Below are positions 1 to 40,746 of a stretch of DNA of 40,746 nt, one piece after another; the first letter of the stretch is position 1; every line of letters begins with the position of its first letter. The DNA lies in the IMG/VR virus record IMGVR_UViG_3300030382_003958, positions 1 through 40,746 of that record, one strand, 5' to 3'. The position numbers were made by a program, and so were the translations under genes. Source of the stretch: a virus. The notes beneath the pieces were generated by a model that saw only the letters and a program-made list of their open reading frames with translations, had not been told where the DNA came from and did not search any database.

Positions 1-89
1 ACAGAGAAGATCAGGAGGCCCTGATACCGTAGCTGGCGGCGTAGCTGCTCAGAGGGGAGCGCGAGGCGGGCGAGGCCGATCAGCATGGC
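1..89. repeat. Terminal direct repeat, left copy
   Basis: Identical over 89 bases to 40658-40746. It shows that the window is a circle opened at an arbitrary point, or a molecule with terminal redundancy; an assembly overlap of a circular genome is the simpler reading. The repeat covers the 5' part of a small membrane-protein gene that is complete only in the right-hand copy. The ribosome binding site of that gene (GGGGAGAG on the minus strand, about 91-98) is seen only at this end. Confidence 0.95.
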
Positions 90-256
90 GCTCTCCCCAT
101 AAGGGAAAACCCGTATTGACGGGCGGAATTGAGAGTGCGTGTCAGGACGCGATTAATTCGCGTACCGGGGGTATGTTTCAGTTGTGTGACGGTTGACGTT
201 GCGCTTGGATGGTTAAATGCGTCGGGGGAGGCGCGGAAAAAATGGGAGGATACGCC
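90..256. promoter_or_regulatory. Divergent intergenic control region
   Basis: This stretch has no gene. It separates the long leftward (minus) operon, whose first gene starts at 86 (equal to 40743), from the rightward small gene at 257. It contains the 15-bp inverted repeat CGCGATTAATTCGCG at 148-162. A possible minus-strand promoter overlaps it: CTGAAA at 176-181, an 18-bp spacer, then ATTAAT at 152-157. A small inverted repeat, CCCGT-ATTG-ACGGG, lies at 110-123. The inverted repeat over the -10 suggests repressor control, but its half-sites differ from the TAAC/GTTA operators at 714-1179, so another protein would bind it. Promoter assignment is by eye only. Confidence 0.4.
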
Positions 257-502
257 ATGTCGGGACACGCTCAATTTCTTGAAGATTGCCCGGATTATCG
301 ATGGAACCCGAAGACAGAGATGTTCGAGGCACATCTGTATGCCACAGGCGCGGACGGGGTTCGGGAGTACACCACCAGCTACTCGATCAGGCCGGAGGTT
401 TATCGCGCCATCATCACCGAAATGATCGCAGCCCAGCAGGACTACTACCAGTGGCGCGAACGGCCCGATAATGTCGTTGGTTTGCGACCGGGCGGACACT
501 AA
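257..502 (+). CDS. Small hypothetical protein (81 aa)
   Basis: The start at 257 is chosen because GGAGGA lies six bases upstream; longer readings from 209 have no such site. The protein is rich in aromatic and acidic residues (Y, W, D, E) and has no transmembrane segment or recognisable family motif. It faces the Cro-like gene and the two overlap by four bases at their stops, so they are transcribed convergently. It sits alone between the leftward operon promoter region and the repressor locus, a common place for small early accessory genes in temperate phages. Function unknown. Confidence 0.6.
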   Translation: MSGHAQFLEDCPDYRWNPKTEMFEAHLYATGADGVREYTTSYSIRPEVYRAIITEMIAAQQDYYQWRERPDNVVGLRPGGH

Positions 503-702
503 GCTGCATCCTCCAGCTTGAGGAGGATGGCCGCTTTCACAGCCCCATTCGTCGCTTCCTGTATTGCCAGCGCCGTATCACGCGAAGGCATGGACCCATT
601 CATGATGCGCCATAGCTGCATCCGTGATATGCCCACCGTGGCGGCAAAAGCCTCCCGAGTGGTCTCCTTGGCGTCAAGCCAGCTTTCGATGGGGTGTGTC
701 AT
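499..702 (-). CDS. Cro-like / YdaS-like HTH repressor (67 aa)
   Basis: A short helix-turn-helix protein. Residues about 15-38 (TREAFAATVGISRMQLWRIM) read as recognition helices of the Cro/C1/YdaS type, followed by a typical second half. It is divergent from the CI-like gene at 798, and three operators lie between them, the arrangement of a lysis-lysogeny switch. The start at 702 is preferred over 714: a clear minus promoter, TTGACC (732-737), 16 bp, TATGAT (710-715), would begin transcription at about 703, leaving an almost leaderless mRNA that opens at the 702 ATG. No Shine-Dalgarno sequence is visible. Which of the two regulators acts as Cro is inferred from size and layout. Confidence 0.75.
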   Translation of the reverse strand: MTHPIESWLDAKETTREAFAATVGISRMQLWRIMNGSMPSRDTALAIQEATNGAVKAAILLKLEDAA

Positions 703-737
703 GAAACGCATCATAACACCCGGCGTTACGGGGTCAA
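702..737 (-). promoter_or_regulatory. Promoter of the Cro-like gene
   Basis: The minus strand carries TTGACC (732-737) and TATGAT (710-715) with a 16-bp spacer. A full operator copy (714-728) sits in the spacer and touches the -10, so bound repressor would block RNA polymerase. The expected start point is at or one base before the ATG at 702. Confidence 0.65.
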
Positions 738-787
738 GAACTTTTCGTAACGCCCGGTGCTATTACCCATTGTAACACGTTGGGTTA
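714..787. promoter_or_regulatory. Triple operator between the divergent repressors
   Basis: Three 15-bp sites of the form TAAC-N7-GTTA: TAACACCCGGCGTTA at 714-728, TAACGCCCGGTGCTA at 748-762 (one mismatch in the right half-site) and TAACACGTTGGGTTA at 773-787. Centres are 34 and 25 bp apart. The number and position of sites recall lambda OR. Two further copies lie at 1131-1145 and 1165-1179, after the CI-like gene, again with centres 34 bp apart. Confidence 0.75.
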
Positions 788-797
788 CAAGTAGATT

Positions 798-1133
798 ATG
801 AGCAAAGACGACACCCCTCCCGGCCATTACATCAAGCAATGGCGGCAGAATGCAGGGCTATCCCTCGCCAAGCTTGCTGCCCGTATGGAGACAGAGCCAG
901 GTGTCGAACTCATCAGCGCAATGAGCCTGTCCCGCATTGAAAGGGGACTCCAGCCTTACAGCGAGCCAATCCTTGAGGCGCTGGCCATTGCCCTTGCCGT
1001 CCCTAAGTGGGCGCTCATCTCGGTCAATCCTGAAGTGGATGGCGATGTTGTCGATCTGGTCGGCTACATGCGCTCTCTGAAGCGGGATCAACGCGAGCGG
1101 TCGCTCAAGCTGATACGGGCCGCAAACGAATAA
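798..1133 (+). CDS. CI-like XRE-family repressor (111 aa)
   Basis: An N-terminal Cro/C1-type helix-turn-helix covers residues about 10-75: a LAARM helix, the recognition region AMSLSRIERGLQPYSEP, then LEALAIALAV. A short tail of about 35 residues follows. There is no LexA-like self-cleavage domain (no Ser/Lys protease region), so RecA-driven cleavage as in lambda CI is unlikely; induction would need an antirepressor or competition by the Cro-like protein. No Shine-Dalgarno sequence precedes the ATG. A weak promoter reading (TTACCC 763-768, TACAAG 786-791) would start the mRNA at the ATG itself, as for lambda cI from PRM. Its stop codon lies inside an operator (1131-1145). Confidence 0.8.
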   Translation: MSKDDTPPGHYIKQWRQNAGLSLAKLAARMETEPGVELISAMSLSRIERGLQPYSEPILEALAIALAVPKWALISVNPEVDGDVVDLVGYMRSLKRDQRERSLKLIRAANE

Positions 1134-1190
1134 CGCCCAGCGTTACAAAAAGTAGTTGACGTCATAACGTCAGGTGTTACAGTCCTCTTA
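1131..1190 (+). promoter_or_regulatory. Rightward early promoter with two operators
   Basis: TTGACG (1156-1161) and TACAGT (1178-1183) with a 16-bp spacer form a plausible promoter for the operon starting at 1212. TAACGCCCAGCGTTA (1131-1145) lies just upstream, and TAACGTCAGGTGTTA (1165-1179) fills the spacer and overlaps the -10. The same repressor that binds 714-787 should therefore silence the early operon in a lysogen. Confidence 0.7.
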
Positions 1191-1217
1191 TCGAACAAGA
1201 GGACGACACCAATGGCA
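1187..1217 (+). repeat. 31-bp leader repeat, copy 1
   Basis: An exact 31-base match to 1680-1710. It covers the 5' leader, the ribosome binding site AGAGGA and the first two codons (Met-Ala) of the gene at 1212. The copy at 1680 does the same for the next gene. Confidence 0.9.
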
Positions 1218-1664
1218 TTCGACAGCACAGACTATTTCCGCACAGAGCCTGCAAAGGTCTATGACAAGGACAATCCCCCAGCCCGCATGAGCGAAGCTAT
1301 CCGCATGGCGGTGGCTGATGTTGAGGCGCAGGAGCGGGCCGGAATTGAATACGACTGGTTCGATTGCGCAACCTGCACAGCAGGCGCTGTCGTTCGCCAC
1401 CTTGGCGGAAAACGCTGGGACGACTTCGGCCCCAAATGGGAAGCACTCTTTGAGTGCCTGTCCTTCATTAGCATGTCCTGGGGGGGGTACAGCCTAGACG
1501 GGGATATATTTTCCGGTAACGAGCGTGAGTTTTGGGACGACGCCGGATTTGGCCAGGTGCCCAAAAACGTCCTCGTCACGATGACTCCGTACGGCGCCAA
1601 CCCCGCCGCCTTCAAGCGTGACATGCTCAATCTGGCTGACCGCCTCGAAGCGGAGGGCTCCTGA
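1212..1664 (+). CDS. Hypothetical early protein (150 aa)
   Basis: First gene of the rightward early operon, with AGAGGA nine bases before the ATG. The protein is soluble, acidic and rich in aromatic residues (repeated W, F, Y), and has a CATC pair at residues about 53-56 but no complete metal site. No family recognised. The position directly behind the repressor-controlled promoter is that of immediate-early genes such as antirepressors or host-takeover proteins, but nothing in the sequence shows such a role. Confidence 0.65.
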   Translation: MAFDSTDYFRTEPAKVYDKDNPPARMSEAIRMAVADVEAQERAGIEYDWFDCATCTAGAVVRHLGGKRWDDFGPKWEALFECLSFISMSWGGYSLDGDIFSGNEREFWDDAGFGQVPKNVLVTMTPYGANPAAFKRDMLNLADRLEAEGS

Positions 1665-1679
1665 GCCCCCCCTCCCCCA

Positions 1680-1710
1680 CTTATCGAACAAGAGGACGAC
1701 ACCAATGGCA
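1680..1710 (+). repeat. 31-bp leader repeat, copy 2
   Basis: Perfect copy of 1187-1217, ending in the second codon of the gene at 1705. It is preceded by a C-rich run (GAGCCCCCCCTCCCCCAC region) with no gene. The copy gives two consecutive genes the same translation initiation region. Confidence 0.9.
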
Positions 1711-2004
1711 AACCACATCTCATTTGACATCAGCCCGTACGAGTCTGACCTGATCGTGCAAATCTTGGATCGCTGCCCTGCGCGGCTCATCTTTGTTGAT
1801 CGCATGAGCCTGCACATGGATTTGTGCGCGACACACGCCAACGGAAACCCAATGGACTTCGCTCGCCTGCTTGCGGCCGATGATTTCAATTTCGCACACG
1901 ACATCGCGGGCATCCAGAACCACCTGAACCGCAACACTGGAAAGCTGGAGAACTTTTTCTCCCCGCGCTTTTCCGCTCGCGCCAAGAAGTCGGAGGCAGC
2001 CTAA
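1705..2004 (+). CDS. Hypothetical early protein (99 aa)
   Basis: The start at 1705 is fixed by the duplicated leader with AGAGGA. A small soluble protein with no recognised domain; it contains a cluster of His, Asp and Met in the middle and a basic, Ala/Lys-rich end. The stop TAA shares its last base with the ATG of the next gene (2004), which indicates coupled translation. The protein shows no obvious similarity to the gene at 1212, so only the leader, not the gene, was duplicated. Confidence 0.6.
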   Translation: MANHISFDISPYESDLIVQILDRCPARLIFVDRMSLHMDLCATHANGNPMDFARLLAADDFNFAHDIAGIQNHLNRNTGKLENFFSPRFSARAKKSEAA

Positions 2005-2312
2005 TGCTCACCTCAGCTTACGACCAAAGACAGAGCCACCATCGCAAAGAGATGAGCCAGCAAGAGCGGTTCAATGAGATTGCCGGGCCAGACCTGCGCA
2101 TGTCCGTCGAGGGCCTGTTTGACTGGTTCAGCCGTCAAGAGCGCCTGCCAGAGCTTTACCCTCACCTGCAAGCCCTTTTCGAGGACATCGCTGTTGTCCC
2201 GATGGACGACCCCAACTGTGAACTGGAGCCAGACGCATGGGGGATCGTCAAGGTCTACAAAATGGCTTGGGCAAAGGCCGAGGAATACGAACGGAAGGGA
2301 GAGGCGGCATGA
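2004..2312 (+). CDS. Hypothetical protein (102 aa)
   Basis: Starts on the stop codon of the previous gene; an internal ATG at 2052 is an alternative start that would remove 16 poorly structured residues. Helical and acidic, with no recognised motif. It overlaps the next gene by an ATGA junction, so it belongs to the same tightly packed operon. Function unknown. Confidence 0.6.
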   Translation: MLTSAYDQRQSHHRKEMSQQERFNEIAGPDLRMSVEGLFDWFSRQERLPELYPHLQALFEDIAVVPMDDPNCELEPDAWGIVKVYKMAWAKAEEYERKGEAA

Positions 2313-2773
2313 GCATTTTCGGCTTAACAGAGTTTTCAATCAAGACCAGATTCCAGGAATACCCTGAACCGATTTCTGAGGCGCCCGAAGCCATGCCGCA
2401 GGCGCACTATGATGCGATTGCCAAGAAGGGCTTTATGTGGCCGGTTGGGTCTCAGACGATCCCCGGTGCCGCGCACGATAAAAGCGACCACGACTTCCTT
2501 GTCCTGACAAAGGATCGCATTCCAGAGGTGTTCTCAGAACTCGGTTACGACTTGCTGTCTGGCGGTCGCCACTACGAGCCATCCGAAGGCAAATTCAATA
2601 GCTGGATCAAGGATGGTGTGAACTTTGTCGCCACCGACGAGGAGTATTTTGCCAAAAAATTCCTTGCTGCGAACGCTGTAGCTCAGCGCCTGTCACTCAT
2701 CAAGAAGGCGGACAGGATCGCGCTGTTTCAGGCGGTTCTTTATGGGCACATTCAAGCGGAGGCTGACCAATGA
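2309..2773 (+). CDS. Nucleotidyltransferase-fold protein (154 aa)
   Basis: The start at 2309 gives an ATGA overlap with the previous gene, and GGGAGAGG lies just upstream. Residues 47-64 carry the minimal nucleotidyltransferase pattern: G47-S48, then S59-D60-x-D62-F-L-V, the two acidic residues that hold metal in the polymerase-beta fold. The remainder, with helices around 100-150, fits the small phage NTase-like proteins. Such domains transfer NMP to protein or RNA in toxin-antitoxin and defence systems, but no partner toxin or HEPN gene is seen next to it, so the substrate is unknown. Fold assignment is from motif only. Confidence 0.6.
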   Translation: MSIFGLTEFSIKTRFQEYPEPISEAPEAMPQAHYDAIAKKGFMWPVGSQTIPGAAHDKSDHDFLVLTKDRIPEVFSELGYDLLSGGRHYEPSEGKFNSWIKDGVNFVATDEEYFAKKFLAANAVAQRLSLIKKADRIALFQAVLYGHIQAEADQ

Positions 2774-3072
2774 CCTTCCCCCTCTCCCACCACATATCCA
2801 GGCACCCGATGCGCTGCAAAATCCAGTCACGGGCAATAGAGGGAGCCTTCGCAGCCGAGCGCCTGGCTGATGTGAAGCAAGCCCACTTCGCAGAGCTGGC
2901 TGACTATCAGGAGATCGAACGGATCTACTGGGAAGCAGGGCCGAACCTGAGAGCCGTCATCCATGACCATTGGGTGCAGGCCAAAGCAATCGCAAGCAAG
3001 CGGTTCAGGGATTATCGCGCGGCTGTGGCTGCGGAACACATCGCAATTGAGATCGAGAGGAAAGCGGCATGA
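2770..3072 (+). CDS. Hypothetical protein (100 aa)
   Basis: ATGA overlap with the gene before and ATGA overlap with the small membrane protein after it. Mostly helical with many Ala, Arg and His residues. No domain recognised. Its start is dictated by the overlap; no strong ribosome binding site is needed under translational coupling. Confidence 0.6.
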   Translation: MTFPLSHHISRHPMRCKIQSRAIEGAFAAERLADVKQAHFAELADYQEIERIYWEAGPNLRAVIHDHWVQAKAIASKRFRDYRAAVAAEHIAIEIERKAA

Positions 3073-3242
3073 TTCCGTATGTTTTGGGAGTTCTTACGTG
3101 GGTGATAACCCTCAGCGCGATGATGCTGTTTGCGCACTTCGGCTTAGTTCCGCGTGATGATGTTTTGGCTTGCACTGCGATGGCTCTTGCTGTCGCGGCA
3201 ACCATACGCGGTTTTCAGCGGGAGTTTAAGCACAATGACTAA
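3069..3242 (+). CDS. Small membrane protein (57 aa)
   Basis: An ATGA overlap with the preceding stop (3070-3072) supports this start. It has two hydrophobic segments, about residues 3-25 and 33-46, joined by a short loop with two Asp residues, and a basic hydrophilic tail. This is the pattern of a small inner-membrane hairpin. No family recognised. It is too short for many gene finders but fits the operon geometry exactly, and the next gene starts inside its last codons. Confidence 0.6.
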   Translation: MIPYVLGVLTWVITLSAMMLFAHFGLVPRDDVLACTAMALAVAATIRGFQREFKHND

Positions 3243-3552
3243 CACAGATACAGTTGAGAGACTGAGAGAGTTGAACGCGGACTACCTGTACGCAGTTCAG
3301 ATGCACCGCGACAATCCGGGTGACACTTCAAAAGCGCATCTGGATCGTGCCTGCGACAGGCTGAGGAAGGCGTTTTTCGAAAACTCGGACGCACTACTGG
3401 ATGCTGTGGAGGCGCTGGAGAGTGTCCGAGCACTAATTGCTGAAGGTGTCGCCGAGGGATTTAATCCGCACGCTGGCGACTGGGCCGAGCGACTGTTTGA
3501 CTCACAGGCTGATACGCGTCGGGCCCTCGCCAAGCTGAAGGGAGAAGGCTGA
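3235..3552 (+). CDS. Hypothetical helical protein (105 aa)
   Basis: The ATG at 3235 follows GGGAG with a spacing of about nine bases and overlaps the end of the membrane-protein gene. The sequence is almost entirely predicted helix (RLRELNADYLYAV, then long Ala/Glu/Asp runs), probably a small helical bundle. No known domain. The stop TGA overlaps the next start. Confidence 0.6.
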   Translation: MTNTDTVERLRELNADYLYAVQMHRDNPGDTSKAHLDRACDRLRKAFFENSDALLDAVEALESVRALIAEGVAEGFNPHAGDWAERLFDSQADTRRALAKLKGEG

Positions 3553-3740
3553 TGTCACCCGCCAACCTCACCAGCACAAGCAAGCATCCCCTGGCATGTC
3601 CTATCTGCGCTGCCCCGTTCAACACACCGCTCGGCCGCAAGATTCACTGCAAGGACAAGCACGGAGTCACCCTGCTTATTTCGGAGCATGACCACGCAAA
3701 GTGCGACGCGTTTCACGAGAAAGGGGCAAGCAATGGGTGA
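3552..3740 (+). CDS. C2H2 zinc-finger protein (62 aa)
   Basis: Residues 16-37 form a classical C2H2 finger: C16-x2-C19-x12-H32-x4-H37. The spacing matches eukaryote-type fingers more closely than the x9 spacing of bacterial Ros/MucR. A His/Asp/Cys-rich tail follows (HDHAKCDAFH). The protein probably binds nucleic acid or acts as a small zinc-bound adaptor. It overlaps the next gene, which carries the same kind of finger at its C-terminus. The start sits on the stop of the previous gene (TGATG). Confidence 0.65.
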   Translation: MSPANLTSTSKHPLACPICAAPFNTPLGRKIHCKDKHGVTLLISEHDHAKCDAFHEKGASNG

Positions 3741-4095
3741 TTTAGGCGACTATTGGCGCGAGCACAGAGAATACAAGCGTGCCTTGCGCATGTTCTGGCC
3801 GGAGTGTCCGACATGCGCCGTCACCTACGGGACGGGCACGAAGACCCCGCCCGGAGAGGCTTGCCACAATTGCGGATGGATCGCCCCCGGTGAACGAGGA
3901 TCAGACAAGGCTCGCGCCAAAGCGCACCTGTCAGCGCAGTACGAAGACGAGCAGGAGCGCGCCGCCCGAAAGGCTGAGAAACGCGCCCGCCTGATGGCGC
4001 TTCGGACATGCAGGGCTTGCGGGCGACAGTTCAAGACTGAGCGGGCACGGATAAACCACGAAAGAGATGCACACAAAGGAATGAATAATGGCTGA
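3733..4095 (+). CDS. Zinc-ribbon plus C2H2-finger protein (120 aa)
   Basis: Start at 3733, overlapping the previous stop by eight bases. An N-terminal zinc ribbon (C25-x2-C28, C44-x2-C47) is followed by a strongly charged helix rich in Arg, Glu and Ala (about 55-90). A C-terminal C2H2 finger closes the protein: C93-x2-C96-x12-H109-x4-H114. The architecture suggests a DNA- or RNA-binding protein. Two adjacent genes with the same finger spacing point to duplication of the finger. It lies immediately upstream of the recombination genes. Confidence 0.65.
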   Translation: MGDLGDYWREHREYKRALRMFWPECPTCAVTYGTGTKTPPGEACHNCGWIAPGERGSDKARAKAHLSAQYEDEQERAARKAEKRARLMALRTCRACGRQFKTERARINHERDAHKGMNNG

Positions 4096-4507
4096 TAATT
4101 GGGACACTGCAATCAATGAATTGCTGGACGATTTCTTCAAGGCGGAGGCCGAAAGCAATGGCCTGAAAGCTTCCGCATCTGAGATCTCCAAACAGAAGAA
4201 AGAGGCGGATCAACGGGCGGACGCGGCGCGGGAGCAGCTCTCCAAAATGCTCACCGAGGCGGGCGTTACAACCGAGAACCACCCTCGCGCGCAGATCACC
4301 CTAGCATCTGGACGTGTCACGCTTCAGGCGGCCCCTGATGCAGATGTGGACAGTCTACCAATCGACATGGTGCGGATCAAGAAGGAGCCGGACAAGGCGG
4401 CCATCCAGACCGCGCTGGCTGCCGGGCAGAAGGTTGCCGGCTACTCGCTGGCGCAAAGCGCGCCATCCCTGCGGATCAAGCCTGTGAAGGAGAAAATCAA
4501 TGGCTGA
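4088..4507 (+). CDS. Siphovirus Gp157-like protein (139 aa)
   Basis: An N-terminal coiled-coil region (about residues 20-58, rich in Ala, Lys, Glu) is followed by a beta-rich part with DVDSLPIDMVRIKKEPDKAA, and then an ending that resembles the 'K-x-P-D-K-x-A-I-x-x-A-L-x-x-G' region of Gp157-type phage proteins. Members of that family lie next to single-strand annealing proteins, as here with the RecT-like gene that follows. The role in recombination is known by association only. Overlaps both neighbours. Confidence 0.6.
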   Translation: MADNWDTAINELLDDFFKAEAESNGLKASASEISKQKKEADQRADAAREQLSKMLTEAGVTTENHPRAQITLASGRVTLQAAPDADVDSLPIDMVRIKKEPDKAAIQTALAAGQKVAGYSLAQSAPSLRIKPVKEKING

Positions 4508-5450
4508 TGGCAATCTTATTACCACTCACGACCGCGCGGTTGCGCTGGGCCCGACCTATGAGCAAGTCAAGGAAATGGCGCACTATTTCGCGCGGTCCGG
4601 AATGTTCGGCGTGAAGACTCCGGAGCAAGCCTTCTCCCTGCTGATGATCGCGCAATCTGAAGGGCTCCACCCCGCCCGCGCCATGCAGGAATATCACGTC
4701 ATCCAAAACCGCCCCACCCTGAAGGCTGAGGCCATGCTGGGGCGCTTTCAGCAAGCAGGCGGTAAAGTAAAATGGGTCAAGCATGAGAATGATGAGGTGA
4801 TCGCAGAGTTCACGCATGATGCCAGCGGCACAACGGAAGTGTCGTGGAACATGGATCGCGCCAAACAGGCAGGAATTACTGGCAATGGGACATGGGGCAA
4901 ATATCCCCGACAAATGCTCCGCGCTCGCGTGATTTCTGAAGGTGTGCGTCTATCCTACCCCGCTTGCATCGTCGGGTTCTATGCTCCGGAGGAACTGGCT
5001 GCGGATGACCCGTTGCCACCACCCGTGACGCCTGCCCAACCGGAGGCTAGCCGGTCGGACTCTCTCATTGAGCAAATCAATGCCTGCGAGACGATGAACG
5101 ATCTTGAACAGTTGGCCATGCAGAAGACGAGCGACATCATCGCCATGCCAGAAAAGGACCGCACGGCAACGCAGCAAGCCATCGCAAGCAAACGGCAGGA
5201 CCTCGGTAATGTGCCGAAGGACGCCGAGTTCACAGAGCGTGATCCAGAGGCGGACAAGGCCTTCATTGGGAAGTTCTGCGAGTTCGTGGCGGACCGCCCG
5301 AACAAGACGGCGCTGGATGCTCTCTGGACCAAGTACAAGGAGCGGCTAGCGAGTATTCAGGCAGCTGATCCGGCGCTTTATGATGAGGCAGTCAAGGCGG
5401 ATGCGCTCAAGCAGGAAGAGTTCCAGGCTGCGGAGATTGCCGCGGAATGA
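4500..5450 (+). CDS. RecT/Red-beta-like single-strand annealing protein (316 aa)
   Basis: The core, residues about 35-160, carries the conserved pattern of phage annealing proteins: PEQAFSLLMIAQSEGLHPA, then a strand-turn 'Y-H-V-I-Q-N-R-P-T-L-K-A-E-A-M', and the 'KYPRQMLRARVISEG' helix with the following 'YPAC..G.Y.PEE'. The C-terminal half is helical and variable. Such proteins anneal complementary ssDNA during phage recombination and replication restart. The Gp157-like gene before it supports the assignment. No RecE/YqaJ or lambda-exo-like nuclease is adjacent. RecT versus Bet subfamily cannot be settled by eye. Confidence 0.7.
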   Translation: MADGNLITTHDRAVALGPTYEQVKEMAHYFARSGMFGVKTPEQAFSLLMIAQSEGLHPARAMQEYHVIQNRPTLKAEAMLGRFQQAGGKVKWVKHENDEVIAEFTHDASGTTEVSWNMDRAKQAGITGNGTWGKYPRQMLRARVISEGVRLSYPACIVGFYAPEELAADDPLPPPVTPAQPEASRSDSLIEQINACETMNDLEQLAMQKTSDIIAMPEKDRTATQQAIASKRQDLGNVPKDAEFTERDPEADKAFIGKFCEFVADRPNKTALDALWTKYKERLASIQAADPALYDEAVKADALKQEEFQAAEIAAE

Positions 5451-5950
5451 GCAAGCGGACGGTCTACCTGAAGCGGCCTGATGATCGGGTCATGCTGGTG
5501 CCAACGGATCGCAAGAGTGAAGACTTGATCAAAGCGCTTCGCCCCGGTCGCATCGTCATGATCCGTTCGCACGCCGCGCGTAATGGCAAGCACCATCGTT
5601 TGCTGTGGGCTGTCGCAGGACTAATCGCCGAGAACTCCGAACATTATGATGACGCAGAGCATGTCGTTGAACAGCTAAAACTGGCAACCGGCCATGTGAA
5701 GCGGGTCTGGTATGACGTGCCGGGACTCGGCCGCATACAGCAGATACGCGGGGCGAGCATCGCCTATGAATCCATGTCGCAGGAAGACTTCTCGGCATGG
5801 TTCGAGAAGGCGCTGATCTACATCCAGAGCGACATGCTGCCGGGCGTGGAGACCGAAACGATCCGCAAAGAGATAACTGAGGCGCTGGGCCTCGACTGGT
5901 GGCCCGCACAGCGCGGTATCGACCTTAAGCAGAAGGATGAAGTGGGATGA
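5447..5950 (+). CDS. DUF1367-like phage protein (167 aa)
   Basis: ATGA overlap with the annealing-protein gene. The centre, HAARNGKHHRLLWAVAGLIA followed by a helical region ending in LKLATGHV, resembles DUF1367 proteins found in recombination or Nin-like regions of temperate phages. The end is acidic and lysine-rich. No catalytic motif is visible. A role in recombination-coupled DNA processing is suggested only by the neighbourhood. Confidence 0.55.
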   Translation: MSKRTVYLKRPDDRVMLVPTDRKSEDLIKALRPGRIVMIRSHAARNGKHHRLLWAVAGLIAENSEHYDDAEHVVEQLKLATGHVKRVWYDVPGLGRIQQIRGASIAYESMSQEDFSAWFEKALIYIQSDMLPGVETETIRKEITEALGLDWWPAQRGIDLKQKDEVG

Positions 5951-6099
5951 AACTGCCGGCAGGGTTAATTTGCCCCGAAGATGAGCGCGCTTGGTACGAC
6001 GAGTTTATGAGCAAGCCGCTCACGGACGACGAGCATGATGCGATTGATGTTTTCCTCGATACCAGCGTATGGCCAACAAAGGACCAGACCAATGACTGA
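5947..6099 (+). CDS. Small hypothetical protein (50 aa)
   Basis: ATGA overlap with the previous gene and an eight-base overlap with the next one support this short frame. The product is acidic with conserved-looking aromatic residues (WYDEF, VWP) and no hydrophobic segment. Not recognised. Below the size limit of many annotation pipelines. Confidence 0.55.
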   Translation: MKLPAGLICPEDERAWYDEFMSKPLTDDEHDAIDVFLDTSVWPTKDQTND

Positions 6100-6577
6100 T
6101 GAAGTGAAAGTGGACCAGATTGCCGCTGCCGCGAAAGACGCAGCCGAGCGCGCCGCCAAGAATGTATCCGTGGCCCCGCAGGCACTTTACGCGCCGATCT
6201 TGTTCGCGTTGCAGGACGCTTTCCCCGCCCTACAAGCAGACCTACAGGCAGATCTCCAGTTCGTCCGCCGTCTCACCATCAAGTACCACGGCCTCGGAAT
6301 GGACGACCCGGCTCAATGGAGAGTCGGGCTGGAAGAGATTGCGAGTATTGTGGCGGAGGAAGGGGCAGGGCCTGATACGAGGGATGCCGCCGCCCTACAG
6401 GCAGAGAATGAGAGGCTGCGGGAGGTTTTGGGCAAAATCAATGCCATCGAGGACGCTGAGTACCCATCAGAGGACGAATACGGTTACGAGAGCTGCCACG
6501 TGGAAGGGTACAACGCCGGGCTTTCTGAATGCCGGAAGACCATCCTGTTGGCCCTAAAGGACACCCCCAATGACTGA
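6092..6577 (+). CDS. Hypothetical coiled-coil protein (161 aa)
   Basis: The start at 6092 overlaps the preceding stop. The N-terminal 40 residues are Ala-rich helix, the middle contains a repeated ALQADLQADLQ stretch, and residues about 113-130 form a leucine-zipper-like segment (AALQAENERLREVLGKI). The C-terminal region has the GYNxGLxxCRK pattern seen in small phage proteins of unknown function. Probably oligomeric. Overlaps the next gene by eight bases. Confidence 0.55.
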   Translation: MTDEVKVDQIAAAAKDAAERAAKNVSVAPQALYAPILFALQDAFPALQADLQADLQFVRRLTIKYHGLGMDDPAQWRVGLEEIASIVAEEGAGPDTRDAAALQAENERLREVLGKINAIEDAEYPSEDEYGYESCHVEGYNAGLSECRKTILLALKDTPND

Positions 6578-6905
6578 TCTTATTGCGCGTTTAGAGAAAG
6601 AAGGCGGCTCAAGGGAGTTGCTCGCCGTGGCGGTGGCCTCAATCTTTGCGCTTTCCGGGTGCGGAGAGTCGAAAACGGTCACGGTTTGCAACTGGCATCA
6701 TGACCGCGAAATATATGTGGGAGGCGACATAAACATCAGCGCCGTCCGCGACGAATACGATGGATGTCGTTATATCAAAAACGGAAACCGTGGCAACATA
6801 GTGCATGACGGCCAGCCCTGCTGGGGGCCCCGCAAGTGCGAAACGATTTCTCGCGAACAATGGGAAGCCAGGCAAGCCCTCCGCGCTCTGGAGGAAGGGA
6901 AGTGA
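6570..6905 (+). CDS. Putative small lipoprotein with hybrid N-terminus (111 aa)
   Basis: The first 15 residues (MTDLIARLEKEGGSREL) look like the start of a soluble phage protein type often written MTDLIARLE. The sequence then changes into a hydrophobic stretch, LLAVAVASIFALSGC, with a good lipobox (L-S-G-C, Cys about residue 31). If the real start is downstream this is a lipoprotein signal peptide, but no internal ATG or GTG with a ribosome site is apparent. The mature part has three further Cys and many charged residues. Lysogenic-conversion lipoproteins exist in prophages, but this role is inference. Confidence 0.5.
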   Translation: MTDLIARLEKEGGSRELLAVAVASIFALSGCGESKTVTVCNWHHDREIYVGGDINISAVRDEYDGCRYIKNGNRGNIVHDGQPCWGPRKCETISREQWEARQALRALEEGK

Positions 6906-7093
6906 GCAGGCCGCTGACACCTTTTCAGCTCAAGAAGCGGATCGAGACATTGCTCGACCTGTGGAAAGCAGCTGGCATGGAGGTCGGCGGGCTTGTCATT
7001 GACGGTGATCGTATCGCTATACTGACCCCGGAAGGGGCGGCTAACGAACAAGACCCCTTCGAGAACTGGCAGAAGAAACGGGGCGCGGCATGA
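6902..7093 (+). CDS. Small protein preceding the integrase (63 aa)
   Basis: A GTG start at 6902 overlaps the previous stop as GTGA, with GAGGAAGGGAA upstream. The sequence has an N-terminal helix (PLTPFQLKKRIETLLDLWKAA) and a short strand with GLVIDGDRIAILTP, a pattern I associate with small genes that precede integrases in alphaproteobacterial prophages. It could be a recombination directionality factor from position alone, but there is no clear winged-helix signature. Confidence 0.55.
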   Translation: MSRPLTPFQLKKRIETLLDLWKAAGMEVGGLVIDGDRIAILTPEGAANEQDPFENWQKKRGAA

Positions 7094-8196
7094 AGTACCG
7101 GACGACACACAAGAAACTCGCCAGCGGTCGGCTCAAAATATACTACTACACCGAAGCCGGGACAAGGTTCTTCGACTGCATGGATAACCCCATGTCCCAG
7201 CCGTTTCCCGCCGCCTTCCTGAAGGCTTGGCAAGAAGCCGTGGACAACGAACCAGGATCAGGCAAGCCCGAAGGCGACTGCGCGCAATTCATTGAGGACT
7301 ATCTGGCCAGCGACAAGTTCCTGAGCCGTGCCGAGGCGACCCGCGCAGGCTATCAGTATGCGCTCGACATTGCCCGCAAGGAGTTCGGAGGCGCGTCTAT
7401 CCCCGTCATGGAAGACAGGCGGTTCAGGGGCGCCATCATCAACTGGCAGCATGAGTGCGCCAAAGTATCCCGCAGGCAGGCTGACCTGAATGTGCAGGCG
7501 CTATCCCTTGCACTCGGTTACGCCCATGCGCGCGGCCTGATCCTGCACAATCCAGCTGCTGACCTTCCGAACCTGTACGAACGCCCTGACGACAAGCGCC
7601 CGTTTGACGAGTGGATGACAACCGCCTTCCTCGACGGCGCATCACAAACAGCATCCGACGCCTTTCTACTGGCCCGCCATACCGGACTGCGCCGGACGGA
7701 TCTGGCCCGCATCACATGGCCTTCATGGAAAGGCGACTATATCGAGTGGACAACCTCCAAGGGGCGCGGGAAGCGCTTGGTCATCATTCCGCTGACACCG
7801 GACGCCCAATCCTTCCTCACGGGCCTGAAGGCGCGCTCTGGCGATGCTGTGACGCTTTTGACGGGGGATCGGGGCAGACCTGTCCAGCCGCGGCGGATTG
7901 GCGATCTGGTGAATGACCGCTGCGACCTGCTCGGGATCGACCGCACCTTGCACAATCTGCGCAACACCTACGCCACTGACTGCATCCGGGCAGGCTTCTC
8001 AGATGAGGACATTGCCGAAACGCTGGGCTGGTCCATCGATGACGTGAAAGCCATGAAGCGGGTCTATGTGGCCCGTGATGAGATCAATGCCGCGAAGATT
8101 CGGAAGCTGAGAACAGGAACGGAACAGGTTCGGAACAAACAAACCAAGACAAACCAGCCGACAAACCGGAGGAATAGCAATGGCCGCAAACTGTAG
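7090..8196 (+). CDS. int: Tyrosine recombinase, phage integrase (368 aa)
   Basis: Catalyses site-specific integration and excision at attP/attB. The catalytic set is complete: R201 (HTGLRRTDL), K224 or K228 in the beta-hairpin (TSKGRGKR), H288-x2-R291 (LHNLRNTY), W314 in place of the second His (GWS) and the nucleophile Y326 (KRVYVARDE). Residues about 65-155 form the SAM-like core-binding domain, and the N-terminus (YRTTHKKLASGRLKIYYY) is a probable arm-binding domain. The last 25 residues are a hydrophilic tail (KQTKTNQPTNRR), and the DNA coding for it contains two of the arm-type repeats of attP, so gene and site overlap. ATGA overlap with the upstream gene. Confidence 0.92.
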   Translation: MKYRTTHKKLASGRLKIYYYTEAGTRFFDCMDNPMSQPFPAAFLKAWQEAVDNEPGSGKPEGDCAQFIEDYLASDKFLSRAEATRAGYQYALDIARKEFGGASIPVMEDRRFRGAIINWQHECAKVSRRQADLNVQALSLALGYAHARGLILHNPAADLPNLYERPDDKRPFDEWMTTAFLDGASQTASDAFLLARHTGLRRTDLARITWPSWKGDYIEWTTSKGRGKRLVIIPLTPDAQSFLTGLKARSGDAVTLLTGDRGRPVQPRRIGDLVNDRCDLLGIDRTLHNLRNTYATDCIRAGFSDEDIAETLGWSIDDVKAMKRVYVARDEINAAKIRKLRTGTEQVRNKQTKTNQPTNRRNSNGRKL

Positions 8197-8366
8197 TAAG
8201 TACTGGTGCCGGCTGAGGGACTCGAACCCCCGACCCTCTGATTACAAATCAGATGCAATATCTATGAATGGTCAATATTCATTACAGATTGCACGCTTTG
8301 GCCTGACAAACCAGAGCGATTCTGGCCTCAATAGCGGCAATTGGAACATCTTTTCCGACAAACCGG
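8148..8366. other. attP: attP with arm-type repeats and tRNA-derived core
   Basis: The core is a tRNA-Thr 3' half (8204-8256). Four copies of GACAAACC(A/G)G in the same orientation flank it: 8148-8157 and 8160-8169 on the integrase side, 8305-8314 and 8357-8366 on the other. Each side has one CAG and one CGG version, in the same order. The core-type inverted repeat is TCTGATT-ACA-AATCAGA (8237-8253), the anticodon stem and loop. ATGAAT/ATTCAT inverted repeats at 8266-8282 may bind an accessory protein. Since attP is whole, the molecule is the non-integrated form. Confidence 0.8.
8204..8256 (-). tRNA. 3' fragment of tRNA-Thr(UGU), att core, not a full tRNA
   Basis: Read on the minus strand the 53 bases give an anticodon stem TCTGA/TCAGA with loop TTTGTAA (anticodon TGT, Thr), a five-base variable loop, a T-arm with TTCGAGT, a 3' acceptor strand AGCCGGC, discriminator A and encoded CCA. 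The D-arm and 5' acceptor strand are missing. It restores the host tRNA gene after integration, as in many tRNA-targeting integrases. Confidence 0.85.
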
Positions 8367-8390
8367 CCACCCTCTACATGGGAGAGTGTG

Positions 8391-8696
8391 ATGGGTGACT
8401 GGAATCCAAACATGGACGAAGCGCCACATGGCAAGCCCTTGCTTGGCAGGCAGCACGGAGCCCCGTGCGTAATGATATGGCTGCCGGATTCCTCGGCCCT
8501 TAACGCGGCGATATCTGAGCGGTTCCCAAATGCAGAGCCAGCGCAGGACCATCCAGCCGGATGGTTTGCTTGGGCGTGCGGCCTTGTTTGCCGAAAGCCT
8601 GATGGGACATTTTATCAGGTTTTCCCTGAAATGTGGGCGGAGATTACCAGCAAAGAGGGCGGACGCCTGAAAGATTGCGAGCGCCCCAATGACTGA
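8391..8696 (+). CDS. Hypothetical protein (101 aa)
   Basis: The ATG at 8391 follows GGAGAG (8381-8386). First gene to the right of attP. The protein is soluble, with several Trp and Pro residues (DWNPNMDEAP, WFAWACGLV) and no recognised motif. It overlaps the HNH gene by eight bases and is therefore co-transcribed with it. Function unknown. Confidence 0.55.
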   Translation: MGDWNPNMDEAPHGKPLLGRQHGAPCVMIWLPDSSALNAAISERFPNAEPAQDHPAGWFAWACGLVCRKPDGTFYQVFPEMWAEITSKEGGRLKDCERPND

Positions 8697-9045
8697 GCGC
8701 AAAGCCCTGACCCGCCGTGAGTTCGGCTTGCTGATCATCCAGCAGGATGGGAAGTGCGGCTGTGGCTGCGGCAAGAGGCTGGACTTCACCAAGCCGCGCC
8801 TTGTCGTGGATGAGCACCTGGTTCCGCTGTTCAGTGGCGGCTCAAATGAGTTGGGCAACCGGGCGCTCTGGGACGCAGACTGCTCCAAGGCCAAGACGTC
8901 GGGGGAGTCGGGCGGTCGGGCCAAGGTGCGTCGCTTTGAACAGAATAAGACGCAGGCCGAGAAACGCAAGCGGAACGGATCTAAACTCCAGTCCCGCTCT
9001 AACTGGCCCAAGGGCCGTAAGATTCAATCTAGGGGATGGAAGTGA
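8689..9045 (+). CDS. HNH endonuclease (118 aa)
   Basis: A small stand-alone HNH protein. Residues about 22-30 hold the Cys ligands (GKCGCGCGKRL). The beta-beta-alpha metal centre is D-E-H at about 43-45 (VVDEHLVPLFSGGSNELGN), with Asn in the second position and a Cys-x-Lys-Ala-Lys ending (CSKAKT), the pattern of CxxC/HNH phage nucleases such as those near terminases. The C-terminus is very basic and should hold DNA. Here it lies in the accessory region rather than by the terminase, so homing or host-DNA attack are both possible. Confidence 0.7.
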   Translation: MTERKALTRREFGLLIIQQDGKCGCGCGKRLDFTKPRLVVDEHLVPLFSGGSNELGNRALWDADCSKAKTSGESGGRAKVRRFEQNKTQAEKRKRNGSKLQSRSNWPKGRKIQSRGWK

Positions 9046-9046
9046 A

Positions 9047-9250
9047 ATGAGCGACAACGACAACAACGAATATGATTTCTCGGAAGGGGTAATTGCCAGC
9101 ATCAATGACGCGCTTTGCATGTTCGAGATGGGGCAACTTACCCGCGAAGAACTCCCGCGTGAACTCTTGGTAACCGCCTTGCGCGCACTCTATCGGGACG
9201 CCAACGAATACGCCTGCCAATTTATAACCGACGAAGGAGACGACCAGTGA
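9047..9250 (+). CDS. Hypothetical acidic protein (67 aa)
   Basis: Starts two bases after the HNH stop, with GGAAG upstream. Strongly acidic N-terminus (SDNDNNEYDFSE) and a helical body containing LTREELPRELLVTALRALYRDANEYA. No recognised family. ATGA-type overlap with the next gene. Confidence 0.55.
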   Translation: MSDNDNNEYDFSEGVIASINDALCMFEMGQLTREELPRELLVTALRALYRDANEYACQFITDEGDDQ

Positions 9251-9486
9251 GCAAGAAATACCTAGAGGAAGCGTTCATGGAGTTCAAGACAGCCGTTCTT
9301 GATGACATGGATGATTTGAGCACAGCCGAGGAAAATCTGGCTCGCATGATATTCTTTGAAGGCGCACTAACGCCAACCGTGATTATCCGGCGCGCACTTG
9401 GTTCTGAGGCTGGCAAGAAGATAGCGGCAGAACTCAGTCAGGAGATTGAAGAGTGGGCCGCTGACCATCAGGGGCCGCTTCAGTAA
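9247..9486 (+). CDS. Hypothetical protein (79 aa)
   Basis: Overlaps the previous gene by four bases (start codon as GTG/ATG junction at 9247, 'CAGTGAGC'). Acidic helical protein; the segment ILVIIRRALGSEAGKKIAAE-like region near residues 40-60 is amphipathic. No domain recognised. A gap of 77 bases follows before the next gene and may carry a local promoter. Confidence 0.5.
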   Translation: MSKKYLEEAFMEFKTAVLDDMDDLSTAEENLARMIFFEGALTPTVIIRRALGSEAGKKIAAELSQEIEEWAADHQGPLQ

Positions 9487-9563
9487 CGCCCGTAAAATCA
9501 AGCATTTGGGCAAGAAATACTGTCAGATATGACGAGGATATGGTACTATAGAGAGAGGAGAGA

Positions 9564-9989
9564 ATGATGGAAATTTCTGCCGAAGAAGCCCGCTCAATAC
9601 CGCTTTTTGCCAACCCTAAGATACGGCGCGCAATGGAGTGCGGCGAGCGAATCTCAATGCAGCTTCACTGGCGCCCGGACAAAAAGCCGTACTGGTCGGG
9701 CGTGGCCGCCACAATACGCGCGACGCTTGGATGCCCGCCAGATGGTTGGACTGATGCAGAATTTTTAGCTGATCCAACCACGGAACCGGCTTCCGAAATT
9801 AACGAAATGCAGTTTTTGGTCGAGTCAGGATACTATGAGCGCAAAGAAGATATCGATGTCGGTGACATGGTGATCTTAACTTGGTACGCAACGGAAAAGG
9901 GTCGCGAGCTAATTGAGATTTACCGATTGGCAGGGTTCGCCCCTGAGCGTGACCCGCACGCGCATACCACCAAGGAGCCCGCACAATGA
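9564..9989 (+). CDS. Hypothetical protein (141 aa)
   Basis: Two ATGs in tandem (9564 and 9567) follow GAGAGGAGAG. The 77-base gap before it and an AT-richer upstream stretch (TACTAT at 9544) suggest its own weak promoter, but no convincing -35 is present. The protein is soluble with W-rich middle (HWRPDKKPYWSG). No family recognised. Overlaps the next gene. Confidence 0.55.
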   Translation: MMEISAEEARSIPLFANPKIRRAMECGERISMQLHWRPDKKPYWSGVAATIRATLGCPPDGWTDAEFLADPTTEPASEINEMQFLVESGYYERKEDIDVGDMVILTWYATEKGRELIEIYRLAGFAPERDPHAHTTKEPAQ

Positions 9990-10297
9990 ATAGACTGGAA
10001 GAGAGATGGGGTCAGCTGACCGACGCAGAGGAGGCCGCACGTGACGCCCTGTCGGACAGCATCGGGCGCGTCACCGACATCAACATTTCAGAGCTGAACC
10101 TCGCTACTCATCGGGCCATCTCCGCCTACCTATCCGCCCTTGAGTCCCAAGGTCTTAAGATCGTGCCGGTGGAGCCGACTGAGGCTATGGCGCGCGTCTA
10201 TGCTGAGCGGTTCTTCATGCAAAACTGGGAAGACCCGTTCGAAGATACATTCGTGCGACCGATGTGGGCCGCAATGCTCAATTCTGTGGAGGGGTGA
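9986..10297 (+). CDS. Hypothetical protein (103 aa)
   Basis: ATGA overlap with the previous gene. Predicted helical in the first 60 residues (LTDAEEAARDALSDSI, LATHRAISAYLSALESQG), followed by PVEPTEAMARVYAERF, a segment I recognise from small phage proteins of unknown function that end with a conserved Trp-Ala-Met pattern. No activity can be proposed. Confidence 0.55.
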   Translation: MNRLEERWGQLTDAEEAARDALSDSIGRVTDINISELNLATHRAISAYLSALESQGLKIVPVEPTEAMARVYAERFFMQNWEDPFEDTFVRPMWAAMLNSVEG

Positions 10298-10501
10298 ATG
10301 GAAGCGAAGTGGACCTGCAAAGAGTGTCTGAAGTCCTACAGCGCTGATGCACTCTTCGGCGCCTACCGCACGTTTTACGATGGCTCGGACGTCAAAGTCG
10401 AGTTCGTGTGTAAGCCATGCATGTACTCGCCTGAAGAGGCGGAGGCTAATCAGGCGGTAGACGACACCATACTGGAGATATTGCGGGCGGCTCTCCCCTA
10501 A
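10298..10501 (+). CDS. Small zinc-ribbon protein (67 aa)
   Basis: Begins directly after the previous stop. Two Cys pairs, C7-x2-C10 and C38-x2-C41 (WTCKECLK, FVCKPC), spaced as in a zinc ribbon or rubredoxin-like knuckle, followed by an acidic helix. Likely a metal-stabilised binding module. Last gene before the repeat-flanked cassette at 10519-10806. Confidence 0.55.
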   Translation: MEAKWTCKECLKSYSADALFGAYRTFYDGSDVKVEFVCKPCMYSPEEAEANQAVDDTILEILRAALP

Positions 10502-10518
10502 AGCAGACTAACCGGCTC

Positions 10519-10536
10519 CGGCACTGACTGGCACCG
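10519..10536 (+). repeat. 18-bp direct repeat, left copy
   Basis: CGGCACTGACTGGCACCG, repeated exactly at 10789-10806. The two copies bracket the gene at 10557 with a period of 270 bp. The repeat itself contains, on the other strand, GTGCC twice around AGTCA. Confidence 0.9.
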
Positions 10537-10556
10537 AACAACCGAAAGGAAACACC

Positions 10557-10787
10557 ATGACAGATTCAGCAACAGCCACATTGGTCGGAACGACGATTCC
10601 GGCAACATGCAACGGCATCGCATCAATCAACGATTGCGGGCCAACCAGCATTACATTTGGTAATGCCGTTACAGTCCATCAGGGTGGGCGCGTTGAGGTT
10701 CACGAAGGCATCGGAAATGACGAGGCAGCGATCGCGTTCTGGGACGCTGTGAGAGCAGTTGCGCCCGGCTTCCTCAAACAGGACTGA
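10557..10787 (+). CDS. Hypothetical protein in repeat-flanked cassette (76 aa)
   Basis: AAAGGA six bases before the ATG. The protein is Thr/Ala-rich in its first half (TDSATATLVGTTIPATC) with two Cys, and has a helical end. No family recognised. It is the last gene of the plus-strand unit and overlaps, tail to tail, the last gene of the minus-strand unit (10774-11139). Flanking 18-bp direct repeats suggest the gene was gained or could be lost by recombination. Confidence 0.55.
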   Translation: MTDSATATLVGTTIPATCNGIASINDCGPTSITFGNAVTVHQGGRVEVHEGIGNDEAAIAFWDAVRAVAPGFLKQD

Positions 10788-11139
10788 GCGGCACTGACTG
10801 GCACCGTATTACCTGCTCTGCGGCGATCCGGTGGAAATACAGCCTGTCATCCAGTGAGCAGGCATTGGTGTCGCAGTAGTCCACCAGGTCCTGCATTTTC
10901 GCGTCTGTGCAGTATTCCACCGCAGCGCTCTGGCGGATCAGGAAATAAGCCGCTTCCCTTGGGATCGTAACGAAGCACCAGACCCAGAGGAAGCTATACA
11001 CAAGGAAGGCGGGCCGCTCGCATATCTTATCGAACAGCGTCTCCTTTGGCCAGCGTGGCTTGTGGCGTTTTGGCTTTACCCGCTTGACCCGCTTGGCATA
11101 GCGGTAAGAGGGCTGTTCATAGGTTATGAGGGTTGTCAC
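10774..11139 (-). CDS. Small basic membrane protein (121 aa)
   Basis: A GTG start at 11139 with GGGAG five bases upstream. The first 40 residues are very basic (RYAKRVKRVKPKRHKPRWPK), followed by a hydrophobic segment, FLVYSFLWVWCFVTI (about 46-60), and an acidic Cys-containing end (Cys in EYCTDAK, DYCDTNAC). Topology would be N-in by the positive-inside rule. It is the last gene of the leftward late unit, beyond the spanins, and may be a lysis accessory or superinfection-exclusion protein; neither is shown. Confidence 0.5.
   Translation of the reverse strand: MTTLITYEQPSYRYAKRVKRVKPKRHKPRWPKETLFDKICERPAFLVYSFLWVWCFVTIPREAAYFLIRQSAAVEYCTDAKMQDLVDYCDTNACSLDDRLYFHRIAAEQVIRCQSVPLSPV
10789..10806 (+). 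repeat. 18-bp direct repeat, right copy
   Basis: Second exact copy of CGGCACTGACTGGCACCG, lying within the 3' end of the minus-strand gene 10774-11139. No target-site signs of a transposon are visible around either copy. Confidence 0.9.
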
Positions 11140-11346
11140 GGGACTCCCGTTTTGGTAGATTTATCGGGCTGCGGCGGCGTTGAAGGAAACGCTACGGCAA
11201 AGCGATCCTTGGGAGCTTAGAGAGCCTAACCCCTCTTGAAGGCGACAAAAGAGGTTTACCCGACTCGTTAAAAAGGGCGCGGATCGTTCAGAGGGGTAGA
11301 TGGGCTTACCAGCGTCCATCAAGTCGGTGTTGAGTCCGGCCCGCAG
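11140..11346. other. 207-bp non-coding gap after the spanin genes
   Basis: No frame with a ribosome site is seen. A six-base-pair inverted repeat, CCTCTT (11232-11237) and AAGAGG (11249-11254), is followed by only three T on the plus strand, so it is at best a weak terminator. The gap separates the spanin pair from the GTG-started membrane protein. Confidence 0.4.
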
Positions 11347-11607
11347 CTAACCACACACCTCCGCCCATGCAGCCACGTCAGCTGCGATCTTCTCCCGCAC
11401 GACAGCCGGAGACGCATCATAATAGGCCCGTTCGATCTTGCCCGGCCTTGTTGCCTCGCACACTGTATGGCGTTCCAGCGCTACGGCTTCATGCATCGCT
11501 TGGATCGTCACTGAAGAGGATGTCGGCGTAGTCGTCGCGCAGGCTGCCGGAATCGATGCCATCAGGGACAGCACTGCGAGCCTCACGGGCGTTTTCAATC
11601 GTTTCAT
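11347..11607 (-). CDS. Putative outer-membrane spanin lipoprotein, Rz1-like (86 aa)
   Basis: Starts inside the i-spanin gene in another frame, overlapping it by 119 bases, as Rz1 does with Rz. An N-terminal signal of about 22 residues, MKRLKTPVRLAVLSLMASIP, ends at AAC with Cys as first mature residue; the lipobox (I-P-A-A-C) is not ideal because of the proline. A Thr/Ser stretch follows, and then a helical part. O-spanins bind the periplasmic end of the i-spanin and fuse inner and outer membranes in the last step of lysis. The assignment rests mainly on lipobox and overlap. Confidence 0.65.
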   Translation of the reverse strand: MKRLKTPVRLAVLSLMASIPAACATTTPTSSSVTIQAMHEAVALERHTVCEATRPGKIERAYYDASPAVVREKIAADVAAWAEVCG

Positions 11608-11818
11608 TGCTCTCTTTCTCCATTTGTTTGAGGGTCTTGTCTGCGGCCTTGCGGGTGGCCTTCTCTGCGCGTTCGTTCGCCCGGCGTGCCCCGCGCGCTT
11701 CGTCGGCCTCTTCCTTCCAACGCATGATGAGATACCCCACCCCGCACAACAGGATGATCTGAGCCACCTTGTTGTTCGAGACGAAGTTGAAGAGGGAAAA
11801 GAATGCGCCCTGAATCAT
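11489..11818 (-). CDS. Putative inner-membrane spanin, Rz-like (109 aa)
   Basis: The start at 11818 overlaps the endolysin stop as ATGA. One transmembrane segment near the N-terminus (about 18-33, VAQIILLCGVGYLIMRW) is followed by a long charged, Ala/Arg/Glu-rich helix (about 35-85) fit for a periplasmic coiled coil, and an acidic tail. This is the i-spanin plan: N-in membrane anchor and coiled-coil periplasmic domain. It pairs with the overlapping lipoprotein gene at 11347-11607. Confidence 0.7.
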   Translation of the reverse strand: MIQGAFFSLFNFVSNNKVAQIILLCGVGYLIMRWKEEADEARGARRANERAEKATRKAADKTLKQMEKESNETIENAREARSAVPDGIDSGSLRDDYADILFSDDPSDA

Positions 11819-12855
11819 CCGAGCAGCGTGTCCGCATCGTCGCGGCCTTTCTGCTCCTGCCATTTGCCATAGAAGTAATAGCCGACAGACCCGAGGGTGG
11901 TGATGCCCAGAACAATGCCGATTGTGTTCATCGAGTAGTTGCTCGCAAACTTCACAGCAGGTTCAATAACGCCCACCTGTTCCGCAATCAGTCCGCCCAC
12001 GCTGATCGTGGCAGCGGCTTCCGCAACCTTTTTCTTGGCATAGCCTTTGCCGCGCTGTGAATCTTCGATCTTCTTGACCTTCACTTCGGCCTTGGCTTCA
12101 TCATCGAGATACTCGATATGCTCCACAGGGATCGGGCTCTTGGCAGTCTTGACCTGCACCTTCGTTGCCTTGGCTGCCACTTCCGGCGCAGCTTCACGCA
12201 CGACAACCGCGCCAATCTCGCGGGCTTCGTCTTCGAGGTCTTCCAGCTGCTGCAGGTTGAGGTCTGCCGTGGTGGCCTCTGGCTTCGGCTGATCGCCTTC
12301 CCAGCCCATTTGATCCAGTACCTTGATGACGTCGCTTTCCCAGCCGACATTCGCGCCCACGCGCCATTCCAGCTTGAAAAACATCAGCACTTCCATGATG
12401 CGCCGGCGCCATAGACCGAGCAGCGGAATCCCGTCATCGTAGAACGTGCCGGTCACCCATTCGAGCGCAACATTGCTCCAGGGTTCGCTCGCATTGATCC
12501 GACGCCAGAGACGCCAGCCAGACACCTCCCCTGCCCCGAAATTGAAGATAACCGAGCCAATCGCGTCATAGGCTTCAGGCCAGAGCGGAACGTGGATCAG
12601 GTTTTCAATGACGGGCTCGACCTCATCGCGCACATAGCGATGCAGGCGGTCGAAATTCTCCTGTTTGGTGATCGTGTCACCAATCTTGAGCGGAGTGCCG
12701 TCAGCGCGGGTTGTGAGGCCCGTGCCATAGGTCAGGCGGCCCTCTACCGTGTCGCCGGGCTGCAAGTCCCTGTCTGGGTGCCTGTCGTCATAAGCAAGCT
12801 CTCTGAAGCCCTCAATTGACTGCAGGAAGCTGATCAGTGCCGGTGTCGTCTTCAT
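11815..12855 (-). CDS. Endolysin, GH24 lysozyme with C-terminal membrane segment (346 aa)
   Basis: The catalytic domain, residues 1 to about 160, matches T4-type lysozyme: E15 in SIEGFRELAYDD, D24 and T42 in LTYGTGLT correspond to the E-D-T triad. It cleaves the glycan of peptidoglycan. A linker rich in Ala, Lys, Glu (about 190-290) leads to a hydrophobic stretch at about 311-330 (TIGIVLGITTLGSVGYYFYG) and a charged tail. A C-terminal anchor is not part of classical T4 lysozyme, and implies membrane tethering or a signal-arrest-like control from the wrong end. The start at 12855 follows AAAGGGG; 12888 is an alternative. Overlaps the upstream gene by 44 bases. Confidence 0.82.
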   Translation of the reverse strand: MKTTPALISFLQSIEGFRELAYDDRHPDRDLQPGDTVEGRLTYGTGLTTRADGTPLKIGDTITKQENFDRLHRYVRDEVEPVIENLIHVPLWPEAYDAIGSVIFNFGAGEVSGWRLWRRINASEPWSNVALEWVTGTFYDDGIPLLGLWRRRIMEVLMFFKLEWRVGANVGWESDVIKVLDQMGWEGDQPKPEATTADLNLQQLEDLEDEAREIGAVVVREAAPEVAAKATKVQVKTAKSPIPVEHIEYLDDEAKAEVKVKKIEDSQRGKGYAKKKVAEAAATISVGGLIAEQVGVIEPAVKFASNYSMNTIGIVLGITTLGSVGYYFYGKWQEQKGRDDADTLLG

Positions 12856-14152
12856 CGGAATTGTCCCCTTTCGATTTGTCGTGTCCATTGGTCATCTGCT
12901 CTTCGGGGGCGTACTCCCCTTCGCGCATGATGAAGTCGATATGATCATGAGTGAGCTTCACTTCCGGTGCGCTCTTGGTGGCTGGCACAAGGACCAGTCC
13001 GCGCTTCAGGTGCAGGAGAAGCCGTCCGCGGAGTTCTTCGACTGACATGCCGTTGAAATAGCTGTCAGCGAGGCCCTTGGCGGTTGGGCGCTTCATCTTG
13101 TTGTTAAGCGCTTTCATGATCCGCTGTTGCCAGTATCCCGTGTCCTCGACTTGCGGGGGCGTGGTATGGTTGGGGTCTTTGCGTTCGGCTTTCTGGCGGC
13201 GGGTTTCCCATCCCTTGCGGGCCGCGTCTGACTGGCGGGCCAATTCCGCATCCCGCAAGTGCATTGAGTAAATGCGCTCAGGCAGGAAAATCACGAGGCT
13301 TTCAGCAAGCAGCACCCAGAAGATGATGAACACGATGGCCGCGATATAGATCTGGTTATTGGTCGGCTCCCATGTCTGGTTGGCAAGCTGGGCAAGGCCG
13401 ACAAAGAGCGGGTGCCATGGCTGGGCAAGGGCTTCCGTTTCAATCGTCTCTGTGCGTGCCTGAGAGCCGTTTACCACCAGCTGCATGATCTGGTTATCAA
13501 TCGCGCGTTTGTCCGCTGCTGCCTGATCCTGAAGCTGTGTGCGGCGGTCCCGCATCTGGGCCGTCAGTTCCTCATTCAGCTTGCCATCATTATCGAGGTT
13601 GTAGATTTCGGCATTCAGGGGGATGAGCGCGGTTTCAAGGTCGCTGTCAATCTGGCCCTTGCGTTCTTCGAGGAAGGCCCGCTGATCCGCAATGGACTGC
13701 TCTGCCACGCCTGACACGTCACGCTCCGCCATCGCCTGATCGCGGCGTTCTGACAGCGCCTCAAAGCCAAACCCGAACGCATGAAGGCACACAATGACCG
13801 AAGCGAACGCACCGAGCATTCCGAACGTCCAGCCGCCCTTGATGCCCTTGTGAGCGCATCGGGCAGAGGCCATCAGGAAGGAGGCCGCAAAGAGCCGGTA
13901 AGCCCAGCCCATCGCCTGGAAGGACAGCGGCTCGACCGAATCCGGTGCAAGCGAGCGGCTGAAGATGCCGTCAATGTAAAGCAGGACGGTAAAGGCGATC
14001 AGGACAACCGCCCAGAGGATCAGGTAAAGCCAAGCTGTGGCAAACCATGATGCGAACTTCTGCGTCATCCACGTGACGCCATCCTTGACCCCATACGCAT
14101 ACCATTCGGGATCGCGCCAGCCGAGCGGGCGGTATTCAGTTTGATCTGTCAA
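12812..14152 (-). CDS. Multi-pass membrane protein with long coiled coil (446 aa)
   Basis: TTG start at 14152 with AAGGGG six bases upstream. Hydrophobic segments at about 36-60, 82-100 (weak), 107-130 and 268-290. Between the third and fourth lies a charged coiled-coil loop (about 130-225) that would sit on one side of the membrane. The last 150 residues are soluble, with a Lys/Arg-rich region followed by a very acidic tail (KGDNSDEDDTGTD). The plan recalls DUF4407-type proteins, but I cannot confirm this. It lies directly before the endolysin, where a holin would be expected, although it is far larger than any standard holin. Confidence 0.6.
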   Translation of the reverse strand: MTDQTEYRPLGWRDPEWYAYGVKDGVTWMTQKFASWFATAWLYLILWAVVLIAFTVLLYIDGIFSRSLAPDSVEPLSFQAMGWAYRLFAASFLMASARCAHKGIKGGWTFGMLGAFASVIVCLHAFGFGFEALSERRDQAMAERDVSGVAEQSIADQRAFLEERKGQIDSDLETALIPLNAEIYNLDNDGKLNEELTAQMRDRRTQLQDQAAADKRAIDNQIMQLVVNGSQARTETIETEALAQPWHPLFVGLAQLANQTWEPTNNQIYIAAIVFIIFWVLLAESLVIFLPERIYSMHLRDAELARQSDAARKGWETRRQKAERKDPNHTTPPQVEDTGYWQQRIMKALNNKMKRPTAKGLADSYFNGMSVEELRGRLLLHLKRGLVLVPATKSAPEVKLTHDHIDFIMREGEYAPEEQMTNGHDKSKGDNSDEDDTGTDQLPAVN

Positions 14153-14162
14153 TGTCAGCCCC

Positions 14163-14576
14163 TTACAGCACCAACCGCACGACTGCGGTCGCTAGGTCCG
14201 GCCTGAGCAGGACCACCAGTATTCCAATGCCGCCAACCCACATCCAGTTGGCAGCTATCCAGCCCCGTATCGGGGATTCAGGCGGCGGAGGGGTGCGCGC
14301 AGCCTCAGCCAGTTTGCGCGCCTCCTCCCGTTCCGCATCGATTTCGTCCCGCTCCCGATGGATGCGCTTTTCGGAATCCTTGATCTGTTCAGCCAGATCG
14401 TGGCCAAACACTTTCAAGCTGTGCTTCTGGTCATCCGCTGCCTGTTTCTGGTAACGCACGATCAGCGCTTCAAATCGGTCAAGCAGCTTCTCTTCGCGTT
14501 CCACCATCATCTCGCGTGACACAGAGGTTTTTTCCAGCAATACAAGCCGGGTGTTCAGGTCGTCGCCATCAGCCAT
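14163..14576 (-). CDS. Tail-anchored coiled-coil protein (137 aa)
   Basis: AAAAGGGGG lies five bases before the ATG. Residues about 10-95 are a highly charged helix (Glu/Arg/Lys rich, REEKLLDRFEALIVRYQKQA) that should form a coiled coil. A Pro-rich hinge (ARTPPPPESP) is followed by a C-terminal transmembrane segment (about 110-135, WVGGIGILVVLLRPDLATAV). This resembles XhlA-like lysis accessory proteins, which carry one C-terminal membrane span. With the neighbouring endolysin and spanins, a lysis or membrane role is likely. Confidence 0.6.
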   Translation of the reverse strand: MADGDDLNTRLVLLEKTSVSREMMVEREEKLLDRFEALIVRYQKQAADDQKHSLKVFGHDLAEQIKDSEKRIHRERDEIDAEREEARKLAEAARTPPPPESPIRGWIAANWMWVGGIGILVVLLRPDLATAVVRLVL

Positions 14577-14594
14577 GCGCGCCCCCTTTTCTCG

Positions 14595-15323
14595 TTACAG
14601 GGTTTCGGCCATCCGGCCCCGGTTCCAGTCCACCCCGGTCTGGTAGCGCTCGGCCTTCTGCTCCCAATAGACGGAGTTTCCGCCATTGAAGCTGCCGCCA
14701 TGCTCAAGCGCGATGTAATGGCATTGCTTGGCTTCGTTCAGCTTGCGCAGAAGCACTTCATTGACCTTCTCGGGCGTGTCTGACTTGTATACGCCAGCCT
14801 CGTTCAGCACTTGCTCGACGTCCGGCGCGATCTCCGCTTCCGGTTCAGGCTCAGGCTCTGGGGGCCGCTCTTTCAGCTTCGCGTCTGCGGCTTCCAGCTT
14901 TTCGAGATTGGCCATCATGGCGGCTTCTGCGTCCCGCGCTGCATTGGCTTTGCGAAGGGCTTCCATCTCGGCCAGCGTTTCGGGGCTGTCGCGGTAGACC
15001 ACCTTTTCGACTTCGACGGGCTCCGGCACAACAACCGTTTCCGTAACCGTCTCCCCTATTGCCTGACCTGTGTGCACGAACTGATCCAGTATTTGCCCGC
15101 GTGGTGACGTGATCGTCACCTCATAGGACTCGCCTGCATGGAGGTAGAGCGTCACCCGTCCACCCGCCTTGGCAGGAAACGGATTGCGGGCCTCTGTGCG
15201 TAGCTCCGGATCAAGGAACACGGGGCCGGACCGTGAGCCTTGGCGAAACGAGACCAGAGCGCCCGGAACAGGACGCCCGGAATCATCGAACGCCTGATAG
15301 CGGAAGAGGCTGGGGAGGGTCAT
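14595..15323 (-). CDS. Putative tail fibre/adaptor protein with Ig-like domain (242 aa)
   Basis: The ATG at 15323 is chosen because GAGGTAAT lies directly upstream, within the final codons and stop of the ejection-protein gene. Residues about 1-85 look like a carboxypeptidase-regulatory or Ig-like beta-sandwich used in phage tail proteins (FRYQAFDDSGRPVPGALVSF, then VTLYLHAGESYEVTITSPRG). A coiled coil (about 115-165) and an acidic Pro-Glu linker (PPEPEPEPEAE) follow, and the C-terminus is rich in Tyr, Trp and Asn. Probably a virion appendage component. No receptor-binding beta-helix is visible. Confidence 0.55.
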   Translation of the reverse strand: MTLPSLFRYQAFDDSGRPVPGALVSFRQGSRSGPVFLDPELRTEARNPFPAKAGGRVTLYLHAGESYEVTITSPRGQILDQFVHTGQAIGETVTETVVVPEPVEVEKVVYRDSPETLAEMEALRKANAARDAEAAMMANLEKLEAADAKLKERPPEPEPEPEAEIAPDVEQVLNEAGVYKSDTPEKVNEVLLRKLNEAKQCHYIALEHGGSFNGGNSVYWEQKAERYQTGVDWNRGRMAETL

Positions 15324-15324
15324 A

Positions 15325-18300
15325 TTACCTCGCAAAGACATTTTGTGTTGGTTTGCGGGATGGCGGGGGCGGGGCGCCGGACCCAGCAAAGATATTCCCG
15401 CGCCCCATATCCCCAATTTCACGGTCAATCTGCTGAACGCGGATCATGGCGATCTGAAAGTCTCGGCTGTTCGGGTCTTTCTGATACGCTTCTGCCGCCC
15501 GCATGGCTGCCTCTTGTCGCGCTTTGGCCAGTTCAGGCGGAACGCCCGGTTCAGACTCCACATTTCGGTTCAGGTACATGCTGAGGGCAGCCCCGCCTGT
15601 CAGCGCAGCAACCCCGCCCGTGACGCCCGCCACAACTGGCAGCGCCTCCAGGTCATGCTGACGCCCGGAATTTTGCCAATCATAGCCGCTCCGGTCCATG
15701 CGCTCCCTGAGTTCGCGGTGCGGCATGTTGCGGGTAGAAATCGGGTTATCCAGAAGCTCTTGCGCGTCCGGCTCTCTCAGGCCGCGCGGAAGGTTGGCCT
15801 GTGGGTTTGGCGGTGCAAGTGGGCTTGCGGGCTCTCTCGCTGGCGGCACGTCTTGCATCAGGTCATCCAGCCCGCGTCCGAGACGGCTTCCCGAGCGAGG
15901 CGGGGTATTCTGGGGCAATTCGATAGGTGGTCTCTGAGGCGCTTGGTCCCGCATCAGGTCATCAAGGCCCCGACCGAGCCTGCGGCCATTCCTCGGTCCC
16001 GTACCAAGGGGAACGTCTTTCTTGATCTTCGGGGGGCGCCCGCCCGCGCCTGCGGATGCGGTCGCCCTGCTCGGCCCGATCCGGCCAGCCACGGCCATAC
16101 CGCCAGCTCCAATTGCTATACCCTTGATCCGCTCCCCTGCCGTCACTTCGCCGTCACCATCGAAATCTGGATGCACCCCACCTATAGCACCACCGACAGC
16201 AGCATTACCCAAATCATTCTGGGAAGCCTGCAGCCCGGAGAACCGCGTTCCACTCAAATCGGTGCGAGGCTTTAGCCAGTCCGGCAACTCCTCTCCAGCA
16301 TCCCGCAGCGCCTTACGAGCTTTGCTGAGTGTCACCTTGACCGTGTTGACTGACTTGCCTGTCATCTCGGCAATTGCAGACGGACGCGCGCCACGCTGGG
16401 CAAGCTCCAGAATGCGGTCACGCGCTTCCGGAGGGCGCCCTGTCGTTGCTGTGGGGACGTCAACACCCTTGTTGCGAGCCTTGGCCAAAACAACAGATGC
16501 GCCGTTCGCCTCACTGAGCATCAGCTCCTCGGCAATCTCTGCATTGGAATAGCCGTTCTTGGCCATCTCGACGGCCTTGTTTTCGGTTGGCGTCAGGCGT
16601 GGATCACTGAACGGGTCAGAGCCGCGCGGAACCTCATCATGGAAGCCAACAGGGCGACGCCCGCCAAAGCCTGCAAATCCGCCAGCTGCAACAGGCTTGG
16701 CGCTCGTTGGCGCGAACACATTCTCGGTTTGCTGTGCGGGCGCTTGCTGGACGGACTGCTGACCGCCCGCGAAAACGTTAGCCGGGCCAGCCGTTGGATC
16801 GCCAGACATCGGCGCGCGAGGGGCTGAACCTACATCGCGGGTCAGAAGCTCTGTCAGCGCGTCAATCTTGCCCTGCCTGCCATTGGCGAGCATGTCCCCG
16901 CCTTTTCGCAATATGGCGCGGCCTGACATGATCGGACTGAATACACCCGTGGCTCCGGAGATTGCAGCATCCCCGCCCATGTTCTGCATTGTGTTTCCAA
17001 GAGCGCGCACGAGCGGATTGGCAACCGATTTTTCCGCAAACTGCGACGCCTCCTGCTTGTTCATCGTATTGGAGCCGGTACGCGGGTCGATCTGTTGCGT
17101 GCGCCGTACACGCTCGGCAGTCTTACGCACATCATTCGCAAAGGCTGTGCCTTCAGGGCCAAGGCGTTCAAGGGCATTCAGGACAGGCTCGCGGCCAATA
17201 ATGGCCATACGAGGTAAACCGCCCTCAGTCTTGCGCATGGCCGGCTTGAGAACGGCGTCACGGATGGACAGGAAGGCGGCCTCACGCTCGGTTGGCGTCA
17301 TGCCTTCCATTTCCTTCAGAAGCTTGCCCAGCTTCATCTGGTCATCTGCTACGGTAACAAAGCGATCCCCGAAGTTCAGAGCGGAAGCATTTGAAAACTC
17401 ATCCCCGAACTCCATGCGCGCCTTTTTGTATCCCGGCGCGACACCATCGGCCTCCAGCCTGCGCAGAAGCTGTTCGCGCATGTCGCGGTAAGCGTTTGCC
17501 AGAACTGTATCGCCCGCATCTGATGCCTGACGGGCCTTCAAGTTGGCGGTGTGCTGCATCCAATGAGCGGCGCGGCGTGGATCGACCTGGATCATCTGGT
17601 CGATGTCCATCATCTTGCCTGCCGCGATTTGCCGAAGTGGCTTTGAAAGCTCCGATCCAGCGAAGAATTGAACCGCTTCCTTCAGGCTTTCAACGCCGGG
17701 CCGATTGGTCGGCTGGTTGCGGAATACGGTTTCATATCCCTCCTGCCCGATCCGCTCCATTTCTTGCTCGGCGGCCTCGAGTGTGTCATACCGATTTGCA
17801 GATCCAAACCTCGAATTAGCGGAGTCTTCAAGGAATTGCGAAAGGCGTGGCGCATCCTCTGCGACAGTTTCTCCGACAATCCGCCCGGACTCGCCACCCT
17901 TGCGGTTGCCAGCCCCTTGGAGAAAGTCGTCTATTGGCTTGCGAGCCCGTTCGCCAAGCTGTTCCGCAAGCACGTCCTTGAGCCGAGACGCCAGAGCCGC
18001 GCCCTCCATGCCGCCCTCAATCGACTGCTCGAACGCGGTCAGGGCCGCCGTTATGTCGTCCTTCCCGAAACCGCCCTCATTGCTGAGGAGTCGGACGAGT
18101 TGCCGCTCTGCCGCAGGATCAATGGCCCCGACGAGCGTAGCCGGAAGCGTCTGACCTGAACTTGGCGTTAGCGCTTGATCGACGCGCGCCGCAACTGCAT
18201 CCGGCGTAAACGATTGCCCACCTGACTTGGCATACTTGCCGACGCGGAAAATGCCTGAAGCCGCTGCCGGAGCAACCGCAGCAATCGGATTGAGCGCGTC

Positions 18301-18960
18301 ATCCTTGGCGACTTCCAGACCGCGCTCAATGTCGCCCATGCCTTGGCTTTCGCCCGTGTCTTGGCGGTTCTGGTTGCGGCCTTCGGCAAGCGTGTTGAAC
18401 CCGAAGTTTTCCGCCAGACCGAGGAACCCAAGCCCAGCGCCCCGGCCCAAATACCGCGCTGCCTTGTCACCGATACTCTTGCTGGTAACACCCAATGCCG
18501 GAGAGAGTTTCGACCCCAGCATGGTTAGTCCCTTTTCACCAGCTTTCCAGCCGATAGCGCCGGGACCTGCGGCAAGGCTGAGGCCCTGCCCCATACGGTA
18601 CGAGACAGGCCGATCCTGAAGCGCTGCGGACATGTCTGCATCAACGTCCGCGCCAAGAGCCGCAGCAGGTGCCGTGGCAGCAGGGCCGCCCATATCGACC
18701 GTCCCAAGCATTACCGCTTCACCAATACCAGTCTTCCCGCGCTGAGGCTGCGTGACGGCATTCGGTGCATTGGCCTCCATCCAGTCCCGGCGTGCGTCCA
18801 TTGGCATTTGCTGGACTGTGAACGGCATTTGCGCCGTCTGGCTCATCGGGCCGATTTCAGGGCCGGGAGCCGAAGGCGCTGGCATGGCTTGCGCCTTGCG
18901 CTTTCGCGCCTTGGCGAGGGCGATGGCTTTTTGCTGCTCAAGAGTATAAGGTTGCGGCAT
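15325..18960 (-). CDS. Large internal virion/ejection protein (1211 aa)
   Basis: Position after two other ejection-type genes, the length and the Ala/Gly/Gln-rich composition match the big ejected protein of short-tailed phages (P22 gp16, T7 gp16 class). Residues 1-690 are mostly helical. From 690 to 1100 the chain is Pro/Gly/Gln-rich and contains NVFA at 728 and 747, two LuxR-like helix-turn-helix segments (789-832, 842-889), a perfect EF-hand loop DFDGDGEVTAGE (932-943) and two copies of LGRGLDDLM (within 991-1004 and 1024-1037) that resemble the ParA-binding end of ParB. A hydrophobic segment lies at 1107-1130, and the end carries NIFA (1189) and NVFA (1207). No lytic transglycosylase motif found. 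The ATG at 18960 is preferred to TTG at 18963. Confidence 0.75.
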   Translation of the reverse strand: MPQPYTLEQQKAIALAKARKRKAQAMPAPSAPGPEIGPMSQTAQMPFTVQQMPMDARRDWMEANAPNAVTQPQRGKTGIGEAVMLGTVDMGGPAATAPAAALGADVDADMSAALQDRPVSYRMGQGLSLAAGPGAIGWKAGEKGLTMLGSKLSPALGVTSKSIGDKAARYLGRGAGLGFLGLAENFGFNTLAEGRNQNRQDTGESQGMGDIERGLEVAKDDALNPIAAVAPAAASGIFRVGKYAKSGGQSFTPDAVAARVDQALTPSSGQTLPATLVGAIDPAAERQLVRLLSNEGGFGKDDITAALTAFEQSIEGGMEGAALASRLKDVLAEQLGERARKPIDDFLQGAGNRKGGESGRIVGETVAEDAPRLSQFLEDSANSRFGSANRYDTLEAAEQEMERIGQEGYETVFRNQPTNRPGVESLKEAVQFFAGSELSKPLRQIAAGKMMDIDQMIQVDPRRAAHWMQHTANLKARQASDAGDTVLANAYRDMREQLLRRLEADGVAPGYKKARMEFGDEFSNASALNFGDRFVTVADDQMKLGKLLKEMEGMTPTEREAAFLSIRDAVLKPAMRKTEGGLPRMAIIGREPVLNALERLGPEGTAFANDVRKTAERVRRTQQIDPRTGSNTMNKQEASQFAEKSVANPLVRALGNTMQNMGGDAAISGATGVFSPIMSGRAILRKGGDMLANGRQGKIDALTELLTRDVGSAPRAPMSGDPTAGPANVFAGGQQSVQQAPAQQTENVFAPTSAKPVAAGGFAGFGGRRPVGFHDEVPRGSDPFSDPRLTPTENKAVEMAKNGYSNAEIAEELMLSEANGASVVLAKARNKGVDVPTATTGRPPEARDRILELAQRGARPSAIAEMTGKSVNTVKVTLSKARKALRDAGEELPDWLKPRTDLSGTRFSGLQASQNDLGNAAVGGAIGGVHPDFDGDGEVTAGERIKGIAIGAGGMAVAGRIGPSRATASAGAGGRPPKIKKDVPLGTGPRNGRRLGRGLDDLMRDQAPQRPPIELPQNTPPRSGSRLGRGLDDLMQDVPPAREPASPLAPPNPQANLPRGLREPDAQELLDNPISTRNMPHRELRERMDRSGYDWQNSGRQHDLEALPVVAGVTGGVAALTGGAALSMYLNRNVESEPGVPPELAKARQEAAMRAAEAYQKDPNSRDFQIAMIRVQQIDREIGDMGRGNIFAGSGAPPPPSRKPTQNVFAR

Positions 18961-18984
18961 CAAAACATCCGTTCGGGGGAATCA

Positions 18985-19074
18985 ATGAAAAAGAAGGTAC
19001 TCAGCTACGCACGGGCTTTCGCGCTCGCTTTTGGCGCAATCGCAATCGGGATTTTCCTGAAGCACGGCCTGTAG
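18985..19074 (+). CDS. Tiny membrane peptide on the opposite strand (29 aa)
   Basis: GGGGGA lies four bases before the ATG. The peptide begins MKKKVLSYARAF and continues as one hydrophobic helix (ALAFGAIAIGIFLKHGL). It fills exactly the 111-base gap between two minus-strand ejection genes, and its stop abuts the stop of the gene at 19075. The basic start plus single span is typical of real small membrane proteins, but a frame of 30 codons can occur by chance. Confidence 0.4.
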   Translation: MKKKVLSYARAFALAFGAIAIGIFLKHGL

Positions 19075-20376
19075 CTACTGCTCAAACAGCGCGCGTTCTT
19101 CCGGCGTCATGTGCTCGTAGAGGTCGTTCAGTTCGCCTAATTGCTGGTTTGTCTCGCCCCGGAACTGAACCGTCTGCGACAATTCCGGATAGTCGATCTG
19201 CAAGGCTTGGCGCTTGCGTTCGCGGAACTCTTGCTTGATCTGGCCAAGACGCTCCAGGTTATAGACAAACTGCTCTTTCGTCTGGCTCTGCTCCAATGCG
19301 CCCCAAACAGATTGCAGGAGCCCCAATTCAAGCTCGGTGACCTGCCCCAGCGCGCCACCGGTCGGAGAGTTATCCCGCATGTTCTGGAGCTTATCGAAGC
19401 CGACGTTAGCCTTGATGGACTGCAAGGTCTGCTGCAAGTTGTGGGCTGGCGTACCCTCAACGCCCTTCAGCTTTGCGCCAAGGAATCCGGTTGTCCACGT
19501 TCCCGCCTGATCAATCGCGCGGTTGATGTCCTCGGTCACAATGTCTGTGCCTGCCTCATAGTCCGCCAATTGCTGAACAGACTGGTTGTAAACCTTCTGT
19601 TGAGGTCCCGGAGAGGTGAGCGGCTGGCCACCCTGACCTTGCACAATGGCTGTTTCCTTGCCTTTGGGAGCAGTGCCATAATCAAGGTCGCCAGCAGGCC
19701 CGCCGACCTGCACCGTCCCGTCTGGCCTAATTGTAACACCATTGCTTGGCGGCTTGGTTTTCTGCCAATCAAGGCGCTCACGCTGTAAGCCGAGCTGCTC
19801 TTGCTGATAAGGAGTCATGGTTTCAGGCGCAGGCGCGATCCCTTCAAACTGGCGCGGATCGCTGCCATCCTTGCTGAACTGGACAAAGCCGTTTTGTGTC
19901 TCGACCGGCGCGAAGTATTCCGGCCCCTTCAGCAAATCTTGCAACGGCGTGACCTGCGCCAATACCGCGTCCAGATTCTGATCGTTCGGGTCAAAGCCCT
20001 GTATCTGCTGCGGGTCCATGCCCATTGCTTGCAGCATCGGGAGTTGCTGTTGGAGCATGGCTCGGCGCTTGGTGACGTCCGGTTCGCTTTTCAGGCTGTA
20101 GGCGACCCGTCCAAGGTCTTCCGCGCGCTTTGCAGCGGCCACCTTCTCCTGCTCTCCCATCTGGGAAAGCTGGTCTTGATACTGCGTGCGATAAAGCTCT
20201 GCGCTGCCAAGGTCGCCCCGTTCGCCTGCCACTTGCGCGGCTTGCTGGTACTGGCCATTGGCCACCAGGGGCGCAAGCTTGGATTGCGTCTCCTGCTGGC
20301 GAATGTTCCCGCCGATATTCGCGCCCTGAGCGAAGGCGTTCATCGAGTTCGCTGGGCTGAAGACATTCATATTCAT
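19075..20376 (-). CDS. Ejection / DNA-transfer protein (433 aa)
   Basis: GGGAG six bases before the ATG. The N-terminus has two copies of the N-x-F-A/S motif (NVFS at 4, NAFA at 13). A Gln/Ala-rich helical region covers about 20-210. The C-terminal half (270-433) holds a block I recognise from phage DNA-transfer/ejection proteins: LQSIKANVGFDKLQNMRD, then SPTGGALGQVTELELGLLQ. This protein would be ejected with the genome and help to build the channel through the cell envelope, as P22 gp20 does. It overlaps the HNH gene upstream by ATGA, which suggests that nuclease inserted between functional late genes. Confidence 0.72.
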   Translation of the reverse strand: MNMNVFSPANSMNAFAQGANIGGNIRQQETQSKLAPLVANGQYQQAAQVAGERGDLGSAELYRTQYQDQLSQMGEQEKVAAAKRAEDLGRVAYSLKSEPDVTKRRAMLQQQLPMLQAMGMDPQQIQGFDPNDQNLDAVLAQVTPLQDLLKGPEYFAPVETQNGFVQFSKDGSDPRQFEGIAPAPETMTPYQQEQLGLQRERLDWQKTKPPSNGVTIRPDGTVQVGGPAGDLDYGTAPKGKETAIVQGQGGQPLTSPGPQQKVYNQSVQQLADYEAGTDIVTEDINRAIDQAGTWTTGFLGAKLKGVEGTPAHNLQQTLQSIKANVGFDKLQNMRDNSPTGGALGQVTELELGLLQSVWGALEQSQTKEQFVYNLERLGQIKQEFRERKRQALQIDYPELSQTVQFRGETNQQLGELNDLYEHMTPEERALFEQ

Positions 20377-20939
20377 TTAGATCTCCCGTGGTTGGGGTGG
20401 AAGCCGTATTTGCGTTCCGCTGCTTTGCGGGCGGCGATTGCATCCTCGCGGCGAGCAAAATTCCCAAGCCAGCGTGATTGTTTCTGTGCTCGTATATGGG
20501 CCGTCCACTTTTGGTGCCCCTTGTTCCAAAACACTCCGGTCACGCCGCTTTTATTTGCTTTGGATCTGCGCATGTTGCGCGAATTTTCCATTTGTGTGAC
20601 CGCCCTCAAGTTCGAAAACCGATTGTCACTTCGAATGCCATTGATGTGGTCAATCTGACTTTCTGGCCATTTCCCCATACCAAGCGCGTAAACCACTCTG
20701 TGAGCGTAGTATGTTTTGTTCATGATGGAGCCCACCAAATAGCCATTGGGTAGTTTCTTGTAGCAGCAAGCCTTGCCGGCAAACTGCGCATTCCAAGCCT
20801 TGGCTATTCGCCCGATTTGATCAGGGGCAGCGTTGAACATCCATGTCGGGCGCGGCCTCCACTTCATGAGTCCGGTCTCCAGATCACACTCGATCAGGCG
20901 CCGGAGCACCCTGACCGAAACTTCCTTCCTTTTGGCCAC
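20373..20939 (-). CDS. HNH homing-type endonuclease with AP2-like domain (188 aa)
   Basis: A typical free-standing phage HNH protein: H80 (YYAHRVVYAL), D97-H98 (QIDHINGIRSDNRFSNLR) and N106/N110 form the HNH centre. Residues about 130-175 (SGVTGVFWNKGHQKWTAHI, then DAIAARKAAERKYG) form the AP2-like DNA-binding domain. The end NHGR is shared with the second copy at 38822-39361. Starts with GTG. It lies between two ejection-operon genes and is likely a selfish insertion rather than a virion gene. Confidence 0.88.
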   Translation of the reverse strand: MAKRKEVSVRVLRRLIECDLETGLMKWRPRPTWMFNAAPDQIGRIAKAWNAQFAGKACCYKKLPNGYLVGSIMNKTYYAHRVVYALGMGKWPESQIDHINGIRSDNRFSNLRAVTQMENSRNMRRSKANKSGVTGVFWNKGHQKWTAHIRAQKQSRWLGNFARREDAIAARKAAERKYGFHPNHGRSK

Positions 20940-20940
20940 C

Positions 20941-21153
20941 TCACTTGGCCTTTTTCAGCGGAACCACTGAGGACGCGTCTTCGTGGACGGTCCGATGAAG
21001 ATGCGACAGCAAAAGACGCGCAGCAAAGCGAGTATAGGCAACTGTGGAAACGACTTCCTTGCCGTCGCTCGTCTCGAATGCGGATTCAACAAGAAGAACG
21101 TCGCCTGTCATCTGGACGTTCTGGATACCATTGGAGTAGATGGGCGTAGCCAT
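20941..21153 (-). CDS. Hypothetical protein (70 aa)
   Basis: GAGAGG lies before the ATG. Mostly beta in the first half (VQMTGDVLLVESAF, KEVVSTVAYTRF) and basic at the end. First gene after the promoter region at 21154-21270, divergent from the ribbon-helix-helix gene. A product of the P22 immI-like locus would be an antirepressor or maintenance function; nothing in this sequence decides it. Confidence 0.55.
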   Translation of the reverse strand: MATPIYSNGIQNVQMTGDVLLVESAFETSDGKEVVSTVAYTRFAARLLLSHLHRTVHEDASSVVPLKKAK

Positions 21154-21218
21154 TGTGACCTCTCTCGAAGGTTGCTGTGGTTAGTGGCGTCGGAGTGTTG
21201 GTAGCGCTCCGGCGTCAC

Positions 21219-21270
21219 GTACACGGTGTACACGCTTGCTATCTTAGTGTCAACGGTGTACACATCCCTC
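21219..21270. promoter_or_regulatory. Paired operators and divergent promoters of the RHH locus
   Basis: ACGGTGTACAC occurs at 21223-21233 and 21253-21263, 30 bp (about three helix turns) apart. The first belongs to a 13-bp palindrome, GTACAC-G-GTGTAC (21219-21231). A minus promoter, TTGACA (21248-21253), 17 bp, TACACC (21225-21230), has its -10 inside the first operator. A plus promoter, TTGCTA (21236-21241), 17 bp, TACACA (21259-21264), has its -10 inside the second, and would start the mRNA at the ATG at 21271. Binding of the RHH protein is inferred. Confidence 0.6.
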
Positions 21271-21420
21271 ATGTCAGAGAAGTTCAACAGCTATCATTTA
21301 AAAGCTCCCGACAGCCTCATGAAGATGGTTGACGCGTGGCGGGCAAAACAGCCCGACTTGCCAAACCGCTCAGAAGCCATTCGCAGACTGATTCAGATCG
21401 GCCTGAAGTCTGATCACTGA
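21271..21420 (+). CDS. Arc/CopG-like ribbon-helix-helix repressor (49 aa)
   Basis: The ATG at 21271 is chosen because the RHH fold begins just after it: strand NSYHLKAP, helix A (DSLMKMVDAWRAKQ), turn and helix B (NRSEAIRRLIQIGL). At 49 residues it is close to P22 Arc (53). RHH dimers bind tandem operators, and such a pair lies directly upstream, so autoregulation and repression of the divergent gene are likely. No Shine-Dalgarno sequence is present, consistent with a leaderless transcript. It is the only clear plus-strand regulator inside the late region, in a place like immI of P22. Confidence 0.75.
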   Translation: MSEKFNSYHLKAPDSLMKMVDAWRAKQPDLPNRSEAIRRLIQIGLKSDH

Positions 21421-22484
21421 CCCCATCCGATGCCGTTGAAGGTGTACCCGCCTGACGGGTCTGCGCTTGCTGCTGGAGCGTTCGTGTTCGCGCCCCAGCC
21501 CTTCCAGCTTCCATACATTCCGAGCCCGCCCATAGCCGCATCGGAAACCCCTTGGAGCCCCTGATTGAAGGCGTTCGCTTGGCCGTATGCGCCATTCGCG
21601 GCGGCTTGGCCTTGATTGTAGAAGGCGTTACTTGCCATATTGCTGTAATTGTTTCCCGCGCTCGTGATCTGAGCGGCCGCGCCGGTTCCGAGATTTGCCA
21701 ACTGGAACTGTCGGTCGACCTCTTGGCCGTAAGACTGATCAGCAATACCCATTGCTCGATCTTGCAGGGCGGACATGGCAGATCCTGACATCAATTTTCC
21801 GCGTGAGGCGAACGAGTTTTCTAGGGCGCGCGTTCCCTCGTCCAGTTTGAACTGATAGCCTGGAAGGCTTCTCAACGACTGAGTACGGCTGTCAACATCA
21901 TTGGCGGGCTGGCCGGTGTCTCCGATATTGGCCTTCTGCGCTGTGCCTTGCTGGCCGGTTGACTGGCTGAACACGTTCTGCGTTTCGTACTGCGGAAGCT
22001 CCCGGCCTTCAGACCGTCCGAACGTGTTGTAGTGGTATTCAGCCGCCTTGTTGATGTCGCCCCCGAACTGCTGGAGCGATTTCGGGTTGTTCTGATAGTA
22101 TTGCGCGACATCCGGATTGGCTTGCAGGTAGGCTCCCCAATCCGGCCCGCTCTGAGGCTGGCTGATCTGCCCTGTTCCGTATGAGCCAGATGCAAACACG
22201 TTCTGATTTGCCGGGGCTTGCGTGGTGCCGCCGGGCGTCGTGTGGCCGAGCAGGTTCATCAGGCCGCTATCGCCATACATGCCCTGAAGGCCGGCCTGAT
22301 AGTAGGGCTGCTGCAACCCGCGCTGGTCATAATAGATTTCGCGGCTCAGATCGACTTGCTTTTCGGCGGCATCTGTTTGCGCCGCTGCGGCGGTCTTGGC
22401 AGCATCGGAGGACTTCTTCGCCCCATAGGCAGACCCGGCTGCCCCAAGAATGGCAGAGCCGATGATGGCGGTTTCAATGCCCAT
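21414..22484 (-). CDS. Internal virion / ejection protein (356 aa)
   Basis: AGGGAA four bases before the ATG. The N-terminus is a hydrophobic glycine-zipper helix (AIIGSAILGAAGSAYGAKK) followed by an Ala/Gln helix and YYDQRGLQQPYYQAG, a start common to ejection proteins of short-tailed phages. The middle is Gln/Gly-rich with NVFA (95-98) and NVFS (170-173), and an 'NPDVAQYYQNNPKSLQQFGG' repeat-like block. The C-terminal part is helical with many Asn/Gln/Gly. Likely membrane-inserting component of the DNA-translocation channel (P22 gp7-like role, by position). It overlaps the GNAT gene by 11 bases. Confidence 0.7.
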   Translation of the reverse strand: MGIETAIIGSAILGAAGSAYGAKKSSDAAKTAAAAQTDAAEKQVDLSREIYYDQRGLQQPYYQAGLQGMYGDSGLMNLLGHTTPGGTTQAPANQNVFASGSYGTGQISQPQSGPDWGAYLQANPDVAQYYQNNPKSLQQFGGDINKAAEYHYNTFGRSEGRELPQYETQNVFSQSTGQQGTAQKANIGDTGQPANDVDSRTQSLRSLPGYQFKLDEGTRALENSFASRGKLMSGSAMSALQDRAMGIADQSYGQEVDRQFQLANLGTGAAAQITSAGNNYSNMASNAFYNQGQAAANGAYGQANAFNQGLQGVSDAAMGGLGMYGSWKGWGANTNAPAASADPSGGYTFNGIGWGQ

Positions 22485-22836
22485 GATGTTCCCTCACATA
22501 GTAGATTCCGTGGCGTTCGAAGCCGAGCCGGACGAGATAGTTGCCGACATGCTCAAAGCCCGGCGTGACAAGCGTGATGGCCAGTGGCCGTGGTATGATC
22601 CGCTTCAGGATGCTGCGTGTGGCCCACCGCCCGCGCCATTCCGGCAGGATCGAGACATGGAACTCAGGGCCGCGCGTGTAGATCGCGCCGATGGGCTCGC
22701 CATTCCTGACCAGCAATTCCACCGTCCATTCGTCCATGAACTCGGTGTATTCCTCGAAGCCCGGCACTTTCAGCCAGTCTGTGGCCTCGTAACCGATCTT
22801 CAGGGCCTCAGCCCGGCGGGGCTCTACGGCAATCAT
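22474..22836 (-). CDS. GNAT-fold acetyltransferase-like protein (120 aa)
   Basis: The start at 22836 gives an ATGA overlap with the metallopeptidase gene. GNAT features: strand and turn H60VSILPEWRGRWATRS as motif A (R-G-R-W-A in the acetyl-CoA loop), then VGNYLVRLGFERHGIYYV as motif B. GNAT-like genes are found beside the ejection genes in several short-tailed phages and may act in assembly rather than catalysis; I recall this being proposed for T7 gp13 but cannot verify it here. Substrate unknown. Confidence 0.68.
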   Translation of the reverse strand: MIAVEPRRAEALKIGYEATDWLKVPGFEEYTEFMDEWTVELLVRNGEPIGAIYTRGPEFHVSILPEWRGRWATRSILKRIIPRPLAITLVTPGFEHVGNYLVRLGFERHGIYYVREHHGH

Positions 22837-23231
22837 CGGCGCGTCACACAGGCCCCGGCTGGGTGCTTGGCGTGCGCCCGGCACACTTTCAGCCATTCCG
22901 GCCCGTGTTCCCGGATTTCAATGCCGTGCTTGCGCCATGCCGCCAGGTGACTGACTTCGTGGTCAATAATGTCGCGGATGTCCTTCACTTCCGCGATGGC
23001 CTTGGAAATCCACAACTCTTCCCGGTCGCTGTCATATCGGACGGCGCGGGCGTACTCGTTGGATTTCAGCCTGCCGTCCTTGCCTTCCATGACGACGCGC
23101 GGGAAAGGCGTGATGCCGAAGCTCTTGAGGCTTTCAACAGCCTCCTTGGCGAACACGTTTTGCTGTGGCTTACCGGTTTCGGGCATGGCAATTGACACGA
23201 GCAGCAGCGGGATCAACCGCCAGTGCCGCAT
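22833..23231 (-). CDS. SprT-like zinc metallopeptidase with N-terminal hydrophobic leader (132 aa)
   Basis: H91-E92-V-S-H95 with a third ligand H109 in HGPEWLKVC matches the SprT/wss1 family HExxH plus H-G-xx-W layout. The N-terminus (MRHWRLIPLLLVSIA, 1-15) looks like a signal peptide or membrane anchor. Directly after it comes NVFA (25-28), the motif shared with the ejection proteins. An internal ATG (residue 16) would give a leaderless version that starts just before the motif, but without a ribosome site. Lies between tail-tip and GNAT genes. It may process virion proteins or act in the cell envelope during DNA entry; both are inference. Confidence 0.7.
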   Translation of the reverse strand: MRHWRLIPLLLVSIAMPETGKPQQNVFAKEAVESLKSFGITPFPRVVMEGKDGRLKSNEYARAVRYDSDREELWISKAIAEVKDIRDIIDHEVSHLAAWRKHGIEIREHGPEWLKVCRAHAKHPAGACVTRR

Positions 23232-23244
23232 GTCCCTCTCATGG

Positions 23245-24876
23245 CTAGATTACGGTCCAACGGGCTTGCGCTGAGCCCTCTTTGGAGCCGCTGGAATCGG
23301 TGACAAGACAGCGCGCAACAGCCGTGACCGTGCTCGTAATGTCACGCTGGGCCTTGGTGGTGGCGCTTGTCGGGGCAGTGAATGACACAGCCGGGTCACT
23401 ACAGGTCCACAGATAGCTGACTGTGCCGGTCGTATTCGTGGCTGTGCAATTGAGGTTCCCGGTCAGTTTGCCGGAGCCGGATGCGCCGGAATAAAACCCG
23501 CCCGTCATGGCAAGGCTCATCCCGCCGACCTCATTGCTCAGATCGTTCGAGCCAAAATACACCTTGCCATCCGTGGCCAGCGCAAACACACCATTCGTCT
23601 TGGTCTCGGAATTGAGCGCCACACTGTCCGCGCCGTACCAGATGACCAGATCTCCAGACGCCGGGAACGGACCAAGGATACGCAGGCGATAGCCGCCCCC
23701 GTCCTCGGTGTAGAGCGTGTTATATGTGTCCTCGAACACCGTCTCAGACCCGAAGAAAATCTGTTCCGCGACAAGCGCGATGCTGGACCCGCCGGAACTG
23801 TCGCGCAGGCCGATCCTTGCCGGGTTGCCCCCACCCGCCGCAGCCTCCAGCGTCAGCTTTGCAATCGCCAGCCCGTCACTCCCGATGAAGGCGTCTTGCA
23901 GGATGAATGTCTTCGCCTCGGTGTTTGACGACGGCACAAGGTCCAGCTCATGCCAGTTGATCGTGTTGCCACCCGCCGTAGACCCAAAAAACGAGAACTG
24001 GTTCATGGCGTAGAGCAGCGCGTAGCTTGTGCTCGTCGGGGCAGTCAGAACCTTCTCAAAAACACGCTCACCCGTGCCAAGCGTGCTGACCAGGCCGGAC
24101 GCATCCGCCTCCGTCCCGAACGCGATCGTCGCCGTCCCAAGGCTTCCGCCACCAGAGTCGTACCATTGCAACAGAACGCCGGCAGGCGTGAGAGAGCCCA
24201 GAAGCCGCTGGATACGGGCGCGCAGTGTATAAACGCCCTCGCTGGCCAGCCCATTGACCTGCTGACGCCACCCACCATTGTTTCCGCCCGCAACCACCTG
24301 CCGCGTGCAATATCCCGTTCCGGATTCCCTTGGCGCAAGCGCTGTTGAGCCGGGCGCAATCCAGTTATCCCAGCCGGTCGGCAGCGAGGAGGATACCGCT
24401 GCATCAAATTTCGGGTTTTCGACACCGCTTGACCCCGCAGATATGCGTGCCTCAGTCGATGAAATCAGCGTGGCATTTGCACTATCGCCATCTGCGCGGG
24501 CCGTGGCCTCCGTGGTGATCGCCGCCGTGTTCGTCGCTACATCGCCTTCGATTGCACTATCAGCGGCCTGGTACTCTGCCCGTAAAGTGGTTTCCAGCGT
24601 GGCACGGGCACTGCTTGCATCGGACGCCACAACCGCATCTGCCGCAATGTATGCGCTCGACACAGCGCCATCAGCCGCCTGATAATCCGTTTCAAGCTGG
24701 ACAATGTTCGCCCGGTTCCGGTTTACACCGCTGACAATCTCACCCGCCAGCCGGTCCTTGCCGTTGAAGTAGTTCATCACTGCACGGGTGATATTGCCTG
24801 TCCGGTCCAGCCAGTTACCGCGTGGCAGCGGTTCGCCGGTCTTGGTCTCGATGTCGTCTCCGGGCGTAATCGCCAT
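23245..24876 (-). CDS. Tail tip / fibre protein (543 aa)
   Basis: Shares a base with the stop of the hub gene. A short N-terminal region (attachment to the hub) precedes a long Ala/Asp/Thr-rich coiled coil at about 45-150 (ATNTAAITTEATARADGDSA type repeats). A jelly-roll, carbohydrate-binding-like domain covers about 155-310 (PKFDAAVSSSLPTGWDNW, then WHELDLVP). A block at about 320-440 resembles the C-terminal DUF1983-type part of phage tail-tip proteins, and an Ig/PKD-like domain ends the chain (SYLWTCSDPAVSFTAP). Likely the receptor-binding or adhesin protein. Confidence 0.7.
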   Translation of the reverse strand: MAITPGDDIETKTGEPLPRGNWLDRTGNITRAVMNYFNGKDRLAGEIVSGVNRNRANIVQLETDYQAADGAVSSAYIAADAVVASDASSARATLETTLRAEYQAADSAIEGDVATNTAAITTEATARADGDSANATLISSTEARISAGSSGVENPKFDAAVSSSLPTGWDNWIAPGSTALAPRESGTGYCTRQVVAGGNNGGWRQQVNGLASEGVYTLRARIQRLLGSLTPAGVLLQWYDSGGGSLGTATIAFGTEADASGLVSTLGTGERVFEKVLTAPTSTSYALLYAMNQFSFFGSTAGGNTINWHELDLVPSSNTEAKTFILQDAFIGSDGLAIAKLTLEAAAGGGNPARIGLRDSSGGSSIALVAEQIFFGSETVFEDTYNTLYTEDGGGYRLRILGPFPASGDLVIWYGADSVALNSETKTNGVFALATDGKVYFGSNDLSNEVGGMSLAMTGGFYSGASGSGKLTGNLNCTATNTTGTVSYLWTCSDPAVSFTAPTSATTKAQRDITSTVTAVARCLVTDSSGSKEGSAQARWTVI

Positions 24877-26291
24877 TAGGTGGTCTCACCCCAGATGACG
24901 CCAGTATAGGCCTGCTTGACCGGCTCGCTCAGCTTCATCTGCCCAATCGTCTGAGGCCGCTTGCCCCGTCCGCAGCGATGCCAAACAGAGCGCTGGTCAT
25001 AGACGCCGGTAGCGCCCGTCTTGCGGTCCCGGTAGGACGTCCATGTATTGCCGTTGTCGAAAGACAGCCGCATCTGAATAACAGGGTCAGAGCCATCCCC
25101 GGACGCGCGGGCTACGCCTTTCGTGCCTTCCAGAATGATCGTGCCCAAGGCAGGCCGCCCACCCTCATGCGGGATGTGGAATGTAAACTCACGAATAATG
25201 TCTGTGCCCATCGTCTCTGCAGCGGCCTGTTCATCGGTCGGGTATTCCCGGCTGAGTTCCATGAACGCGCTACCTGTGCGCTTGGAGACATAGTGCTTGC
25301 TGCCTGCTGTCAGGATGCGCACCCATGCCCATGTGTCAGAGCCATTCGTCTTGCGCTTGTGCCATGCGCCGTCATTCAGATTCATCACAGCGCAGAAATT
25401 GGCCCCGTTCAGGACGTAGAACTCCTGTCCCTCAGCCTTGTAAGTGCTCGCAATCAGGTCATCGGCATCCTCTGCTGCGATCAGGCGGCTCACCCACGGT
25501 GGAGACACGGTTGGCGCATCTGCCCCGGCCAGTGCCACCACATTATCCTCTGGATCCACCCAGATTGGCCCTTTGGAACAGATCGCTATCGTGTCACGGG
25601 CTTTGCAGCCGACCGGAACAACGCTGGATGCCCTCGAAAACGGGTCATTCGCGTTGGAGGGTTCGGAATACCACATCTCAAGCGTCTTGGTGCCGAACAT
25701 CAGGGCCAGTTCTGCCCAGACACGCACAGCAATCAGCCCATCCGGGGCGCCCTCTGCCGTGTAGAAGTTGAGGCCCGTAATATCGTCAAAGTCCAGCACG
25801 CTGGAAAACCAGAACTGGCCATCAGAGGAACTGAACAGCAGGCGCTGGCTCATCACGGCAAGGCTGGTGATCGTGCTTGGGAAATCCGGATCAGTCACAG
25901 CCGCAATCGCAGAGCCGTCAGAGACGTAAATATCACCGCCGGACAGGATGCCCAGTTCGGTCTCACTGATCGCCGTGTCAGCCCGGTCAGTGCCGCTCAC
26001 AGTGCCGGTGATCGTGCCCCATGTGCCGCCTGCCGTGCGTGTGCGCAGCGTCGTGCCGTCAAGGATCAGCAATTTGCCATCTGCGAACGCATCAGCCTGC
26101 GCCAGCGCGCGGATATTGCCTAGCACGACATTGCCTGTGTCAGCGTCCAATGTGCCGGGCGACGTCACGAGCCGCTTGTCCCGCTTCGGATTGGAGCGAT
26201 CCACTTCGCCATACATGTTGATGAGAATCTTTTCAGGCTCACCGGCCTGCTCACGCTCCCAGTGTTCAAAGGCTAGATTTGCGCGGGGCAT
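24876..26291 (-). CDS. P22 gp10-like packaged-DNA stabilisation / tail hub protein (471 aa)
   Basis: Length and order match P22 gp10 (472 aa). The sequence is beta-propeller-like: NMYGEVDRSNPKRDKRLVTS at the start, repeated strands ending in 'LLFSSSDGQFWFSSVLDFDD', 'ALMFGTKTLEMWY', 'AICSKGPIWVDPEDNVVAL' and a C-terminal 'WTSYRDRKTGATGVY' part. The protein closes the portal channel after packaging and carries the tail tip. It lies next to the gp4-like gene, as in P22. Confidence 0.82.
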   Translation of the reverse strand: MPRANLAFEHWEREQAGEPEKILINMYGEVDRSNPKRDKRLVTSPGTLDADTGNVVLGNIRALAQADAFADGKLLILDGTTLRTRTAGGTWGTITGTVSGTDRADTAISETELGILSGGDIYVSDGSAIAAVTDPDFPSTITSLAVMSQRLLFSSSDGQFWFSSVLDFDDITGLNFYTAEGAPDGLIAVRVWAELALMFGTKTLEMWYSEPSNANDPFSRASSVVPVGCKARDTIAICSKGPIWVDPEDNVVALAGADAPTVSPPWVSRLIAAEDADDLIASTYKAEGQEFYVLNGANFCAVMNLNDGAWHKRKTNGSDTWAWVRILTAGSKHYVSKRTGSAFMELSREYPTDEQAAAETMGTDIIREFTFHIPHEGGRPALGTIILEGTKGVARASGDGSDPVIQMRLSFDNGNTWTSYRDRKTGATGVYDQRSVWHRCGRGKRPQTIGQMKLSEPVKQAYTGVIWGETT

Positions 26292-26293
26292 CG

Positions 26294-26638
26294 CTAGAAG
26301 TAATCCACCTGCACAGATGCGCCTTGCGAGCGCTTGGCAGACAGGCGGCGCAAATCACGCTCCCCCACCTGTGAGCGCTGGAAGTACTCAGCCGGGCTGA
26401 TGTCAAACTCCGAACAGCAATACAGCGTCAGGTATTCGGCCAACGGGTCGCAGCAGGACAGGGGCACAGCATCATCTGCCCACCAGCACACGCCCTCATC
26501 GCGCATGTACTCGACACGGCTGTCAAACACGTCATTAACCACAGCAAGGTCTGCCGTTTCCGGAGACTCGCCGCCCACAATGAGCTTGAGCTTGAGCAGG
26601 ACGCGGGTCTGTACTTCGGCGTCAGTCTCAGTCGCCAT
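26294..26638 (-). CDS. Head-tail adaptor, P22 gp4-like (114 aa)
   Basis: A small helical protein with N-terminal 'QTRVLLKLKLIVGGESPE' and a central Cys/Trp-rich stretch (CWWADDAVPLSC), ending in FQRSQVGERDLRRLSAKRSQ. The position between a capsid-associated gene and the gp10-like hub is that of P22 gp4, although it is shorter (114 versus 166 aa). It probably forms the first ring below the portal. It overlaps the preceding gene by 11 bases. Confidence 0.6.
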   Translation of the reverse strand: MATETDAEVQTRVLLKLKLIVGGESPETADLAVVNDVFDSRVEYMRDEGVCWWADDAVPLSCCDPLAEYLTLYCCSEFDISPAEYFQRSQVGERDLRRLSAKRSQGASVQVDYF

Positions 26639-27023
26639 CTTCTGCCTCGTGCCATTCGATCAGGTCATCAGCCTCAGCCGCGGAATTGATCGAGGATGCC
26701 AGGTCCGGGTCCAGCTCTTTCGCCAGCTTGATCCGGGTTGAATGATGCAGGTCGCGCCAATTGCTCGGAATCTTGCCTTCCGGCTTCGGAGCGCCGCGAT
26801 GCGGGATTTCCAGATCAGGATCAGTGGCAAATACGGGCTTCGGCGCAGGTTCTGCCACCGATGCTTTGCGTGTCTCAAAATGATTGTTCTTCTCCAGACG
26901 GGCGAACAGTTCAGCATTCTCAACCGCTGTCCATTCGCCCTTCCGGAAAGCGTGGCCCCAAAGGACAATGCCTTCGGGACCTGCGCCATCATTACGAGGA
27001 TCGCCTATGAAGCGAGCCTGCAT
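26628..27023 (-). CDS. Head-completion / neck-region protein of unknown role (131 aa)
   Basis: The start at 27023 shares a base with the previous stop (TAATG). The N-terminal half may bind the capsid (MQARFIGDPRNDGAGPEGIV, with WTAVENAELFARLEKNNHFE) and resembles small proteins that follow capsid genes. The second half is charged with Pro-Lys-rich linker and acidic end (EWHEAEDGD). No catalytic motif. Confidence 0.5.
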   Translation of the reverse strand: MQARFIGDPRNDGAGPEGIVLWGHAFRKGEWTAVENAELFARLEKNNHFETRKASVAEPAPKPVFATDPDLEIPHRGAPKPEGKIPSNWRDLHHSTRIKLAKELDPDLASSINSAAEADDLIEWHEAEDGD

Positions 27024-27481
27024 TACGAGGTGCCTAGCACGCACTGGATACCAAGGCGAACATCGCCTTCAACCGCCGTTGCAGCCGCAACAGCCGCCGT
27101 GATGGTGATATAGTGCTCAACAGGAACGAGCAGGCCCGCCCCGGCTTGAAGCATGGCCTGATCGCCACCTGTGCCAGCCTGACCAATGGTCGAGCCGTCA
27201 AGGAAGCAATCAATATCATCATACGTGGTGTCAGAGACGCCCGCGATGCCGACATCAAAGGTCAGGGCCGGAGTCCCTGAATCCAGATCATCCGCATCGG
27301 CATAGAGGTCCACATACCGCGTGTTGGCAGGCATACGCAGCACCGCCGTGACCTTGCCCACAGCGAGCGCGCCAGTCACGAAGGTCTTGGCGACGTGCAC
27401 CAGTTGGATAGCCTCACCACCAAGCGCTGAGGGAACCTCGCTCTTGTTGATCAGGTTATAGTCGAGTGTTGGAAAAGCCAT
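27023..27481 (-). CDS. Putative capsid decoration / head protein (152 aa)
   Basis: Follows the capsid gene after 15 bases. Nearly all beta, with Ala/Val/Thr-rich strands (VTAVLRMPANTRYVDLYADA, DVGIAGVSDTTYDDIDCFLD) and no charged helices. Genes in this place beside an N4-gp56-type capsid protein often code for decoration or head-vertex proteins. Ribosome site GGAACGG just upstream. The assignment is by position and composition. Confidence 0.55.
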   Translation of the reverse strand: MAFPTLDYNLINKSEVPSALGGEAIQLVHVAKTFVTGALAVGKVTAVLRMPANTRYVDLYADADDLDSGTPALTFDVGIAGVSDTTYDDIDCFLDGSTIGQAGTGGDQAMLQAGAGLLVPVEHYITITAAVAAATAVEGDVRLGIQCVLGTS

Positions 27482-27496
27482 TTTCCGTTCCTTTCC

Positions 27497-28594
27497 TTAG
27501 CTGTCTGCCACACCGGCGAAGAAACCGGTCAGGACGCCATGATCGACAGGATTGTCAGTGTCGTCGTCACCCGTGCCGAACCGCATCTTGTGGATGCCGT
27601 CGATGGCCTCGATAGCTACGCCGTACTTGTCGCCATAATCGAAGGTCTTGGTCTTCGTTTTGTAGCGTTTGCCCACGCCGTAAGCGAGGGATTGCGCGCC
27701 ACACAGATAGACCGGCTCACAGTCGATTGTGCCGTTATTCACCACGGCAATATCGTCCACTTCATGGATGATCATGCCATCCCAGACCAGATCGCCACCC
27801 TGGAACAGACGGTTGTTTTCCATTTCAATGGAAACCTCACGCTGTGCCTGCTGGATGGTGGAGTTTTCCTTCAGGTCGCGGAAGGCGCGAGGGCCTGCAT
27901 AGACCTTGAAGTAACGGCGGTTCTGCTTGGCAATGCGGATAGGCCGGATCTTCGGCTTGCCCGCATCGGCTCCCGTGCGGGTTTCCAATGCCATGCGCTT
28001 CATCAGGGACAGAGCGCCCGGAGTCAGCTTGTCTGCCGAGTTATCGATCTGGGCAAGGGCTGCCGAGAAGTCATTGGCAGAGTTGTTGCCCTTGAGAGCA
28101 CCAAACAGGACGCGATCACTGTTGTTGGCGAGCCACGCATCACGCGCAGTATCGTCAGCAGAGGTGAACGCCACGCCGTCAATCGACCCCAGAGCCGTGA
28201 TGATACGGTCCCGAACGTCTTCCTGTGCCCATGTCATCAAGGATGAGCGGGCCGCGTCACGCAGATTGATGGACGAGCGATACTCGGTCATCTCTGCGAG
28301 GCGCACAGCAGTACGGCGCTTGTTGATGTTGAAGTTGAACGAACGGGACGCAAGGTCTTGCTCGTTGCCTTCGAGGATATTGGTGCCAGTTACGGCATCC
28401 CCGGTCAGGCGGTTGACAAGGGCAATCGACATATTGTCGCCCTTACCTTTGGTGAAATCCTCGTGCATCTGGATGATCGAGTTTTCATTGGTACCCATGA
28501 CAGACTTGAAGGGGCTGTCCTGGATGTATTCGACGAAGAAGTCGTCGTCCCACTTCTGTGGGGTAAGGCCAGTGGCCTGACGTGTGTCAGCCAT
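27497..28594 (-). CDS. Major capsid protein, N4-gp56 / DUF4043 type (365 aa)
   Basis: The N-terminal pattern 'QKWDDDFFVEYIQDSPFKSVMGTNENSIIQ' region, then MSIALVNRLTGDAVTG and a segment with 'SFNFNINKRRTAVRLAEMTE', is characteristic of the N4 gp56 family of HK97-fold capsid proteins. The C-terminal part (VWDGMIIHEVDDIAVVN, then CGAQSLAYGVGKRYKTK) is also typical. It forms the icosahedral shell. GGAG lies 10 bases before the ATG. It follows the scaffold gene, as in P22-like gene order. Confidence 0.82.
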   Translation of the reverse strand: MADTRQATGLTPQKWDDDFFVEYIQDSPFKSVMGTNENSIIQMHEDFTKGKGDNMSIALVNRLTGDAVTGTNILEGNEQDLASRSFNFNINKRRTAVRLAEMTEYRSSINLRDAARSSLMTWAQEDVRDRIITALGSIDGVAFTSADDTARDAWLANNSDRVLFGALKGNNSANDFSAALAQIDNSADKLTPGALSLMKRMALETRTGADAGKPKIRPIRIAKQNRRYFKVYAGPRAFRDLKENSTIQQAQREVSIEMENNRLFQGGDLVWDGMIIHEVDDIAVVNNGTIDCEPVYLCGAQSLAYGVGKRYKTKTKTFDYGDKYGVAIEAIDGIHKMRFGTGDDDTDNPVDHGVLTGFFAGVADS

Positions 28595-28625
28595 TGTTAT
28601 GCTCCAAAATTATGAGGTCAGTGCC

Positions 28626-29432
28626 TCACGAATTGCTGAGCAGGTCTCCCAAAGGCGTTGGCCCCGTGAAAGATGGACCAGAGCGGCCTGTCCTTGCACT
28701 TGGCGTCCCGGAGAAGTTCCCCGGCATCTTGCCTTGTTGTTGGGATTGCACCTGCGGCGAAGCAGGCTCGTCCGTCTGGACTTGCCCGCGTTCGGCAAGT
28801 TTCGCCTCAATGAGCTTTTCAAGATCGCCACCGTACTTGTCGAGTTCGACAAAGCTTTGCGCCTTGCGGAACTCTATTACGGCATCCCGGAAGGGATCAT
28901 CTGAATTGTACATCCGCATATTCAGGGCCGGATCCGCCGCGCAGGCATCAAAGGCCCAAGCCTCCGCCCGACTGACTTCCTCGTCACCAAAGTCTGCGAT
29001 TGCAAACCGCTTTGACACCGCCTTGCGCGTCTCCAGCGCCTGCTGGGCCTGTGTGGCCTGCATTTGCGTCAGATATTCCTCAAGCGATGGCTGTTGCGGA
29101 GCGTGCTGCTGTTGCTGGATTTGCTCCAACTGTCGCTGCAACTCCTGAGCCTGCCGTTCGGCGGCAGCTGCCTTCTCTTCCTTGGCTTTCAGCTTGGCGT
29201 GCATCCAGGGCGGCAAGCCGTCCTTTTTGCCTTCACCCTCCGGCTCTGACTTGTCCTTTGGCTCAGCCTTGGCTTGCGCTTCGGGCTGTTCCTCTGGCTC
29301 ATCATTGTCCGGGCTGTCTTCCAGTTCATCGACCGGGGCTTCTGCCTCGATCTCGGCTGGCTGCTCGTTGTCCGGGGACTCTTCCGGTTCATCAACATCC
29401 GTGAGGATGCTGTCCAGTGATTTCCTGCTCAT
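28626..29432 (-). CDS. Scaffolding protein (268 aa)
   Basis: Highly acidic N-terminus (Glu/Asp/Pro-rich, residues 1-65), a long Gln/Glu/Lys coiled coil at about 75-135, and a C-terminal Gln/Pro/Ser-rich tail with a short basic stretch. This composition and the place between portal and capsid genes are those of podovirus scaffolding proteins, which guide procapsid assembly and leave before DNA packaging. No protease motif is present. Confidence 0.75.
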   Translation of the reverse strand: MSRKSLDSILTDVDEPEESPDNEQPAEIEAEAPVDELEDSPDNDEPEEQPEAQAKAEPKDKSEPEGEGKKDGLPPWMHAKLKAKEEKAAAAERQAQELQRQLEQIQQQQHAPQQPSLEEYLTQMQATQAQQALETRKAVSKRFAIADFGDEEVSRAEAWAFDACAADPALNMRMYNSDDPFRDAVIEFRKAQSFVELDKYGGDLEKLIEAKLAERGQVQTDEPASPQVQSQQQGKMPGNFSGTPSARTGRSGPSFTGPTPLGDLLSNS

Positions 29433-29541
29433 TGATTCGACCCTTGTCCGTTGTCGTTCACGTATTCGCCCGCATTATGCAGCGGCGTCCTGCGTCATCG
29501 CCCGTTTGCGCCCGGCGTCAGCGTCTCAGTCGCTCCCGGAG

Positions 29542-31545
29542 CTACCGGTTTGCGCCTGTATCCTGTTGGGGAACCTGCGGAGGCTCGGTCGCCTCACGCA
29601 TCGTCTTGAATGTCTGTGCGCGCTGAAGTTCGGCCCGCGTATCCTTCACATTGGCATCAGCGGCGAGGTTGCGCGCTTCAAGCTGGGCAATCACATCCGC
29701 GATCTGCTGCTGCATTGGCGTCATCTGCGCCTCTTGCGGCTGGCCCTGACCGGCTTCGGCCATCACCTTCATCGCCTGAGCTTGGTCCTTGGCTGCGCTC
29801 GCCTCTTTCTTGCCAATCTCGGCATTCGCATCCCGCATCTGCATCTGTTCGATCATCTGCTGTTTCTGCACCTGCGCCGGATCAGGCTGCTGGTTGCCGC
29901 CCTTGAGCACTTCAAGCAGCTTGCGCTTGCGGCTCGGCGGGTATGGGCTCGCCTCAACCACGAACTCCTGCAAGTGAGGCGGCATCTGCATCAGCATGGG
30001 CAGGATCTGCGTCAGGTCCGCCCAGACTTCCTGCTCAATCGTCGCTACGTCCGGGCTTTCTTCGATGATCAGGTCAATATCGGTCTGGGCCACTTCGTTA
30101 CGCATCCCGACTTGCATCCCGCTCGCCGGATCTATCATCGGCTCATTGAGCCCTATGAACTTCGGCGCATCATCCCGGTCCGTCACACGGATGAACATCG
30201 GCGCCTGCCAGAATTGCTTGCAGCGGCCCCAGACCTTCTCGAACACTTCCCGGTCCATCGACCGCAAATGATCCAGCAATGGCCCCAGCTCGACCAGGCC
30301 GCCCTTCTGCTTGGCCTGAATGGCCCGGCCTGACTGCGAATTGTTGCTCTCATTGCCCTGCAGCGAGGCATTCGGCCCCATCTTCTCAAGCTCTGCCGTG
30401 GCGTGCTGCAACAAGGTCATCTGACCGGCAGACAGGTCGTTATTCTGCTCTATGCGGAACTCAAGGCCGGGATTGATCTCGATATAGGCGTCAGGCTGGG
30501 CCGCTTTCCGGCGCGTCTCTTCCGGATCGTCCGTCGCGCCCCGCTCCGCAATGATCTGGTTTGTCGTCAGCAGGTGCAGCGACTTCGACCGGCGCTTGTT
30601 TACCTCGTCCTGCGGGTCGATCATGTCCCGCACCACGCCGTGGCGGTTGTTGTCCCGGTCCACATAGGCCGAGCGCCAGATATACGGGTCCTCGCTTTCG
30701 CCTTCCGTGTTTATCCACGGGCTTTCGCCAGCTGCGAGAATGCCAGCCTCGGTGAACTCCGCCCAATAGCATTGATCGCCCTCTTTCCAGTAGCACTGGA
30801 CAATGCGAACGCGCTTGCGGTTGCTGTCACACCATGCACTCAGCTTTGGCTTGTCGTCGTAAGTGTCCGTTCGGCTGCCCGTGTTCAGGGTCGCAGCCAG
30901 AATCTCTTTGCGATCCTCGTATTTGTCTTCCGCATCATCTGCATCCATCCACAGGACAAGGCCGCGATGACGGCAATCGGAGAAATCAGGCTCACAGGAA
31001 TGCGCATCCCACCACATCCGGTCCCAAGGCGTGCGCTTCACGATGATGTCCGGGTTGTTCTCCAGGTATCCCAGCTTCTGCACAGGCCCCGGAGGCGGGC
31101 GGCGGGACTGTTTGATCATCACCTCGATGCCGCCAACGCCAGCCACCAGAATATCCTTCCAGGCGCGGGCGCGGTGATAGCTGTATTCATTGCTGTCTGC
31201 GACATAGCGCAGGGCATCGGTTGCAACCTCGGCGCTGTCTGCATCCTGCGGCGTGCGCGGATAGGCTTTCGGGTCGTTCCGGTTCTGCGCTTCCATGCCC
31301 AGCAGGAAGTCGATCTTGCGGCGGATCAGGTTGACCGTGATTGGCGGCTGGCCGCGAGCTACGAGCTTGTCATACTCATCCTGCGTCAGCTGCTTGTTGT
31401 CGTAATAGTCAACATCGCGCTCCATCTTGTTGAACGCGTCACGGCTGGACTCTTCGCTCGCCTCAAACCAACGCTTCAGCTTGGCGTGCAGGTCTTCGGA
31501 GTACAGGCGGTCCTCGTCTGCCGAGTACTGTTCCTCCCGCTCCAT
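29542..31545 (-). CDS. Portal protein, P22 gp1-like (667 aa)
   Basis: The start at 31545 overlaps the terminase stop (TGATG); 31560 is a possible longer start. The N-terminal region (KRWFEASEESSRDAFNKM, DYYDNKQLT, PPITVNLIRRKIDFLLGMEAQNR) is diagnostic of the P22-type portal family. A central channel domain and a Gln/Ala-rich C-terminal helical barrel follow (residues about 500-650, many Gln/Met/Ala), like the long barrel of P22. The dodecamer forms the DNA gate and docks terminase and neck. Confidence 0.88.
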   Translation of the reverse strand: MEREEQYSADEDRLYSEDLHAKLKRWFEASEESSRDAFNKMERDVDYYDNKQLTQDEYDKLVARGQPPITVNLIRRKIDFLLGMEAQNRNDPKAYPRTPQDADSAEVATDALRYVADSNEYSYHRARAWKDILVAGVGGIEVMIKQSRRPPPGPVQKLGYLENNPDIIVKRTPWDRMWWDAHSCEPDFSDCRHRGLVLWMDADDAEDKYEDRKEILAATLNTGSRTDTYDDKPKLSAWCDSNRKRVRIVQCYWKEGDQCYWAEFTEAGILAAGESPWINTEGESEDPYIWRSAYVDRDNNRHGVVRDMIDPQDEVNKRRSKSLHLLTTNQIIAERGATDDPEETRRKAAQPDAYIEINPGLEFRIEQNNDLSAGQMTLLQHATAELEKMGPNASLQGNESNNSQSGRAIQAKQKGGLVELGPLLDHLRSMDREVFEKVWGRCKQFWQAPMFIRVTDRDDAPKFIGLNEPMIDPASGMQVGMRNEVAQTDIDLIIEESPDVATIEQEVWADLTQILPMLMQMPPHLQEFVVEASPYPPSRKRKLLEVLKGGNQQPDPAQVQKQQMIEQMQMRDANAEIGKKEASAAKDQAQAMKVMAEAGQGQPQEAQMTPMQQQIADVIAQLEARNLAADANVKDTRAELQRAQTFKTMREATEPPQVPQQDTGANR

Positions 31546-33023
31546 CACGCCACTTTCCAATCGGAACTCCCATCATTGCTTGCGCTGTCGTAATCCCATG
31601 CGTCACGCTTCGTTTTCGGCTTCTTCGGCAGAACAATCGCCGGGTGCGCCTCGTCAATCACCATGCCCATGAGCGAGCACACATCCACCTTGTCGTCATG
31701 CTTGCCTGCCGGGAACGACAGGAGTTGCGTCAGCACGTCATCGCCCTGCTCGCCTCGCTTCAGGCTTACAGTGCCCATTGCAGAACGCGCCTGAAATGCA
31801 CGGGCGCGCGTCGCCTTGTCACGAACACTGGCAATCCATTCCATACGGCAATGTACCTTTCGTTCGATCATCCGGCGCTTGAGCATCGGACGGACTGACT
31901 TCTCGATCACGCCGCCCTCGCCAAACACGCAAAGCGGCTTCCATTTCGTCACCAGGTCCAGCAAGGCATCGATCCACACATCAGCGCTCGTCTGGCCGCT
32001 CCACCAATCCAGCTGGAACAGATCCTCGCCGTTGAATCCCCACACGCCGTGCTCGGTCCAGTCTCCACCATCCTCTGTCACCGCGTAATCGCTCGTGATG
32101 TAGATGTGCACTTTCGGCGCTTCATCGTGGCGGCGCGTGTACCAGTCCCGCTTGAAGAACGAACCTTCAGCCGGCGTCGGGTTCTGCTGGTAAAGGCTCT
32201 CCCAATCCCTGACGCCCGTCATGCTGATGGCGTTGCGAATGCGTTCCAGCGCTGGCAGCGGATAACGCTCAGGCCACAGCGCATCACCATTGTCATTGAT
32301 CGCGGGCAAGATCAGCTTGTCCCACTTGTCGCCGCCGTGCGTTTCAGCCTCCAGCAAGCGACCGGCCAGATCATCCTCGTGCCAGCGTGTCTGGATCAGG
32401 ATGACCGCGCCGCCAGGCATCAGGCGCGTGTAAGCCGTCGAAGTGTACCAGTTCCACACCTTGTCCCGGATTGTTTCACTCTCTGCTTCTTCCCGATCCT
32501 TCATCGGGTCGTCGATCAGCAGAATGTCAGCACCTCGGCCTGTAACCGCCGTGCCAACACCCGCAGCAACATAGGTGCCGCCCTTGTTCGTGTTCCAGCG
32601 GTTGGCTGCCTGCGAGTCCGGCGCAAGCTCAACTTCCGCAAACACGTTCGAGAACTTGCGCTCCCGTATGATGTTCCTGACATTGCGGCCAAAGTCGCTG
32701 GCCAGTTCGGAGTTGTAGGACGCAGCAATGATTTGCCGCTTCGGATTCTTGCCCAGAGCCCACGCCGGGAAGCGCTTTGATGCCAGTTCTGACTTACCGT
32801 GCCTTGGCGGCATGAAGATCATCAGGCGGTCAATCTTGCCACGCTCCACAGCCTCCAGCTTTTCGGCAATCAATCGGTGATGAACGGCCGACTGGTATTG
32901 CGGGAAAGTGTACTCAGTGAACTTGATCAGGCTTGCTCTTGCCATTCGCCGGTCCAGCAGCTCTTGGGCTGCCTGTGCGGGCGATAGCGAGAAGCTCTGA
33001 TTCATCGAACTCGTCAGCTGCAT
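31545..33023 (-). CDS. terL: Terminase large subunit (492 aa)
   Basis: ATPase and nuclease motor that packages DNA. Walker A is MPPRHGKS (71-78), Walker B ILLIDDP (167-173), and the coupling motif region is 'VILIQTRWHEDDLAG'. The C-terminal RNase-H-like nuclease shows ITSDYAVTEDGGDWT (first Asp), 'VFGEGGVIEKSVRP' and DDKVDVCSLMGMV (last Asp). It overlaps TerS by 110 bases if it starts at 33023; starts at 33005 or 32945 are alternatives. The pac or cos type cannot be decided from the sequence. Confidence 0.93.
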   Translation of the reverse strand: MQLTSSMNQSFSLSPAQAAQELLDRRMARASLIKFTEYTFPQYQSAVHHRLIAEKLEAVERGKIDRLMIFMPPRHGKSELASKRFPAWALGKNPKRQIIAASYNSELASDFGRNVRNIIRERKFSNVFAEVELAPDSQAANRWNTNKGGTYVAAGVGTAVTGRGADILLIDDPMKDREEAESETIRDKVWNWYTSTAYTRLMPGGAVILIQTRWHEDDLAGRLLEAETHGGDKWDKLILPAINDNGDALWPERYPLPALERIRNAISMTGVRDWESLYQQNPTPAEGSFFKRDWYTRRHDEAPKVHIYITSDYAVTEDGGDWTEHGVWGFNGEDLFQLDWWSGQTSADVWIDALLDLVTKWKPLCVFGEGGVIEKSVRPMLKRRMIERKVHCRMEWIASVRDKATRARAFQARSAMGTVSLKRGEQGDDVLTQLLSFPAGKHDDKVDVCSLMGMVIDEAHPAIVLPKKPKTKRDAWDYDSASNDGSSDWKVA

Positions 33024-33300
33024 TCTTGTGCGTCACCGTGGAATCCACCTGCGACAAGCGAGGATGGACGTAAGGCGCTGCGGCCTTGGCCGCTTCGAAG
33101 CGCATGGATGGCTCTGTGTCTGGATCGCGCATGATGCCGAGCATCACCTCAAGCGGCGTGTCAGCGCTCTCAACGGCGCGTGTGAGGACTTCCTTGTGAA
33201 GCTCCTCCTTCATGATTGTGGTCTTGTTCTTGACGCCTTTTGGACGACCAGAGCCGGGCCGAGGGCCGCCGCGCTTTGATTTTTTGGTTTGTTCAGTCAC
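32914..33300 (-). CDS. terS: Terminase small subunit (128 aa)
   Basis: GTG start overlapping the preceding stop (GTGA). The N-terminus is basic and glycine-rich (RGGPRPGSGRPKGVKNKTT), a motif very common in small terminases and related DNA-binding proteins. A helical middle (SMRFEAAKAAAPYVHPRLSQ) gives the oligomer core. TerS recognises the packaging site, often within its own gene. Directly followed by TerL. Confidence 0.8.
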   Translation of the reverse strand: MTEQTKKSKRGGPRPGSGRPKGVKNKTTIMKEELHKEVLTRAVESADTPLEVMLGIMRDPDTEPSMRFEAAKAAAPYVHPRLSQVDSTVTHKNAADEFDESELLAIARTGSPRAAGPANGKSKPDQVH

Positions 33301-33800
33301 GAAACCAAACCTGGGTCCTGCTGCTCCAACGCACGCATCACGCGCCGCATCCTGCCCTTAAGCCAAGCGAGGTTGCTGACACGCAGCCTCATCGTGTCCG
33401 GCTCAGACTTTCCCGTAACGAAATTATGCGTATTGCCAGTTGTGGAAGTGATAGCCGTTCCATAGCTAATGAAATTGTTCTGCAAGTCGTGCAGGCACGC
33501 ATACCAGAGCGCCTCAGTTGAGGTTCTTTGCCCTTGGCTCACGTTACACAGTGTTTCCGACCATTTACGGATACAGCGACGCTCAAGGCGGAACGCCTCA
33601 GTCTCAGTCATGTTGCGCTTGATAATTCGAACGGTCACCCGGCCTGCGCGGGCGATGCGGTGCCGGAGGATTGCGTTGCTCGATCGCGTCAGGTGCACAT
33701 AGGCGCGATTACCGCAGCCCTTGCCGACATAAGCCATCTCTCCGTCAATGCGATAAGCGTAGACATAGAACTTCTCTTGCTGTTCAGAGAGTTTGCTCAT
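33297..33800 (-). CDS. GIY-YIG-like endonuclease (167 aa)
   Basis: Residues 12-28 carry the two strands of the fold in a variant form (FYVYAYRIDGEMAYVGKG), with R32 after the second strand and a Glu-containing helix around 66-80 (TETEAFRLERRCIRKW). GIY appears as V-Y-A-Y and YIG as Y-V-G. The rest is a basic DNA-binding tail. It is inserted directly before terS, with GTGA overlap, and may be a mobile nuclease or a helper of packaging-site cleavage. Confidence 0.68.
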   Translation of the reverse strand: MSKLSEQQEKFYVYAYRIDGEMAYVGKGCGNRAYVHLTRSSNAILRHRIARAGRVTVRIIKRNMTETEAFRLERRCIRKWSETLCNVSQGQRTSTEALWYACLHDLQNNFISYGTAITSTTGNTHNFVTGKSEPDTMRLRVSNLAWLKGRMRRVMRALEQQDPGLVS

Positions 33801-34169
33801 TCAGGCCGGTATCCCTGTGTAGTAATCATAATAGCTGGTTGAGTTGGCTGAGCGTGTGCGAATGCGCAGCTTGTGGATCTGGCCACCAGAGCGGGTGATG
33901 GTGAGGGTTGTTGTTCCGGTTCCGCTCAGTCCGGAGAAGGTGACTGTCACTACTGGGGAGGATGTGCTGATCGATGCAGAAACGCCTTGGCTCTCTATAG
34001 CAGCGGTGATTGTTTCGCCGCTCTCCAGAATACCAGCAAGGGACACAGTGAGGTCAAGGGTCTCGCCTTCCTCAAGGTCCAGCTCATAGCGGGAGCGCTG
34101 GGAGTTCCAGGATACGCCACGGGTGATCCGGCGCTGGTTGTCTCTGAGGTGGATCAGACGATCAGACAA
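33801..34169 (-). CDS. Ig-like beta-sandwich phage protein (122 aa)
   Basis: A TTG start at 34169 with GGGG five bases before it. Almost wholly beta and Thr/Ser-rich (LDLEEGETLDLTVSLAGILE, VTVTFSGLSGTGTTTLTITR), ending in a basic strand (HKLRIRTRSAN). Such Ig-like proteins in front of the terminase genes are known as accessory head or fibre proteins in several phages. Overlaps the tiny membrane gene upstream. Confidence 0.55.
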   Translation of the reverse strand: MSDRLIHLRDNQRRITRGVSWNSQRSRYELDLEEGETLDLTVSLAGILESGETITAAIESQGVSASISTSSPVVTVTFSGLSGTGTTTLTITRSGGQIHKLRIRTRSANSTSYYDYYTGIPA

Positions 34170-34248
34170 GGAAACCCCACAAAGCAAAAAGCCCCAGCGC
34201 CGTGAGTGTCAGGGCGATAGAGCGGTAAGTGTATTTGCGATCGGTCAT
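34162..34248 (-). CDS. Tiny membrane protein (28 aa)
   Basis: ATGA overlap with the preceding tiny gene and eight-base overlap with the next. One hydrophobic helix (SIALTLTALGLFALWGFLV) after a basic start (MTDRKYTYR). Third of three consecutive short membrane-protein frames. Geometry supports it; length is the only reason for doubt. Confidence 0.5.
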   Translation of the reverse strand: MTDRKYTYRSIALTLTALGLFALWGFLV

Positions 34249-34328
34249 TCGGTTGCGAGCCAGCACAGCTGAGATACGATAGCGCAGGCAAAGAGGGCGG
34301 CGGCTACGTAAGGGATGAGGCTAGTCAC
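34245..34328 (-). CDS. Tiny membrane protein (27 aa)
   Basis: GTG start overlapping the preceding stop region and ATGA overlap with the following frame. A single hydrophobic segment (LIPYVAAALFACAIVSQLCWLA) with two Cys and an acidic end. Not recognised. Confidence 0.45.
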   Translation of the reverse strand: MTSLIPYVAAALFACAIVSQLCWLATE

Positions 34329-34413
34329 CGAGTATGCCCTTCATCATCCAGAGAATGCCGCCGATGATGATGGCGGTTATCAGGAGGTAGAAGACGATCT
34401 CAGGGGGAGGCAT
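34321..34413 (-). CDS. Tiny membrane protein (30 aa)
   Basis: TGATG overlap with the stop of the gene before it (34413-34637). A single span (IVFYLLITAIIIGGILWMM) follows MPPPE and precedes KGILGD. It could be a holin-like or toxin-like peptide; no similarity recognised. Confidence 0.5.
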   Translation of the reverse strand: MPPPEIVFYLLITAIIIGGILWMMKGILGD

Positions 34414-34637
34414 CACTTAACCAGCGGGTTCCGGTCAGCGACGATGAGGCCAATGCCGATAACGCCGAGCACAATGGTCAATTCAGCAAATGGCTCAAGG
34501 AAGGCGATCAGAGGGGGATAGCCGCTCAGGATGTACTTGGAGGCCAGCGCAATGCAGACCATGACCACAAGGGCGGTCCAGAGGGCGTTAATCAACGGTT
34601 TGGCGTTGTTCTTCGCCTCGGGGGATAGGATAGCCAT
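34413..34637 (-). CDS. Two-span membrane protein, possible holin (74 aa)
   Basis: Start on the previous stop (TAATG). Two hydrophobic segments, about 15-35 (INALWTALVVMVCIALASKY) and 48-68 (FAELTIVLGVIGIGLIVA), with short charged ends. Size and topology suit a class II holin. Against this, it lies far from the endolysin, at the head of the late operon. The three tiny membrane genes behind it may belong to the same function. Confidence 0.55.
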   Translation of the reverse strand: MAILSPEAKNNAKPLINALWTALVVMVCIALASKYILSGYPPLIAFLEPFAELTIVLGVIGIGLIVADRNPLVK

Positions 34638-34873
34638 TAGATTGCCTCCTTGTCGTGGCCGTTGGTGACGGCGGGCTGCGCGTTGCAGGCACCACCAAGG
34701 ACGCCAAATCCAGCCATACGCTGCTGATCACGCAAACCCAGCTCCGCAAGAAGCTTGGTCTCCGCTTCATAGGCCAACAAGCCAGCCTCATGAGCGGAGT
34801 CACTAAGCCGATCAGCCTCACTTTGGGCATCACGGGCAGCTCTCGCCAATCTTTCGATTTTCTCGTAGTCCAT
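34637..34873 (-). CDS. Small coiled-coil protein (78 aa)
   Basis: AAAGGAA six bases before the ATG at 34873. Residues 1-55 form an Ala/Glu/Arg helix (YEKIERLARAARDAQSEADR), likely a coiled coil; the C-terminus is glycine-rich and polar. First gene after the terminator region, so the first late gene reached if transcription reads through. Unknown function. Confidence 0.55.
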   Translation of the reverse strand: MDYEKIERLARAARDAQSEADRLSDSAHEAGLLAYEAETKLLAELGLRDQQRMAGFGVLGGACNAQPAVTNGHDKEAI

Positions 34874-34978
34874 TGTGCGTTCCTTTCGTTTCCACATTGG
34901 GGAGCACGGCCTTACAACGCCGCCTATGCAAACCGCTTCGATATTTGACCGTTGCGTCAGCCGTACTCGCCAGTATGG

Positions 34979-35029
34979 AAAAAAGAGCCTGCGACTATGG
35001 TGGGTGCCAAGAGGAGACGCCGCAGGCTC
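34979..35029 (-). terminator. Intrinsic terminator on the leftward strand
   Basis: GAGCCTGCG (35021-35029, minus strand reading) pairs perfectly over nine bases with CGCAGGCTC (34985-34993), and six T follow at once (34984-34979). The loop is long (27 bases), which weakens it. It lies between the early-left genes ending at 35237 and the first late gene at 34873. Confidence 0.7.
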
Positions 35030-35074
35030 AGGGGTGATGGAGAGACATCAGGGGGACGCCTCTACCTAATGGAA

Positions 35075-35107
35075 AGCCCCGCGCCTCCAATCAGGAAACA
35101 CGGGGCT
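35075..35107 (-). terminator. Second hairpin upstream of the terminator
   Basis: AGCCCCG (35101-35107 read on minus) pairs with CGGGGCT (35075-35081), loop 19 bases, followed by TT. A second, weaker stop or an RNA element acting with the terminator at 34979-35029. Confidence 0.45.
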
Positions 35108-35236
35108 CGCTTGCAACGGCTGACAGGCTGGGGGGACTACACGACCGCTGCTTGCTCTGAATTTTCGGTATGCAAAGCACTCGGGGTCTGGTGATCGCGC
35201 TCGCGGTGTTCCAGCCCCACGCACCGGGCGAAGCAT

Positions 35237-35596
35237 CTAGCACGTCCTCGGTGTCTGGTTTCCCTTATCAGGTGATTTGCGTGTCGTGTCAAATAACTCG
35301 ACCCCAGCAATCAGGCATTCGCGGCAAAGGTCCTGCCAGCGCGCGTCATAATCTGGCTCTTCACCAATGCGAACCAGTGTCTCGCAATCCTTTCCACAGG
35401 AATCGCAAGTATTCGTCGTCCACGATCCATTGCCAATGATAGCGTCGATGATCTCAGCAGTTCTCTCCTCTGGCTTCAACGCCAAAAGGCGCTGGCCGAT
35501 CTTTTGTTTTTCATGGTGAGGTCCATAGTTCTTGTACTGGTCTGCCCACCTGTGTGGTACGGCAGCGCATATTTCGACCTTGCTGATAATTTTCAT
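35237..35596 (-). CDS. Zinc-ribbon protein (119 aa)
   Basis: ATGA overlap with the NusG-like gene before it. Two Cys pairs, about C64-x2-C67 (CDSCGKDC, with a third Cys) and about C90-x2-C93 (LCREC), are separated by an acidic loop, forming a zinc ribbon or treble clef. N-terminal helical part. Last gene before the terminator. A helper of antitermination or a DNA-binding role is possible but unproven. Confidence 0.6.
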   Translation of the reverse strand: MKIISKVEICAAVPHRWADQYKNYGPHHEKQKIGQRLLALKPEERTAEIIDAIIGNGSWTTNTCDSCGKDCETLVRIGEEPDYDARWQDLCRECLIAGVELFDTTRKSPDKGNQTPRTC

Positions 35597-36111
35597 GCCA
35601 CTCTCCGTAACGCAAGCTGCGCATCCTCTGCCCGCATTATCACCGGACGGCCCAGCAACCGCAAGGCCAGCTTGAGCTGATTGCCGTCAACGGATTCAAC
35701 CTCGACCTGACCAATACTTTCAACTTCAACATGGTCGCCTGCCGTCCATACGTGCTGGCCTCTCAGGCGGGGAATGTTGTAGTGGCGGTGCAAGGGTTTC
35801 GGCAAATCGCCGGTGATCCATTTCAAGTCCGCCATGCCATTGAGCGGCTTGATCGCGCCGGCAAAGCTGATCGGGTAGATGCGAGGGCCGGGCATGTGCT
35901 CAATCGCCAGGAAGTTCGGCGAGCGGTCAAAGCCTGCGAAGATGTAGGACTTCAACACGCACTCGGTCACCGTGCGGGCTGGCTTGCGTGGAGGCCGCTT
36001 GCGAAGCGTGCGACACACAGCGAAGGCGTCACAGTCCATGTAATCGCCAAGACGGTTTGCAGCTGCTTCTGTGCGGTCTGCGCGGCAACTGAAGGCGTAC
36101 CATTGAGTCAT
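35593..36111 (-). CDS. NusG-like transcription antitermination factor (172 aa)
   Basis: An N-terminal NGN-type domain: W4-Y5 with the helix that follows (FSCRADRTEAAANRLGDY), the 'LKSYIFAGF' strand corresponding to the pGYvFv region of NusG/RfaH, and MPGPRIYPISFAGAIKPL matching the 'tPGV.gfvg...P.pl' segment. After a linker, residues about 122-165 (WTAGDHVEVESIGQVEVESV) form a KOW-like small barrel. NusG paralogues bind RNA polymerase and reduce pausing or let it pass terminators. Here the gene is the penultimate one before a terminator that separates early from late genes, so it probably turns on late transcription. ATGA overlaps on both sides. Confidence 0.78.
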   Translation of the reverse strand: MTQWYAFSCRADRTEAAANRLGDYMDCDAFAVCRTLRKRPPRKPARTVTECVLKSYIFAGFDRSPNFLAIEHMPGPRIYPISFAGAIKPLNGMADLKWITGDLPKPLHRHYNIPRLRGQHVWTAGDHVEVESIGQVEVESVDGNQLKLALRLLGRPVIMRAEDAQLALRRVA

Positions 36112-36287
36112 TGGTCTTCTCCTTGGGTGGGGCGCGGGAAAAACGCGGAGGCTGCGGCGACCTCAAAAGCCGCGATAGACAGGAACACCGCCCTGCTGAA
36201 TTGGTTGGCCTCCTCCATTGCGAGAGAGGCGAAGATGCCAGCAACCGCACACAGGACCGCAGAGAATAAAATATGGAAGGCATTCAC
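36108..36287 (-). CDS. Small membrane protein (59 aa)
   Basis: GTG start at 36287, overlapping the DnaA-like stop as GTGA, with GGAGAAAG upstream. Hydrophobic in two stretches, about 4-22 (FHILFSAVLCAVAGIFASL) and 33-48 (VFLSIAAFEVAAASAF), with a short polar linker. The next gene starts inside its stop (ATGA). Just below the common size cut-off for gene calls. Unknown function. Confidence 0.58.
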   Translation of the reverse strand: MNAFHILFSAVLCAVAGIFASLAMEEANQFSRAVFLSIAAFEVAAASAFFPRPTQGEDQ

Positions 36288-36580
36288 GCTGCTTTCTCCA
36301 TTTCACGAACGGCTTCACGGATCTGTGCGAGGGTGAACTTCACGTCAGTGCCGAACTCATCAGCCGCGTACCGGCGAAGCCCGTAGAGCACGGTGGTATG
36401 ATCGAAGTTCACACGGCGGGCGGCGCGCGGAAGGCTCCAGCCCTCGACGATGACCAGGTGGTACCAGAAGGCCCAGCGCAGACGCACCTGAGCAGGGCGC
36501 TTGCACGGGTTCATGATGACCTCAAGCGGTACGCCAGCGTACTCGCAGGCTCTCGTGATCGGTGTTGAAAGGATTGTCAT
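36284..36580 (-). CDS. Stand-alone DnaA domain IV-like protein (98 aa)
   Basis: GGGGG lies eight bases before the ATG. Residues 28-72 follow the C-terminal DNA-binding domain of DnaA: a helix (RLRWAFWYHLVIVEGWS), a helix-turn-helix (LPRAARRVNFDHTTV) with the F-D-H-T-T-V signature of DnaA, and LYGLRRY after it. There is no AAA+ domain. It should bind DnaA-box-like DNA, and could recruit or block host DnaA at the phage origin, which probably lies in the neighbouring gene. Confidence 0.75.
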   Translation of the reverse strand: MTILSTPITRACEYAGVPLEVIMNPCKRPAQVRLRWAFWYHLVIVEGWSLPRAARRVNFDHTTVLYGLRRYAADEFGTDVKFTLAQIREAVREMEKAA

Positions 36581-36600
36581 GGTTTAGTCCCCCTGTTGGT

Positions 36601-37374
36601 TTAAGCGCCTTGGCGCTCTGCTTCGGTTGTGTTGATCTTTCTGGCGCTGGGCAGCGGAATCACGACCGCAGGCCGCTTCACCTCACGCGGCTCCGCCTTT
36701 GCCTGCTCAACACAGGCGATGACGAGATTGCACTCCCGAAGCGGTACCCTCAGGCGTTCCATGAAGTGGTCGCGCACCCAGCGGCTAGCCACGATAAAGC
36801 GACCCTCAGAGCCATCCCATTCGGTCAGGCTATGCTCAAATTTCGAGAGTTCATTGCGTTGGTGCAGGTTGTCCCCGACTGCGGCGCGTAGCCTGTCCAA
36901 GGCAAGCGCGCCGTCAGGCGACAGGTTCATGGTAGAACCTGTAAGGGTTCTACCAGAACCTTCTGGTTCTGGTTTGGTTGACGTTTGCTTATACGTTTGC
37001 TTGACGTTTGCTTGGGAGGGCGCTTTGCTTTTCTTGCGTTTTTTTGCGCTGGCTTCGCCTCCGGCCTTTCCGGCCTCTCGACGTTTCTCTACCAGTATCT
37101 GTACCCGTGTCCTATCCTTATCGATCCGCTTATGCGTGATCTGACCCTCGGACATGATGAAAAAATCACCCACAATCGCCCACAATTTATTGAACTTGTT
37201 CGGGTGAATGCGGAGACGTCTGGAGAGGCGCTTGACGTCAAAAGCGAGGCGCCCCTCAGCCAACCACAACTCGTCCAATAGGCGGCGGTAGAATCCATCC
37301 TCCTCAAGGTCCAGGTGGGATGTGTCTGCCTTGTAGTCCTTCGGGCTCCATTGCATGAACGGCAAATCGGTCAT
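36601..37374 (-). CDS. DUF1376-type replication protein (257 aa)
   Basis: Residues 5-100 match DUF1376/YdaU-like proteins: FMQWSPKDYKADTSHLDLEE, GFYRRLLDELWLAEGRL and a winged-helix region ending in 'ITHKRIDKDRTRVQ'. A very basic linker (about 100-145) is encoded by DNA full of repeats (see 36931-37013). A C-terminal helical domain follows (SKFEHSLTEWDGSEGRF, WVRDHFMERLR), similar to the end of DnaA-associated or DnaT-like initiators. By analogy with lambda O, the protein would bind the repeats inside its own gene and load the helicase. No phage helicase or helicase loader is recognised nearby. ATGA overlap with the nuclease gene. Confidence 0.7.
   Translation of the reverse strand: MTDLPFMQWSPKDYKADTSHLDLEEDGFYRRLLDELWLAEGRLAFDVKRLSRRLRIHPNKFNKLWAIVGDFFIMSEGQITHKRIDKDRTRVQILVEKRREAGKAGGEASAKKRKKSKAPSQANVKQTYKQTSTKPEPEGSGRTLTGSTMNLSPDGALALDRLRAAVGDNLHQRNELSKFEHSLTEWDGSEGRFIVASRWVRDHFMERLRVPLRECNLVIACVEQAKAEPREVKRPAVVIPLPSARKINTTEAERQGA
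36931..37013. other. ori: Candidate origin of replication: iterons and inverted repeats
   Basis: Three direct repeats of ACGTTTGCTT lie at 36981-36990, 36993-37002 and 37004-37013, 12 and 11 bp apart, so on one face of the helix. Beside them are two perfect inverted repeats: GGTAGAACC/GGTTCTACC (36931-36939 and 36946-36954) and CCAGAACC/GGTTCTGG (36953-36960 and 36965-36972). A T-rich run lies next to them (37021-37050). All are inside the linker region of the DUF1376-type gene, the place where lambda-type phages keep their origin within gene O. Confidence 0.65.
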
Positions 37375-38012
37375 TTAAGTCCCCTCTCTTTTCTGTGAAG
37401 CGCCGCCAGTCCGGCGCGGTAGGCGCAAACGACGTCCCATTGCAGCCCGCGCAGGGCCGCCTCGACTTCTTTTGCACAGCGGAATACGTTCTCTGCGATC
37501 TCGCTTCCGGAGAAGCGCAGCACGGGCCAGCCATACTGCATCAAGTCCCGGTCCCGGCGCTTGTCGCGCTCGACCTGCTCCGGCGTTATGGCGTGAAAGT
37601 CTCGTCCGTCACACTCGATGGCGACGCGGGCAAACGATCCATACGACCACCAGCAGACAGCCAAATCGACGCGCCAGATATTGACCTTCAGTTGAGGTAT
37701 GATCTGGACGCGAGATTCCTGTCTCGGGCTCTCACCCTTGCGCAGGACCAAGGGGACAGCGCCTTCCCGGTCCATCGCGCCACCCAGCATCAGGGCGCGC
37801 TGCATGTGGTATTCAATCGGGCTGTCCGTTTCATCGGCAAGCCCCCATTCGTTCACCGAGCCTTGCAGGCTCTCGGGAATGCTTTCGGGACCTCGACCAA
37901 CGTGAAGGCCATGATACTCATTCAGCCTGCGCCATTCGCGCTCAAAGGCACTCTCTCGCCCGTTCGTGGACGGAAACTCCGGGAATAGGTTCGGATCTAT
38001 CAGGGCGCTCAT
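37371..38012 (-). CDS. PD-(D/E)XK nuclease, DUF559/Vsr-like (213 aa)
   Basis: Start at 38012, overlapping the previous gene. The nuclease core lies at about 64-165: a helix SPIEYHMQRALML with E67, D116 (WRVDLAVCWW), then V-A-I-E133-C-D135-G-R-D-F-H, and a helix rich in charged residues followed by WPVLRFSGSEIAENVF. This is the order seen in DUF559 and very-short-patch-repair-like enzymes. The long N-terminus is of unknown role. It could work in DNA resolution, replication or host-DNA breakdown. Confidence 0.7.
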   Translation of the reverse strand: MSALIDPNLFPEFPSTNGRESAFEREWRRLNEYHGLHVGRGPESIPESLQGSVNEWGLADETDSPIEYHMQRALMLGGAMDREGAVPLVLRKGESPRQESRVQIIPQLKVNIWRVDLAVCWWSYGSFARVAIECDGRDFHAITPEQVERDKRRDRDLMQYGWPVLRFSGSEIAENVFRCAKEVEAALRGLQWDVVCAYRAGLAALHRKERGLK

Positions 38013-38272
38013 CCCCGCCCCCTTCCCAGCTCGGCCTGAGCAAGCTGCTGTTTGATTTCTGGAAGTGACCGGCTGTAAGAGCGGCAGCCATCCGTCATGC
38101 ACGCGAAGCGGATCATGTGGGTCAGGGCCATCTCAGAGCGGCCCGTGTAGTCCTGAATGTCCTGAAGGCTGTGGCCATCCGCAAACGCCCTGACAGCGAA
38201 GTCTTGGATGCTGTGCGGGACGTCGCCGTTGCACTTGGCACCCATCTTGATTGCGATCTGATCGAGGGTCAT
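38009..38272 (-). CDS. HTH-containing small protein (87 aa)
   Basis: ATGA overlaps on both sides. A helix-turn-helix-like segment is at about 27-55 (AVRAFADGHSLQDIQDYTGR, then SEMALTHMIRFAC), and a start resembling a DNA-recognition helix (LDQIAIKMGAKC). Two Cys in the middle. It is one of three small HTH-type proteins in a row, probably early regulators. Confidence 0.55.
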   Translation of the reverse strand: MTLDQIAIKMGAKCNGDVPHSIQDFAVRAFADGHSLQDIQDYTGRSEMALTHMIRFACMTDGCRSYSRSLPEIKQQLAQAELGRGRG

Positions 38273-38640
38273 GCCGCCCTCCGGCTTTTCTTGTCGCGCT
38301 TGCGGCCAATACCGCCCATCGCATCCTCGACCTCACAGAGCGCGTCTATGGCGTCCAAGACGGCAGTGTCGGCAGAGCCTTCATAGATCGTCACCAGGCG
38401 CTCACGCAGGCGCTTGACGTGCTTGCGGGCGCTCTGAAATGCCAGCTTCTCCGCATAGCGCAGCGTGACCCGGCCCTCGATGGAGCCGTAGCGGTTGCGC
38501 TCAAGTCCGGCATTCTGCAAAGTGTTCGTGACCACCGGCCTTGAGCACCCTGCCCGCTGGGCAATCTCTGCGTTATGATAACCCTCAGCGTGCAGCTTGA
38601 AGATCAGTTCTTTCTTTGTTGACGGAATGGGATGGGCCAT
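38269..38640 (-). CDS. HTH DNA-binding protein (123 aa)
   Basis: The start at 38640 overlaps the preceding stop (TGATG). Residues about 8-40 form a homeodomain-like HTH, as in resolvases and transposase ends: STKKELIFKLHAEGYHNAEI, then AQRAGCSRPVVTNTLQNAG. The rest is a helical domain with a basic tail (GRKRDKKSRRAA). A transcription regulator of the leftward early genes is the likely role. Confidence 0.62.
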   Translation of the reverse strand: MAHPIPSTKKELIFKLHAEGYHNAEIAQRAGCSRPVVTNTLQNAGLERNRYGSIEGRVTLRYAEKLAFQSARKHVKRLRERLVTIYEGSADTAVLDAIDALCEVEDAMGGIGRKRDKKSRRAA

Positions 38641-38825
38641 CAGCAATATACCCCCTTATGATTTTTGAATGTGGCTGGCATCTGCGCATTGCGTGCGTAG
38701 CGTTGAGCGCCAGAGCGGGCGGCCCAGCGGTCATCCATCAAATGACGATGGCACAGAGGCTGGCCGGTGATGGTCTTGGAAGGCTCTGCTGTGTGGGTGC
38801 AGTTGGGGCGGGTGCAGCGGGTCAT
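38640..38825 (-). CDS. Cys/His-rich small protein (61 aa)
   Basis: ATGA overlap with the HNH gene. Several possible metal ligands: C4, C9, then H11, and C25-H26-R-H28, giving a C-x4-C-x1-H / C-H-x-H cluster in the first half. The second half is basic. Probably a zinc-binding module; small proteins of this kind are frequent in phage early operons. Confidence 0.5.
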   Translation of the reverse strand: MTRCTRPNCTHTAEPSKTITGQPLCHRHLMDDRWAARSGAQRYARNAQMPATFKNHKGVYC

Positions 38826-39361
38826 GCTGGCCTCCCGTGATTCCTGTGGAATCCCAGATCACGCTCGGCCCTCTTGCGGGCGGCAACGGCGTCGCTTTTC
38901 GTGCCGAAAGAGCCTATGTGCGTGCGCTTGCCTTCAGAGTTTATATAGGCAATCCACTTGGATTTTCGCGCATACCAGAAAACCCCCATAACGCCGCTCT
39001 TGTTGTCAGCCCGACGCTTCATGTTCTTGCTGTTTTCGCTAGAGCTAACCTGCCGAAGGTTCTGTATTCGGTTGTCGGTTCTCACCCCATTTATGTGGTC
39101 GATTTCACAGGTCGGCCACTCGCCGTGATAGACGGCCCATATGAGCCGGTGGATGGCGACATCCCTCTTATCAAAACGGCAATAAAGGTAGCCATCAGAG
39201 GAGCTCAGGGTTCCTACCTCAGTACCCGCAAACCTCGAATTGTGACGGCGCGCGACCGTCGTGCCCCTATAGTGGTGCTCCGGATCAACATGCCGCCACG
39301 TCAGGACGCCAGAGCATGGATCATAAGCTAATCGCTCGCGCAGCTTCGATACAGCAATCAT
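38822..39361 (-). CDS. HNH homing-type endonuclease with AP2-like domain (179 aa)
   Basis: Second copy of the HNH-AP2 type in this genome. H71 (AIHRLIWAVYHGEWP), D88-H89 (CEIDHINGVRTDNRIQNLR) and an AP2-like end (about 121-168, SGVMGVFWYARKSKWIAYI, then DAVAARKRAERDLG). It shares the order and the HNHGRP end with the copy at 20373-20939 but differs throughout, so the two are old relatives or separate arrivals. Inserted between early-left genes. Confidence 0.88.
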   Translation of the reverse strand: MIAVSKLRERLAYDPCSGVLTWRHVDPEHHYRGTTVARRHNSRFAGTEVGTLSSSDGYLYCRFDKRDVAIHRLIWAVYHGEWPTCEIDHINGVRTDNRIQNLRQVSSSENSKNMKRRADNKSGVMGVFWYARKSKWIAYINSEGKRTHIGSFGTKSDAVAARKRAERDLGFHRNHGRPA

Positions 39362-39819
39362 GCCGCTTTCACCTCCTTGCCGGAAAGTTGATAAACGTGC
39401 GCCCTATTCCCTCTCTTCGTGGTGGCCGTGCGCGGGCCCTTTTCAAGCACACCCATTGTGACCAACTCGGACAAACGGGGGCTGATTAAGTCTTCGTCTT
39501 CGTCCATCAGGAACGCGAGACGGTCAGCGCCTTGAGGGCCATGCTGGGCGATCATGTCGAGGCACTGGACACGCAAACGGCCCGCCTTGGTCTTCATCTG
39601 CTCCGCAGCGTCCCAGCTCGCGCCACCACCCTTTGAGCCGACTTCACCGCGATAAGGGCCACCAGAACGGCCAGCGCCTTTCGTGATCCGATCAAAGCAA
39701 TCCCCACACACAGAGCGGAACCTGGTAGAACGCGGGTCGCGACGCTTGCCGCACTCGTAGTAGTCCACCTCTTGGCGGCACTCTGGGCAGGTCCATGGAT
39801 GATCCGGCGACTGGCTCAC
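39358..39819 (-). CDS. Zinc-ribbon plus winged-helix protein (153 aa)
   Basis: GTG start on the previous stop (TAGTG). N-terminal zinc ribbon: C11-x2-C14, with C23 and the C38-x2-C41 pair (SVCGDCF). A Gly-rich basic linker (about 48-70) leads to a C-terminal winged helix (VQCLDMIAQHGPQGADRLAF, ISPRLSELVTMGVLEKGPRT, wing ending RAHVYQLSG), as in MarR/ArsR-like proteins. A DNA-binding early regulator is likely; its metal site is unusual for that fold. Confidence 0.65.
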   Translation of the reverse strand: MSQSPDHPWTCPECRQEVDYYECGKRRDPRSTRFRSVCGDCFDRITKGAGRSGGPYRGEVGSKGGGASWDAAEQMKTKAGRLRVQCLDMIAQHGPQGADRLAFLMDEDEDLISPRLSELVTMGVLEKGPRTATTKRGNRAHVYQLSGKEVKAA

Positions 39820-40040
39820 TACTCGGCGGCCTCGTAAGCCTGCGGGAAGTCAGGATCGATGGATGGCCCGCACGGCCTCAGCAGATCGCGGGAGAGCATA
39901 GCCTTGACGCTGCGACCATCCACAGCCCTGCCGCTCTTGGGAAGAAAGTAGTTTATTGACCCGTCATTGAGTTCGACGGCTATCGTGTCGCCACTTTCGA
40001 CAAGTTGGTTATGTATGCGCTTCCACTTCGGGTCAGACAT
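39819..40040 (-). CDS. Hypothetical protein (73 aa)
   Basis: Overlaps both neighbours. A short beta-rich N-terminal half (DTIAVELNDGSINYFLPKSG) and an acidic end. No domain recognised. Confidence 0.55.
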   Translation of the reverse strand: MSDPKWKRIHNQLVESGDTIAVELNDGSINYFLPKSGRAVDGRSVKAMLSRDLLRPCGPSIDPDFPQAYEAAE

Positions 40041-40365
40041 CGAACGTCTCCCCGGTCAAATTGTGGATGCGGCCTTGGAGTAAGTCCCGGTCAATCTCTA
40101 CCGCTCTGAGGTCCTCCTTCAGATCGGCAACCTCCTCCCGAAGGTCGTCCGCCTCTCGCGCTGCGGCGTCGGCAGAGTTGAGCGCGCAATAGAGTTCGTC
40201 CTCCAAATTATCTGCGCGGCATATCTCGTCACAGAAGGCGGCCGCGAATAGTCTCTCGGCCTCAGCCTCATCCATCCGATCAAACAATCGTTCTATATCG
40301 AGGCTGCTGAGGCTCTTGAGTGCAACGCAGATGTCGTCCAACGACATGTCTATGACGTCAGCCAT
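40033..40365 (-). CDS. Acidic coiled-coil protein (110 aa)
   Basis: The start at 40365 is chosen because of AAGGAGA six bases upstream; an ATG at 40404 is possible. Very acidic (many Asp/Glu), helical, with a coiled coil at about 60-100 (AAREADDLREEVADLKEDLR) and Cys residues in the middle. Highly acidic early phage proteins sometimes mimic DNA, but no evidence beyond charge is seen. Confidence 0.55.
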   Translation of the reverse strand: MADVIDMSLDDICVALKSLSSLDIERLFDRMDEAEAERLFAAAFCDEICRADNLEDELYCALNSADAAAREADDLREEVADLKEDLRAVEIDRDLLQGRIHNLTGETFDV

Positions 40366-40405
40366 TCGATTCTCCTTTTTGGGTGTATCTGTCCCCCCAG
40401 CCATG

Positions 40406-40588
40406 TCAGCGTCCCGCCCTTGGCGGCAGCTGCTTAAGCGTCTGAACAGCGGACCAGAGTTCGCGTGTGGGATACTGGATGCCGAAAGCCGCATATTTTT
40501 GGGCAGACTTGTAGTCCAAGCCCGTGCGCTTCAGTTCCACGCGGATCGCCCTGATGGCTTCACTACGGTCAAGAATTTCTGGTGACAT
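40406..40588 (-). CDS. Small basic protein (60 aa)
   Basis: The start at 40588 overlaps the stop of the first gene of the operon (TGATG). Two helices with EAIRAIRVELKRTGLDYKSAQKYAAFG, which could be a degenerate HTH, and a basic end. A short gap follows before the gene at 40365. Unknown function. Confidence 0.5.
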   Translation of the reverse strand: MSPEILDRSEAIRAIRVELKRTGLDYKSAQKYAAFGIQYPTRELWSAVQTLKQLPPRAGR

Positions 40589-40743
40589 CACGCACGCCCC
40601 CAGAACCGGAGCAACGGCCAGATGATCAGGCCCGCAGTAATCATGACGGACACAGCCACAGAGAAGATCAGGAGGCCCTGATACCGTAGCTGGCGGCGTA
40701 GCTGCTCAGAGGGGAGCGCGAGGCGGGCGAGGCCGATCAGCAT
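40588..40743 (-). CDS. Small membrane protein spanning the circle junction (51 aa)
   Basis: The start codon lies at 40743 (the same base as 86 in the left copy) and the ribosome site GGGGAGAG is only present at 91-98, beyond the opening point. Residues 1-21 form an amphipathic basic helix (LARLALPSEQLRRQLRYQG), then one span, LLIFSVAVSVMITAGLIIW (about 24-43), and a basic end. First gene of the leftward unit. No family recognised. Confidence 0.62.
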   Translation of the reverse strand: MLIGLARLALPSEQLRRQLRYQGLLIFSVAVSVMITAGLIIWPLLRFWGRA

Positions 40744-40746
40744 GGC
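40658..40746. repeat. Terminal direct repeat, right copy
   Basis: Identical to bases 1-89. It carries the 5' part of the membrane-protein gene 40588-40743. Confidence 0.95.

Follow-up and report, generated by a model that had tools for sequence, protein, structure and literature searches.

Does the largest presumed ejection protein of a temperate podovirus carry short peptides with which it could dock on a chromosome-segregation ATPase of its host? The question is raised by a 40,746-base record of an uncultured, temperate P22-like podovirus (the window, meaning the whole stretch of DNA analysed), in which two peptides resembling the ParA-binding motif of ParB are encoded within the last gene of the following set:

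31545-33023, terminase (phrog_38)
29542-31560, portal (phrog_156)
27497-28594, major head protein (phrog_334)
24876-26291, head-closure protein
21414-22484, minus strand, gp7-like DNA-ejection protein (phrog_598)
19075-20376, minus strand, 433-aa ejection-block protein
7090-8196, integrase
15325-18960, minus strand, largest presumed ejection protein, gp16-type, 1211 aa (open reading frame 15325-18963, start ATG at 18960)

Among named portals, the closest to that of the window is the one of Pseudanabaena phage Pam5 (43% identity; other named portals 43% or less). With regard to gene order, the 1211-aa gene lies behind the gp7-like and gp20-like genes, with the phrog_598 DNA-ejection protein encoded upstream, and occupies the position of the third, gp16-type ejection protein of P22-like phages. 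The preliminary description had called its product the largest ejection protein; this role is presumed from gene order, from the size of the protein and from its hydrophobic segment in the C-terminal part, and none of the profile searches names the 1211-aa protein itself as an ejection protein. Searches of the named phage collection returned nothing matching the protein or its motif segment, 385 alphaproteobacterial genomes yielded no full-length homologue and a match to the helix-turn-helix (HTH) region only, and no homologue was found in 293 genomes of the Tateyamaria order, in a search run without positive control. The window integrase, used as a query in the host search, gave one match (35%). 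An HNH endonuclease gene (20373-20939, minus strand, phrog_99) lies between two of the ejection genes.

According to the preliminary description, the peptide RLGRGLDDLM occurs twice in the 1211-aa protein, 32 residues apart, and this was borne out at the following positions:

15952-15981, minus strand, motif copy 1, RLGRGLDDLM, residues 994-1003 (ATG numbering), context NGRRLGRGLDDLMRDQ
15856-15885, minus strand, motif copy 2, RLGRGLDDLM, residues 1026-1035 (ATG numbering), context SGSRLGRGLDDLMQDV

A degenerate DNA pattern of the motif matched twice in the window and not once in 100 dinucleotide shuffles. Similarly, a regular expression for the ParB core matched twice in the 1211-aa protein, and the core was matched in only 16 of 20,000 shuffles; a chance origin of the similarity to ParB is unlikely. 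The residues flanking the two copies differ from each other. Six substitutions, spread over five of the ten codons, separate the two copies; all of them are synonymous and none causes a replacement. When six substitutions were placed at random, the peptide was kept in about 1 of 10,000 simulations (P about 1e-4), a calculation that presumes a common origin of both copies. Because all six base differences between the copies are synonymous, it is the peptide itself that was kept and, judged from these codons, selection has preserved it.

The surroundings of the two copies within the C-terminal part of the protein comprise the following features:

16288-16611, minus strand, two HTH units on the N-terminal side of the motifs, of the LuxR/sigma-70 region 4 type (Pfam Sigma70_r4_2)
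16132-16167, minus strand, EF-hand-like loop DFDGDGEVTAGE, read from translations
15985-16035, minus strand, conserved lead-in PPKIKKDVPLGTGPRNG, kept in relatives whose C-termini otherwise differ
15568-15636, minus strand, C-terminal hydrophobic segment, putative transmembrane helix from hydropathy and model

The HTH region was matched by Pfam Sigma70_r4_2 with E=8e-9, above the family cut-off, and its helices have pLDDT values mostly of 70-80 in a structure model of residues 760-1211 (mean pLDDT 52). In this shallow model, built from three sequences, the linker with both motifs, which is an internal and not an N-terminal segment, has a pLDDT of about 40-50, and each motif coincides with a short predicted helix, at 239-246 and 272-275 of the model. 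The motifs are predicted to sit in a disordered linker between the double HTH and the C-terminal hydrophobic segment. The hydropathy peak of the latter (1.54 at residues 1109-1127) is only moderately strong, and the model has a helix at 359-376. Because this main hydrophobic segment of the C-terminal part comes after the motifs, HTH units and motifs would not be separated by a membrane. The equivalent segment of T7 gp16, gp16-C, has been assigned to the cytoplasm and is able to bind DNA (PMC8954989).

How closely do the phage peptides resemble genuine ParB N-termini? The ParB peptide of M. xanthus docks where the two ParA subunits of a dimer meet, and models show it there as a short helix; residues L11, L15, L18 and I19 are required for binding and R13 drives stimulation, and paired ParB motifs are more than tenfold more effective than the free peptide (PMC12462528). 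For comparison, 79 distinct ParB N-termini were used, of which Pseudomonadota supplied 67 and a set drawn mainly from other phyla supplied 12; N-termini outside an LG[RKQ]GL search were excluded, so that the sample represents canonical ParBs. The four hydrophobic positions of the ParB-type motif (L1, L5, L8 and a hydrophobic residue at 9) are occupied accordingly in five of five phage copies, relatives included, with V9 in the relative L003, and the central Arg/Lys at position 3 is Arg in all five. Every mutation-tested critical residue of ParB (L1, R3, L5, L8, hydrophobic 9) is hence present in the phage peptides. In contrast, the five phage copies all have Asp at position 7, where the ParBs have Ala (64 of 79) or Ser (15 of 79), and they have Arg or Gln at position 10, where 75 of the 79 ParBs have Gly, Ala, Pro or Ser.

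When scored on a matrix built from 67 ParB N-termini, the window copies were the top scores among 2122 ORFs (609,219 residues; the window and about 80 viral loci). Over the 9-residue core the phage copies reached 21.2, the lowest ParB 22.4, and over 14 positions they reached 23.5 and 21.7, compared to a ParB minimum of 21.3 and a median of 34.5. When 84,980 genomes, each from a different species, were searched with [RS][LF]G[RS]G[LF][DE]DL[MVL], a pattern that undercounts by demanding R/S before the motif and D/E at position 6, 32 matches were obtained. As only one of these 32 is a ParB (L120, Bacillota), the phage spelling appears to be uncommon among ParBs. The nearest ParBs found are alphaproteobacterial, for example those of Tateyamaria and Sulfitobacter with LGRGLSALMADV, which comes near copy 2 with LGRGLDDLMQDV; Met 9 and the following x-D-V are common to these ParBs and phage copy 2. 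This likeness is suggestive. Neither a ParB/Srx CTPase domain nor a parS-binding HTH was found, since Pfam reports only the HTH of sigma-4/LuxR type, and a ParB ancestry of the whole protein was rejected for want of a ParB/Srx domain. In summary, the claimed likeness to the ParA-binding motif of ParB holds in being non-chance, selected and complete for the mutation-tested residues, but falls short at position 7, where 79 of 79 ParBs have Ala or Ser, and usually at position 10.

About as likely as a partner of the ParA/MinD family is another partner, of host or phage, for which the peptide would be a docking motif with its own consensus R-L-G-R-G-L-x-D-L-[MV], Asp 7 included, the LGRGLxxL core being shared with ParB by coincidence. 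Asp 7 itself, invariant in the phage copies and found in 0 of 79 ParBs, argues for this explanation, as does the lead-in PPxIKxDxPLGxGPxNG, which is conserved alongside the motif and occurs in none of the collected ParB N-termini. However, all mutation-critical positions of ParB are matched, and the viral and genome scans gave no other protein family with the peptide. A ParA encoded by the phage itself was rejected as the partner, since Pfam found no such protein in the window ORFs that it covered, which were all but some of the small ones.

Whether the motif follows the virion or something else can be judged from its distribution among relatives. The relative L003 (contig G001) has integrase, early and lysis genes in common with the window, with a DNA identity mostly of 90-98%, but an unrelated head cassette with phrog_1216 as portal, phrog_3717 as terminase and phrog_1328 as head protein, and the window portal as query found no match in contig G001. 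Comparison of window positions 11622-19116 and 6890-8256 with this contig (L129-L131) displays near-identical integrase, early and lysis genes beside wholly unrelated head cassettes, with the large ejection protein retained and its C-terminal part exchanged. The first ~730 residues of the large protein of L003 are 95.6% identical at the DNA level, after which the sequences diverge; an unassigned domain takes the place of the HTH units and the C-terminal region aligns weakly to that of the window. L003 still has PPPIKPDIPLGKGPKNGNRLGRGLEDLVREQ; it keeps one motif copy, RLGRGLEDLV, together with the lead-in PPPIKPDIPLGKGPKNG.

The reverse arrangement is found in L004, where the N-terminal half differs and the C-terminal part is 92% identical, with both motifs present. 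Between the window and L004, this part contains 62 synonymous versus 19 replacement codons in 425, and by these counts it is under purifying selection; the sole replacement inside a motif affects position 6 of the second copy, where L004 has V in place of D. Among more distant homologues, the lead-in is kept in L016 (LPKLRKDVPTGTPKQAG) and L153 (LPKIRKDVPKGTPNKAG), but SRMSGSIQRGLEESS and SRIGNTIQEGLDQSS, respectively, stand at the motif site, and the L020 homologue has neither lead-in nor motif. Because the homologues of L016, L153 and L020 are without it, the motif is, as far as these sequences tell, a trait of a close group and not of the whole family. Homologous ejection proteins without the motif at both places, which the preliminary description had held to speak against its reading, thus exist in part: these three are without it, L003 has one copy and L004 has both. 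A host-directed role would suit a motif that persists through the exchange of both head cassette and payload domain.

Other features of these large proteins vary as well. In the L016 protein (P0005), residues 832-948 form an ART-PolyVal ADP-ribosyltransferase domain (PF18760, E=1.8e-11), and the large protein of L153 (ORF 4015-7806) has an ART-type domain, by resemblance only. The ART-type segment recurs with 73% identity in another viral contig (L156, ORF 3745-12663), where the encoded protein has at least 2973 aa. An EF-hand-like D-x-D-G-D-G loop ahead of a Gly/Ala-rich stretch was observed in four large proteins, those of the window, L003, L004 and L020.

It is rather improbable that the peptide serves virion assembly or packing by docking the protein on the portal, the scaffold or another ejection protein in the head. 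Packing of the protein inside the head is presumed, and the C-terminal part that contains the motif, predicted to be disordered, is a possible seat of assembly tags; on the other hand, the motif is kept in L004 and, despite the wholly unrelated head cassette, in L003, and the large protein of L016 is without it even though the gp10-like protein of that phage is 81% identical to that of the window. Because the motif does not track the head type, an assembly tag seems less likely than a host-directed role. A better candidate for a virion tag is a different motif of four residues (NVF[AS]/NAL[AGS]/NAF[ASQ]), located in the window as follows:

15331-15342, minus strand, C-terminal NVFA motif of the large protein, putative virion tag
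15385-15396, 16711-16722 and 16768-16779, minus strand, further N[VI]F[AS] sites in the large protein
19075-20376, 21414-22484 and 22836-23249, minus strand, other window entries for the N[VI]F[AS] observation

The three ejection-block proteins of the window contain 7 copies of N[VI]F[AS] (shuffle mean 0.03), and 7 were counted for L016/L154. The ejection proteins of L153 contain 7 copies of NAL[AGS] (shuffle mean 0.3) and those of L020 contain 4 copies of NAF[ASQ] (shuffle mean 0.13), all of these counts being well in excess of shuffled sequences, with almost no cross-occurrence of the variants between phages, limited to single NAF copies. In the large protein of L003, NALG/NALA stands at the NVFA/NVF sites of the window, and NAL is absent from its other two ejection proteins. 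Because the four-residue motif is shared within a phage and changes between phages, it resembles a tag by which ejection proteins would be packaged into the virion. The LGRGL motif follows no such pattern of sharing within a phage and change between phages.

Still less probable is a low-constraint Gly/Arg/Leu-rich linker, duplicated without a specific partner and similar to ParB by coincidence: the change of D to V in copy 2 of L004 and the absence of the motif from the more distant homologues of L016, L153 and L020 fit it, but the six synonymous and zero replacement changes between the copies (P about 1e-4), the conservation of the motif in L003 where the C-terminal region otherwise aligns weakly and the core matches in just 16 of 20,000 shuffles speak against it.

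A ParB-type, host-directed docking motif with a partner of the ParA/MinD family is the most specific explanation available for the two peptides, and we assign it a rough probability of 0.35, with Asp 7 as a systematic and unexplained departure. We infer that the protein is ejected, that its arm reaches the cytoplasm and that the partner is ParA-like. The peptides would then act as short helices in a disordered arm of an injected gp16-type protein, and through them it would dock on a host ATPase of the ParA/MinD family, either ParA or one of MipZ type, where the ParB N-terminus normally binds. Two linked copies could grip both edges of one ParA dimer, like paired ParB tails, and such a bivalent grip might tether the protein to the ATPase on the nucleoid, together with any DNA bound by the HTH units. 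Asp 7, being invariant, may, speculatively, permit binding without full ParB-like activation. It is somewhat more doubtful that a bivalent ParB mimic and the HTH units tether phage DNA to a ParA/MipZ gradient, or keep ParB away from ParA, in the opening minutes of an infection. Whether the peptide places the incoming genome or disturbs segregation, as had been suggested at the outset, is pure conjecture.

With residues 11-19 of M. xanthus ParB, the phage peptides have in common the LGRGLxxL[LIM] core, a short helix within surroundings that are, for the phage protein, predicted to be disordered, and paired use (PMC12462528). They differ in having Asp for Ala/Ser at position 7 and R/Q at position 10, and in that the motif is internal and present twice per chain, in a protein with no ParB/Srx domain and with HTH units of LuxR/sigma-4 type. 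The PomX N-peptide, PomY alpha5 and MinE, which activate ParA/MinD ATPases, also employ a short peptide, via a helix or an essential basic residue, as proposed here, and PomY alpha5 is internal and lies in a disordered C-terminal region, like the phage motifs (PMC13170346). No sequence relation to the PomX, PomY or MinE peptides is claimed.

With regard to the carrier, gp16-type proteins of P22/T7-like phages are large, are encoded at the end of the ejection block, have a C-terminal hydrophobic segment and are expected to bind DNA, and likewise the window protein (PMC8954989), which differs from P22 gp16 (609 aa) in being twice the size and in having exchangeable C-terminal payload domains and ParB-like peptides. 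Variable domains on a constant part are also known from polyvalent and MuF-type phage proteins, and the homologue L016 bears an ART-PolyVal domain (PMC5512222, PMC5576092). In contrast to those proteins, the carrier here is of podoviral ejection type, and the version in the window bears HTH units and no toxin-like domain.

No title or abstract in the open literature, the scope of this search, described a link between a phage ejection protein and ParA, and a search for an LGRGL or GRGL peptide with ParB returned nothing. If the proposed docking is true, a phage ejection machinery would be linked directly to a chromosome-segregation ATPase before any phage gene is expressed, and the peptide would provide a simple tool to interfere with ParA. 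Whatever the partner, this ejection-type protein combines a constant carrier with exchangeable payloads and has one kind of short motif for contacts in the virion and another, possibly, for contacts with the host.
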